Origin: Crocinitomicaceae bacterium
GTDB lineage: Bacteria > Bacteroidota > Bacteroidia > Flavobacteriales_D > Crocinitomicaceae
Direction: 5' to 3'
Assembly (NCBI GenBank): GCA_029254025.1
Contig: JAQWYK010000027.1
Coordinates: 1 to 48,096 of the forward strand
DNA: 48,096 nt
In this document: one piece after another, positions 1-48,096 of the stretch
How the letters are laid out: every line of letters starts with the position of its first letter
Numbering within the stretch: position 1 is the first letter of the stretch
Notes under the pieces: generated by a model
What the model was told of the DNA's origin: nothing
What the model saw: the letters and a program-made list of their open reading frames with translations, nothing else
Database searches by the model: none
Made by a program: the position numbers and the translations under genes

Positions 1-1253
1 CACAATTCAGCAACATTTCCTGCCATACAGTATAATCCCCAACCATTTGGATTATAAGAGAATACTTTAACAGTGTGGAAACCTCCATCTTCAAAATATC
101 TACCTCTCATTGGTTTAAAGTTGCCTAAGAAACAACCGGCAGAGTTACGAATATATGGTCCCCCCCAAGGGTATTGAGATAAATTTAGATCACCTCGAGA
201 TGCTCTTTCCCATTCTGCTTCTGTTGGCAGACGGAAGTCATTTACATAAACTTCTCCCATTGACTGCAACCAGCTATTTAATAATTGAGTTCTCCAAACG
301 TTGAACGCTTTTGCTTGTACCCATGTGATTCCTACAACCGGGTAGTTGTCATAAGCAGGATGCCAGAAATACATGTTCGTCATTGGATCGTGGAAAGAGT
401 AGGTGAAGTCACGCACCCAACATAATGTATCAGGATATACATTAATTACCTCGTCAATGATAAAACGCTGTCTGTTCTCGTGCCCACGAATTGCATTGTT
501 CTGACCAAGTTTGTTAAACCAACCCATATCTGTATCCAAACCTTGAGGTTCTTCTGTAAACGGATGTTCCGGTGTACGTAATTCACGGTGGTCGTTATTC
601 ATCTTATTGCCTTGATTATCATAACCATCAGCAACGATGTGGTATTCTCCACGACGCGCCGCTTCTACGATATCAATCCAATAGTAACGGAAATTCAATT
701 TTCGTGTATCTATTTCCTTACGCTTATAAAAACGTTGTGGTTCTGGATAGTACATGTCCGCAAGAATTGGAACGATTCCTTCCTCTTCGTACGAGAAGCT
801 TCTGTCCCAATTCAATGAGAAATTAGCACGGTTGGTGAATCGGTCACCAGCGTCGTATTCAACCCATTCGAGGAGCCCTTCATCGAAGTACAACTCGCTG
901 TAGTTGATGAAACGCTCTGCATCCTCATCTTCTTCTGTTCCTTCGTAGATTTTTTCACGGGCAATTGAATCTCGCACCCAGTAAACAAACTGACGGTACT
1001 CATTATTCGTGATTTCTGTTTGGTCCATGTAAAACGCCTGTACAGAAACTGTTTTCGCTCTGGTCTGGTGCAAAAATGGAACTTCATCGTCATTTTGTCC
1101 CATAACGTATGAACCTGCAGGAATGTAAACCATTCCTAAAGGAATCTCTGGATAGAAGGCTCTTCTACCCATAACGCCAGTCATGTGGCCAGTTCGTGAA
1201 CTGCAAGAAGCGAGCACCACTCCTATCATTCCAATTATCAAAATTCTTTTCAT
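1..1253 (-). CDS. gldK: T9SS/gliding-motility lipoprotein GldK (partial, C-terminus off the window)
   Basis: GldK (PorK in Porphyromonas) is an outer-membrane lipoprotein that forms the periplasmic ring of the type IX secretion system together with GldN. I translated the 417 codons in the window and found no stop. The start gives a short lipoprotein leader ending LASC (Cys about residue 18). A formylglycine-generating-enzyme/sulfatase-modifying fold follows, with the family landmarks MVYIPAGSYVMG near residue 45, TEITNNEYRQFV, YPVVGITWVQAKAF, DFRLPTEAEWERASRG and GLYCMAGNVAEL at the window edge. In this system the fold is structural rather than enzymatic. The ATG at 1253 follows AGGTAG. porP/sprF lies 116 bp upstream on the same strand, the usual porP-gldK-gldL-gldM-gldN order, so gldL-N probably continue beyond position 1. 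GldJ is the nearest alternative, but the porP neighbour favours GldK. Confidence 0.9.
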   Translation of the reverse strand, partial: MKRILIIGMIGVVLASCSSRTGHMTGVMGRRAFYPEIPLGMVYIPAGSYVMGQNDDEVPFLHQTRAKTVSVQAFYMDQTEITNNEYRQFVYWVRDSIAREKIYEGTEEDEDAERFINYSELYFDEGLLEWVEYDAGDRFTNRANFSLNWDRSFSYEEEGIVPILADMYYPEPQRFYKRKEIDTRKLNFRYYWIDIVEAARRGEYHIVADGYDNQGNKMNNDHRELRTPEHPFTEEPQGLDTDMGWFNKLGQNNAIRGHENRQRFIIDEVINVYPDTLCWVRDFTYSFHDPMTNMYFWHPAYDNYPVVGITWVQAKAFNVWRTQLLNSWLQSMGEVYVNDFRLPTEAEWERASRGDLNLSQYPWGGPYIRNSAGCFLGNFKPMRGRYFEDGGFHTVKVFSYNPNGWGLYCMAGNVAEL

Positions 1254-1369
1254 TCTACCTCATTTTTACTGTCCGAATCGTCATATTTCTCTACAGGATC
1301 ATCTAACTCGGGATGACTATAACGGAAGTCTTGTGTAAATGGTTACATTTTTTTATTTTCTCAAACAAA

Positions 1370-2299
1370 TTATAAATATCTCGGGTTACGACTCTTCGTT
1401 ACCGGTGGAGGCGGTAAGAAATAGCAGTATCTTACGAACAATTCGTGCGAACCAGCAGATATACTAGAAAGCTTGTTGATTGTTATATCATAAGAATAAC
1501 CAAAGATGAAATTATTCGGCAACTGAATACCAGCCATCAAACCAATTGCATCAGAAGGACGAACAGTTAATCCACCGTAGTATAAACCGTCCCAAATAGC
1601 ACGTACATTAATGTCTGCACTTGTTTTAACGAAATCACTGCGTATAAGTAAGTTGTAATCTAAATCTAGACTAGATACACCAAATGCTTCGAATTGTCGG
1701 TAACCTCCCATACCATAATAATGACGAACTGTTGAAAAGTTTAATAAGTCCATTTGTGCCGCTGGTAAATGAACAGAAGATAAACCTGCATACCATCCGT
1801 TATTCGATAAATAGTAAAGTCCAAAGTTGGCATCGAAATTACTTTCTGTAACCGCTTGCGGTAAGTTTGGGTCATTCGGATCATCTGGAACCACCCATAT
1901 TGGATTCATCCCGTAAGAGACAAGACCCAAGCCTAATCCCATCCCTAGTGTACCGTCACCCAGCGGTAGGTGATAAGAATAATTTAGCACTACATTGTTT
2001 TGACGTGCAAATCCTATTGCATCGTGGTAAAACGAAATACCAACCGCACTCGGGAAATAACGTGATAAGTTTGCTTCAGCATTAAATAGCGCAGAATTAG
2101 GGGCTCCATTTACTTTATCCCATTGATTTCTGTAAATAGCAGTTCCACATACTCCATTTAACATCCCCAGACCTGTTGAGCCTGGGTTGATACTCATTTT
2201 ATCAAAAATGAAATGCGTCAATAATTTCTCTTGTTGCCCAAAAGATGAATGCACCAAGGAAACTAATAACACGATGATAATCAGTACGTTTTTGTTCAT
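1370..2299 (-). CDS. porP: PorP/SprF family T9SS outer-membrane protein
   Basis: This 309-aa protein has a clear signal peptide (MNKNVLIIIVLLVSLVHSSFG, cleavage near residue 21). The mature start QQEKLLTHFIFDKMSINPGSTG is typical of the PorP/SprF family, as are the motif GTAIYRNQWDKVNGAP and the ending PPPVTKSRNPRYL. Members are beta-barrel proteins of the outer membrane that work with the T9SS; SprF is needed for SprB secretion and other paralogues attach cargo. Alternating hydrophobic strands and many Gly/Tyr/Asn residues fit a barrel. It precedes gldK on the same strand, which is the conserved position of the core copy and argues against a cargo-specific paralogue. Family assignment is firm; the exact orthologue name is inferred from context. 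Confidence 0.9.
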   Translation of the reverse strand: MNKNVLIIIVLLVSLVHSSFGQQEKLLTHFIFDKMSINPGSTGLGMLNGVCGTAIYRNQWDKVNGAPNSALFNAEANLSRYFPSAVGISFYHDAIGFARQNNVVLNYSYHLPLGDGTLGMGLGLGLVSYGMNPIWVVPDDPNDPNLPQAVTESNFDANFGLYYLSNNGWYAGLSSVHLPAAQMDLLNFSTVRHYYGMGGYRQFEAFGVSSLDLDYNLLIRSDFVKTSADINVRAIWDGLYYGGLTVRPSDAIGLMAGIQLPNNFIFGYSYDITINKLSSISAGSHELFVRYCYFLPPPPVTKSRNPRYL

Positions 2300-2466
2300 G
2301 AAAACAACTTGTTTACAATAATTTTACAGACGAAATGTTCAAATATGCACTCCATCAGGGGACTAAAATAGTTAAATTTATTTAAATGGAATATAAAAAA
2401 AATATTTCATCACCTTTTTAAACAAGATTTCTGGTAAATGTTCAAAACTTTTTGAACGCTGATTTG

Positions 2467-3627
2467 TCAGCCGAGCTTTTGAAATGTTTGCCACCACAAA
2501 TTCGGAATTTCTCCTTTCATAGCTTCTTGATAGGCTTCATAGGAGCAAGGAACTAGATGGTGTCGCTCATATTTCACCCCTTTTGTACTTGGGTAGGGGA
2601 CTTCCATCCACCACCGACCTGATTTATCGCTTTTAGAAAATATGATTTCCTCGCTTAACTCCTCTAAGAAAACTCGGTATTTAGTATATGTTTTTTTACT
2701 GCCGATTGGGAAGTCGCCTTTACGATTTTGATAGCCATCTACGAAATACCAAATGAGCTGACTAAGCAAAGCTTCGCTCGCAGTTAATAAGTTGTTTGGG
2801 TAGTAATTGAAAAAACCAATAGAGCTTACCTTGTCGCTAATACCCGTGTAGCGCGCTAGTCGGCATGCTTCATTTCCAAAAAAACCATTAGGAGATGAGT
2901 AATGTGCCCCCGGAAAGTCGCTATAGCGAATTGAAGCAAGGTCAAAACTTAATATGTCCGTATTCCGCAATATAGGTTCGGCTATGGTTATGTTCTCATT
3001 AAGCGCCCCTAGTCTCGAGATATCGAAATATAATTTTTCGAAAAGTGAAAGTTCTTTTTTAGAAATGTAATGCGACTGTGTGCCTAAATTGCTATAGTTA
3101 AAAAGGAAACAAGGTTTGTGCAGAATGATTTTACTGAGCCAGCCATCGTTAGAAATTTCTTGATCAACATCTCCTAAATCCAATTTGGAATCAATTGTAG
3201 TGAGATTAACAAGTTGTTCTAATTCTTCATACGCTTTATAAAGTGCGTAGGTGAGATCTTGGCTGCCACCAATGATTATAGGGGTGCATTTTTTTTTGAT
3301 TAACTCCTTGCATACCTGAGCAACGGCGTGATAAGTGTCATTTATTGAGTTTCCTGGATAGATCGTGCCTAAATCATAAAAAGGCCTCGACCAATTATCG
3401 CCTGTATAAAGGTCGTATAGTTGCTGTCTAAAATGATCCGTTGATGGGACATTGCTGGGGTACTTTGAATTCCGAAACTCAGGTACATAAAATAAGGCAA
3501 TGCTCGAGGTCTCAATTTCCGGGAAGCAAGCAGACGTATGTTGTTGAATATAGTTAACTAACGTGTCATTATTAGAGCTATTGATACTCCTGTCAACTGG
3601 CTGGAAGAAGATAGAGATGTCTTTCAT
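2467..3627 (-). CDS. Arginase/formimidoylglutamase-fold protein, probably metal-free
   Basis: This 386-aa cytosolic protein has no signal peptide. It keeps the skeleton of the ureohydrolase (arginase/agmatinase/HutG) family: IIIGGSQDLTYALY near residues 117-130, LTTIDSKLDLGD near 142-152 and DILSFDLASIR near 224-233. These correspond to the family motifs GGxHD, DAHxD and SFDxD, which carry the two-manganese site. Here the motif-1 His is Gln (123), the motif-2 His is Lys (148) and the second Asp of motif 3 is Ala (231), so several metal ligands are missing. Annotation pipelines usually call it formimidoylglutamase or arginase, but catalysis by the standard mechanism looks unlikely. It lies between topA and the T9SS genes, 141 bp after topA, with an exact TAACTTTG box at 3642-3649 that suggests its own promoter. 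The biological role is unknown. Confidence 0.75.
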   Translation of the reverse strand: MKDISIFFQPVDRSINSSNNDTLVNYIQQHTSACFPEIETSSIALFYVPEFRNSKYPSNVPSTDHFRQQLYDLYTGDNWSRPFYDLGTIYPGNSINDTYHAVAQVCKELIKKKCTPIIIGGSQDLTYALYKAYEELEQLVNLTTIDSKLDLGDVDQEISNDGWLSKIILHKPCFLFNYSNLGTQSHYISKKELSLFEKLYFDISRLGALNENITIAEPILRNTDILSFDLASIRYSDFPGAHYSSPNGFFGNEACRLARYTGISDKVSSIGFFNYYPNNLLTASEALLSQLIWYFVDGYQNRKGDFPIGSKKTYTKYRVFLEELSEEIIFSKSDKSGRWWMEVPYPSTKGVKYERHHLVPCSYEAYQEAMKGEIPNLWWQTFQKLG

Positions 3628-3641
3628 GCATTATTTTTTTT

Positions 3642-3649
3642 CAAAGTTA
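3642..3649 (-). promoter_or_regulatory. -7 promoter box for the arginase-fold gene
   Basis: On the minus strand the sequence reads TAACTTTG, an exact match to the Bacteroidota -7 consensus TAnnTTTG, ending 14 nt before the ATG at 3627. No good -33 TTTG is visible. Confidence 0.5.
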
Positions 3650-3722
3650 CTGCAATCTACAGCTCCATCATAGTTAGTAGTGTAAAAACTATGAAGAATA
3701 CAAAGTGAATAAGCCCCATTGC

Positions 3723-3757
3723 GTGAATCTGAATTCACCAAATAGGACTTATTGGTG
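3723..3757 (-). terminator. Hairpins downstream of topA, possible weak terminator
   Basis: Two overlapping hairpins lie 12-46 nt after the topA stop. GTGAAT/ATTCAC spans 3723-3738 with a 4-nt loop. CACCAA/TTGGTG (3736-3741 and 3752-3757) can extend by two pairs with one bulged A. There is no T-tract after them, so termination here is only a possibility. Confidence 0.3.
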
Positions 3758-3768
3758 TGTTAGAAGTG

Positions 3769-6078
3769 TTATTTTTTCTTTGGTGTTCTTCGACCAGTTT
3801 TTTTCGGTTGATTTTCTGAAATATGCACGCATTCCATATATGTGAGTTGTATAGGGTCTGCATCTTTCGGGAGTTTAAAGTTGTTCTTGCCAATTTTTAA
3901 ATAAGGCCCCCATCTCCCTTCTAATAGCTGCATAGTGGGGTCCTCATCGAATGTTTTGATAAGTTTTTTTGCATCTTCCTCACGTTTGAGCTGTATAAGT
4001 TCTATGGCTCTGGTGAGATCTATTTGCAAAGGGTCGTCTTCTTTTAAGGAAACAAAACTACTATTGTGTTGCACATATGGACCGAAACGACCAATGTTTG
4101 CTTTTACGACCTTCCCTTCAAACTCACCAAGTACTCGTGGTAGTTTAAATAAATCAAGCACTTCTTCGAGTGTGACAGAGCCAATGGATTGATTAGGGCG
4201 CAGACTCGCAAATTTGACGTCATCTTCTTCTGAGTCGCCAATTTGTGCCATAGGTCCATAACGTCCTATGCGAACGATAATCTTTTTTCCGTTTTCTGGA
4301 TGATCTCCAAGGTACCGTTCTCCGGATGCTCGATCAGCATTTTCAAGTGTGTCTTCTACATTTTGATGAAATGGATTGTAAAACTCTCCAATCATAGCGG
4401 TCCATTCCTTTTCCCCTTGCGCAATCTCGTCGAATTGTTGTTCTACTTTTGCAGTGAAATTGTAGTCCAAAATTTTGCTAAAGTTTTCTACCAAGAAATC
4501 GTTTACAACCACACCGATGTCAGTAGGGGAGAGTTTGTTCTTATCTCTTCCAGTAATCTCTGTCTGAATTTCTTTATCCAGGTCATCACCGTGCAACGTA
4601 TATACAATGTATTTTCGCTCCTCTCCCTCACGTTCTTTTTTCTCAACATATCCTCGTTTTTGAATAGTAGAAATAGTAGGAGCATAAGTAGATGGTCTTC
4701 CAATTCCTAATTCTTCTAACTTTTTTACGAGTGAGGCTTCCACATAACGAGGTGCTGCCTTTGTAAATCGTTCTGTAGCATTTAGTTGATCAACACTGAG
4801 TGGTTCATTCTCCGCAACATCCGGAAGCAGGTCATCGATTACTTGATCTTCATCGTCCTCATCCAAACTTGATTCAAGGTAAACCTTAAGGAAACCGTCG
4901 AATTTAATAACTTCACCTTTAGCAACAAAAATATCTTTCACTCCAGGCGCTCCTATTTTTATGGTAGTACGTTCTAATTGAGCAGGCATCATCTGCGAAG
5001 CGATGGAGCGTTTCCATATGAGGTCATACAATCGGTCTTCATCGGATGACATCGAAACGGATTGTACGTCAAAGCTCGTTGGTCTAATCGCCTCATGCGC
5101 TTCTTGCGCATTTGAATTTTTGTTCTTGTAGCGTTTTGGGTTACTGTATTGTTTTCCGTAGTTCTTTTCAATCGTTGCTTTTGCCCCATCGATTGCAGTA
5201 TCTGAGAAATTTACCGAATCTGTTCTCATATAGGTGATGTGCCCCGCTTCGTAGAGTGTTTGTGCCACGCGCATTGTTCTAGAAACGCTAAAGCCGAGCT
5301 TCAAACTGGCTTCTTGTTGAAGTGTTGACGTGGTAAACGGCGTACTTGGATTTTTAACTCCCGGCTTTTTCGTTACCTCTGAAACCGAAAAATGAGCTTT
5401 TTTGCAATCCTCCAAAAAAGAGGATGCCTCTTGATCTGTACCTATATTATGTGCTAAGGTTGCTTTGATGGTTTCATTTCCTTTATGGAAAAGCCCTGTC
5501 ACGCGAAAAAAGCTTTCTGGTGTAAATCCTTCAATCTCACGTTCGCGTTCAACGATTAAACGAACCGCGACGGATTGAACACGTCCCGCGGAAAGACTTG
5601 GTTTCACTTTTTTCCATAATACAGGGGAAAGTTCAAATCCCACCAACCGGTCTAAAACTCGCCGCGCTTGCTGAGCGTTGACTAATTCTTGATTGATGGA
5701 GCGCGGCTTTTCAATCGCTTTTTGAATAGCAGTTTTCGTGATTTCGTTAAAGGTAATTCTTTTAGTATCCTTTTTATCAAGCTTCAGTGTTTCATATAAA
5801 TGCCAAGAAATAGCCTCTCCTTCGCGGTCCTCATCAGTTGCTAGCCAAACATTATCAGCATCTTTGACTAATTTTTTTAATTCCGTAATGATCGCCTTTT
5901 TGTCGCTGCTGATAGCATAATCTGGTTTGAAATTGTTTTCAATATCAATCGCAAGACCTTTGGAAGCTAAGTCGCGAACGTGCCCATAACTCGACTTTAC
6001 AACAAAATCTTTTCCAAGGTAACCTTCAATTGTTTTAGCTTTTGCCGGGGACTCTACGATTACTAAATTTTTTGCCAT
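3769..6078 (-). CDS. topA: DNA topoisomerase I
   Basis: Type IA topoisomerase, which relaxes negative supercoils through a 5'-phosphotyrosyl intermediate. The N-terminal Toprim domain is clear: LVIVESPAKAKTIEGYLG, then the acidic motif WLATDEDREGEAISWHL near residue 85. The active-site Tyr lies in GHITYMRTDS (about residue 283), and the DNA-gate motif LSAGRVQSVAVRLI is intact. The C-terminus carries Topo_C repeats with the recurring core GRxGPxxxxG (IGRYGPMAQIG, IGRFGPYVQ, GRWGPYLKIG) and a basic tail, rather than Cys4 zinc fingers, as is common in Bacteroidota. I chose ATG 6078 (769 aa, MAKNLVIVES); an in-frame GTG three codons upstream at 6087 is less likely. It is divergent from dnaB across a 338-bp gap. 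Confidence 0.97.
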   Translation of the reverse strand: MAKNLVIVESPAKAKTIEGYLGKDFVVKSSYGHVRDLASKGLAIDIENNFKPDYAISSDKKAIITELKKLVKDADNVWLATDEDREGEAISWHLYETLKLDKKDTKRITFNEITKTAIQKAIEKPRSINQELVNAQQARRVLDRLVGFELSPVLWKKVKPSLSAGRVQSVAVRLIVEREREIEGFTPESFFRVTGLFHKGNETIKATLAHNIGTDQEASSFLEDCKKAHFSVSEVTKKPGVKNPSTPFTTSTLQQEASLKLGFSVSRTMRVAQTLYEAGHITYMRTDSVNFSDTAIDGAKATIEKNYGKQYSNPKRYKNKNSNAQEAHEAIRPTSFDVQSVSMSSDEDRLYDLIWKRSIASQMMPAQLERTTIKIGAPGVKDIFVAKGEVIKFDGFLKVYLESSLDEDDEDQVIDDLLPDVAENEPLSVDQLNATERFTKAAPRYVEASLVKKLEELGIGRPSTYAPTISTIQKRGYVEKKEREGEERKYIVYTLHGDDLDKEIQTEITGRDKNKLSPTDIGVVVNDFLVENFSKILDYNFTAKVEQQFDEIAQGEKEWTAMIGEFYNPFHQNVEDTLENADRASGERYLGDHPENGKKIIVRIGRYGPMAQIGDSEEDDVKFASLRPNQSIGSVTLEEVLDLFKLPRVLGEFEGKVVKANIGRFGPYVQHNSSFVSLKEDDPLQIDLTRAIELIQLKREEDAKKLIKTFDEDPTMQLLEGRWGPYLKIGKNNFKLPKDADPIQLTYMECVHISENQPKKTGRRTPKKK

Positions 6079-6416
6079 ACTGTTCACGATTTATGCTCTT
6101 TTAAATCAAAAAGCGTTTGCAAAATAACTCTAAAAATATTCGAAAACCAAGTGATGCATGTATGAGTAATTCTTTATTTACTATTTAAATAACTGTTTAT
6201 CAGTTTTTTGAAATGATTTAATTTTTCAAAAGTAATTGTTTCTTGATGATTTGTTGAGGTGTTTCGCGTGTAATGCAGAAAACGATTGCGCAATTATCGG
6301 GTTGTTGAAAACTTCTTTTTGAGTCAATCGCAGATGCGCTGCAAGGTTTGAATTATATTGTACTATCTTCTCCATTTTTTGTTTTTATCACGACAAGAAA
6401 AAGGTATATTTGTGCT
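6079..6416. other. Divergent intergenic region topA/dnaB
   Basis: A 338-bp AT-rich gap with no plausible gene. Toward dnaB it holds a TTTG/TATATTTG promoter at 6378-6412. Toward topA the minus strand has a weaker match, TTATTTTG at 6120-6127 (one mismatch), with CTTG 19 nt upstream. A 10-bp palindrome ATTGCGCAAT lies at 6285-6294. I see no terminator, tRNA or repeat. Confidence 0.6.
6378..6412 (+). promoter_or_regulatory. dnaB promoter, probably giving a leaderless mRNA
   Basis: TTTG at 6378-6381 and an exact -7 box TATATTTG at 6405-6412 are separated by 23 nt. Only 4 nt lie between the box and the ATG at 6417, so transcription should start at or beside the start codon. This also argues against translation from the in-frame ATG at 6348, which lies upstream of the promoter. 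Confidence 0.6.
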
Positions 6417-7988
6417 ATGGATAATGTGGACGGAAAAGATAAGAAAGTTGCTGCCTCTCGCGTGCAGCGCGTTAAATCGGTGGGAATGGATATTGGTCGT
6501 ATTCCACCTCAGGCACTGGACCTTGAGGAGGCTGTGCTCGGTGCAATGATGCTGGATAATAATTCAGTCAATGATGCGATTGATATTTTGCGTACTGCAG
6601 ATGCTTTTTACGATCCGAAGCACAAGGTTATTTTTACGGCTATTCGCGATCTGTTTGGAAATTCTGAACCGATAGATTTGTTAACGGTTACCGATAAGCT
6701 TCGTAAAAACGGAGAATTAGAAATTGCTGGCGGTGCATATTATTTGTCATTATTAACGAATAAGGTGGCCTCCGCAGCAAATATTGAATATCATTCCAGA
6801 ATTATCATAGAAAAGTTTATTCAGCGTGAAATTATTCGCATGAGTAATGAGGTATTACGGGAAGCCTATGACGAAACCAAGGATGTTTTTAATGTATTGT
6901 CCAAGGCGGAAGAAGAACTTTTTGCGATTGCTCAGAGCAATATGAAGAAAAGTTATGATACCATGCAAACTGCTATGCAAGGTGCAATGACTGAAATCGA
7001 AAATGCCCGAAAGAACTCTGATGGTATCTCTGGAGTTCCAACTGGATTTAGGGACTTAGACCGAATTACTTCAGGTTGGCAGCGTTCGGATATGATTGTA
7101 ATTGCTGCGCGACCAGCGATGGGTAAAACGGCATTTGTTTTGTCGATGGCTCGAAATACTGCAGTTGATTATAATATGGGGGTAGCCATTTTCTCTCTGG
7201 AAATGTCGAGTGTTCAACTTGTAAAACGATTAATATCCTCTGAGGCGAGAATCGATGCAGAAAAATTGCGTAAGGGAAACATTGAAGATCACGAATTTCA
7301 ACAAATACATACCCGAATACGTAAATTAGCAGAAGCACCCATATATATAGATGATACACCTGGTATTTCAATTTTTGAATTGCGTGCGAAGTGTCGTCGT
7401 ATGAAACAAAAGCACGATATTCAAGTAGTCATCATTGATTACCTTCAATTGATGAGTGGAGGTGGAGGCAAGAATAGTGGAAATCGTGAGCAAGAAATCT
7501 CTCAAATATCACGTTCCATCAAAGAAATTGCAAAAGAATTGAACGTTCCAGTAATTGCCTTGTCTCAGTTGAGTCGTTCAGTGGAACAGCGGGGTGGAAG
7601 CAAAATCCCTGTATTATCGGATTTGCGTGAATCGGGTGCAATCGAGCAAGATGCGGACATCGTTTCATTTATTTATCGTCCTGAATACTACGGTTTATTA
7701 GATGATGAAAATGGTCCTACGAGAGGTATGGGAGATATTATTATCGCAAAACATAGAAATGGTTCGTTGGATACGGTCCGTTTACGCTTCATCGGACAGT
7801 ATGCGCGTTTTGATAATGTTGATGCATTTGCGGGAGATGATGTTGCGGACTATGTTCCAACTCCATTAGCACCAAATCGGGAGTTTGAAGCGACTGGTGC
7901 AAATATGATTACGCGTTCGAGTAAAATGGACGATTTGGAAGATGATGATTTTGACTTCACCCAAGATGGCGATGTGAATCCTTTTTAA
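6417..7988 (+). CDS. dnaB: Replicative DNA helicase DnaB
   Basis: Hexameric 5'-3' helicase of the replication fork. The N-terminal helical DnaB domain (IPPQALDLEEAVLGAMMLD) is followed by a linker and the RecA-like ATPase domain. Walker A is AARPAMGKTAF at about residues 231-240, Walker B is VVIIDYLQLM, the Gln/Arg-loop motif is ALSQLSRSVEQR, and the C-terminal motif is IIAKHRNGSLDTVRLRF. I chose ATG 6417 (MDNVDGKDKK, 523 aa). The 23-residue extension from ATG 6348 lies upstream of, and across, the promoter boxes and has no family equivalent. The acidic C-terminal tail ending DDFDFTQDGDVNPF is usual in this phylum. The next gene starts 22 bp downstream and may be co-transcribed. Confidence 0.97.
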   Translation: MDNVDGKDKKVAASRVQRVKSVGMDIGRIPPQALDLEEAVLGAMMLDNNSVNDAIDILRTADAFYDPKHKVIFTAIRDLFGNSEPIDLLTVTDKLRKNGELEIAGGAYYLSLLTNKVASAANIEYHSRIIIEKFIQREIIRMSNEVLREAYDETKDVFNVLSKAEEELFAIAQSNMKKSYDTMQTAMQGAMTEIENARKNSDGISGVPTGFRDLDRITSGWQRSDMIVIAARPAMGKTAFVLSMARNTAVDYNMGVAIFSLEMSSVQLVKRLISSEARIDAEKLRKGNIEDHEFQQIHTRIRKLAEAPIYIDDTPGISIFELRAKCRRMKQKHDIQVVIIDYLQLMSGGGGKNSGNREQEISQISRSIKEIAKELNVPVIALSQLSRSVEQRGGSKIPVLSDLRESGAIEQDADIVSFIYRPEYYGLLDDENGPTRGMGDIIIAKHRNGSLDTVRLRFIGQYARFDNVDAFAGDDVADYVPTPLAPNREFEATGANMITRSSKMDDLEDDDFDFTQDGDVNPF

Positions 7989-8010
7989 GCAGGTATGCTA
8001 AAAATACTAT

Positions 8011-9273
8011 ATGTGTATGAAATTTTTTTGTGTACTAATAGCGCTTATTTTTCAGGCTCAAGTTTTTGCGTCTAGTATCCTTATTCCAATGGATAAAACG
8101 CAAAGCAATCATTTGAAAGCTTATGGAATAGCCTACTTCGTATTAGAAAATGAAGTGACCATTGAGTGGTTACTGAATTATCGCGGAGGTTCTTTTTTAT
8201 TGCCTCATCTCAATCGTATTGAAGATGAATTGATTATTCGCGGTGTGAGTTACGAAGTATTAGCGGATGGTCAAGTGGACGCGATCAAACGAGGTATAGC
8301 TTCTCCAGAGGCTAACCAAGAAGTAGTTCAGTTAGAAGTAGCTCCTAAGATTGCAGTATATACTCCCCCCGGACTTATGCCTTGGGATGATGCTGTGACG
8401 CTGGTGATGCAATATGCTGAGATTCCTTATGATCAAATTTACGATAGCTTAGTCCTTTCTGGTAAACTGGTAGAATACGATTGGTTGCATTTGCATCATG
8501 AAGATTTTACGGGCCAGTATGGAAAGTTTTATGCTGCATATCGAAATGCTCCGTGGTATCGCAAACAGGTCGCGGAACTGGAGCAAAGTGCGAAGAATTT
8601 AGGTTTCGAAAAAGTTTCTGAAATGAAACTAGCTGTTGCACAAACAATCAAGAATTATGTCTTCGCAGGAGGGTATTTATTTACGATGTGCAGCGGTACG
8701 GATAGCTTTGATATTGCTCTTTCTGCGCACAAAACAGATATATGTGAACATATGTTTGATGGCGACGGTATGGATCCGAGCTACGAAAGCAAGTTGGATT
8801 TTGACAACACGTTTGCGTTTGAAGATTTTAAAATCAAGGAAAGTCCAATGGAGTATGAGTACTCCACGATTGATGGAACGGATCGCCATCGCGCCACAAC
8901 TGAGAAGGAGGATATTTTTACTGTATTTGAATTTTCTGCAAAATGGGATGTTGTACCTACGATGTTGACGCAATCACATACCTCTATTATTAAAAACTTC
9001 TATGGGCAAACGACCGATTTCGTTTCTGATTACATTAAGTCTAGCGCGGTTGTCTTGGGAGAATCGAAAGTGCTTGGTACAGCAAAATATGTACATGGTG
9101 AATTTGGTCAAGGTACTTGGACCTTTTATGGTGGTCATGACCCGGAGGATTATCAGCACCGTGTTGGTGACCCACCTACTGATTTGAATTTACATCCAAA
9201 CTCACCGGGGTACCGATTAATTCTCAATAACGTTCTTTTTCCTGCCGCAAAGAAAAAGAAACGAAAAACCTAA
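8011..9273 (+). CDS. Secreted 'asparagine synthetase B-like' Bacteroidota protein
   Basis: A 420-aa protein with a signal peptide (MKFFCVLIALIFQAQVFAS, cleavage near residue 21). The mature start SILIPMDKTQSNHLKAYGIAYF and the segment WLLNYRGGSFLLPH mark a conserved Bacteroidota family that databases often label 'asparagine synthetase B'. I see no PPi-loop ATP-binding site, and the export signal makes a cytosolic Asn synthetase implausible. The C-terminal half (YLFTMCSGTDSFDIALSA, QGTWTFYGGHDPEDYQHR) has the look of a class-I glutamine-amidotransferase-like fold with a Cys in the CSGTDS segment, but this is only a guess from motifs. The basic tail ends KKKKRKT. ATG 8017 is an alternative start two codons later. 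A membrane protein follows after 3 bp, suggesting one operon. Role unknown. Confidence 0.65.
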   Translation: MCMKFFCVLIALIFQAQVFASSILIPMDKTQSNHLKAYGIAYFVLENEVTIEWLLNYRGGSFLLPHLNRIEDELIIRGVSYEVLADGQVDAIKRGIASPEANQEVVQLEVAPKIAVYTPPGLMPWDDAVTLVMQYAEIPYDQIYDSLVLSGKLVEYDWLHLHHEDFTGQYGKFYAAYRNAPWYRKQVAELEQSAKNLGFEKVSEMKLAVAQTIKNYVFAGGYLFTMCSGTDSFDIALSAHKTDICEHMFDGDGMDPSYESKLDFDNTFAFEDFKIKESPMEYEYSTIDGTDRHRATTEKEDIFTVFEFSAKWDVVPTMLTQSHTSIIKNFYGQTTDFVSDYIKSSAVVLGESKVLGTAKYVHGEFGQGTWTFYGGHDPEDYQHRVGDPPTDLNLHPNSPGYRLILNNVLFPAAKKKKRKT

Positions 9274-9276
9274 TTC

Positions 9277-9738
9277 ATGTTTTATTTTTTGTTTAAACGA
9301 GCCTACTGGGAGATTTTGTTACTGATGATTGCCGTAGGTTTTTACCTGTTTTTCATTGACCGAATTGCTGAACAGGTAATTTCAGCGTTAATTGGGTATT
9401 CTTTTTATTATCAAGAAATTCCCTTTTTGAAGTTGGTGTACCTTGTGCTCTTGGTTGTTACCTTAGGATTATTTATTTCTGTGGATAAAAATGAGCGGTT
9501 ATCCGAACAACAAAAAGTAAAAGGTATGTCCAGTTATTTGTTGCTTCTCCTTTTGGGTTCAATCGTAGGTAGTTCCCTTCATATTTTTCAAGCGAAAGAA
9601 GAAATGATAACTGCAGGTAGCATTGCACGACTGGAGGAGGGATATTTATATTTTATCCATGACTATTTTTTGCTGTTCGCTTTTTCAGTAGGAGGATTAC
9701 TTTACCTCCGGAAACTGATCCATTTTGGGGAGAACTAA
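9277..9738 (+). CDS. Small four-helix integral membrane protein
   Basis: A 153-aa protein with four predicted membrane segments: residues ~10-30 (YWEILLLMIAVGFYLFFI), ~50-68 (LKLVYLVLLVVTLGLFIS), ~85-103 (SYLLLLLLGSIVGSSLHIF) and ~128-146 (YFLLFAFSVGGLLYL). No catalytic motif is recognised and I cannot name a family. It starts 3 bp after the secreted 'asparagine synthetase B-like' protein and must be translated from the same mRNA, so the two may act together at the envelope. Base composition matches its neighbours. Confidence 0.7.
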   Translation: MFYFLFKRAYWEILLLMIAVGFYLFFIDRIAEQVISALIGYSFYYQEIPFLKLVYLVLLVVTLGLFISVDKNERLSEQQKVKGMSSYLLLLLLGSIVGSSLHIFQAKEEMITAGSIARLEEGYLYFIHDYFLLFAFSVGGLLYLRKLIHFGEN

Positions 9739-9761
9739 ATGCCTCGAATTCATTAATAAAA

Positions 9762-9788
9762 AATGGCTACTCGATTCGAACAGCCATT
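9762..9788 (-). terminator. Terminator for the 9809-10729 gene, possibly bidirectional
   Basis: A 7-bp perfect stem AATGGCT/AGCCATT (9762-9768 and 9782-9788) with a 13-nt loop is followed, on the minus strand, by a T-rich run at 9763-9754. It lies between convergent genes and may also stop the plus-strand operon. Confidence 0.6.
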
Positions 9789-9808
9789 ATTCCACGATCA
9801 TACAGGTA

Positions 9809-10729
9809 TTATTTTACTTTTTCAGAAACAACTTCTTTTCCAAATTTTTCATAATTCACTAACCACGCTGCAGCGTTTTTTACATAGCGACCAGTTCCTG
9901 CGCTATCCCAATTAACATACAAACGCGTGAAGCCACCATCTAGAATTAAGCGTTTGCCATTTTTCTCATATGCTGCAGTCACAAGGTTGTTTGCTGAACC
10001 ATAAATTAGCGGTGTCAAATCTTGACTGTAATCTAATGTTGCTATTGTAATTCCTTCGTAGATATTCTGAATCCCCGTGGATATTAAATGATTCGGTATC
10101 AAGCCTACTTTGTTGTTTTCGGTTTGAAGATTTACTACTTTAGCTCCCATTGTATTTCCTTTCATTTCTAAGCCGATTAATTCCTTCGCGACAATGTTGG
10201 CATCTGCGTAATACGGTTGATTATCTCCCCAAATGTATACTCCTTTTCCGCCATCAAAAAAATCTTTAATCGCTTTAACGTGTTGCGCACTTAGTTTTGA
10301 ATAGCTATCCGAAATAATCCACAATTGACAAGCCTTGTCAAGTCCTTCCTTGAACTCTTTAATGTCCGGTGCGTTATTGATCCATCGGTAAACGGAAAAT
10401 CCTTTTTCTTTTAACGCATTCTTTGGCAATTCAAAATCAAAACCTTCTCCAGTGTAAAGGTGAAGTACTGCCACAGTTTGCCCTTCAAAAGCTCCGTCAA
10501 CTGCCAAATCATATTGGTTTCCTTGTGGATTTCCATAAGAGTCTGCTGTTACCGGTTTATCAACAGTTCTTGTTACTTTTTTTTGCAGAACAGCATCGTA
10601 GTACACTTCTTCTACGGGTTCTGTAATTACATTTTGAGCTGCACATTTGTTGTATTGACCAAATGAAAAATAAGGAACCATTATTGCTCCTAAGACCACT
10701 AATTTAAAATACTTTTTACTTGTTTTCAT
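9809..10729 (-). CDS. Secreted protein with amidotransferase/ThuA-like fold, function unknown
   Basis: A 306-aa protein with a signal peptide (MKTSKKYFKLVVLGAIMVPYFSFG, cleavage near residue 24). From about residue 80 it reads like a flavodoxin/GATase-1-like alpha-beta domain: GQTVAVLHLYTGEGFDFELPKNAL, a predicted beta-strand CQLWIISDSYSKL, then FFDGGKGVYIWGDNQPYYADAN, and near the C-terminus KRLILDGGFTRLYVNWDSAGTGRYVKNAAAWL. The pattern 'ALKEKGFSVYRW...ADANIVAKELIG' resembles domains that follow large secreted cell-surface proteins, but no catalytic Cys-His pair is evident. It is monocistronic, divergent from the large outer-membrane protein gene, and ends at a hairpin terminator. I do not recognise a characterised homologue. 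Confidence 0.6.
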   Translation of the reverse strand: MKTSKKYFKLVVLGAIMVPYFSFGQYNKCAAQNVITEPVEEVYYDAVLQKKVTRTVDKPVTADSYGNPQGNQYDLAVDGAFEGQTVAVLHLYTGEGFDFELPKNALKEKGFSVYRWINNAPDIKEFKEGLDKACQLWIISDSYSKLSAQHVKAIKDFFDGGKGVYIWGDNQPYYADANIVAKELIGLEMKGNTMGAKVVNLQTENNKVGLIPNHLISTGIQNIYEGITIATLDYSQDLTPLIYGSANNLVTAAYEKNGKRLILDGGFTRLYVNWDSAGTGRYVKNAAAWLVNYEKFGKEVVSEKVK

Positions 10730-10843
10730 ATTGCTAAGTTTAATAATTTGAGGGATTGTACAGCGACATTTCGAATTGGTTCATTTTAAAGTATTTTTTC
10801 TTTACACCAAAATGATTTATCAAACGTTCGTACTTTAGCGTAA

Positions 10844-13800
10844 ATGTTTGATAAAGGGAAATATGGACTTTCGGTGCTACTGTTTTTTTTGGTAGCATTT
10901 TTTTCCAATGCCCAAGAATCGAATCTGAGAGTAATACGTATTGCTGCGTCTGAGGATACCGTGATCTTGGACTCTTTGACCATCTTTGATGGAAGTCTTT
11001 TTGTGTATTGTGGAACAAATCGTTTGTCTCCTGGAGATTACTATTTTGATGGACTTCGTCGACAATTTGCACTCAAGACGAGATGCAGTGATAGTTTGGA
11101 GTTAGTTTATCGCGTGTTTGGCATCGATTTCACAAAACCCTACCAAAATAAAGATACCTCTTTGATTTACCGGAGGCAGGGAGTATTAGAAGAGTATTTA
11201 TATACCTCAGAAATTCCAAAGGATGACTTTTTTGGAGGTTCAAGCATTCAAAAGGCAGGAAGTATCTCACGCGGTATCTCGTTTGGCAATAGTCAAGATT
11301 TATCAATTAATTCTTCGTTGAATCTTCAGTTGTCTGGTGACGTTTCTCCTAATATGAAGATGCTTGCCACTGTAACAGATGATAATATTCCAATTCAGCC
11401 GGATGGAAACACCAACCGTTTGCAAGAGTTTGACCAAGTATTTATTCAATTATATGGAGAGCGTTATAAAATTATTGCGGGAGATTTTTGGTTGCGAAGA
11501 CCAAGGAGTCACTTCATGAATTATAACAAGCGTGCGCAAGGATTATACGGTCAATATTCTTGGGAGAATGAGAACAAGGCAAAATGGACTATGCAGGGTG
11601 CCGGAGCCTTATCTAAGGGTAAATTTGCGCGAAATGTAATTCAAGGGGTTGAAAGTAATCAAGGACCATATCGCCTCACAGGGAATGAGAATGAACCCTT
11701 TATTATTGTTCTGGGAGGGTCAGAAGTAGTTTACTTAGATGGAAAAGTTATGGAGCGTGGACAAGAGTTTGATTATATAATTAATTACAATACGGCGGAA
11801 ATTACGTTTACAACACGCAATCCGATTACAAAGGATGTTCGGATTGTGGTAGAGTTTCAGTATACAGACCAAAATTATGCGCGTTCATTGTTTCAAGCGA
11901 GTACTGCGTATGAAAGCAAAAAAGTTGACTTCTGGCTGAATTTATACTCGGAACAAGATGCTAAAAATCAAACCCTCCAACAAGATTTATCCTTGCAAGA
12001 ACGCCAATTTCTCTCTGGAATTGGAGATAGTATACAGTTGGCAAGAACTGTTGCAATTGACAGCATTGGTTTTACCGATAGCCAAGTCACCTATAAGTTA
12101 GTGGATTCATTAGGTATTGATTCGGTGCTTGTCTACAGTGTTTCTCCCGATTCAGCTTTTTACAGGGCCGTCTTTACGAATGTAGGAATGGGAAATGGGG
12201 ATTACATTTTTGACCGCTTCACTGCCGTTGGAAGGGTCTATAAATGGGTGGCGCCTATCGCAGGTGTTTCTCAAGGAGACTTTGAGCCCGCACGACTCAT
12301 TGTTACACCAAAGCAAAATAGCATGGTTACGGCGGGTATAGCTTATCGCATCAATCGAAAGTTTACAATTACGAGTGAATTTAGCACTAGCCACAATGAT
12401 ATTAATACCTTTTCTCAAATCAACAACGAGGATAATAATGCCTTTGGAAATAATACCAAACTAGTTGGTACGTTTAACCTCGGCCGCGACACTGTTCCGG
12501 CTTGGCAGTTCATTACCAATAATGAATTTGAATACCGAACCCGAAATTTTAACCCAATTGAACGGTATCGCTCCGTGGAATTTGATCGTGACTGGAACGT
12601 TCGGGGTAGAAATTACGTCGGAGATGAATTATTAGTGAATCTTGGAGGAACCTTAAGAAACAAACAATTTGGTTCCTTTGGTTTGGAGGCCCAGAATTTT
12701 ACATTGGGACGCGATTATCAAGGGAATCGTGCAAGTTTTACAGGAGATTGGAATAAAAATGGATTTCGTGCTAAATGGGAAGGTAGTTACTTAAGATCAA
12801 GTGCTGAAAACCAAAATAATTACACCCGTCATGTAGCCGATATTTCGAAAGAATTTAAATTCTTTAAAATCGGATTTAAAGATGATCACGAATTAAACTC
12901 CTTTCTAGTAGGCGATTCAGCGCTGACAACCAATTCCTATCAGTGGTATGACTGGCAGCTTTACCTGCGACAATTGGATACTGTTGAGAATGGCTTTAAT
13001 ATTTTCTATCGAGAACGCTATGATCGCATCAGTAATACGGAGGGTTTAGCACCAGCAGCAACGGCAAGGAGCGTAGGTGCTTCGTATGATTGGTTAACAA
13101 GTAGCCATTCGAAATTAAACGCACTGGTGAGCTATCGTAGTTTGCGCATAGAAGATGAAACACTTATTACTCAACCTCCTGAAAACACCTTATTAGGGAG
13201 AGTCGACTATAACCTTAAACTATTTAAAGGTGCCTTGACCGCAAATACCTTTTATGAAGCAGGATCTGGGTTGGAATTGCGCAAGGAATTTTTGTATATC
13301 GAGGTGAACACAGGGCAAGGCGTCTATACATGGATTGATTATAATGGCGACGGAATAAAAGACTTGAACGAATTTGAAATTGCCCAATACGCGGATCAAG
13401 CGAATTATATTCGAGTATTTACTCCGACCAATGAGTATGTACGTACTTACTCCAATGAGTTCAATCAAAGTGTTTTTTGGAGGCCCGAACGCATTTGGTC
13501 AAATGAAAAAGGAGCAAAGAAATTTTTAGCTCGGTTTTCTAATCAAGCGCGCTTTCGTATTAGTCGCAAGACAGCGGATCAAACATTGGATTCCTACAAT
13601 CCTTTTTTGCGCGATATTGCGGATACAAGTCTAATTAGTTTTTCCTCTACTGTCCGAAATACATTATTTTTCAATCGAACAAACGCCATATTTGGTGCGG
13701 ACTATACCTATTCTGAAGTGGGCTCTAAAATTCTACTTGCAAATGGGTTTGACGGACGACTTAATAACTTTCATCAAATTAATATGCGCTGGAACATTAA

Positions 13801-14287
13801 AAAGAAATTTACATTGACCAATGCAGGAGAATTCGGTGTACGTGCATCTTCAGCGGATTATACAACGGGAAGAGACTACAGTATTACCTATTATAAAATA
13901 CAACCTTCATTTATTTTTCAACCGAATACGAAGTTCAGGGTTTCGTTGGATTTGAGATGGGAAGACAAAGAAAACGCGCAAGAGTTTGGTGGTGAAACAG
14001 CTGAAATTCGAGATATCGGGGTACAGTTTAAATTCAACCAAGCGCAACAGGGAAGTTTACAAGGAGGGATTAACGCTGTGAATATAGCGTACAATGGTGT
14101 TCAGAATAATGCGTTGTCATTTGAAATGTTAGAATCCCTACGGCCTGGTGTGAATTACACCTGGACGCTCAGTTATCAGCGGAGTATTTCTAAAAACTTG
14201 CAAGTGAGTATTCAGTATAATGGTCGGAAATCAGAAGGCAACAGCGCAATTCATGCTGGAGGGGTAGAAGTAAGGGCGTTTTTCTAA
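10844..14287 (+). CDS. Very large outer-membrane beta-barrel protein, uncharacterised Bacteroidota family
   Basis: An 1147-aa protein with a signal peptide (KGKYGLSVLLFFLVAFFSNA, cleavage near residue 23). An N-terminal soluble part of about 130 residues is followed by GSISRGISFGNSQDLSINSS, after which the sequence is dominated by alternating hydrophobic strands with long polar loops (for example LNLQLSGDVSPNMKMLATV, FNIFYRERYDR, YTWTLSYQRSISKNLQVSIQY), ending in aromatic residues (EVRAFF) as outer-membrane barrels do. Inside is a calcium-loop-like segment DYNGDGIKDLNEFE at about residues 828-841, followed by the conserved-looking ANYIRVFTPTNEYVRTY. There is no TonB box or plug domain. I recall this as a conserved hypothetical family in the phylum; no function is known to me. 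An imperfect -7 box (TACTTTAG) ends 5 nt before the ATG. It is convergent with the next gene across a hairpin terminator. Confidence 0.75.
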   Translation: MFDKGKYGLSVLLFFLVAFFSNAQESNLRVIRIAASEDTVILDSLTIFDGSLFVYCGTNRLSPGDYYFDGLRRQFALKTRCSDSLELVYRVFGIDFTKPYQNKDTSLIYRRQGVLEEYLYTSEIPKDDFFGGSSIQKAGSISRGISFGNSQDLSINSSLNLQLSGDVSPNMKMLATVTDDNIPIQPDGNTNRLQEFDQVFIQLYGERYKIIAGDFWLRRPRSHFMNYNKRAQGLYGQYSWENENKAKWTMQGAGALSKGKFARNVIQGVESNQGPYRLTGNENEPFIIVLGGSEVVYLDGKVMERGQEFDYIINYNTAEITFTTRNPITKDVRIVVEFQYTDQNYARSLFQASTAYESKKVDFWLNLYSEQDAKNQTLQQDLSLQERQFLSGIGDSIQLARTVAIDSIGFTDSQVTYKLVDSLGIDSVLVYSVSPDSAFYRAVFTNVGMGNGDYIFDRFTAVGRVYKWVAPIAGVSQGDFEPARLIVTPKQNSMVTAGIAYRINRKFTITSEFSTSHNDINTFSQINNEDNNAFGNNTKLVGTFNLGRDTVPAWQFITNNEFEYRTRNFNPIERYRSVEFDRDWNVRGRNYVGDELLVNLGGTLRNKQFGSFGLEAQNFTLGRDYQGNRASFTGDWNKNGFRAKWEGSYLRSSAENQNNYTRHVADISKEFKFFKIGFKDDHELNSFLVGDSALTTNSYQWYDWQLYLRQLDTVENGFNIFYRERYDRISNTEGLAPAATARSVGASYDWLTSSHSKLNALVSYRSLRIEDETLITQPPENTLLGRVDYNLKLFKGALTANTFYEAGSGLELRKEFLYIEVNTGQGVYTWIDYNGDGIKDLNEFEIAQYADQANYIRVFTPTNEYVRTYSNEFNQSVFWRPERIWSNEKGAKKFLARFSNQARFRISRKTADQTLDSYNPFLRDIADTSLISFSSTVRNTLFFNRTNAIFGADYTYSEVGSKILLANGFDGRLNNFHQINMRWNIKKKFTLTNAGEFGVRASSADYTTGRDYSITYYKIQPSFIFQPNTKFRVSLDLRWEDKENAQEFGGETAEIRDIGVQFKFNQAQQGSLQGGINAVNIAYNGVQNNALSFEMLESLRPGVNYTWTLSYQRSISKNLQVSIQYNGRKSEGNSAIHAGGVEVRAFF

Positions 14288-14303
14288 AAATCAAAGCAAA
14301 AAA

Positions 14304-14327
14304 AAGGACGAATGTAAATTCGTCCTT
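14304..14327. terminator. Bidirectional hairpin terminator between convergent genes
   Basis: A perfect 10-bp stem AAGGACGAAT/ATTCGTCCTT with a 4-nt loop (GTAA), flanked on the left by eight or more A residues that give a U-tract for the minus-strand gene. The plus side is pyrimidine-rich (TTCTCTATC). It sits 17 bp after the barrel gene and 20 bp after the PLP-enzyme gene. Confidence 0.8.
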
Positions 14328-14346
14328 CTCTATCAATAGATGTTAA

Positions 14347-15612
14347 TTATTTATCCGTTTCTACACGCGCTAATTCTTCCGCTTTGTACTCACCGTTATC
14401 CAATTTCTCTTTCACTATTTTGAATGTTTTAATAGTGTATTCTACATCCTCAAGTGTATGCGAAGCGGTTGGGATTAAACGTAACATGATGACATCTTTC
14501 GGTACAACTGGATAGATCACAATTGAACAGAAAATACTGTAATTCTCGCGTAAATCAAACGTCATATTGGTTGCTTCCGCTAAATTACCTTGCAAGAATA
14601 CCGGAGTAACAGGAGAATTTGTATCTCCAATGTTGAATCCATTTTCCTTCAAACCTGTTTGAAGTGCTGATGCAATTTTCCAAAGGTTTTCTTTCAGCTC
14701 TGGTTTTGTACGCAACAACTCTAAGCGCTTACGAGCTCCAATCGTTAATGTCATTGGAAGTGATTTTGCGAACATTTGTGACCGCATGTTGTAACGCATG
14801 TATTCGATAATGTGTTCATCAGAACAAATAAATGCTCCGATAGACGCCATTGATTTTGCAAATGTTCCGAAAAGCACATCGATTTCATCCTGAACACCCT
14901 GTGCTTCACCAGCACCCATTCCAGTTTCTCCAATTGTACCAAAACCATGCGCATCGTCAACGAAAAGACGGAAATTGTATTTTCCGGACTTTCTGAATTC
15001 AACGATTTCTTTCAATTTACCTTGGTCACCAGCCATTCCGAAGACACCTTCAGTAATTACTAAGATACCTCCATTTTGTTCGTCAGCAATTTTAGTAGCA
15101 CGTTCCATTTGCTTGTCGAAGCTTTCCATGTCGTTATGCTTGAAGACATAACGCTTTCCAGCGTGCAAGCGCATTCCATCCATGATACACGCATGCGACT
15201 CACTGTCATAAACGATTACATCGTGACGGTCTACCAAACAATCAATTGCCGATAGGCACCCTTGATATCCAAAATTTAAAAGGATCGCATCTTCTTTCTG
15301 CATGAATTCAGCGATTTCACTTTCAAATGCTTCGTGTTCACTGGTCTGTCCAGTCATCATTCGTGCTCCCATTGGATAAGCCATTCCGTATTGCGCTGCA
15401 GCATCTGCATCTGCCTTACGAACTTCTGGATGATTCGCTAAACCTAAATAGTTGTTTACCGACCACACCAAACACTCTTTTCCACGGAACATCATTTTGT
15501 TATTGATCTCTCCCTCCAACTTTGGGAAGGTAAAGTAACCATGAACTCCTTTAGCAAACTGTCCTATTGGACCTCTGTTGTTCTTAATTTTTTCAAATAT
15601 GTCTTCAGCCAT
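14347..15612 (-). CDS. Alpha-oxoamine synthase family PLP enzyme (serine palmitoyltransferase / cysteate acyltransferase-like)
   Basis: A 421-aa fold-type I PLP enzyme of the group that condenses an amino acid with an acyl-CoA and releases CO2 (KBL, AONS, SPT). Visible landmarks are VNNYLGLANHPEV near residue 52, the stacking His in YDSESHACIMDG (His140), the PLP-ring Asp/His pair in FVDDAHGFG (Asp219, His222) and the Schiff-base Lys in FGTFAKSMASIG (Lys253). In Bacteroidota such enzymes make the sphingolipid or sulfonolipid base (serine palmitoyltransferase or cysteate acyltransferase); 2-amino-3-ketobutyrate CoA ligase is the other common label. The family is certain, the substrate is not. 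It has its own promoter (TTG, 18-nt spacer, TATCTTTG) and a leader of about 45 nt, and ends at a strong hairpin. Confidence 0.85.
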   Translation of the reverse strand: MAEDIFEKIKNNRGPIGQFAKGVHGYFTFPKLEGEINNKMMFRGKECLVWSVNNYLGLANHPEVRKADADAAAQYGMAYPMGARMMTGQTSEHEAFESEIAEFMQKEDAILLNFGYQGCLSAIDCLVDRHDVIVYDSESHACIMDGMRLHAGKRYVFKHNDMESFDKQMERATKIADEQNGGILVITEGVFGMAGDQGKLKEIVEFRKSGKYNFRLFVDDAHGFGTIGETGMGAGEAQGVQDEIDVLFGTFAKSMASIGAFICSDEHIIEYMRYNMRSQMFAKSLPMTLTIGARKRLELLRTKPELKENLWKIASALQTGLKENGFNIGDTNSPVTPVFLQGNLAEATNMTFDLRENYSIFCSIVIYPVVPKDVIMLRLIPTASHTLEDVEYTIKTFKIVKEKLDNGEYKAEELARVETDK

Positions 15613-15662
15613 ATGTTTTGGTTTACGACATCCTTTTCAAGATGCCGATCGTTTTACACATA

Positions 15663-15691
15663 CAAAGATAAGGGATTTTCGATAAATGCAA
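15663..15691 (-). promoter_or_regulatory. Promoter of the alpha-oxoamine synthase gene
   Basis: Minus strand: TTG at 15691-15689, an 18-nt spacer, then an exact -7 box TATCTTTG at 15670-15663, ending 50 nt before the ATG. This is one of the best matches in the window to the Bacteroidota vegetative promoter. The rest of the 216-bp gap to murB shows no gene. Confidence 0.6.
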
Positions 15692-15828
15692 TTGTTCATA
15701 CATTTAATTGTTCAACGTTTTGTGTTTATAACGTTGTTTTGATTGTGTTTTTGTATTACACGAACTTAAACCATTAGGTTGAACTCAATACGACGGGTTT
15801 AAAAGTAGCAGGTGAAAATAGCCCTTCT

Positions 15829-16839
15829 CTACAAAATATTCACCTCTCGCTCAAGCTCTACCCCGAACTTTGCATAAATATCCTTCAGAATCGCTGTGGA
15901 TAAGTCATAAATCTGTTGGCCTTTTGCATCACTATAATTTACGAGGACCAATGCTTGTTTCGCATGAACGCCATGGTTGCCGATGCGTTTTCCTTTCCAT
16001 CCTGCCGTGTCAATAAGCCATCCTGCGGGAAGTTTTATATGATTGTCGTCAACCGGGTAAGAAGGGATGTTCGGATAGTTTTTTTTGATTTTTTGGAGAA
16101 TAGATTTTTCAACTACAGGGTTCTTAAAAAAACTTCCTGCATTCCCAATTGCTTTTGGATCGGGGAGTTTAGATTGACGAATCGCAATCACCGCATTACT
16201 GATGTCTCGAATATTGGGAGTGATGATGTTGTGAGAACTCAATTCAGCTTCGATGTCGCCGTACGTGGTTTTGAGGGTGTGATGGATTTTTGTGAGTTTG
16301 TAAGTGACGTTTAAAATTACAAACTGCCCTTTTAAAGCCCGCTTGAAAATGCTTTCCCGATAACCAAAAGCACATGCTTCATGCGAGAATGTTTTGATTT
16401 CTCCCGAAGGAATATGATACGCTTCCAATTCGTGAAATACATCTTTAATTTCAACGCCATAAGCACCAATATTCTGCATAGGACTAGCACCAATGCTTCC
16501 AGGGATTAGACTTAAATTCTCTATGCCCCCCCAATTATTTTCGATGCAATACAGTACAAATTGATGCCAATTTTCTCCCGCTCCCGCTTTTAAGTACACG
16601 TGTGTTTCATCTTCCTGAATCACCTCTTTACATATGATTTCATTACGCAAAATCAAACCGTTGAAATCTTGCGTAAACAAAATATTGCTCCCGCCACCGA
16701 GTATAAATAGCTCTTTTTTGCGATTAGAACTCACCAATTGATGCAATTGCGCTACGGTGCTGAAAGAAGCAAATTCCTCAGCGAATACCTGAATTCCAAA
16801 TGTGTTATATGGCGTTAAATCAACGTGCGAAGCAATCAT
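15829..16839 (-). CDS. murB: UDP-N-acetylenolpyruvoylglucosamine reductase MurB
   Basis: FAD-dependent cytosolic enzyme that reduces UDP-GlcNAc-enolpyruvate to UDP-MurNAc in peptidoglycan precursor synthesis. It opens VDLTPYNTFGIQVFAEEF, then the FAD-binding ELFILGGGSNILF near residues 43-55, SLIPGSIGASPMQNIGAYGVEI in the middle, and the catalytic-loop motif AIGNAGSFFKNP with the proton-donor Ser. These match the type I MurB layout, and 336 aa is normal. I chose ATG 16839. The reading frame stays open 47 codons further upstream, but that stretch runs through the promoter and an intergenic repeat and has no MurB counterpart. A -7 box TATATTTG ends 14 nt before this ATG. Confidence 0.95.
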   Translation of the reverse strand: MIASHVDLTPYNTFGIQVFAEEFASFSTVAQLHQLVSSNRKKELFILGGGSNILFTQDFNGLILRNEIICKEVIQEDETHVYLKAGAGENWHQFVLYCIENNWGGIENLSLIPGSIGASPMQNIGAYGVEIKDVFHELEAYHIPSGEIKTFSHEACAFGYRESIFKRALKGQFVILNVTYKLTKIHHTLKTTYGDIEAELSSHNIITPNIRDISNAVIAIRQSKLPDPKAIGNAGSFFKNPVVEKSILQKIKKNYPNIPSYPVDDNHIKLPAGWLIDTAGWKGKRIGNHGVHAKQALVLVNYSDAKGQQIYDLSTAILKDIYAKFGVELEREVNIL

Positions 16840-16853
16840 GACGGCTTTTTTGG

Positions 16854-16861
16854 CAAATATA
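16854..16861 (-). promoter_or_regulatory. -7 promoter box for murB
   Basis: Minus strand reads TATATTTG, an exact TAnnTTTG match, 14 nt before the murB ATG. It supports the short start at 16839. No clear -33 element. Confidence 0.5.
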
Positions 16862-16875
16862 GTAAAAAAGTTAGG

Positions 16876-16990
16876 TGCGCTGCGTGCGCTGGGAGCTTGC
16901 AATTTGCAGGTTTTGCGCTGTCGCGCTTTTGGGATTATTGACTTGCAACCTGCAACGGACGAAGTCCTTGTAACCTGCAACCTGTTAACC
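16876..16990. repeat. Intergenic palindromic repeat, copy A (TTGCAGGTT...AACCTGCAA)
   Basis: Between the divergent murB and thioesterase promoters. TTGCAGGTT (16904-16912) is complementary to AACCTGCAA (16947-16955), with the mini-hairpin GCGC-TGTC-GCGC (16915-16926) between the arms. A second AACCTGCAA follows at 16972-16980, making TTGCAACCTGCAA / TTGTAACCTGCAA with a 25-nt period, then CCTGTTAACC. The GC-rich direct repeat TGCGCTG also occurs at 16876-16892. A related copy lies at 45385-45446. Confidence 0.6.
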
Positions 16991-16999
16991 TTTTTTGTC

Positions 17000-17007
17000 T
17001 AAATTTG
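17000..17007 (+). promoter_or_regulatory. -7 box 4 nt before the thioesterase ATG (leaderless-type)
   Basis: TAAATTTG, an exact TAnnTTTG match, is followed by CGTT and then ATG at 17012. Transcription would begin at or next to the start codon. The usual -33 TTTG is not obvious; the upstream repeat occupies that place. Confidence 0.5.
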
Positions 17008-17011
17008 CGTT

Positions 17012-17431
17012 ATGCTAAAGAAATATGACTTAGAATTGATCAATTCCATGAGCCGAAATACGCTGATGGAGGTCTTGGATATAAAATGTGTGGAGGTGGG
17101 TGATGATTACGTTATTGCCACGATGCCAGTGAATTCAAAGACATATCAGCCGATGGGTCTGTTGCACGGAGGAGCCAGTGCTGCGTTGATTGAGAGTATC
17201 GGCTCTATGGGGTCGTCGCTGGCTTTAGATTTGGAAAAGGAAGTACCTGTAGGTGTGGAAATCAATGCGAATCACGTCGGTGGTATGCGTGAAGGGATTG
17301 TCCGTGCTGTTGGTAAATTAGTTCATAGAGGAAAGCGCACGCATGTGTGGCAGGTGGATTTAACAGACGACGTATCGGGTAAGCTGGTCTGCACGGGTCG
17401 TTTGACAGTAATGGTTGTCCCAAGATCATAA
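17012..17431 (+). CDS. menI: Hotdog-fold acyl-CoA thioesterase, probable 1,4-dihydroxy-2-naphthoyl-CoA hydrolase
   Basis: A 139-aa PaaI/MenI-type hotdog thioesterase. The family signature is clear: YQPMGLLHGGASAALIESIGSM (residues ~46-67), where LHGG carries the helix that binds the thioester, followed by VGVEINANHVGGMREG with the usual Asn-His pair. The gene ends 4 bp before the isochorismate synthase gene, so the most economical substrate is DHNA-CoA, placing it in menaquinone synthesis. The family is firm; the substrate is inferred from this neighbour. A general phenylacetyl-CoA-type thioesterase is the alternative. The start codon is fixed by the -7 box only 4 nt upstream. Confidence 0.85.
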   Translation: MLKKYDLELINSMSRNTLMEVLDIKCVEVGDDYVIATMPVNSKTYQPMGLLHGGASAALIESIGSMGSSLALDLEKEVPVGVEINANHVGGMREGIVRAVGKLVHRGKRTHVWQVDLTDDVSGKLVCTGRLTVMVVPRS

Positions 17432-17435
17432 TTCA

Positions 17436-18416
17436 ATGAACGAAGTACTCATTTGTCAACTTCCTGATTCTAATAATCTTTTAGGTGCTCATGGTAGATG
17501 GATAAAATGTTCGTTGAATGAACTTCCAGAAAACTGTTTTTTCCTTACGCATTTTGACCAATCGTCAGCATATTTCTTTGATGAGGTTGGTCCGATTGAC
17601 ATGGAAGAATGTGAAAGGTTACTTCATTTTAATGATGGGTCATCATCAATGCTGTCGAAAGAAGAATACCTAAAGGTGTTTCACGATTTTCAGGATGATT
17701 TCGAAGCAAAGGGTGTTCAAAAAGCCATTTTATCGCGCATTAAGTCAGTTGCACGAGGCGAAAAATCTTTAGTTCGCGTATTTGAAGACCTTCTTGATGC
17801 TTATGGAGAACGCGCTTTTGTCTATTTTGTGAGTTCTCCACAATTTGGAACATGGATGGGCGCCACACCAGAGGTATTGCTTAGTGGAAAGGAGGAACGA
17901 CTCAATTCAATGTCGCTTGCAGGTACGAAACGATTGGCAGATGAAGTATGGACGGAAAAGGAAATCGAGGAACAGCAATTGGTTACGGATTTTGTAAGAG
18001 CACAAATCTTGGAATCAATTCCTAATACATTCAGGGAATTCCCAGTTGAAACGATATTTACGGGAGCGGTTTATCATTTGCGCACACGTTTCGAGTTTTC
18101 CTTAGCTCAGAAACATTGGATGGAGTTACTGCTCCGTCTTCATCCTACTCCAGCTGTTTGCGGATTACCTCGGGAAAATGCCTTGAAGTTAATTGCGCAA
18201 CACGAGCCTCACTCGCGCAATTTATATACGGGGTTAATAGGAAAGCGCAGTAGCAATGGGTTATCCATTTATGTGAATTTGAGGTGTATGGAAGTAACAA
18301 AAGAAACCTACATTATATATGTTGGAGGCGGAATAACACCGCGTTCACTTTCAGAGAATGAATGGCTCGAAACGGAGAATAAAGCGAAAACCTTAGAACG
18401 CATTATTAGCGAATAG
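17436..18416 (+). CDS. menF: Isochorismate synthase (chorismate-binding enzyme)
   Basis: Isomerises chorismate to isochorismate, the first committed step of menaquinone synthesis. Visible chorismate-binding features are KAILSRIKSV, GTWMGATPEVLLS, LNSMSLAGTKRL, the WTEKEIEEQQLVTDFV helix with the metal-binding Glu residues, LHPTPAVCGLPRENAL, LYTGLIGKRSSNG and the closing YVGGGITPRSLSENEWLETENKAKTL. At 326 aa it lacks much of the N-terminal part found in enterobacterial MenF, which is usual in Bacteroidota. I chose ATG 17436; an in-frame TTG at 17415 would overlap the thioesterase gene by 17 nt. Anthranilate synthase component I and salicylate synthase are related, but the thioesterase neighbour favours MenF. 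Confidence 0.88.
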   Translation: MNEVLICQLPDSNNLLGAHGRWIKCSLNELPENCFFLTHFDQSSAYFFDEVGPIDMEECERLLHFNDGSSSMLSKEEYLKVFHDFQDDFEAKGVQKAILSRIKSVARGEKSLVRVFEDLLDAYGERAFVYFVSSPQFGTWMGATPEVLLSGKEERLNSMSLAGTKRLADEVWTEKEIEEQQLVTDFVRAQILESIPNTFREFPVETIFTGAVYHLRTRFEFSLAQKHWMELLLRLHPTPAVCGLPRENALKLIAQHEPHSRNLYTGLIGKRSSNGLSIYVNLRCMEVTKETYIIYVGGGITPRSLSENEWLETENKAKTLERIISE

Positions 18417-18485
18417 CAGCTTATTCAAATCAGTTGTTACTTGAAATTTAGAATTGTTCTACATGGGTTTTCATAATGTATTCTT

Positions 18486-18493
18486 TATTTTTG
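18486..18493 (+). promoter_or_regulatory. -7 promoter box for the DUF4920 lipoprotein gene
   Basis: TATTTTTG, exact TAnnTTTG, ends 21 nt before the ATG at 18515. No convincing -33 element. Confidence 0.45.
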
Positions 18494-18514
18494 CGATGAA
18501 TTAAATCGATAAAA

Positions 18515-19024
18515 ATGAAAATTTTATTCCCTATTGCCGTTGTTGCATTATTGGCTTCAACTTCGTGTACAACAACTGAGACGAATATGACTGTTGAAGA
18601 AACTATTGTAAATTCGCTAGAAGGTTTTGCTGTTTTTGGTGACACTATTAGTCCTGATGGCGCTATTTCTGCAGCCGATATGTTATCGAAGTACGAAGCC
18701 ATGGAAGAAGGGGATACGTTGGAGGTAAAGTTTTTATCGGTGATTGAAAATGTTTGTCAAGCGAAGGGATGTTGGATGAATTTGGAACTCTCTGATGAAG
18801 AGTCTGCATACATTCGCTTCAAGGATTATGGATTCTTTATGCCGTTGAATTCGTCAGGTTCAGAAGCTGTAGCGGAAGGAAAGGCATTTGTTTCTGTCCG
18901 CTCAGTAGAGGCTTTACAACATGATGCAGAGGATGAAGGACTTTCTGCTGAGGAAATCGCAGCGATTACAGAGCCAGAAGTAACCTACAGTTTCACCGCA
19001 CGTGGTGTGTTGATCAAAGAGTAA
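18515..19024 (+). CDS. DUF4920 family lipoprotein
   Basis: A 169-aa lipoprotein; the leader MKILFPIAVVALLASTSC ends in a lipobox with Cys18. The body matches the DUF4920 family: FGDTISPDGAISAADML near residue 47, then the hallmark ENVCQAKGCWMNLEL (Cys-x3/4-Cys-Trp-Met) near residue 85 and YIRFKDYGFFMPL. The function of the family is unknown; the paired Cys residues and Met suggest metal or redox chemistry, which is inference. Four bases after the stop comes the remnant leader of a CxxCH haem lipoprotein, so the two were probably co-expressed at the cell surface or in the periplasm. Confidence 0.85.
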   Translation: MKILFPIAVVALLASTSCTTTETNMTVEETIVNSLEGFAVFGDTISPDGAISAADMLSKYEAMEEGDTLEVKFLSVIENVCQAKGCWMNLELSDEESAYIRFKDYGFFMPLNSSGSEAVAEGKAFVSVRSVEALQHDAEDEGLSAEEIAAITEPEVTYSFTARGVLIKE

Positions 19025-19028
19025 GCAG

Positions 19029-19118
19029 ATGAAGTATTGGTGATTACTTGGATGTGCGCTGCTTTTCGTATCTTGCAATGAGTCATCTACCGAAGAATTA
19101 AAGGTAGAGGAAGTCGCA
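19029..19118 (+). other. Orphaned lipoprotein signal peptide with in-frame TGA
   Basis: In frame with the haem-protein gene that follows, this stretch reads MKYW, then TGA (19041-19043), then LLGCALLFVSCNESSTEELKV. Apart from the single stop it is a textbook lipoprotein leader with lipobox FVSC. ATG 19029 lies 4 bp after the previous stop codon, the expected place for the next gene of an operon. No ATG, GTG or TTG occurs in frame between the TGA and the ATG at 19119. Either a nonsense mutation or a base-call error has removed the leader. Confidence 0.75.
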
Positions 19119-19472
19119 ATGGAAGATAAAAAAGACTTTGAGATGTATGAGGTGTCAGAAATGTCGGCCATCATGCAGCACATGTTTCAGTTGAATGAGC
19201 AGCTCAAAGAACGTATAGAAAGTGGGGAAGAGTTGGGTTCATTTTCAGAGAGCTTTGAACGAATGTTGATTGCGAAAATGACCAACGACAAACCTATGGA
19301 TGATTTCTTCAAAACGCATGCAGAAACATTCTTAGCGAATCAGCGCTCAATTTATGAAAATCCAGCCCAAGCAAAAGAGCTGTACAATGAGGCAATTAAT
19401 TCATGTATTACCTGTCATGAAGTAAAGTGCACAGGGCCAATCACGAAGATCGAGAAGTTGTTCATTAAATAG
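19119..19472 (+). CDS. Small mono-haem c-type (CxxCH) protein, leader disrupted
   Basis: The ATG-initiated open part encodes 117 aa; the natural start was probably 19029 (see the preceding entry), which would give about 147 codons. The protein is helical and acidic, with one haem-c attachment site near its end, NSCITCHEVKC (CxxCH, residues ~95-99), and Met residues such as MSAIMQHMFQLNEQ that could supply the distal ligand. The pattern resembles helical cytochrome c'/c-like lipoproteins of Bacteroidota. Without the leader it could not reach the periplasm, where haem is attached, so the ATG-initiated product is unlikely to work as written. It follows the DUF4920 gene as the second cistron. Confidence 0.7.
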   Translation: MEDKKDFEMYEVSEMSAIMQHMFQLNEQLKERIESGEELGSFSESFERMLIAKMTNDKPMDDFFKTHAETFLANQRSIYENPAQAKELYNEAINSCITCHEVKCTGPITKIEKLFIK

Positions 19473-19524
19473 ATGATAGGACAATCTGATTGATTGAGCC
19501 ATACTCCTTAATGTCCTAGCGTTA

Positions 19525-20268
19525 TCAAAAAGAAACTTTTGATACATTCATGTCAACGAGTACACGATGTCCGGGTAGTTGTGCTTTCTCCGTAAATTGC
19601 CAATGAATAATTTGTGTGTTAACTTCTAATCCTCTTGGCTTTCTGGAATAGGCTGCAATCCAAAACTTGTGGTGAGGAAACTTGACCCCAAATTTAGTTT
19701 TGTAGAAATGATAGGAAGTATAAATTATGGGGCGCATACCTGTTTTTTCTTCTACATACTCTAGCCAGCGCGTCATTTTATGAATTAAGTCTTCATCTGA
19801 ATATCCTTCTGTTTCCACGTCGAGTACAGGAGGAAGATCCCCGCCTTTTGGAGTGTAGTATGTCAAGAAATGTTCAGCCTGAGGAATCGGTAATTTTTTT
19901 GGTTGGAAGAAATGGTAAGCACCGTGTTTAATGGATAGCTTCAAACATGCGGCTCTATTTCGTTCCCATTGCGTATCAACATGCGTCATACCTTCCGTCA
20001 CTTTCAAGTAAACAAAATCAGGTGATTTAGAAGCAAATGAAGTGTCAACAAGGTGTTCCCAATTGATTTTTCCTTGGTGATGTGATACGTCGATTCCCAC
20101 AGAAGAAAATCCCTCGGGAATAGTGACGCCGTAATCTTTATGAACTGGGTGATTAAGTGAGTTGTTGCAGTAGAAGTAGGCAGCGGCTGAAAAAAGTAAG
20201 AGTAGTAGAATAGTAGCGCGTATTTTACTCCCAATCGACCTTTTCTTTTTTCTTCTTACCATGCCCAT
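19525..20268 (-). CDS. Glycoside hydrolase family 25 (lysozyme), membrane-anchored
   Basis: A 247-aa GH25 muramidase. A basic N-terminus (VRRKKKRSIGSK) precedes one hydrophobic segment (residues ~17-35, ATILLLLLFSAAAYFYC), so it is either anchored or exported. The catalytic domain starts GIDVSHHQGKINWEHL (first-strand Asp). It continues FVYLKVTEG, GAYHFFQP, the key acidic motif PPVLDVETEGYSDEDL, IIYTSYHFYKTKF, FWIAAYSRKP and the closing HWQFTEKAQLPGHRVLVDMNV; all GH25 strands are present. ATG 20262 (two codons in) is an alternative start. The start codon lies only 13 nt beyond the T-tract of the rplS terminator, so expression depends on read-through or a promoter upstream of that hairpin. Confidence 0.9.
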   Translation of the reverse strand: MGMVRRKKKRSIGSKIRATILLLLLFSAAAYFYCNNSLNHPVHKDYGVTIPEGFSSVGIDVSHHQGKINWEHLVDTSFASKSPDFVYLKVTEGMTHVDTQWERNRAACLKLSIKHGAYHFFQPKKLPIPQAEHFLTYYTPKGGDLPPVLDVETEGYSDEDLIHKMTRWLEYVEEKTGMRPIIYTSYHFYKTKFGVKFPHHKFWIAAYSRKPRGLEVNTQIIHWQFTEKAQLPGHRVLVDMNVSKVSF

Positions 20269-20280
20269 TTGTCGGCCAAC

Positions 20281-20311
20281 AAAAAAGGGCCGTTTGATTA
20301 AACGACCCTTT
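20281..20311 (-). terminator. rplS terminator, immediately upstream of the lysozyme gene
   Basis: AAAGGG-C-CGTTT / AAACG-A-CCCTTT stem (20284-20295 and 20300-20311, one mismatch), loop GATT, followed on the minus strand by six T residues (20286-20281). Confidence 0.8.
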
Positions 20312-20333
20312 TAATATATTGTTTCTAAAAATT

Positions 20334-20693
20334 CTAGTTTTCAGAAAAGTATCTTCTTTCTTTGATACGTGCAGATTTACCTGTTCTCTCACGGAAGTAG
20401 AAAATACGCGCACGACGAACACGACCATGCTTCAATACTTTCACGTCATCCAAAAATGGAGAAGAGATTGGGAAAATACGCTCAACACCTACGTTACCAG
20501 ACATTTTTCGTACAGTAAATGTTTCGGTCGCACCAGTGCCTCTTCGTTGAAGAACCACTCCAGTATATTGCTGGATACGCTCTTTTTCACCTTCTTTAAT
20601 TTTATAAGATACAGCAACTGTGTCACCAGCTTTAAATGCCGGGAAATTGCGTGTTTCTACTAATTCGTTTTCAATTTCTTTTAATCTATCCAT
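20334..20693 (-). CDS. rplS: 50S ribosomal protein L19
   Basis: A 119-aa large-subunit protein at the 30S-50S interface. The family pattern is complete: FKAGDTVAVSYKIKEGEKERIQQYTGVVLQRRG, TFTVRKMSGNVGVERIFPISSPF, and the basic end GRVRRARIFYFRERTGKSARIKERR. Length is normal. It is a single-gene unit with a likely promoter in the 106-bp gap upstream (minus-strand TAATATTG, one mismatch to the -7 consensus) and a hairpin terminator downstream. Confidence 0.98.
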   Translation of the reverse strand: MDRLKEIENELVETRNFPAFKAGDTVAVSYKIKEGEKERIQQYTGVVLQRRGTGATETFTVRKMSGNVGVERIFPISSPFLDDVKVLKHGRVRRARIFYFRERTGKSARIKERRYFSEN

Positions 20694-20799
20694 GACTCAA
20701 TCTTTATATCTTCTCCATAAATTGGGGGTGCAATATTACATAAAAAAGATGAAACAATACAATTATTCACAAAGTTTTCTTTAAAAAAATGCGACTCAA

Positions 20800-22227
20800 T
20801 TATTTTGCGTTCGTAACTGTCTCCGCTTCGTATCCGAATAGTTCCAATTTCTTAATGGAATTGGCCACTTGGATAGGAACATCCTCCTCCCACATAGATG
20901 CTTGTGCTTTGATTTTAGATAATACGTCATCCGAAAGAATATGCAATAGTTTAGGGTCAAATTCTTTGAGCCCTTGAATTTTGTTATTGTCTTTCATGAA
21001 CTGCAACAAGCCATTGAGGTGTTTAGGAATCCGAACGTTTTCAAATTCATACAAATCCCCTGTTTCCACGTCACGTGCTGGGTATACAAACAGCTTCACA
21101 TTGTGGCCAAACCCTTTACCAAAGGCCTCTAATAGTCCTCCTGGAAGATTAGTATAGTATTTTTCATCAAACAATGTATGTAGGTTGTAAATCCCCAGAA
21201 TTACCCCCATCTTGTTCCCTTTCGCTATTTCGCTGAGGTATTGAACAACTTTGTAATATTTCAAGTAATTGGAAATCATCACAGTGTATCCTAATGACCC
21301 GAGTAACTCGGCCCTGTCAATGAAATCTTTGTCAGAAATCATTCCATCCGCAGTAAGGTCTTTCAGTGTAAGTTCAAAAATTTCGGATACATTTTCTTTT
21401 TCAACTCCTTCTTCTGCGAGGTAACAATTTCGTGCTGCAGTAATCATGTCGATGTGAACCTTTGTAACAGGACGAAATCTTCCGCGCATGAGCAAAATGT
21501 TTTTCTTGTACAGAGCCGTTGCCGGTTGTAAAACGTTTCCATCCTGATCAAACATAGTTGCTTCGGTTAATCCACGTTTTACAAGGTTTAAGGCTAAAAT
21601 ACGGTTATCGACATGCATAAAGTCTGGTCCATCAAAGCGCAACATATCAATTTCCATACGATCCCTTGGTAGTCGATGTACTAAACTATTCAAGAAATAG
21701 TCAAGATTACCATTCGTATGAAAATAGGCCGCATGAATTAAATTCACACCAAGAACTCCTAAAGCATCTTGTTGTGCTCTATTGCTCTGGTCGTGCATCT
21801 TTACGTGTAAGACGATTTTGTTAGGGGGTGTATTCGGGTTTAATTGAAACTGAATTCCAACCCACCCCTGTCCTTGATTAGTTTTATGGTAATTAAGGGA
21901 TTCAACGGTATTACAAAAAGCAAAGAACTTTGTGTTTTCATGTCGGTCTTCTAAGTTGTTGAACATTGAATTGTACTCGGTATCTAACATCGTATCTAAT
22001 CGCTCTTCACAGACATATCTGCTTGCCTTTCCATAAATGGAATCAGAAACTTTCATATCGTATGCAGAGTGTGAAAAGGCAATAGTCCCTGAACTTCCGC
22101 CTGCTTTAAAAAAGTTGGCAGCTACTTCCTGACCAGCCCCAATCTCTGCGAAGGAACCATAAATGTCTGAGGTCAAGTTAATTTGTAAGGCTTTTTCTTC
22201 TGTTGTGAGCCTGCGCTGATCTATCAT
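20800..22227 (-). CDS. Conserved 475-aa Bacteroidota protein with a nucleotidyltransferase-like motif, unknown function
   Basis: A soluble protein without signal peptide, opening MIDQRRLTTEEKALQINL and SDIYGSFAEIGAGQEVAANFF, a beginning I recognise from a conserved Bacteroidota family. Databases sometimes label it 'TonB-dependent receptor' or 'nicotinate-nucleotide adenylyltransferase'. The first label cannot be right: there is no leader, plug or barrel. The second rests on NILLMRGRFRPVTKVHIDM (about residues 244-262), which recalls the GxFxPxHxGH motif of cytidylyl/adenylyl transferases, but the first His is replaced by Thr and the second motif is not evident. Other regions include FFKAGGSSGTIAFSHSAYDM and LLEAFGKGFGHNVKLFVYPARD. 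It has its own -7 box (TATTTTTG) 32 nt upstream. Function unknown. Confidence 0.7.
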   Translation of the reverse strand: MIDQRRLTTEEKALQINLTSDIYGSFAEIGAGQEVAANFFKAGGSSGTIAFSHSAYDMKVSDSIYGKASRYVCEERLDTMLDTEYNSMFNNLEDRHENTKFFAFCNTVESLNYHKTNQGQGWVGIQFQLNPNTPPNKIVLHVKMHDQSNRAQQDALGVLGVNLIHAAYFHTNGNLDYFLNSLVHRLPRDRMEIDMLRFDGPDFMHVDNRILALNLVKRGLTEATMFDQDGNVLQPATALYKKNILLMRGRFRPVTKVHIDMITAARNCYLAEEGVEKENVSEIFELTLKDLTADGMISDKDFIDRAELLGSLGYTVMISNYLKYYKVVQYLSEIAKGNKMGVILGIYNLHTLFDEKYYTNLPGGLLEAFGKGFGHNVKLFVYPARDVETGDLYEFENVRIPKHLNGLLQFMKDNNKIQGLKEFDPKLLHILSDDVLSKIKAQASMWEEDVPIQVANSIKKLELFGYEAETVTNAK

Positions 22228-22259
22228 AATTCTCTACTCAAAAATTTCAACCAAAGTAA

Positions 22260-22267
22260 CAAAAATA
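22260..22267 (-). promoter_or_regulatory. -7 promoter box for the 475-aa conserved gene
   Basis: Minus strand reads TATTTTTG (exact TAnnTTTG), ending 32 nt before the ATG at 22227. Confidence 0.45.
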
Positions 22268-22360
22268 GATGATATAAGGTTGGGTTTTAACATCAATAAA
22301 AGGAAACTTTTTTCTTTGGCTAGGTCAATACTAGAGGGCTTTCAATGCATGCATAATAGT

Positions 22361-23440
22361 TTATGGTGCGCGAAAATCTGGATTGTTGATGAATTCGTAG
22401 TCCGTGAAGGTTTTGAGAAACGTTTTTAAGAGTTCACGTTCTTGAGGATCAAGTTGAACTCCTCCTTGACTTGCGAATTCAATCATAGGATCAATGGTGC
22501 TACTTTGAGTAATGCCAAATGAATAATGCAAAATTACCTCATCTAATGTTTCAAAACGTCCATCGTGCATGTAGGGAGCTGTCAACTCAATGTTTCTCAA
22601 GGTGGGAACTTTAAATTTGCCTAAATCGTTCATGTTGCCTGTAACTAGATAACGTCCTTCGTCATCGAAAGTAGCATCAAGTCCGTTGTTCGAAAATAGG
22701 TTCACCTGCATTAATGGCCCATCGTGGCAATGTAAACAATCGCCTCCGGTTAAGCTAAAAAACATATCCATGCCGGCCCATTCCTCAACGGTTATTGAAT
22801 TCATTATTACTTGTTCATCAGCGGTTAAGGGCAGGCTGTTCTGCACTTTGTACATGATATCATATTTGGATTTACCTGATATCATCGTTCTTAAAAATTG
22901 GGCAATTGCCTTGGATGTTTTTTCCTTTGTTATTCCTTCTTCTCCAAACGCAGTATAAAACATGTCTGGATATAAGGGGTCTGCTGATAAACGGCTCACC
23001 GCCTCGGGCCATTCTAGGTGCATTTCAACAGGATTGGGCACAGGTTCTAAGATTTGTTCTTCCAAGGTTCCTGCTCTTCCATCCCAAAAGAAGTGTGTTT
23101 GCCATCCTAGATTTACCAATGCCATGGACTGCCGCGTTCCTGTTGCTCCATTCACACCAATCGAAAATTGATTAGGATCTGAAAACCCTTGGTCAGCCTG
23201 GTGACAAGTGGCACAGCTGACAGTATTGTCGAGGCTAAGTTGTTTGTCATAAAATAGCTTTCTTCCGAGTGCAACGCCTTGCACTGTCATAGGGTTGTCC
23301 ACCGGAATGGGCATTTCAGGAAAATGGGACGGAATATCGAGCTCATAAGGGGTCATTGTTTCTCGCAAGAAAAGCTTGTCTTTACTACACGCAAAGAGAA
23401 TTGTTGAAAAGAGGCTCCAAACAATTATTTTAGTCCACAT
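22361..23440 (-). CDS. Di-haem cytochrome c peroxidase/MauG family lipoprotein, MbnH-like
   Basis: A 359-aa lipoprotein (leader MWTKIIVWSLFSTILFAC, Cys18) with two haem-c sites, CATCH at residues 76-80 and CLHCH at 235-239. It carries the family motifs LGRKLFYDKQLSLDNTVSC, GFSDPNQFSIGVNG, FFWDGRAGTLEEQ, KFKVPTLRNIELTAPYMHDGR and LDEVILHYSFG. The family contains bacterial cytochrome c peroxidases, MauG (which makes the TTQ cofactor) and MbnH (which oxidises a Trp of MbnP to kynurenine). The gene for an MbnP-like protein ends 2 bp before this one starts, which points to an MbnH-type role. Peroxidase activity is the default alternative. It acts outside the inner membrane, probably attached to a membrane by lipid. 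Confidence 0.88.
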   Translation of the reverse strand: MWTKIIVWSLFSTILFACSKDKLFLRETMTPYELDIPSHFPEMPIPVDNPMTVQGVALGRKLFYDKQLSLDNTVSCATCHQADQGFSDPNQFSIGVNGATGTRQSMALVNLGWQTHFFWDGRAGTLEEQILEPVPNPVEMHLEWPEAVSRLSADPLYPDMFYTAFGEEGITKEKTSKAIAQFLRTMISGKSKYDIMYKVQNSLPLTADEQVIMNSITVEEWAGMDMFFSLTGGDCLHCHDGPLMQVNLFSNNGLDATFDDEGRYLVTGNMNDLGKFKVPTLRNIELTAPYMHDGRFETLDEVILHYSFGITQSSTIDPMIEFASQGGVQLDPQERELLKTFLKTFTDYEFINNPDFRAP

Positions 23441-23442
23441 AT

Positions 23443-24192
23443 TTATTGTCCCGTTAATCCCTCTAAGAAATTTTCGATAATTTTCGTGCTCAATGGCTCT
23501 TGACCAGGCATGGTGTGAGATGTGCGCTCTAACTTAATATCCACGTCATGATTTGTTCCGTTAAAGATCTTGGACATATCAAGTGACAAGGTGGCTGAAT
23601 GCAACGAGTCATTCAATCTGGTCAATGTAAGGTCTGTAAATGAGAAATTGCGCAGAAGAGGATCCTTTCCCACATGATAAAGAAAGTTCATGTCAAAAAC
23701 TCCATTTTGAGCTGCAGTCGTATCTGCTTTTCCCTCTACCATCAAGAAAATATAACCGGGATTCCATCCCCAATGCATGTCGCCAGCATTCTGAATGTTC
23801 AATGGGTTGGTTAATGCAAGTCCTGCGGGATCTAAATGATTTTCATCCGGGCCAACACCAACGTTTCCTGTTAGGGCACTGAACTTTGTGAAATCTCCAG
23901 GTCCCTCCCAAATTAATGTTGGGTTGTTTTCAAATTTATATACCGCGGCATCTGAAAGGATTTCAGATCCATTCTTTAGGTTAGTTAAGATGAAATTCAA
24001 TTTAGTAAATTGAACACTGTAGCCTTCTTGGGTTTGATGGATGGTATTTAAGTCAAATAGGGCACCGTCATAGTGCGTGGTTAACTCCAAACGAACTTTG
24101 TCAATAGGAGCTTGTGGTTCTTGCAACTGATCGTCTTTACATCCCGTTAAAGCGATCGTACATATTGTAATTAAAAAGTGTAATTGCTTCAT
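23443..24192 (-). CDS. MbnP-like copper-binding lipoprotein
   Basis: A 249-aa lipoprotein (leader MKQLHFLITICTIALTGC, Cys18). The body is beta-rich with the MbnP family landmarks VRLELTTHYDGALFDLN near residue 33, VQFTKLNFILTNLKN near 60, and GDMHWGWNPGYIFLMVEG near 137-154. In characterised MbnP a Trp is oxidised to kynurenine by the di-haem partner MbnH and helps bind copper; Trp141 and Trp143 in HWGW are the obvious candidates, and several His residues (40, 52, 119, 140) could be ligands. I chose ATG 24192; an upstream TTG at 24234 would lengthen the leader without reason. The di-haem enzyme follows after 2 bp. No methanobactin precursor is visible, so this is a stand-alone pair. Confidence 0.82.
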   Translation of the reverse strand: MKQLHFLITICTIALTGCKDDQLQEPQAPIDKVRLELTTHYDGALFDLNTIHQTQEGYSVQFTKLNFILTNLKNGSEILSDAAVYKFENNPTLIWEGPGDFTKFSALTGNVGVGPDENHLDPAGLALTNPLNIQNAGDMHWGWNPGYIFLMVEGKADTTAAQNGVFDMNFLYHVGKDPLLRNFSFTDLTLTRLNDSLHSATLSLDMSKIFNGTNHDVDIKLERTSHTMPGQEPLSTKIIENFLEGLTGQ

Positions 24193-24227
24193 ACGTTGAA
24201 TATAACGATTGTTTGAGCCAATTAGTT

Positions 24228-24251
24228 GTAACAAATGTCACATTTTGTTAC
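24228..24251. promoter_or_regulatory. Near-perfect palindrome upstream of the MbnP/MbnH-like pair
   Basis: GTAACAAATGT-C-ACATTTTGTTAC: 11-bp arms around a single central base, with one extra T in the right arm. It overlaps the clpX stop codon and lies 36-59 nt before the MbnP-like ATG. There is no T-tract on either side, so an operator is as plausible as a clpX terminator. Confidence 0.35.
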
Positions 24252-25480
24252 GCAGCTTTCAATTTAGCCATTTTAGAACGTGCAAATTGACTTTCTGCGT
24301 AGGCGCGAGTTACTCTAAATTCTTTAACTTCTTCACTTGAAGGTAGTTCAAACATAGCTTCGGTAAGGATAGCTTCGCAAATGGAGCGTAATCCTCGAGC
24401 ACCTAATTTGAAGTCAATTGCTTTGTTAACTACAAAGTCAAGTGCTTCACCTTCAAACTTCAATTCAATACCGTCTAATTCGAATAACTTAATATATTGT
24501 TTGATGAGGGCATTTTTAGGTTCGGTCAATATGCGACGAAGGCTTTTCGCATCCAAAGGCTCAAGATATGATAATACAGGGAAACGTCCGATTAGCTCTG
24601 GAATCAAACCAAATGTTTTCAAGTCTGTCGGATTTATGAACTTTAGAAGGCTCTCTCCATCAACGCGCTCTTCTACTGAGCTTGAGAAACCGATTGTTTG
24701 ACGATTTACGCGACCTGCAATAATTTTTTCAATACCATCGAAAGCTCCACCACAAATGAAGAGAATGTTTTTCGTCTCAATTTGTATCATTTTTTGCTCT
24801 GGGTGCTTTCTTCCCCCTTGTGGTGGAACGTTCACTACGCTCCCTTCTAATAATTTCAATAGGGCTTGCTGAACTCCTTCGCCAGATACATCTCTCGTGA
24901 TCGAAGGGTTATCGCTTTTACGTGCAATTTTATCTATCTCATCTACGAAAACAATTCCACGCTCAGCTGCCTGTGCATTGTAATCTGCTGCTTGCAGAAG
25001 ACGTGATAGAATGCTTTCTACATCCTCACCTACATACCCCGCTTCTGTCAATACGGTAGCATCTGCAATACAGAATGGCACATTTAACATTTTCGCAATG
25101 GTTTTGGCAAGTAATGTTTTTCCTGTACCAGTGCGTCCAACCAATACAACATTCGATTTATCGATCTCAATATCGTCTTTTCCAACTTTCTGATTCAGAC
25201 GTTTGTAATGGTTGTATACGGCAACGGAAAGTGTCTTTTTTGCATCGTCTTGACCAATAACATATTCATCCAGGTGTGCTTTGATTTCACTAGGCTTTTT
25301 CAATTGAACAGGAGAGAACTCTTCCTTGGATAAAGGGTTATCACTAATTTCCTCTTTAACTATTGCTTGCGCTTGCACGATACAGCTGTCACAAATGTGT
25401 CCAGAGATTCCAGCAATTAGCATGCGGACCTGACTCCTTGGCCGTCCGCAAAATGAACATGTAGTTTCTTTTTTACTCAT
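24248..25480 (-). CDS. clpX: ATP-dependent Clp protease ATP-binding subunit ClpX
   Basis: AAA+ unfoldase that feeds substrates to ClpP. The N-terminal zinc-binding domain has CSFCGR and CDSCI (Cys4). The AAA+ core has Walker [15 protein letters not shown], the pore loop AGYVGEDVE, Walker [28 protein letters not shown], the ClpP-binding loop FIGF-type equivalent TIGFSS, and sensor 2 [12 protein letters not shown]. Length 410 aa is normal. I chose ATG 25480 ([12 protein letters not shown]); an in-frame TTG four codons earlier is less likely. clpP lies 64 bp upstream on the same strand, but a hairpin with a T-tract separates them. Confidence 0.97.
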
Positions 25481-25490
25481 ATAAAGTGCC

Positions 25491-25520
25491 AAAAAAAGGT
25501 CAACTAAGAAGATGACCTTT
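25491..25520 (-). terminator. Terminator-like hairpin between clpP and clpX
   Basis: 8-bp perfect stem AAAGGTCA/TGACCTTT (25495-25502 and 25513-25520), 10-nt loop, followed on the minus strand by seven T residues ending 10 nt before the clpX ATG. It probably limits, rather than blocks, read-through into clpX. Confidence 0.75.
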
Positions 25521-25544
25521 CTTGTTATTCGTTACAAAGATAAT

Positions 25545-26213
25545 CTATTTTGTTTTTCTGACCAAAACTTCGTCTACCATACCATAAGCCTTAGCTTCTT
25601 CAGAGGTCATCCAGTAATCACGGTCTGAATCATTACTTACTTTGTCAAAATCCTGCTTCGAATGGTGTGAAATGATATCGTAAAGCTCTTTTTTTAACTT
25701 TAAGATTTCACGTGTTGTGATTTCGATATCTGATGCTTGACCTTGCGCTCCTCCTAGTGGTTGATGAATCATTACACGTGAGTGACGCAATGCAGTTCTT
25801 TTGCCATCTGCTCCCGCACACAATAATACAGCTCCCATCGATGCTGCCATACCTGTACAGATCGTCGCAACGTCTGGACTAATGTATTGCATCGTATCGT
25901 AAATTCCCAATCCAGCATAAACTCCTCCTCCCGGAGAATTCAGATAGATTTGGATATCCTTTTTTGGGTCAACTGATTCTAAGAATAGTAATTGAGCATT
26001 GATGATATTTGCCACTTGGTCATTGATTCCTGTTCCCAAAAAAATAATTCTATCCATCATTAAGCGCGAAAAGACATCCATTTGTGTCATATTTAGCTGG
26101 CGCTCTTCGATGATATAAGGGGTTAAAGAAGATTCAATATAGCCATTTAAATGCATGCTACTCAAGCCAACGTGCTTTGTAGCGTATTTGTGAAATTCGT
26201 TTTTGTCGAACAT
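25545..26213 (-). CDS. clpP: ATP-dependent Clp protease proteolytic subunit ClpP
   Basis: Serine protease that forms the tetradecameric chamber of ClpXP. The motifs are all present: LMMDRIIFLGTGINDQVANIINAQLLFLE, IQIYLNSPGGGVYAGLGIYDTMQYI, the nucleophile Ser in CTGMAASMGAVLLCAG and the catalytic His in HSRVMIHQPLGGAQGQASDIEI; the Asp follows in DRDYWMTSEEAKAYGMVDEV. 222 aa is a usual length with a short N-terminal extension. An imperfect -7 box (TATCTTTA, minus strand, 26242-26249) lies 28 nt before the ATG. It is upstream of clpX, with a hairpin between them. Confidence 0.97.
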   Translation of the reverse strand: MFDKNEFHKYATKHVGLSSMHLNGYIESSLTPYIIEERQLNMTQMDVFSRLMMDRIIFLGTGINDQVANIINAQLLFLESVDPKKDIQIYLNSPGGGVYAGLGIYDTMQYISPDVATICTGMAASMGAVLLCAGADGKRTALRHSRVMIHQPLGGAQGQASDIEITTREILKLKKELYDIISHHSKQDFDKVSNDSDRDYWMTSEEAKAYGMVDEVLVRKTK

Positions 26214-26385
26214 AATATTTTAGTTTCAATGTTAATGACGCTAAAGATATAAATTAGGTTGGTAAGTTGTGGACAAGGATAGGTTTTTTTATTAGAATTT
26301 AAGTTCCCTACTCAATGTTATCGGGTTGAGCTATTTACCTGCAGCCTTAGACAGCATAGTTCTTAAACTACCGATCTAGTTTTTA

Positions 26386-27741
26386 CTACTTCGTATATTC
26401 CAATTGTAGTCTTCCACTCAATTTGAACAGTTCCAAATAAACATCAATTCGCTGGTATAGATTGTCATAATAATTCATGGCAGCGTTGAGGTAATTATTT
26501 TGTAGGGCCGTTAGCTCAAGACTGTTAATACTTCCCAAAGCGTAACGATCTTTCCCAATTTCAAAAGCTTGACGAGCATAGGTTGCATTGAGTTGGGATA
26601 GGTTCACGAGTTGGTTGCGCACCTCCCAAATCCCATATAAATTTAAGGCTGAATTGGTTAATTGCTGTTCAAGTTCTTGACTGTTCAAGGCGGCAATTTC
26701 TTCTTGAATCTTTGATATTTCAACGGCACGTTGGTTTTTCCAGTTGTTGAATAGGTTGTAACGAACGGAAATGTTTCCGAAGTAATTCACTTGTTGTGTC
26801 TCTGCACTCAAATTAGCGGATCCGCTGATAGAACGAAACGATCCAAAGCTCGGAGCAGCTCCTAATTGGAGTGAAATGACCGGATACAAAAACGAACGTT
26901 GGAGTTGAGTTCCCGTTTTTGAAAGCTCTTGATTGATAAGCTGATTTTTGAGGTTTTGATTATTGGCCCGCATTTCATCCAATAATTCATCTTTGCTAAA
27001 AGGATTTAAAAGCTTTGTGAGTGAATCAGTAAGTACAGGTAATCGATTGTTTTCAATTTCATCTAAACCAACATTCATAAGGAGTAACAGGTTCCGAGAA
27101 GCATTTTCATAATTAATACGTTGCTGAATTACATTAATTGAGTCTGTGAAAAGTTGATTATTCAGCTGCATCAGTGCAAGACTGTTCGTTTGTCCATACT
27201 CCTTTTTGATTTCCTCGTAAGCGACTTGCTTCTTGGATAATTGATATACCTCAGAAAGCAACTCAAGGCGCATCTCTTGGATTAACGTGTTGTAATAAGC
27301 TTTTAAAACATCGCTGGCCGTGTTTTCAATGAGGATCATTGCGTTGCCATGTGATTGATCTTCGAGTTGTTCCAAGCGTTGCTTCGACATCTTTACTGCA
27401 AGACCTGCAAAGAGGTTCCAATTTGCATTTATCGACGGGTTTATTTGTCGAGAAGCAAGAATTCCGGGTGTAAACGTAAACGGATTGTTCGTGTTATCTA
27501 TGATTGAATTACCTAATGTAGCCGCCAAGTCCACTGTTGGAAACAAACCGGCTTCTGACCATTTATTATTCTTTTCTGCAATTTCAAGTTGTTTCGAAGC
27601 AATTTGCATTTGGAAATTATTTTCTAATGCAATGATGACAGCGCCTTCAGCAGTAAGCTTTTGCTGTCCGAATCCAAAAAAGGTAGTCCATACAACTACG
27701 AGCGTCAGATGTATTCTAGTCATTTCTAAAGGCTTTTTCAT
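26386..27741 (-). CDS. TolC-family outer-membrane efflux protein
   Basis: A 451-aa outer-membrane factor with a signal peptide (MTRIHLTLVVVWTTFFGFGQ). Long helices with the OEP-family pattern dominate: KLTAEGAVIIALENNFQMQIASKQLEIAEKN, NPSINANWNLFAGLAVKMSKQRLEQLEDQ, YNLFNNWKNQRAVEISKIQEEIAALNSQELEQQL and YALGSINSLELTALQNNYLNA. It is the third cistron of an adaptor-RND-TolC operon. ATG 27741 overlaps the RND gene by 26 nt; ATG 27723, overlapping by 8 nt, is equally possible. Together the three proteins would pump substrates across both membranes; the substrate cannot be told from sequence. Confidence 0.9.
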   Translation of the reverse strand: MKKPLEMTRIHLTLVVVWTTFFGFGQQKLTAEGAVIIALENNFQMQIASKQLEIAEKNNKWSEAGLFPTVDLAATLGNSIIDNTNNPFTFTPGILASRQINPSINANWNLFAGLAVKMSKQRLEQLEDQSHGNAMILIENTASDVLKAYYNTLIQEMRLELLSEVYQLSKKQVAYEEIKKEYGQTNSLALMQLNNQLFTDSINVIQQRINYENASRNLLLLMNVGLDEIENNRLPVLTDSLTKLLNPFSKDELLDEMRANNQNLKNQLINQELSKTGTQLQRSFLYPVISLQLGAAPSFGSFRSISGSANLSAETQQVNYFGNISVRYNLFNNWKNQRAVEISKIQEEIAALNSQELEQQLTNSALNLYGIWEVRNQLVNLSQLNATYARQAFEIGKDRYALGSINSLELTALQNNYLNAAMNYYDNLYQRIDVYLELFKLSGRLQLEYTK

Positions 27742-30700
27742 TGACGTGGCTTTGTGTTTTTAAGACAGATTCTACCTCTAAATGTGTAGGTTTTTTTCCT
27801 TTCCAGAACCATGTAAAGAATCGCTTTACGTCATTTCCAAATAGAATTGCCGCCGGGAAAAATCCGAGAATAAACAATGTTCCGAATAACACTCCAAAGG
27901 CTATTGAAACCGCCATTGGGATCAAGAACTGCGCTTGCATACTCTTTTCAGCAATTAAAGGAAGTAGTCCCGCAACTGTTGTTATCGTAGTTAACAGAAT
28001 AGGTCTGAAACGGGAAATAGAAGCCTCATAGCTTGCGTCCCAACTGGAGTGCCCTTCAAGTATCAATTGGTTATAACGATCTAAGAATACCACAGCGTCG
28101 TTAATCAAAACTCCGAGAAGTGCAATCATTCCAAATACACTCAATACGGAAACAGGAATTCCAACAATACCGTGTCCGAGAATTGCTCCCGCCACTCCAG
28201 CAGGAATAACAAGCAGAATCAGGAAGGCCTGGAAAACAGATGTGAAATGAAGAGAAATAACGATACACATCACTACAATTACAATCATGGTCATATACAT
28301 CATAGAATTTCCAGTTTTCTGGCTCCTTTCGAATTGCCCCATTTTGGCAAATTCAACATTCGGAAAAACCGCAGCGACTTTAGGGATAACTTCATCGCTG
28401 ATTCGGGTGTTGAATACTGCGACTGAGTCCGGATATTTGGAGGTTGCATCCACCTTTATTTGCCGTTTTCCGTCTCTGCGTTTTAAACTTACTGGGCCGC
28501 GTCCAACAGTGAATTTCGCAATTTTATTCAGCGGAATTGCTAAGCCCGTAGGAGTCTTCATCCGCATGTCTTGAAGGTCTACGAGCGATTGTCGATCTTT
28601 TTCTGGATAACGAATCCATACTTTGACTTCATCAGTTCCGATGATTAGACGCTGGGCTTCTCTTCCAAAGAATCCGTTTCGAATCTGAGCAACGACCTCT
28701 GCTTTTCCAATGCCATAAATTTCTGCTTGCGGAAGCAATTCAACATATACTTCGCTCTTTCCGTCGGGGAAATTATCCTTTACATTTTGGATTCCTTCCA
28801 TTTTCACAAGTTCATCCCTGAACAAATTTCTAGCTTTGTCTAATTCCCTCGGGTCTTCCGAGGACAATCCAAACTCCACATCAGCTCCAAATCGGTTGAA
28901 TCCTCCTACGAAAAATTCTTTGGTCAGTTTTCCTTCTGGAAGTGCATTGATTCTTCTAATTACCCGATTGGTTAATGTGTCCAATGGTGTGTCAACGTTT
29001 TCTGAGTTGTAATAAACATTAAGCATCCCAGTATGATTACCAAATTGACCTAGATTCATCGTAGAACCGATGTTACTCGTAAAATACGAAATCATCTCAT
29101 CTCCAGTTTCGACCTTGATTTTTTCATTTTCTTCAAGAAGAATACGTGTCGAAAGAGCAAGGAAATCACGTGTTTTCACCTTAGCATCTCCTGGGGTGTA
29201 TGCCACTTCTATGTTAAAGAAATCAGGTGGAATATTCGGAAAGAATGTCGCACCTATTTTTCCTCCAGCTAAGAGCATTATTGTTGTTACCGTAAAGATC
29301 AAAGGAATGTAAAAGGCAATTCTTCGCAGTTTGAAATATTTCCCCCGGATCAAATACTTTTCAGAGAGGAAAAAGGTAACCAGGTCTTTAAACACAACAT
29401 CGCGAACACCTCGAATGAAAAAATCAGCACCTTTTCGTACTTTTCCTTCCACAGGAGAGTTAGAGAAGCCATTAAATACCAAAACAGCTCCTAAAATGAT
29501 GATGCTGAAAGGAAACAAAACAGCTCCAAGGTTAAAGGTAGTTGGTATAAGGCGTGTGCCGATAAAAATAACGATAATACCTGCAGCAATAAATAGAAGT
29601 CCCTTTGCAAGGTTAAGATTCAATGTTTTTTGTTCGGAAAGAATTTTCTTACTTGCCAGGTGGGAGGGAAGAATGAAAAAGGCTTCAAAAAGCGAAAATC
29701 CGAGGCAGGCCATTACAACAAAGGCCATTTCTCGCATCATTTCCAACCCTTCTACAAAGAGTAACACGGAAAAAGCAATCATTGTTGTAAGAACGGATGT
29801 AAAAACGGAAGGTAGAACCTCCATTGTTCCATCAATAGCCGCCTGAGGGGCTGTTTTTCCTTTTTCAAAGTGGGAATAAATGTTCTCTGCGATAACAATC
29901 CCGTCATCCACCAATATTCCCACTACGAGGATCATTCCGAATAATGAAATCATATTTACTGTCATACCGTACCAGTAGCCTAAAATAAACATCCCTAAAA
30001 ATGAAAAGGGGATACCAAAGGCTACCCACGCTGAAAGTTTCATGTTTAGGAATAGACCAAGCGCGAGGAGCACGAGTACTAAACCGAAAATACCATTCTC
30101 GCTTAAAAGGTCGATACGGTCAGAAAGCATCGTGTTGAATTCGAAATATATTTCGAACGAATAATCTGGATTATCTTCGTTAAAACGTTCTTTGTATTCT
30201 CCAATCGCTTTTGATATTGCTGCAATATCCTCTTCTGCTGTTTTTTGAATTTGAAATGAAATGGAAGGACGACCATTGTACATGGATTCTTGAGATCCTT
30301 CAGCAAATCCAAACTTGACATCAGCAACATCGTTGACGCGAATGCTCTCACCAGTTAGGGCTGTCCGAACGATGATGTTTCCAATGTCTTCTGGCGTTGT
30401 TCCTCGACTGTTTGAGCGGATATTCATTTCCTGAATACCTCCTGTTAATAAACCAGCAGTTATATCGTTGTTTTTTAAACTGATGGCCATTGAGACCTCT
30501 TCCATGGATATGTTATAGCGTAATAAATCGTTTTCACGAATGGTCACGGCCAATTCCGTTTCAGGAAATCCTTGTTTAATAATTTGAGTAATGACTTTAG
30601 TGTTGAGTAGATCGCGCTCCACTTTATTCGCCATTTTTGTTAAGTCTTGCTTGGAGACTTTATCTGGGTTAACAGCTGTGATTCCAACAAACGCAACATT

Positions 30701-31114
30701 ACTCGACATGCTACTTGTTTTTAATCGCGTTATGGTCGGTTTTTCAGCTCCTTGAGGAAAGCTATTGATGGAATTAACGGCGTTTTCCACATCGCTTAGC
30801 AGCTCGTCCATATCAGCATCTTGGTAGGCACTTATAGTAAGCTGGGCAACATTTTCTTGGGAAGTTACATCTATATGTTCAATATCTTTCAGGCCTTTTA
30901 CGGCTTGTTCAATTTTGATGCTGACTCCTTCCTCCATCTCCTCAGGAGCGGCACCAGGGTAAAAAACAGAGATAACAATTCGATTAGGGTCAAGTTCGGG
31001 GAAAAATGAGCGGTTCAAATTGAACAAGGACCATAGTCCAAACATAAGGACGACAGCAATGAACGCGTTTGTCCAAATGGGTCTTTCAATAAAAAACTGA
31101 ATTACTTTTCTCAT
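27716..31114 (-). CDS. RND (AcrB-type) efflux transporter, inner-membrane pump
   Basis: A 1132-aa proton-driven transporter with two repeats of six transmembrane helices. It opens FFIERPIWTNAFIAVVLMFGLW (TM1), with porter domain motifs YPGAAPEEMEEGV and LKTSSMSSNVAFVGI. TM4 has the double-Asp proton relay VVGILVDDGIVIAENI, followed by TSVLTTMIAFSVLL. The TM10 segment is LLGVLINDAVVFLDR, where AcrB has its relay Lys; Asn-Asp at this place is usual in the broader HAE1-like group and does not imply inactivity. Downstream comes PILLTTITTVAGLLPL. It is the second gene of the operon, 8 bp after the adaptor gene. Drug, metal or lipid export are all possible. Confidence 0.93.
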   Translation of the reverse strand: MRKVIQFFIERPIWTNAFIAVVLMFGLWSLFNLNRSFFPELDPNRIVISVFYPGAAPEEMEEGVSIKIEQAVKGLKDIEHIDVTSQENVAQLTISAYQDADMDELLSDVENAVNSINSFPQGAEKPTITRLKTSSMSSNVAFVGITAVNPDKVSKQDLTKMANKVERDLLNTKVITQIIKQGFPETELAVTIRENDLLRYNISMEEVSMAISLKNNDITAGLLTGGIQEMNIRSNSRGTTPEDIGNIIVRTALTGESIRVNDVADVKFGFAEGSQESMYNGRPSISFQIQKTAEEDIAAISKAIGEYKERFNEDNPDYSFEIYFEFNTMLSDRIDLLSENGIFGLVLVLLALGLFLNMKLSAWVAFGIPFSFLGMFILGYWYGMTVNMISLFGMILVVGILVDDGIVIAENIYSHFEKGKTAPQAAIDGTMEVLPSVFTSVLTTMIAFSVLLFVEGLEMMREMAFVVMACLGFSLFEAFFILPSHLASKKILSEQKTLNLNLAKGLLFIAAGIIVIFIGTRLIPTTFNLGAVLFPFSIIILGAVLVFNGFSNSPVEGKVRKGADFFIRGVRDVVFKDLVTFFLSEKYLIRGKYFKLRRIAFYIPLIFTVTTIMLLAGGKIGATFFPNIPPDFFNIEVAYTPGDAKVKTRDFLALSTRILLEENEKIKVETGDEMISYFTSNIGSTMNLGQFGNHTGMLNVYYNSENVDTPLDTLTNRVIRRINALPEGKLTKEFFVGGFNRFGADVEFGLSSEDPRELDKARNLFRDELVKMEGIQNVKDNFPDGKSEVYVELLPQAEIYGIGKAEVVAQIRNGFFGREAQRLIIGTDEVKVWIRYPEKDRQSLVDLQDMRMKTPTGLAIPLNKIAKFTVGRGPVSLKRRDGKRQIKVDATSKYPDSVAVFNTRISDEVIPKVAAVFPNVEFAKMGQFERSQKTGNSMMYMTMIVIVVMCIVISLHFTSVFQAFLILLVIPAGVAGAILGHGIVGIPVSVLSVFGMIALLGVLINDAVVFLDRYNQLILEGHSSWDASYEASISRFRPILLTTITTVAGLLPLIAEKSMQAQFLIPMAVSIAFGVLFGTLFILGFFPAAILFGNDVKRFFTWFWKGKKPTHLEVESVLKTQSHVNEKAFRND

Positions 31115-31122
31115 CCTTTTAA

Positions 31123-32238
31123 TTATTTTGTAATACCCACATATTTAACTGAATCACGAATGGTTGTAAGCGGTTCAAGGAGGATAAGCGCTCCATTCTG
31201 TAGACCTGTAACATAAACAGAATCTACCTTCCGATTTAAAATGTTCACTGGTTTCGTAAGGATTAGGGAATCTTCTAGTACCTGTATTTTACCATTTATC
31301 ACAGCATTCTCGGGAAGTATCATACTGTTTTCCATGGTCTCTATATCTAATACCAAGTTTATGAACATGCCTTGATAAATAGATTCACCGCCAGATGCGT
31401 TCAGCGAAAAATAAGCGTCAATAGATTGTGTTTGTTGATTGATGACCTCGGATGTACGCAGCAGTTTTCCTGTTCCAATGAGGTTGCCATTTGGATCTGT
31501 GAGTTCAACGAATTCGGCGCGCTGAAAAAGTGGGAGTTGAGCAGTTGCAATTGGCGCTTTCACTTCAAAATCAGTTGTCTTCGCTATTGTTGCTAAGCGC
31601 ATGCCTGGAGAAACCATTGAACCTGGTTCTGCGAAGCTACTTACGACTGTGCCATCAAAGGGAGCTAAATAAAAGTAATTGTCCAATTGGTTTTCTGCTG
31701 CTTTGATGTTGTAGTATTCAGTAGGCAAGTTTCTACTCGCGATAAACAATTTTTCCTTGTTAGTGGCAGATATTGGAAAAGGAGGGAGCTCTTGTAGAGG
31801 GTCTAATGCTAATAGAAAACGTTCCCATTTCTGGAATTCTGATGGATAGTCAAGCTTGATGTCCGGAAGTATATTGGTAACAAGTGTCGTGAAAGCGCTT
31901 CTGCGAGCTATTATGGAATAAAGCGCATCCACACGCTCTACTTTGAAAAGCACCTCATTCTTTTTAAAGCGCATTCCTGGTTTCCATGACTTCATTTCAC
32001 GCTCAACAAATCCTTGAACTTTCATAGTTACATCCATTTGAGAATTTGGTAATACCTGACCGTAGGAGGTGATTTTATTTTGATGGATTTTGTTGTTTAC
32101 TTCTTGGACACCAACGAAATTAACGGATTCAGAAGGTGTTTTTTTGTCTTCTATTTCCGGCGTAGACATTATGGGGAAATAAATTAGTCCTAGCAGGACA
32201 ATGATAACTCCTAGAATGATAAATTGACGTGTTTTCAT
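31123..32238 (-). CDS. HlyD/AcrA-type periplasmic adaptor of the RND operon
   Basis: A 371-aa membrane-fusion protein with one N-terminal membrane anchor (QFIILGVIIVLLGLIYFPI). The lipoyl half-motifs are GFVEREMKSWKPGMRFKKNEVLFKVE and NYFYLAPFDGTVVSSFAEPGSMVSPGMRLATIA. The helical region between them is short (about 90 residues), giving a small hairpin. A beta-barrel domain follows (DFEVKAPIATAQLPLFQRAEFVEL). It is the first gene of the operon. An exact -7 box TACCTTTG lies 32 nt upstream of the ATG. Confidence 0.88.
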   Translation of the reverse strand: MKTRQFIILGVIIVLLGLIYFPIMSTPEIEDKKTPSESVNFVGVQEVNNKIHQNKITSYGQVLPNSQMDVTMKVQGFVEREMKSWKPGMRFKKNEVLFKVERVDALYSIIARRSAFTTLVTNILPDIKLDYPSEFQKWERFLLALDPLQELPPFPISATNKEKLFIASRNLPTEYYNIKAAENQLDNYFYLAPFDGTVVSSFAEPGSMVSPGMRLATIAKTTDFEVKAPIATAQLPLFQRAEFVELTDPNGNLIGTGKLLRTSEVINQQTQSIDAYFSLNASGGESIYQGMFINLVLDIETMENSMILPENAVINGKIQVLEDSLILTKPVNILNRKVDSVYVTGLQNGALILLEPLTTIRDSVKYVGITK

Positions 32239-32270
32239 GGATGTTATTACAATTAAATTGTTTCAATGTT

Positions 32271-32278
32271 CAAAGGTA
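32271..32278 (-). promoter_or_regulatory. -7 promoter box of the RND efflux operon
   Basis: Minus strand reads TACCTTTG (exact TAnnTTTG), 32 nt before the adaptor ATG. No -33 TTTG at the expected spacing. Confidence 0.5.
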
Positions 32279-32419
32279 GAAGTATTCATAGGAATTGTGT
32301 TAATAAAATACGCAAAAGGCCTCGGGAAAAGTTGAATGGTGAAAGATGAAAATAGAGGGTGTTAATAACTTCGTTGAAAAACATGCGTGGAACTACATCG
32401 AAAGGCCTATCTATCCCTT

Positions 32420-32427
32420 TAATTTTG
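32420..32427 (+). promoter_or_regulatory. -7 promoter box for the 180-aa gene
   Basis: TAATTTTG (exact TAnnTTTG), ending 26 nt before the ATG at 32454; AAAAGGAC between them can serve as ribosome binding site. Confidence 0.45.
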
Positions 32428-32453
32428 TAGATGTTACTAAATAAAAGGACAGT

Positions 32454-32996
32454 ATGCTAACAGCTATTTTTAAAAAGAAATTATCAGATGATCAATTATC
32501 TACAATTTTTGTGAACGGAGTTCTCGATGTCGTCGATAAAAGTTTTTCGGAGGTAGCATGTTTGATAAAAGAAGATCCTGCTTTTGTTACCCCACCAGAT
32601 TTATCTAAAGCAAACGATGGCCATTTTACAATGATTGTGATTGTCGCGAATTTGAATTTTTTGGGGGGTAGCTTTGAAGCAGATCAGTCGGTTCGGTTAG
32701 AGAAATTAATTATCACGAAGTTCTCTGAAATTTTCGAAGTGGAAGAGGGTCAATTTAAAAATTATTTAACCGAATACCGCAACTTCATTTCGCGCGTGAA
32801 TCATCCTTCAAAAAATATGATTTACGGCATGTCAAAAGCCATTTTTCATAAGTACAAGTTAAATGAATACCAAGATGATTACTTCCGCAGTATGGATTGC
32901 CCCAATCCACTTTTCTTAAAGAGAATGGATGAAGTAGTTGTTAACTTCATTTGGAACTGGGAAGCGTTTTTTAAGCGCTACAAAATGGTAGGTTAA
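32454..32996 (+). CDS. Conserved-looking soluble protein, unknown function
   Basis: A 180-aa protein without signal peptide or membrane segment. It is predicted to be mostly helical, with many aromatic residues in the second half (FKNYLTEYRNFISRV, FHKYKLNEYQDDYFRSMDC, VVVNFIWNWEAFFKRYKM). No known motif or catalytic pattern is visible and I cannot name a family. It has a credible -7 box and a Shine-Dalgarno-like AAAAGGAC before ATG 32454, and stands alone between two divergent and convergent minus-strand units. Codon use matches its neighbours, so it is very likely a real gene. Confidence 0.7.
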   Translation: MLTAIFKKKLSDDQLSTIFVNGVLDVVDKSFSEVACLIKEDPAFVTPPDLSKANDGHFTMIVIVANLNFLGGSFEADQSVRLEKLIITKFSEIFEVEEGQFKNYLTEYRNFISRVNHPSKNMIYGMSKAIFHKYKLNEYQDDYFRSMDCPNPLFLKRMDEVVVNFIWNWEAFFKRYKMVG

Positions 32997-33072
32997 TGCC
33001 TGGTGTTCAGGTTGATTAAGTATTCTATTAATTAAACTGTGTTGACTTTAACACTGCTTTTTAAAGTAATAA

Positions 33073-33696
33073 TTACTCCCGTTTTAATTCTCCTTTGCGC
33101 CAAGATTCTACAAACTTACTCCATGCAGCGGGATTTAACAAATTGTTCATTGGTGTTTGTCCCATTGTATATAACCTAGTCTGTTGTTGTTGTATCTCCC
33201 AATTGTAGGAAAGTCCTCCATCTGTTGGAATTCGAGCCGCGGCAAACGCTAAACTCTCTCCTGAAAGTTGACGCTGTGCTTTACGCAAGGCGTCATCATA
33301 GGGTTCCATTTCAACAAAGGCACGTGCGAAATCCTCCCGTGAGGGCCAAGGATATACCTCAACTTCAGGTAGTAATATCGTATCGGGTGTCATAATATGG
33401 ATAATGGAATAGCGATTTTCACTAAGTGTATCTGGCACGATGTAAGAATTGGGTTTAAAACCAAACGCATTGAATAAAATGGTGTCTCCTGGTTTTGTTA
33501 CGAAACTGAAGTATCCATAATAATCTGCCATTGTTCCTTTACGGGTAGTTTTGTCGATAATCGATGCATAGGACACTAGGTCTAGGCTGTCCGCAGATAC
33601 TAGTACACCAGATAGTTGAACGAGCTGATCGTCTTTCTGACTAAAGGATGGAAGAGAAGCAAGTACACTGATTGTAAGAACAAGTTGAATGCGCAT
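33073..33696 (-). CDS. Secreted CarboxypepD_reg-like domain protein
   Basis: A 207-aa protein with a signal peptide (MRIQLVLTISVLASLPSFS, cleavage near residue 19). Residues ~26-110 look like a carboxypeptidase-regulatory-like beta-sandwich: VQLSGVLVSADSLDLVSYASIIDKTTRKGTMAD, YYGYFSFVTKPGDTILFNAFGFKP. This matches the family core of 'variation-in-name plus GTxTDxxGxFxL'. The C-terminal part (FVEMEPYDDALRKAQRQLSGESLAFAA) is helical and polar. Such proteins are common in the Bacteroidota periplasm or surface, with no precise role known. A -7-like box TAAACTTG (one mismatch) lies just upstream at 33710-33717. Confidence 0.75.
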   Translation of the reverse strand: MRIQLVLTISVLASLPSFSQKDDQLVQLSGVLVSADSLDLVSYASIIDKTTRKGTMADYYGYFSFVTKPGDTILFNAFGFKPNSYIVPDTLSENRYSIIHIMTPDTILLPEVEVYPWPSREDFARAFVEMEPYDDALRKAQRQLSGESLAFAAARIPTDGGLSYNWEIQQQQTRLYTMGQTPMNNLLNPAAWSKFVESWRKGELKRE

Positions 33697-33766
33697 AGGG
33701 ACTTTTTTACAAGTTTAGAGAATGTTTAGCTGGTTTATCACTTTTTTTGAAAACTTTAACAACCCA

Positions 33767-35884
33767 TTAATTCGTTTTTATGATTTTATGTGTTTCAAAT
33801 AGGGTTTCATCCTTTAAAATTACTAAGGAATAAATGCCTTCTGCAATGGGTTGAAGTGAAAAAGATAATTCGTTCAGTCCAGCCTTTGTTTGCTCCTCGC
33901 GCAAGACTTTCACCAATCTTCCGTTATCATCGTACAAGGCAACGCGAATGTAGGCGTCTATATCCAACATAAATTGAATGGCCATCAAATCGGAGGACGG
34001 ATTAGGGAATACAGAAACACCTTCTTCCAGAGATTTCGGAGGAACAACATAAGTGATAGAAGCGCTACATCCTCGATTGTCTGTTACGGTAACCATAACG
34101 GTGTCTGTTGCACATAGGCCTCCGACATTAAAGGCAGTCGAATTTATTTCTGAATTATTCGAGCTCCAAGCAATCTCATACGGTGCTTCACCAGCGCTGA
34201 TTTGCAGTTGAAGCTGGTTGTCACATAACGAAGTTTGTTCTAACAAGGAAAGTGCGAGTTGAAGTTGGGAGGAATCTGGATTGATGAGTTCTGCAAAGTA
34301 TCCGCTATTGCTTTTGTTTTGCATGGCAAAATATCCAAAGGAATATACCTTCCCTTTTTCATTGTGCTTGCGCTGAAGCCCAAAATAGTCTCCCCAACGT
34401 TCGTAGCCGCCTGGTAATCGATCTACATAATTCAGGCCTTCGGAAATGCTTGTTACTGGAGAGTACTGGCCATCATTGGAATAATGAAATGCGGCGGTCC
34501 CCGGAAAGTCTGTAAACGAAGAATAATCAAAGGCTATAATTGTTTCAATATCACATGCTTCATTTCCAGATGAAGCAATGTTGGGGTAGGCGTAATCTCT
34601 AATTGAATCGCCAACTATTGTCCCGTAAACCATTGGTGTACCCTCTTCAATTCCTTCGATAATTCCATGATAGATTGCCGAAAAACCCGTTGTCGGATGC
34701 ATAGTATTGCTTACAAATTGTATATGGTTTTCAAATCGGATAGCTCCTAAGACTCTTGCGTCATTCGTTTGTAATCCAAGGGTAACATCACTTGTGTCAG
34801 TGTCTTGTTGGCGAGCATTCGGTGGAACACCATAAGGAACGTTTGTCTTTAAGGCATCAACTGTAAGGTTTCCATTCGTCAAGCGTAAATAAAAAATAGT
34901 ATCATTTTCGACCGCAAAGTTGCGATTGGATAATAAAATTAAATCGTTCATTATTCCATTTGAGCCTTGAACTGCGTGGAGATTTCGGATGAACTTGTTT
35001 TCGTATGTGATGTTGCTATATAGTGTAGCGTTTAGTGAAGGAGAGCCATTGTATCCAGCTGACTTGTCCATTTCCCAAATGATGGAGCCATCGAATCCTA
35101 CTTGCCAAGATACACCAGGGATAATGAGATTGGCAGTAAAATAAATGTGTTCTTCGGTGACCGTAATCACCGGAAAATCCGTCCACCGGTTATTGTTCAG
35201 TGGGTTTCCTGGAAGATTGTAAACGTACCATTCGTCATTCGGATTGGAAGTCGAACTGATACAAATAATAACCTCCGATTTTTCAGGGGTATTATCTTTC
35301 AATAAGGCACAAATAAAGCGATCGGCTGTTGGGTCGTAATACAGTTTGGGATCATAATAGGTGCTTGTTGTTACTCCGTTAGCCAGTGAGCGCAGGAAAA
35401 ATTGGTAGTCCGGAAATACGGCTGTATCTCCATAAATGTCGTGTGCATATAGTGTTGAGTTCATGGCGACAAGTGCAATTCCATCATCCGATATAGCAAG
35501 TGTATTGTCGCTAGGTATACCTCCGTAAATAGGTAATTCAACACCATTGGGTAGAAATCGAGTTGGCTGAAAAGTGAAACCTACTTGTGGGGGGTGGTTC
35601 GATTTGGGTAACGAAACAAAATTTTCCTTGCACGACTGGCTTCGATAATAATCACGGGCCTTTTGCTTCTGTCCCATGAGAAACGATTGATAGCTGTTTC
35701 CATCTGGAGCAGGTTTTTCAAAGTTTTTAATTTCTGCATGAAAGTCTACTGGAACTGTCTTTGGATCAACTACAGCAGTTCGATTTAACACGAAAGGTGT
35801 TTTTAGAATGTCTTGCGAAAATACATCTTTGACAATCAAAATGCTGATGAAGGTGAAGATTAGGTATGAATATCGGTGATACAT
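33767..35884 (-). CDS. Large secreted protein with T9SS type-A sorting domain
   Basis: A 705-aa protein with a signal peptide (YLIFTFISILIVKDVFS, cleavage near residue 23). The long middle region has repeated beta-rich segments such as YGGIPSDNTLAISDDGIALVAMNSTLY, DPTADRFICALLKDN, WTDFPVITVTEEHIYFTANL and VYSFGYFAMQNKS, suggestive of a propeller-like fold; I recognise no enzyme motif. A short Ig-like region (SLLEQTSLCDNQLQLQISAGEAPYEIAWSS) precedes the C-terminal sorting domain VSVFPNPSSDLMAIQF ... LYDDNGRLVK ... GIYSLVI ... HKIIKTN. This has the typical T9SS type-A layout (PNP motif, GxY motif, basic end). It would be exported by the PorP/GldK machine encoded at the left edge of the window and anchored or released at the cell surface. 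Confidence 0.88.
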   Translation of the reverse strand: MYHRYSYLIFTFISILIVKDVFSQDILKTPFVLNRTAVVDPKTVPVDFHAEIKNFEKPAPDGNSYQSFLMGQKQKARDYYRSQSCKENFVSLPKSNHPPQVGFTFQPTRFLPNGVELPIYGGIPSDNTLAISDDGIALVAMNSTLYAHDIYGDTAVFPDYQFFLRSLANGVTTSTYYDPKLYYDPTADRFICALLKDNTPEKSEVIICISSTSNPNDEWYVYNLPGNPLNNNRWTDFPVITVTEEHIYFTANLIIPGVSWQVGFDGSIIWEMDKSAGYNGSPSLNATLYSNITYENKFIRNLHAVQGSNGIMNDLILLSNRNFAVENDTIFYLRLTNGNLTVDALKTNVPYGVPPNARQQDTDTSDVTLGLQTNDARVLGAIRFENHIQFVSNTMHPTTGFSAIYHGIIEGIEEGTPMVYGTIVGDSIRDYAYPNIASSGNEACDIETIIAFDYSSFTDFPGTAAFHYSNDGQYSPVTSISEGLNYVDRLPGGYERWGDYFGLQRKHNEKGKVYSFGYFAMQNKSNSGYFAELINPDSSQLQLALSLLEQTSLCDNQLQLQISAGEAPYEIAWSSNNSEINSTAFNVGGLCATDTVMVTVTDNRGCSASITYVVPPKSLEEGVSVFPNPSSDLMAIQFMLDIDAYIRVALYDDNGRLVKVLREEQTKAGLNELSFSLQPIAEGIYSLVILKDETLFETHKIIKTN

Positions 35885-36036
35885 GTAGCTATGTTTTGAC
35901 CTTAAAAATACTTATTTGACAGGAAATAACTGTCCCTTGATCAGAAGTATTTTATGGTTAGCAGTCTTGTTTTTGTTTTAAAAATAGTTATAATGTTAAA
36001 AAAATAACAAAAAATGAAATAAATGGATATAGTAAT

Positions 36037-36044
36037 TATCTTTG
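36037..36044 (+). promoter_or_regulatory. -7 promoter box for the disrupted lysA
   Basis: TATCTTTG (exact TAnnTTTG), ending 18 nt before ATG 36063, so the transcription signal survives although the reading frame is broken. Confidence 0.45.
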
Positions 36045-36062
36045 CACTTTAAAATTATTAAT

Positions 36063-37213
36063 ATGAGTTATACACGCCCTTATTATCGATTGGATCTTAC
36101 TCTTCTTCAAGAGACATTAACTGCTGCTCAATCTGCAGCTAGTCAGCATACATTCGTATTAAAATATGCGATGAAAGCCAATCATGAAAGTAAGGTTTTG
36201 CAAAGATAAAGGCTGCAGGCCTGGGAGTTGGTTGTGTTTCACAGGAGGAAATTGCACGCGCATTGGCGTTGGGTTGGGGGTCCTCCGAGATCGTTTTCGC
36301 AGGATCAGGAAAAACCATTCGAGAAATAACCTTCGCTCTTCGCAATAATATTGGAATCTTGCATTGTGAGTGCATTGAGGAATGGCAGCTGGTACAGTCA
36401 TTGAAGGCGGAATTAGACGCGACGACGTTAATCGCTTTGCGTATAAATCCAGACCTTCGTGTGGATACTCATGAGAAAATTAGCACAGGAGAAAAAAAGA
36501 ATAAATTTGGTATGTCTTTTTCTGAGGCGCTCCAGATTGTGCGTCAACATCCAACAACGATTGTAGGTTTTCATTTTCATGTCGGTTCACAGATTCTTGA
36601 CCTAAGCTATTTTGAAGATTTGTCACTTACCGTGCGCTCTCTGTTGTAACAATTGCCTCCAGTGTTTCGACTTTCATACCTTAATTTAGGGGGAGGGTTA
36701 GGAGTAGATTACCTGCATCCTGAGCGCGCAAGAATAGCAGATTTTTCAGGTTGGATGAGGGCATTGCGAACACATTTGCCGACGTCATTGGTTCAAGAAA
36801 TTGTCCTAGAACCCGGAAGAAGCATAACGGCTCAGTGTGGTACATTGATCGGTGCGGTACAATATATCAAAAAACGTGAGGAGCAGTCCATTACTATTTT
36901 GGACATTGGAATGACTGAGCTATTGCGGCCTGCTTTGTATGGGGCGCGCCATAAAATAACAGCGATGAATGATAGTTGCATTACTGAACGATATACGATT
37001 TCTGGTCCTTCTTGTGAAAGCAGCGACACATTTGGTGAAGGATATGTTTTACCAACGTTGTCAAGGGGGGATTTGGTGAGGATACACTCTACGGGCGCGT
37101 ATGGGACTAGTATGCGTTTAGCCTACAACCTCAAAGAACCTTTGAATGTGGTTTATGTCGACCAGCCAGCCCAGACATCATTGAAGGTAGGCTTGTTTCA
37201 TTTTGCATCTTAG
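36063..37213 (+). pseudogene. lysA: Diaminopimelate decarboxylase-like gene, broken by a frameshift and a stop codon
   Basis: Fold-type III PLP decarboxylase; LysA makes lysine from meso-diaminopimelate. From ATG 36063 the frame reads MSYTRPYYRLDLTLLQETL and YAMKANHESKVLQR (PLP Lys in YAMKAN), then stops at 36207-36212. The homology continues in another frame from about 36205 (KIKAAGLGVGCVSQEEIARAL), consistent with loss of one A from an A-run. A second lesion is an in-frame TAA at 36647-36649 (LLTVRSLL-stop-QLPP). Beyond it the enzyme resumes: LNLGGGLGVDY, VLEPGRSITA, CESSDTF and GAYGTSMRLAYN. All catalytic motifs are kept (HFHVGSQI, EPGR, CESxD), and total length (about 383 codons) equals an intact enzyme. 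Carboxynorspermidine decarboxylase is a related alternative. Real decay or assembly errors cannot be separated here. Confidence 0.85.
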
Positions 37214-37263
37214 CCATTCTTCGAGCTTTTCCCTTTGTTGGGTGAATGATTTCTAAATTATCC

Positions 37264-37271
37264 TAATTTTG
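37264..37271 (+). promoter_or_regulatory. -7 promoter box for the GNAT gene
   Basis: TAATTTTG (exact TAnnTTTG), with TTG at 37238-37240 23 nt upstream, the same spacing as at dnaB. The leader to ATG 37314 is about 40 nt. Confidence 0.45.
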
Positions 37272-37313
37272 CGAGGCAGGTGGTGTACAATTAATTATTT
37301 GCCAAGATAAATC

Positions 37314-37751
37314 ATGAAAGAGAACTTTGAATTGGTGGAATTACTCGAAAAAAAAGAGCTGTTAATGACACTTCCGCTGTTGAATTTTTTGTATCCAGAA
37401 TTGACCATTGATGGGTATTCAGATTTATTGGATGAAGTCATGAAGTCAGGTCGCTATCGTCAATTGCTGGTCAAAATAAATGGCCAACCAGTCGGTGTAT
37501 CTGGTTTTTGGATTGGTACAAAAATTTGGTCGGGAAAGTACTTGGAAATAGATCATTTTGTGGTGGATAGCGCCTTTCGTTCGAGAGGTATCGGTGAGCT
37601 TATGGTTAGCTACCTAAAGGAAGAAGCAATTGCTGAAAATTGCCAGATGCTTGCTTTGGATGCATATACCGATAATTTTCCAGCGCAGAAGTTCTTTATG
37701 AATGCAGGTTTTGTACCAAGGGGATTTCACTTTATTCAAAAACTGAAATAA
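37314..37751 (+). CDS. GNAT family N-acetyltransferase
   Basis: A 145-aa acetyltransferase. The acetyl-CoA-binding strand and loop are clear in LEIDHFVVDSAFRSRGIGELMVSYLKEEA (about residues 81-109, the R/Q-x-x-G-x-G/A motif as SRGIGE), followed by CQMLALDAYTDNFPAQKFFMNAGFVPRGFHFIQ, the usual C-terminal strand with the Tyr/Phe-containing end. The acceptor substrate cannot be read from the sequence. It has its own -7 box and leads toward the lipoprotein-Nudix-amidohydrolase cluster, from which it is 65 bp away. Confidence 0.88.
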   Translation: MKENFELVELLEKKELLMTLPLLNFLYPELTIDGYSDLLDEVMKSGRYRQLLVKINGQPVGVSGFWIGTKIWSGKYLEIDHFVVDSAFRSRGIGELMVSYLKEEAIAENCQMLALDAYTDNFPAQKFFMNAGFVPRGFHFIQKLK

Positions 37752-37816
37752 TGCAGAGTATAGCCTCTTCTCCAGAATATGATTATTTTTAGGTGAAATT
37801 AATAATTGAGGGACGA

Positions 37817-38434
37817 ATGTGCAAATGGGGTGTATATAGTGTGATCGTTGTTTTGCTTAGTTCATGTGGAGGAGAAGAAGGGCAGTCAGCTCAACAGCCT
37901 GTCTCTAAGACTGCACACTTCAGTTATTCAGATTTTGTAATAAGAAGTTTTTCTGATCAACACACGCAGGTCACAATCTCTATTCCAGATTGTTTTGAAA
38001 AGGATGAGTATGGAAATTATGGATTGAATAATCATTGGATGCTCAGCTGTTATGACAATTATTCTTTTCTGTCCATTGACTACTTTACCTTAGAGGAAAT
38101 CGAGAACTACTTTTATTATTACTCTGATGAAGAAGGTGATATGGGAGAACCCCTTACTTACTTATTAGACTATATTATTCATCAACGTGCAGGAAATTTA
38201 ATTCAATCGGAAATTTCCCAACTTACCGGAGAGGTGAACGACCGAAAGGCCAACTTCTTATTCCAATCCGTTACTGGAAGTGAGACGGACTATCAGGATA
38301 ATGTGTTTTTTCTTTTTGGAGCAGTTGAACTTGATGGGCAATATTTTATTGTGCAATCAATTTGCAGTACTGATAATATTAAATTTCATCTGAACGACTT
38401 CAAAAGAATGGCGTTATCGATAAAGCGCGTATAA
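37817..38434 (+). CDS. Lipoprotein of unknown function
   Basis: A 205-aa lipoprotein; the leader MCKWGVYSVIVVLLSSC ends in a lipobox (Cys17) followed by GGEEGQSAQQ. The mature protein is acidic with many aromatic residues (FYYYSDEEGDMG, HWMLSCYDNYSFLSIDYF) and contains FLFGAVELDGQYFIVQSICS near the end. I recognise no family. I chose ATG 37817 because GAGGGACGA precedes it; a GTG at 37793 would put eight residues before a normal leader. Its stop codon overlaps the Nudix ATG by one base (TAATG), so the two are translationally coupled. Confidence 0.75.
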   Translation: MCKWGVYSVIVVLLSSCGGEEGQSAQQPVSKTAHFSYSDFVIRSFSDQHTQVTISIPDCFEKDEYGNYGLNNHWMLSCYDNYSFLSIDYFTLEEIENYFYYYSDEEGDMGEPLTYLLDYIIHQRAGNLIQSEISQLTGEVNDRKANFLFQSVTGSETDYQDNVFFLFGAVELDGQYFIVQSICSTDNIKFHLNDFKRMALSIKRV

Positions 38435-39075
38435 TGTTTCACGATCGATTACATGAACTCTCTGAAATTCTTTCTTCCGCTCTGCCTGGTGAAGATAGTC
38501 ACTTGGAAGTTTCGCCACTTGGGAGAACCAAATCAAGTGAGGCAATTAAACATGCGCGAGATTTTAAAGAAAGCGCCGTTTCGTTAGTATTATTCGAGGA
38601 AGCAAGTGTACTTAAAACAGTATTGATCCAAAGACCCGAATATGAAGGCGTACATAGTGGTCAAATAAGCTTACCTGGCGGGAAACGAGATGTGTCAGAT
38701 ATCGATCTACGTATTACAGCGTTAAGGGAATGTGAGGAGGAAGTAGGTATTTCTCGACACGAACTATTGGATGTAGGGAAATTAACCCCTGTTTACATTC
38801 CCGTGAGTAATTTTTCTGTTTTTCCGTATGTATTTTTTCACCCATCGATTCCTCAATTGGTAAAAGACCCCAAAGAAGTAGTCGACATAATTGTTTTTCC
38901 GATTCAAGATATCTGTCAAGAAACTGCTGTGCGGAGAACTACGGTAACGGTGTCGAAGAACATGCAGTTGAAGGACGTACCTTGCTTTGTAATCAATGAA
39001 AAGGTCGTTTGGGGTGCTACTGCTCTTGTTTTGAACGAGTTTAGACGAATAATCATGAATACAAAATTGTTATGA
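38434..39075 (+). CDS. Nudix hydrolase, probable CoA pyrophosphatase
   Basis: A 213-aa protein of the NudL/YeaB type, which hydrolyses coenzyme A and derivatives to phosphopantetheine and 3',5'-ADP. The Nudix box is LPGGKRDVSDIDLRITALRECEEEVGI (about residues 77-103), holding the GG, the RE and the EE-x-G-I. The segment just before it (TVLIQRPEYEGVHSGQISLPGG) matches the NudL-specific 'H-x-GQ-x-x-x-PGG' pattern. Later, PVYIPVSNFSVFPYVFFH is the usual NudL continuation. Coupled on both sides: TAATG with the lipoprotein and ATGA with the amidohydrolase. Confidence 0.88.
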   Translation: MFHDRLHELSEILSSALPGEDSHLEVSPLGRTKSSEAIKHARDFKESAVSLVLFEEASVLKTVLIQRPEYEGVHSGQISLPGGKRDVSDIDLRITALRECEEEVGISRHELLDVGKLTPVYIPVSNFSVFPYVFFHPSIPQLVKDPKEVVDIIVFPIQDICQETAVRRTTVTVSKNMQLKDVPCFVINEKVVWGATALVLNEFRRIIMNTKLL

Positions 39076-40697
39076 AAATCACATTAAGCGTATTAATAAT
39101 TATCCTTTTAACCAGCTGTTTTAAGGGTGAAAAAATTGACCTAATTATACATAACGGGAACATTCATATTATCAATGACCAAATGGATGTGGTGGAGGCT
39201 GTAGCCATTCATAATGGTAAAATTATTGAATTTGGTCCCGAACGCGAAATCTTGAATAAATACAGGGCTGAACAGGAAATTAATGCACAACAAAAAGCCG
39301 TCTATCCCGGGTTACATGATGCGCATGGCCATGTCATGAGTTACGCGAGTCAAAAAATGGTGGTGGATTTAACAGGAACTACTTCTTATTACGAAATGCT
39401 GCTAAGGCTCGAGAAATTTGATGCCCATCATGATCCAGAATTTCTTGTTGGACGTGGTTGGGATCAAAGTTTATGGGGGGAAGACGAGCTTCCAACAAAT
39501 TCTTTGCTCAACGAACGATTTCCAGACAAACCTGTATTATTAACAAGAGTTGACGGGCATGCGGCCATAGCAAATGAGGTAGCACTTACGCGTGCAAAGA
39601 TTGATGAGAATACCATTGTTCCCGGTGGAAAGGTGATTCAAGAAAAAGGAAAAGTCACAGGGCTTTTGCTAGATCATGCGATTGACATAGTGAGCAACTT
39701 TGTTCCTAAGCCGAATCGAGAAGATTTGAGAAAAGCAATTCTTGAAATTGAGCAAGAATTATTGGCTTATGGAATCACGCATGTTCATGAGGCAGGTGTT
39801 ACCCATGAACAATTAATGGTGCTGGATGAGATGGTCAGCGATGGTAGCCTGAACATTGGTATGTATGTTATGCTTTTTCCGACCGTTGAAAACATGGATT
39901 TTGCACGGGAGAGGGGACATTATGAGAATAAAAATTTATCTGTAAGAAGTTTTAAGATGTTAATGGATGGCGCACTGGGATCACGCGGTGCTTGCCTCCT
40001 CAATCATTATTCGGACATGCCTGGAGAGTTTGGATTCTTGTTAATGTCTGAAGCGGAAATGTTGAGCCATACTTCGGAGGCACTACGAATTGGTTATCAG
40101 GTTAATGCCCATTGTATAGGTGATTCAGCGAATAGAATATTGCTTAAACATTATGACACGTTATTGGTAAATGAAGTAGACCACCGTTGGCGTATTGAGC
40201 ATGCGCAAGTGGTGGCCGAAGAGGATATTTCATTGTTTTCGTCGTCGGGTGTTATCCCTTCCATCCAGCCGACACATGCGGTTTCTGATTTTCGTTGGGC
40301 AAAAGAGCGGTTGGGTGAGCAGCGACTAACATCTGCCTATGCCTATCAATCTTTACTGAACGAAAGGCAAATGGTTGTTTTGGGAACAGATTTTCCCGTT
40401 GAAAATATTGATCCATTTGCAACAATTTATGCGGCTACTGCTAGAAAAAATAGGGAAAATGAGCCGAGTTCAGGCTTTCTGAAGGATCAAGCCATGGGAT
40501 TGGATGATACCATGCGGGGAATGACTATTTGGGCAGCATACGGCTCGTTTTTGGAGCATTCATTAGGGTCTCTTGAAAAAGGAAAGAATGCTACATTGGT
40601 GATTTTTGACCAACCAGTGCGTGCGAGTCAAAAATTTGAACCGAATTACGCCTTTATGACATTTATTGATGGAAAAGTAGTCTATTCCATGGAATAA
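39072..40697 (+). CDS. Amidohydrolase family lipoprotein (YtcJ-like)
   Basis: A 541-aa metal-dependent hydrolase with a lipoprotein leader (MKITLSVLIIILLTSC, Cys16). The beta-sandwich start IDLIIHNGNIHIINDQ and the metal motif VYPGLHDAHGHVMSY (His-x-x-His) lie near residues 23-92. Later parts match the YtcJ/LAF3 group: FLVGRGWDQSLWG, LLTRVDGHAAIANEVAL, SFKMLMDGALGSRGACLL, QVNAHCIGDSANRILL, WRIEHAQVVAEEDI, VLGTDFPVENIDPFATIYAA. The group hydrolyses N-acyl or other amide substrates; the precise substrate is unknown. The exported form suggests action on extracellular or periplasmic compounds. ATG overlaps the Nudix stop (ATGA). Confidence 0.88.
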   Translation: MKITLSVLIIILLTSCFKGEKIDLIIHNGNIHIINDQMDVVEAVAIHNGKIIEFGPEREILNKYRAEQEINAQQKAVYPGLHDAHGHVMSYASQKMVVDLTGTTSYYEMLLRLEKFDAHHDPEFLVGRGWDQSLWGEDELPTNSLLNERFPDKPVLLTRVDGHAAIANEVALTRAKIDENTIVPGGKVIQEKGKVTGLLLDHAIDIVSNFVPKPNREDLRKAILEIEQELLAYGITHVHEAGVTHEQLMVLDEMVSDGSLNIGMYVMLFPTVENMDFARERGHYENKNLSVRSFKMLMDGALGSRGACLLNHYSDMPGEFGFLLMSEAEMLSHTSEALRIGYQVNAHCIGDSANRILLKHYDTLLVNEVDHRWRIEHAQVVAEEDISLFSSSGVIPSIQPTHAVSDFRWAKERLGEQRLTSAYAYQSLLNERQMVVLGTDFPVENIDPFATIYAATARKNRENEPSSGFLKDQAMGLDDTMRGMTIWAAYGSFLEHSLGSLEKGKNATLVIFDQPVRASQKFEPNYAFMTFIDGKVVYSME

Positions 40698-40727
40698 CAA
40701 AGGGAAAGGGATATCTTTAGAAGCATT

Positions 40728-40735
40728 TACGTTTG
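40728..40735 (+). promoter_or_regulatory. -7 promoter box for the FG-GAP protein gene
   Basis: TACGTTTG (exact TAnnTTTG), leaving a leader of about 50 nt before ATG 40792. No clear -33. Confidence 0.4.
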
Positions 40736-40791
40736 TTTTAACGCTTCACTGGGGAGAAACGTTTTAGAGAAGAATAAGAAAACAATATACA

Positions 40792-43050
40792 ATGATGAGA
40801 GTTTTGTTGACTGCTTTATGGACATGCTTAATTGGAACAGTATGGTCTCAGTTTGGATTTGTCTACCATGATTCTATTGTAGTGAAATTTGGAGGGGATA
40901 CGCTTGCACTTCCTTGGGCAGGAGGATTTAATCATGCCCAATTTTCGTCGTTTGATTTCGATTTTGATGGTGAAGAAGACTTGTTTCTTTTTGATAGAAG
41001 CGCCAATCAGATACGCGTGCTACAAAGGAAATTTGATGGTGCAGGAAACCCACATTACGAATATGTTCATGGTGTTCGAGACAAATTTCCTGAGGACGTA
41101 AGGTACAGAGCAGCTCTTGTAGACTATAATAATGACGGAAAACCTGATTTATTTACCTACGGTATTGGCGGTGTAAAAGTGTACAGAAATACGGGGAACC
41201 CAACCGATGGTCTTCAATGGGAGCTGGCTTCCAATTTGCTTCGAACAGATTATTTAGGGACCAATTCCAATTTATATGTTAGTTCTATTGATATTCCGGC
41301 AATCGTTGATGTAGACAATGATGGAGATCAAGATATTCTCACCTTCCATTTGGGTGGACAGCGTGTGGAATACCACAAGAACGTTTCAATGGAGAACTAC
41401 GGGGTGCCGGATTCCCTTGAATTCGTGTTAATGAATGAGTGTTGGGGACAGTTTATTGAGGATGAGTCGAATAATTCAGTGGTATTATATGCAACAGATG
41501 GCCCATGTGGTGGTGGAACTTCTGTGCCGAACCCGGAAAAGAATTTACGCCATGCGGGCTCATGCTTGCTGGGCCTTGATTTGAATCAAGATGAGGTGTT
41601 GGATTTGGTTCTGGGAGATGTGGCACACACTAACCTAACAGCATTGATTAATAGTGGCACAGCTCCGAATCAAAACTCGCCTATGGAGTCAGCCGACCCA
41701 AGCTTTCCGAGTAACACGACTCCAGTCGACTTGTCTGTTTTTCCGTGTAGCTTTTACTTGGATGTCGATCATGATGGAGTCAAAGATATGGTGGTAGGAA
41801 CTAATGCAGCGGGTGTAGCGCAGAACAAATCAAGTATTGCATATTATAAGAACCTCGGAACCAATGATGCTCCTAATTTCAGCTTTGTTCAAAATGATTT
41901 TCTTCAAGAGGAAATGATTGAAAATGGTCGTGGTTCTATTCCAGTATTGGTAGATCTCAATGGAGATGGCATTAGAGACCTCCTTGTGGCTACGAACTAT
42001 CGGTATAAACCAATTCTTGAAAAAGAAGCCCGCATCATGTCGTTTTACAATACTGGAACGAATTTAAACCCTGTTTTTACATTTGTCGATGACGATTGGA
42101 TGAGTTTTTCAACTTCTGGTCTGGGATTGAGAGTTGTGCCAACGTTCGGAGATTTAGATGACGATGGCGATCTAGACATGATGGTAGGTACAGAGACGGG
42201 AGATGTTCATTACTATGAAAATACAGGGGGGCTAGGTCCGATGAACTTCTCTACTCCGCCAGTGTTACAATTTCAAGATAATCAAGGATCAATTATTAAT
42301 GCCACTGGTTTTTCAACTCCTAATTTATTTGATATTGACAATGATGGACTTTTGGATTTAGTCATAGGGAGAAGAATTGGTGGTATGTTTTATTACAGAA
42401 ATGTTGGATCGGCAAGTATGGCCAGTTTTGAACTGGTTACCGATAATTTTGGAAATGTAAATTTGTCAACACCACTCAATCCAGAAAGTTATGCTGTTCC
42501 GCAGTTCATTCGTCATAACGATACGCTTAATTTATTTGTGGGGAACCGTTCAGGTACCATTCATTATTACAAGGATTTAGAATCCAATTTATTTGATGGA
42601 GGCATTTTCACGCAAATCTCTGCAGGTTATGCAGGTATCAATACTGGTGGGTTTTCAGCTCCCTTCATCACACAATTAACTGAAGACAGTGCTTATTACA
42701 TGTTCGTTGGTGGAGATTTAGGGGGATTGTGGAATTTTAAAGCAGAACCTTTCAGCGCTCCAATAATCGATGATACATTGAGTTTGCTGAACTGGTCAAA
42801 GGAGTTCGATTGGACAGTATTTCCTAACCCTTCCGTTAACGGTAAATTCACATTGGCAGTAGATACTTCGTCACCGGAAATTTTTATGGAGGTAACTGAC
42901 GTGTTGGGTCGGGTCGTTAGCAGCCGAAAGCCTGTTTTCGGTGAAGCAATGATTGACTTGTCCAACCAGCATAACGGTATTTATCTCGTTCAGTTGCTTT
43001 CGGTTTCTGGTAATTTCCTAGGTTCCAAAAAACTGATAAAACAGGAATAG
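40792..43050 (+). CDS. FG-GAP/VCBS-repeat secreted protein with T9SS type-A sorting domain
   Basis: A 752-aa protein with a signal peptide (MRVLLTALWTCLIGTVWSQ). At least eight calcium-binding FG-GAP blades of the DxDxDGxxD type are visible: DFDFDGEEDLFLFD, DYNNDGKPDLFTYG, DVDNDGDQDILTFH, DLNQDEVLDLVLGD, DVDHDGVKDMVVG, DLNGDGIRDLLVA, DLDDDGDLDMMVG and DIDNDGLLDLVIG. The set implies a beta-propeller that binds proteins or glycans. The C-terminus is a T9SS type-A domain: WTVFPNPSVNGKFTLAV ... VTDVLGRVVSS ... HNGIYLVQL ... GSKKLIKQE. It would be a cargo of the GldK/PorP secretion system. The start may be ATG 40792 or the next codon, ATG 40795. Confidence 0.93.
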   Translation: MMRVLLTALWTCLIGTVWSQFGFVYHDSIVVKFGGDTLALPWAGGFNHAQFSSFDFDFDGEEDLFLFDRSANQIRVLQRKFDGAGNPHYEYVHGVRDKFPEDVRYRAALVDYNNDGKPDLFTYGIGGVKVYRNTGNPTDGLQWELASNLLRTDYLGTNSNLYVSSIDIPAIVDVDNDGDQDILTFHLGGQRVEYHKNVSMENYGVPDSLEFVLMNECWGQFIEDESNNSVVLYATDGPCGGGTSVPNPEKNLRHAGSCLLGLDLNQDEVLDLVLGDVAHTNLTALINSGTAPNQNSPMESADPSFPSNTTPVDLSVFPCSFYLDVDHDGVKDMVVGTNAAGVAQNKSSIAYYKNLGTNDAPNFSFVQNDFLQEEMIENGRGSIPVLVDLNGDGIRDLLVATNYRYKPILEKEARIMSFYNTGTNLNPVFTFVDDDWMSFSTSGLGLRVVPTFGDLDDDGDLDMMVGTETGDVHYYENTGGLGPMNFSTPPVLQFQDNQGSIINATGFSTPNLFDIDNDGLLDLVIGRRIGGMFYYRNVGSASMASFELVTDNFGNVNLSTPLNPESYAVPQFIRHNDTLNLFVGNRSGTIHYYKDLESNLFDGGIFTQISAGYAGINTGGFSAPFITQLTEDSAYYMFVGGDLGGLWNFKAEPFSAPIIDDTLSLLNWSKEFDWTVFPNPSVNGKFTLAVDTSSPEIFMEVTDVLGRVVSSRKPVFGEAMIDLSNQHNGIYLVQLLSVSGNFLGSKKLIKQE

Positions 43051-43060
43051 TTGAACCTTC

Positions 43061-43867
43061 CTAACGTAGCGGGAAAACTACTTCAACCGGGATGTTGAGA
43101 AATGATTTTTCGGGGCGTTGGGCATATATTCCATACAAAGTAGAGCCCGATCCAGTCATCGAGGCGTAAAGCGCTCCTTCTTCCAGCAATTTGTTCTTTG
43201 CAACGGCTAATTCGGGGTGGTTGTTGAAAACCCCTGGTTCAAAATCATTGATTAATAGACCTTTCCATTCCGTGATGTCCTGACTCAACACTGCCAATAT
43301 GGGCCGCTGTGGCGCTTCAGGTATAACCCCACTGTAAGCTTCAGCGGTACTCACGTGAATCCCAAGATTAATGATTTTGATAAAGAAGTCGGCTAAGCTG
43401 AATTCAATCGGGGCGGTGATTTCTCCTCTTCCTGTGCATAGTTGCGGCCTGTTTTCAATAAAAAAAACGCAATCACTTCCGAGTTTAGCCGCTTCAATTT
43501 TTAGCTCTTGAGGGGATAAATCAAGCTCAAATAAGTTATTCAACAAAATTAGTGTGAAGGCGCCATTTGAAGATCCTCCCCCCAATCCGCCTCCCATGGG
43601 GATAATTTTGTGCAGATGAATATGTACTGGCGGAATATCATGTAATTTTTTGAGTAGTTCATAAGCCTTTAAACACAAGTTGTTTTCAGGGTTACCGGGT
43701 ATCTCTAAACCTGTTGATGTAAATATGAGCTCATCTGAAGGAACGATTTCCAGAATGTCTTGAAGTGGAATGGGATACATTACTGTTTCTACTTCATGGT
43801 AATTATCCTCTCGTTTATAGAGAATGTGTAATCCCAAGTTAATTTTACAATCTGGAAAAATTATCAT
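43061..43867 (-). CDS. ispE: 4-diphosphocytidyl-2-C-methyl-D-erythritol kinase IspE
   Basis: GHMP kinase of the MEP isoprenoid pathway; it phosphorylates the 2-hydroxyl of CDP-methylerythritol. It opens IIFPDCKINLGLHILYKREDNYHEVETV, then has the GHMP ATP motif IIPMGGGLGGGSSNGAF near residues 91-107, the segment LGSDCVFFIENRPQLCTGRGE, and the closing LYASMTGSGSTLYGIY. 268 aa is normal for the phylum. ATG 43867 is supported by a TACATTTG box only 5 nt upstream; an alternative start at 43891 would lie upstream of that promoter box. It ends 10 bp past the FG-GAP gene's stop, convergent with it. Confidence 0.96.
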   Translation of the reverse strand: MIIFPDCKINLGLHILYKREDNYHEVETVMYPIPLQDILEIVPSDELIFTSTGLEIPGNPENNLCLKAYELLKKLHDIPPVHIHLHKIIPMGGGLGGGSSNGAFTLILLNNLFELDLSPQELKIEAAKLGSDCVFFIENRPQLCTGRGEITAPIEFSLADFFIKIINLGIHVSTAEAYSGVIPEAPQRPILAVLSQDITEWKGLLINDFEPGVFNNHPELAVAKNKLLEEGALYASMTGSGSTLYGIYAQRPEKSFLNIPVEVVFPLR

Positions 43868-43872
43868 AAGTA

Positions 43873-43880
43873 CAAATGTA
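43873..43880 (-). promoter_or_regulatory. -7 box 5 nt before the ispE ATG (leaderless-type)
   Basis: Minus strand: TACATTTG, TACTT, ATG. An exact TAnnTTTG match so close to the codon implies transcription starts at or next to the ATG. Confidence 0.5.
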
Positions 43881-43892
43881 GGAATAGCCAAC

Positions 43893-43900
43893 TATTTTTG
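43893..43900 (+). promoter_or_regulatory. -7 promoter box for accA
   Basis: TATTTTTG (exact TAnnTTTG), ending 30 nt before the accA ATG at 43931. It lies back-to-back with the ispE promoter, 12 bp apart. Confidence 0.45.
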
Positions 43901-43930
43901 TAACTTTCGACCCTCAAAAAAAAATAAAAT

Positions 43931-44884
43931 ATGTCAATATATTTAGATTTTGAAGAACCTATTAAGGCCTTAGAAGAGCAAATAGCTAAAGCGAAAGAGA
44001 TTGGTCAAGAGGCAGAGCTTGATATGACAGATAAAATTAAGGCGTTAGAGAAAAAACTTTCAGAGAAAACAACGGAGATTTTTTCTAATTTAACTCCATG
44101 GCAGCGCGTCCAATTGTCGCGTCATCCAGATAGACCTTATACCTTGGCCTATATTAATGCTATCAGTCAGGGTACTTTTCAGGAATTACATGGAGATCGA
44201 AGTGTAAAAGATGATAAAGCAATGGTGGGTGGTTTCGGCTCACTAGATGGCCAAACAGTTATGTTTATTGGTCAACAAAAGGGAATGAATACCAAAATGC
44301 GCCAATACCGTAATTTCGGAATGCCTAATCCAGAAGGTTATCGAAAAGCACTTCGCTTGATGAAATTAGCAGAGAAATTCAATAAGCCGATAGTTACCTT
44401 TATTGATACTCCAGGAGCATTTCCAGGGTTAGAGGCAGAAGAACGTGGACAAGGAGAAGCAATCGCACGAAATATCTATGAAATGATGGGGCTAAAAGTT
44501 CCTGTTATCTGCATAATTATTGGTGAAGGAGCATCCGGTGGAGCACTTGGGATTGGTGTAGGGGACAAGGTGTTGATGTTGGAAAACACCTGGTATTCTG
44601 TTATCTCACCTGAGTCATGCTCATCTATCCTATGGAGATCATGGGATTTCAAAGAAAAAGCTGCTGAAGCGCTAAAGTTGACATCCGAAGACATGAAAAA
44701 GCTGAAGTTAGTTGATGGTGTAATCAAAGAGCCTGCTATGGGAGCACATCGTAATCCGGAAGAAGCTTTTTCTATTGTGAAGTCAGAGATCAAAAAACAC
44801 ATCAATGCATTATCAAAGATTGATGCGGAGAAAAGATGCGAAGCAAGAATTGAAAAGTTCTGCAAGATGGGTGTAGTGAAGTAG
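43931..44884 (+). CDS. accA: Acetyl-CoA carboxylase carboxyltransferase subunit alpha
   Basis: Half of the carboxyltransferase (with AccD) that moves CO2 from biotin to acetyl-CoA, the first step of fatty acid synthesis. It opens [22 protein letters not shown], then [40 protein letters not shown], and the crotonase-like core [71 protein letters not shown], ending with [14 protein letters not shown]. All 317 residues match the family in order. It is single, with its own promoter and a strong terminator 56 bp downstream. Confidence 0.97.
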
Positions 44885-44940
44885 ATCATTGATACACTTC
44901 GAAAGTGAAATTGCTTTCGATGTTCAATAAAAATATAACA

Positions 44941-44975
44941 AACAAAAAAGTCCAGATTATCTGGACTTTTTTGTT
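44941..44975 (+). terminator. Strong intrinsic terminator after accA
   Basis: A 17-bp perfect inverted repeat with one central base: AACAAAAAAGTCCAGAT-T-ATCTGGACTTTTTTGTT. The GC core GTCCAGA/TCTGGAC is followed by six T residues on the plus strand and preceded by A residues, so it may also work on the minus strand for the small lipoprotein gene. Confidence 0.85.
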
Positions 44976-45063
44976 GTTGTTTGAGTTTTGGTTTTTCAAC
45001 CAAGTTGCGCAGTTACTTGCTCTTGAAACTACTAACGTTCTATGAATATAGAATTACGTTTAA

Positions 45064-45234
45064 TTATATTGTACCATTTTCGATATGTTCTATTTCTATG
45101 ACATCAGTTGAATTTGTAGTTTTTTCTTTGTCGAATTTCATCGCACTGTAAGCGTCACATACACCATGTCCTCCACAGCTTGCTAATCCGAATACTACTG
45201 CTGTTGCTACAAATATTTTTTTTAATGCTTTCAT
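45064..45234 (-). CDS. Small (56-aa) lipoprotein
   Basis: Translated by hand from the minus strand. The leader MKALKKIFVATAVVFGLASC has a basic n-region, a hydrophobic core and a lipobox LASC (Cys20). The mature part begins GGHGVCDAYSAMKFDKE and ends in an acidic tail (VIEIEHIENGTI). One further Cys is present (CDAYS). Tiny lipoproteins with a Cys soon after the lipobox are common in Bacteroidota and mostly unannotated. The gene is convergent with accA, and the strong palindrome at 44941-44975 can terminate both. I know no function. The start is unambiguous (ATG followed by the leader). Confidence 0.75.
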   Translation of the reverse strand: MKALKKIFVATAVVFGLASCGGHGVCDAYSAMKFDKEKTTNSTDVIEIEHIENGTI

Positions 45235-45384
45235 ACCTGATGTTTTATTGTTTTGTTTTAGCGTTGTTTCTTATATAGGGCAAGCGTATTTTAAATTCCA
45301 TAAAAAAAATGAAAAAAAAATAATCTTTTTTGCGGATCACTTGTAATACATTGTATAACAATAGTTTGGTTCGGAGATTTTTTT

Positions 45385-45446
45385 GTTGCAGGTTTCAGAT
45401 TACAGGTTCATCGCGCAAACTGTAACCACAAACCTGCAACCTGAGA
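45385..45446. repeat. Intergenic palindromic repeat, copy B
   Basis: GTTGCAGGTTT (45385-45395) pairs perfectly with AAACCTGCAAC (45430-45440), 11 bp; inside, TTACAG and CTGTAA form a second stem with loop GTTCATCGCGCAAA. The right flank continues CTGAGAC. It shares TTGCAGGTT, CGCGC, TGTAACC and CTGCAACCTG in the same order with copy A at 16876-16990. Confidence 0.6.
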
Positions 45447-45510
45447 CAGAAAAAAGAGAGGAATGATATTTCGTCCTACTTTTTTCCCTGCGGCAACCCA
45501 TAAAAAATTT

Positions 45511-45518
45511 TAAATTTG
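45511..45518 (+). promoter_or_regulatory. -7 promoter box for the aminotransferase gene
   Basis: TAAATTTG (exact TAnnTTTG), ending 25 nt before ATG 45544. Confidence 0.45.
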
Positions 45519-45543
45519 TTGCGTCTAATTTTATAACACAACA

Positions 45544-46737
45544 ATGATCCAATTATCTGATCGATTACTTGCAATGGAGGAGTCTGCAACCATTGCTATG
45601 TCACGCAAGAGTCGTGAACTCAAAGCAGAAGGAAAAGACATTATTTCTTTAAGCCTGGGTGAGCCTGATTTTCATACGCCTGATTTTATTAAGCAGGCAG
45701 CGGTAGAAGCCATGGAGCAGAATTACACTATGTACACTCCTGTACCAGGTTATGACGATTTGCGAGAAACTATCTGCGAAAAATTCGAGCGTGATAATGG
45801 GATTCATTATACGAAAGACCAAATTGTTGTTTCTACTGGAGCGAAACAGTCCATTGCAAATGTTGTAATGAGTCTTGTGAATCCGGGAGATGAGGTTATT
45901 ATTCCCGCACCATATTGGGTGTCTTACATTGAAATAGTGAAAGTGGCAGAAGGAATTCCGGTAATTGTTAATGCAGATATTTCAGCAGATTTTAAAGTGA
46001 CCGGAAAGCAATTAGAGGAAGCGATAACGCCAAAAACGAAGTTGATAATATTTTCTACGCCTTGCAATCCTACGGGATCTGTATATTCTAAAGCGGAATT
46101 GAAAGAGTTGGCTGAAGTAATCTGTCGTCACAAGAATATAGTAGCACTTTGCGATGAAATTTATGAACACATTAATTTTGTTGGGAAGCATGAAAGTCTC
46201 GCACAGTTCCCCGAAGTATATGACCAAGTAGTTACTGTAAATGGAGTTTCTAAAGCATGGGCCATGACGGGTTGGCGATTAGGATACATTGGTGCTCCTA
46301 AGGAGATAGCAGCTGCGTGTTCCAAAGTGCAAGGTCAGTTCACGAGTGGAACAAGTTCGATTACTCAACGTGCAACCATTGCTGCTTTGAAAAAAGATCC
46401 TGCATTTCTAAAGGATATGTTAGTAGCATTCAAAAATAGAAGAAAGCTTGTGCTGGAGGCGCTTCAAAATATGGAAGGTGTACGTGTCAATGAACCAGGT
46501 GGAGCTTTTTACTTCTTTCCTGATATTTCGTCCTTCTTTGGTAAGTCATATAATGGAACAGTAATTCACAATGCCAATGATTTAACCTTATATTTGTTGG
46601 AAGAAGCATTGGTAGCATTAGTTACAGGAGACGCTTTTGGTGATCCGAATTGTATCCGTATTTCGTATGCTACCGATGAGGCTACTTTGACGAAAGCGAT
46701 GGAAAGAATCGCTGCGGCATTGAATAAATTAAACTAA
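45544..46737 (+). CDS. aspC: Aspartate-type aminotransferase (PLP, class I)
   Basis: A 397-aa fold-type I aminotransferase of the Igamma/AspC type that moves amino groups between aspartate (or a similar acid) and 2-oxoglutarate. The features are: ISLSLGEPDFHTPDFIKQAAVEAM, the PLP-phosphate-binding VVSTGAKQSIANVVMSLVNPGDEVIIPAPYWVSY, SPCNPTG-like IFSTPCNPTGSVYSKAEL, the PLP Asp in VALCDEIYEHINF, the Schiff-base Lys in VNGVSKAWAMTGWRLGYIG (about residue 235) and the substrate Arg in NCIRISYATDEATL. It directly abuts the heptose kinase gene (stop codon 46735-46737, next ATG 46738), so both come from one mRNA. Confidence 0.93.
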   Translation: MIQLSDRLLAMEESATIAMSRKSRELKAEGKDIISLSLGEPDFHTPDFIKQAAVEAMEQNYTMYTPVPGYDDLRETICEKFERDNGIHYTKDQIVVSTGAKQSIANVVMSLVNPGDEVIIPAPYWVSYIEIVKVAEGIPVIVNADISADFKVTGKQLEEAITPKTKLIIFSTPCNPTGSVYSKAELKELAEVICRHKNIVALCDEIYEHINFVGKHESLAQFPEVYDQVVTVNGVSKAWAMTGWRLGYIGAPKEIAAACSKVQGQFTSGTSSITQRATIAALKKDPAFLKDMLVAFKNRRKLVLEALQNMEGVRVNEPGGAFYFFPDISSFFGKSYNGTVIHNANDLTLYLLEEALVALVTGDAFGDPNCIRISYATDEATLTKAMERIAAALNKLN

Positions 46738-47715
46738 ATGAACGTTAACCAGCTTTTTGACGATTTTTCTAAACGAAAAATACTCGTTTTAGGAGATGTG
46801 ATGATTGATGCTTACCTCGAAGGGAAGGTCAACCGTGTAAGTCCTGAAGCTCCGGTTCCGATTGTAAGTTTTACTTCACAAGAACAACGTTTAGGAGGGG
46901 CAGCAAATGTTGCGTTAAACTTATTGAGCTTAGGTGCTCAGGTAACGATTTGCTCGGTGGTTGGAGAAGATCAAAGCGGTCAAGATTTGAAAGGCTTGAT
47001 GGTAGCACAATCCATCTCAACCGAGGGCCTCGTATTTTCTCCGCATCGGAAAACGACACTAAAGACACGCGTAATTGGAAATAATCAACAATTACTGCGC
47101 GTAGATAATGAACAAACAGATGATATTCTTCCTGGAGAAGAAGACGCATTAGTGGGTAAGATCGAAGCGCTATTAGCGTCAAAGTTCGATGCTATTATCT
47201 TCGAGGATTATAATAAAGGTGTATTGACAGCATCGCTCATTGAACGTGTAATTGCACTTGCAAAGAAGTTTAATGTGGTGACCACGGTAGATCCGAAATT
47301 GACTAATTTTTACGCCTACAACGGGGTTACGCTGTTTAAGCCGAATTTGAAAGAACTACGAGACGGCGTAAAACGAATGGTGGACGTTCGGGATCGCAAA
47401 GATTTTGAAGCAGCAGTAGAGGAAATGAACCGCGTGTTGCAAGCTGAAAACGTCTTTGTAACATTAAGTGAACACGGCGTATACATTCAAAATGACAGCG
47501 CTAAACACTATATACCAGCGCATATCCGGAATATTGCAGATGTTTCTGGAGCGGGAGATACGGTAATTAGTGTGGCAACCCTATGCTATTTAGCGGGACT
47601 TCCCATAGATGAAGTGGCAGCAGTGGCGAATCTGGCAGGAGGTTTAGTCTGCGAACGCGTTGGCGTTGTGGCAATTGATAAAGCTCAGTTGAAATCAGAG
47701 TTGGAGAAGCTCTAA
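46738..47715 (+). CDS. Heptose-7-phosphate kinase (RfaE domain I / HldE N-terminal type)
   Basis: A 325-aa PfkB-family sugar kinase. It opens FSKRKILVLGDVMIDAYLEGKVNRVSPEAPVPIV, the family's substrate-binding start with the RISPEAPVPV hallmark of the ADP-heptose pathway kinase. The remaining motifs are LGGAANVALNLLSLGAQVTICSVVGEDQSG, IIFEDYNKGVLT, and the ATP/anion-hole motif ADVSGAGDTVISVATLCYL with the catalytic Asp. It is the kinase half only; the adenylyltransferase half found in enterobacterial HldE is missing, as usual in this phylum. It makes the sugar bisphosphate for lipopolysaccharide core heptose. It starts immediately after the aminotransferase gene. Confidence 0.9.
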   Translation: MNVNQLFDDFSKRKILVLGDVMIDAYLEGKVNRVSPEAPVPIVSFTSQEQRLGGAANVALNLLSLGAQVTICSVVGEDQSGQDLKGLMVAQSISTEGLVFSPHRKTTLKTRVIGNNQQLLRVDNEQTDDILPGEEDALVGKIEALLASKFDAIIFEDYNKGVLTASLIERVIALAKKFNVVTTVDPKLTNFYAYNGVTLFKPNLKELRDGVKRMVDVRDRKDFEAAVEEMNRVLQAENVFVTLSEHGVYIQNDSAKHYIPAHIRNIADVSGAGDTVISVATLCYLAGLPIDEVAAVANLAGGLVCERVGVVAIDKAQLKSELEKL

Positions 47716-47724
47716 ACAAACAGG

Positions 47725-48096
47725 ATGTTAGACCGAATTCGAGAACAGATCAATTTGAAATTATACGATTCGAAGAGTCGTGTGACAAGTTTGTTTAGTT
47801 GGCTGCATATTTTGGTCGCCGTAAGTATGATTGGTGTACTCATCTATTACTACGGATTTCCGCTCGATGACGATGAAAAATATGCTTTACTGCGAATTAT
47901 TGAATACAGTTTTGGATTCTACGTCCTTCGTTATTTCGTGAAGTTTGTCTACGATTATTCGCCTAAAGATTTTTTAAGGCGAAATTGGTTCGAATCGGTT
48001 GTGATTCTCCTCCTGATTGTTGAAGGAATTGCGTACAATTTCTTCAATACCATGTTCATTTCTAAATTCTTTGTATGGCTTGGATTTGAGGGGTTT
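47725..48096 (+). CDS. TrkH-type potassium uptake protein, N-terminal part (runs off the window)
   Basis: The first 124 codons of a membrane protein beginning MLDRIREQINLKLYDSKSR. Three hydrophobic segments are visible: LHILVAVSMIGVLIYYYGF (~27-45), IIEYSFGFYVLRYFVKFVYDY (~58-78) and SVVILLLIVEGIAYNFF (~91-107), joined by PKDFLRRNWFE. This N-terminal cytoplasm-membrane arrangement before the channel core is how TrkH-family subunits begin in many Bacteroidota; the channel core itself is outside the window, so the call rests on resemblance. It starts 9 bp after the heptose kinase stop and is likely in that operon. Confidence 0.6.
   Translation, partial: MLDRIREQINLKLYDSKSRVTSLFSWLHILVAVSMIGVLIYYYGFPLDDDEKYALLRIIEYSFGFYVLRYFVKFVYDYSPKDFLRRNWFESVVILLLIVEGIAYNFFNTMFISKFFVWLGFEGF

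Follow-up and report, generated by a model that had tools for sequence, protein, structure and literature searches.

The lysA locus in this Crocinitomicaceae genome is best read as a pseudogene, broken twice here and by different lesions in a sister species, in an organism that would still make diaminopimelate and obtain its lysine from outside (a probability of roughly 85%). Biological loss of the gene, an ordinary process, is the most likely cause. The losses appear to have been recent and separate in the two species, leaving an organism that would need lysine. The window is the whole 48,096-nucleotide stretch that was analysed, and all positions refer to it. Its genome, G000, comprises 2.70 Mb in 50 contigs and is 99.91% complete. 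The sister species, G001, belongs to the same genus and was the one other genus member returned by the family-wide searches; its assembly is 84% complete and lies in 340 contigs.

A lysA gene in three pieces

The ancestral product would have been diaminopimelate decarboxylase, which converts meso-diaminopimelate to lysine. The features at the locus are as follows.

36037..36044, + strand: promoter-like TATCTTTG, upstream of the lysA ATG, with its start at a distance of 26 bases (27 bases in the sister)
36063..36203, + strand: lysA pseudogene, piece 1, with the PLP-lysine motif YAMKAN (47 codons)
36198..36206, + strand: one-base frame change in lysA, not present in G001
36206..36646, + strand: lysA pseudogene, piece 2, with HFHVGSQI (147 codons, -1 frame)
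36647..36649, + strand: in-frame TAA of lysA; the counterpart region is gone in G001
36650..37213, + strand: lysA pseudogene, piece 3, with EPGR and CESSD (187 codons, then TAG at 37211-37213)
36558..37619, + strand: stretch without counterpart in the G001 locus, from alignment to G001 (a deletion there of ~1.06 kb)
37314..37751, + strand: GNAT acetyltransferase gene, whole in the window and shortened in G001 by the same deletion

Reading from 36063 yields 48 codons (MSYTRPYYR...YAMKANHESKVLQR) and then a TAA at 36207-36209. The lysA reading picks up in the -1 frame at 36206 and is stopped by the TAA at 36647-36649, beyond which piece 3 continues in the same frame. The two lesions that an earlier note had described in this LysA-type gene, a frame change near 36200 and the TAA, can therefore be read directly from the sequence. 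That note had placed a -1 frameshift inside the A-run of CAAAG; the one-base change stands, but the alignment to the sister puts it immediately before CAAAG.

Identification of the gene rests on its second and third pieces, which match the NCBIfam lysA model TIGR01048 with E-values of 7e-35 and 2e-43. Piece 1 alone (47 aa) matched no NCBIfam family; across 46 residues it shares 89% identity with the N-terminal part of the sister's lysA. In the whole-genome search with TIGR01048 the window gene scored 278.2 bits (E 5.3e-83), which excludes chance similarity. It resembles LysA (TIGR01048; PF02784) in sequence, in motifs and in the length of its summed pieces. Unlike LysA, it is not one open frame, its score lies under the curated cut-off of 297.9 bits, and its match covers model positions 69-397, beginning only at position 69. 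The homologues L042 and L045 score 331.7 and 324.3 bits. As the earlier note had reported, all four LysA catalytic motifs, whose roles in the enzyme are well established, can be found in the window translations (the PLP lysine, HxHxGSQ, EPGR and CESxD), the first in a different frame from the rest. The promoter box that it had seen is also there: TATCTTTG has the form TAnnTTTG, which we take to be the Bacteroidota -7 box.

The retention of every catalytic motif and of a promoter-like box is what one would expect if lysA were still expressed, through a programmed -1 shift and read-through of the stop. We give this almost no credence. It requires two recoding events, G001 reads straight across the shift site in one frame, and the C-terminal half of the gene is lost in G001. 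Moreover, seven intact homologues from the family are single open frames without stops, so that the lesions of the window gene are missing from all of them.

Different lesions in the sister species

The order of the locus is kept in G001: a T9SS-sorted protein, lysA, a GNAT remnant, an ORF matching 37793-38434 and a NUDIX gene. Near 36200, where the alignment shows the window to be one base shorter, the G001 lysA keeps its frame. It carries instead an in-frame TAG of its own, as codon 13 of the second piece, and the ~1.06 kb deletion fuses lysA in frame to what is left of the GNAT gene, its final third. Among lesions that can be scored in both species, none is common to the two genes. The window TAA could be older than the species split, because its counterpart region is missing in G001. 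The deletion itself could be a misjoin, given a sister assembly that is 84% complete and in 340 contigs; the G001 TAG is separate evidence. With the lysA frame broken in both species, neither genome would yield a full-length enzyme.

Assembly error versus decay

The earlier note had raised assembly errors as a possible source of the damage. Sequencing or assembly faults interrupting an intact lysA would fit with lesions that are known from assembly alone and that both fall in one gene, and with the fragmentary state of the sister assembly (340 contigs). Assembly error is nonetheless distinctly unlikely, since the sister has the same locus with other lesions in lysA, and since miscounted homopolymers do not explain a stop codon.

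The rest of the window points the same way. If the assembly were error-prone in general, other genes should be damaged as well. The 33 ORFs of positions 8011-47715 were compared with G001 (the comparison leaves out 1-8010 and the ORF at 47725-48096), and 31 of them matched wholly or partly, over 33,167 bases in total; the partial matches include lysA (495 of 1,151 bases), the GNAT gene (132 of 438) and the ORF at 17415-18416 (455 of 1,002). An uncompensated interior frame change relative to G001 was found in lysA only and in none of the 30 other matched ORFs, some of which matched partly. The other differences are minor: 9277-9738 has a one-base difference in its last sense codon, and 17415-18416 and 43061-43891 show compensating pairs of frame changes. 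The G001 counterpart of 37793-38434 has a stop in codon 6, and the true start of this gene probably lies later than the start of the ORF. The ORFs at 15829-16980 and 17012-17431 had no DNA match in the 84% complete G001 assembly; this unmatched pair adjoins an isochorismate-synthase-like gene (17415-18416).

A broken haem lipoprotein, cited in the earlier note as a second damaged gene, could not be firmly identified. CxxCH is encoded on the coding strand of two full-length ORFs in the window; neither differs in frame from G001 within the compared 8011-47715, so neither resembles the gene meant. They are 19119-19472, a small protein with no match in NCBIfam, and 22361-23440, an MbnH-like di-haem enzyme that scores below the cut-off.

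No second lysA found in the genome

Searches of the 99.91% complete genome with the TIGR01048 model, with the PF02784 domain and at the DNA level found no second lysA; the DNA search with the lysA locus as query returned only the locus itself. The N-terminal domain PF02784 matched twice, in the window lysA and in a 466-aa protein on contig C45. Arginine decarboxylase models give this protein 171 and 161 bits and the lysA model gives it 79, in each case less than the cut-off. The suggestion that the organism has another LysA thus found no backing, and the gene cannot be called a paralogue because no second lysA was found, although the recent loss that the earlier note proposed for such a paralogue probably did occur.

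As the sole other match to the N-terminal domain of the fold, the C45 protein might be thought to make lysine itself and so to render lysA dispensable. This is very improbable: its scores favour the arginine decarboxylase models over lysA, and matches of like length and score, judged by the lysA model only, occur in relatives that keep lysA, for example G003, G012 and G019.

Diaminopimelate synthesis and lysine supply

Diaminopimelate is also a component of the cell wall, and only the LysA step of its pathway is specific to lysine. The dapF gene is open in both G000 and G001, and dapB in G000 is a 249-aa open frame without stops that covers model positions 54-269 of 270. Because both genes lack stops, diaminopimelate is probably still made, and the remaining dap genes would supply it for peptidoglycan. 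Lysine would be imported, probably as amino acids and peptides. Both genomes encode a POT-family peptide transporter, and G000 has one APC amino-acid permease with no substrate assigned; the choice of transporter is inferred. From these gene contents the organism is predicted to be a lysine auxotroph.

Other amino-acid pathways are represented in both genomes, in which ilvC and aroA score over their cut-offs. The aroA match of G001 (G001:C29:9858-11087) contains an in-frame TAA that the G000 gene does not have, possibly another pathway lesion or an assembly fault. Among 22 family genomes, two of them less than 80% complete, ilvC is over the cut-off in three (G000, G001 and G010). The genus thus retains ilvC, which is missing from most of the examined family genomes, yet has lost lysA.

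Pseudogenes of amino-acid biosynthesis are a familiar kind of bacterial gene loss, including cases in which diaminopimelate synthesis is retained for the cell wall. The present locus is like these in that the last, lysine-only step is lost with dapB and dapF kept, a likeness to the general kind only; it differs in having different lesions in two sister species. In the open-access literature, searched mostly without the family name, no paper on lysA loss in Crocinitomicaceae was found. Passages of one study describe some genera of Crocinitomicaceae as bloom specialists, and in them 'auxotroph' occurs only within a reference (PMC9878933).

Age of the loss and selection

Between the window and G001, lysA has a dN/dS of 0.138 over 160 codons (Nei-Gojobori; bootstrap 0.074-0.233, 1,000 replicates). 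This is far below ~1, the value expected if the gene had been dead since the split, and lysA was probably under selection during most of the time since the species split. The value therefore suggests recent losses. It is about twice that of neighbouring genes (0.065 over 5,380 codons), an excess that is weak: among 172 stretches of the same length from the neighbours, 35 reach the lysA level. Any dating of the loss is rough because dS is uneven between neighbouring ORFs (0.065-0.91).

Across 27716-47715, dS relative to G001 varies more than 10-fold among nearby genes, from 0.065 (46738-47715) to 0.91 (38434-39075). Such patchy synonymous divergence between sister species suggests recombination in patches.

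Extra damage at conserved sites, expected relative to intact homologues, amounted to a slight excess at most. Where the seven intact LysA homologues all agree, the window has a different residue in 11 of 144 columns and G001 in 6 of 58. When the invariant columns were instead defined by sets of six homologues, departures amounted to 7.5-9.5% for the window, to 1.4-5.3% for six of the seven intact homologues and to 10%, similar to the window, for the seventh, from G006.

A variant of the main reading holds that lysA was lost once, in the common ancestor, through the TAA or an unseen lesion that predates the split, with the other lesions added later. The main reading is that lysA is dead, and the odds of the two overlap. 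That lysA is broken in both species, that the TAA region is deleted in G001 and cannot be scored there, and that lysA dN/dS is about twice that of its neighbours would all fit a single ancestral loss. The dN/dS of 0.138, whose bootstrap range ends at 0.233, makes it rather unlikely, as the protein was seemingly selected during most of the divergence, a point that the uneven dS of neighbouring genes (0.065-0.91) could blur.

lysA across the Crocinitomicaceae

Besides G000 and G001, lysA scored over the TIGR01048 cut-off in 22 of 34 family genomes. The 12 genomes without it are 96-100% complete. Four of them (G002, G014, G024 and G034) have a relative of 210-221 bits in an FslC-like length class, and the other eight have TIGR01048 matches of at most 91 bits or none. 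All seven of the lysA-less genomes covered by a dapF search have dapF. A search with the window LysA gave no match in 38 of 120 family genomes, or in 34 of 96 when only those of good quality are counted; matches here include distant relatives, the FslC-like class among them.

The length class of 455-470 aa was at first taken for LysA and then rejected. Its scanned member, L036 from G002, fits FslC at 238 bits and lysA at 217, both below the cut-offs, and the class was not counted as LysA because of this slightly better match. L036 lies at G002:C7:127800-129023, and similar proteins occur in genera such as g2, g10, g14 and g15. On the strength of the one member scanned, the class may belong to siderophore pathways, FslC being N-citrylornithine decarboxylase.

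The seven single-frame family homologues are 55-65% identical to the window LysA, which groups with them in a 49-row tree (support 95/100). The 27 family rows of this tree, one of which is a long-branched FslC-like protein, need seven label changes, at least three of them forced by well-supported branches. Genus g7 illustrates the pattern: G065, G108 and G116 have the window-type LysA (63-65% identity), G007, G078 and G124 have another type that is 42-44% identical, and G027 has no match.

Neighbourhoods were little help in tracing the gene. Among window neighbours looked for near lysA in the loci of the seven relatives, three of which span 3-4 kb, only the GNAT gene of G016 matched; this gene (L039:3437-3862), near an intact lysA, is 43% identical to the window's. 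A single-protein scan of genome contigs confirmed no relative, and the best 80 loci of an alignment-based scan were mostly proteobacterial LysA.

Taken from gene content and phylogeny, these patterns suggest that lysA turns over in the family by loss and replacement. A more specific and more tentative proposal, on balance somewhat doubtful, is that the family has gone through repeated cycles in which lysA is lost and then replaced by copies acquired from elsewhere, and that this genus is in a loss phase, with two separate disablings of lysA and with ilvC, a gene for branched-chain amino acids, kept (in 19 of 22 family genomes it does not score above the cut-off).

Implications

The damage to lysA is likely biological and not an assembly fault. 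The locus then illustrates clearly how dependence on an amino acid arises at the single step where lysine supply and cell-wall synthesis part. If a cycle of loss and regain holds true across the family, the Crocinitomicaceae would provide a natural series in which to ask why lysine in particular is left to the environment.
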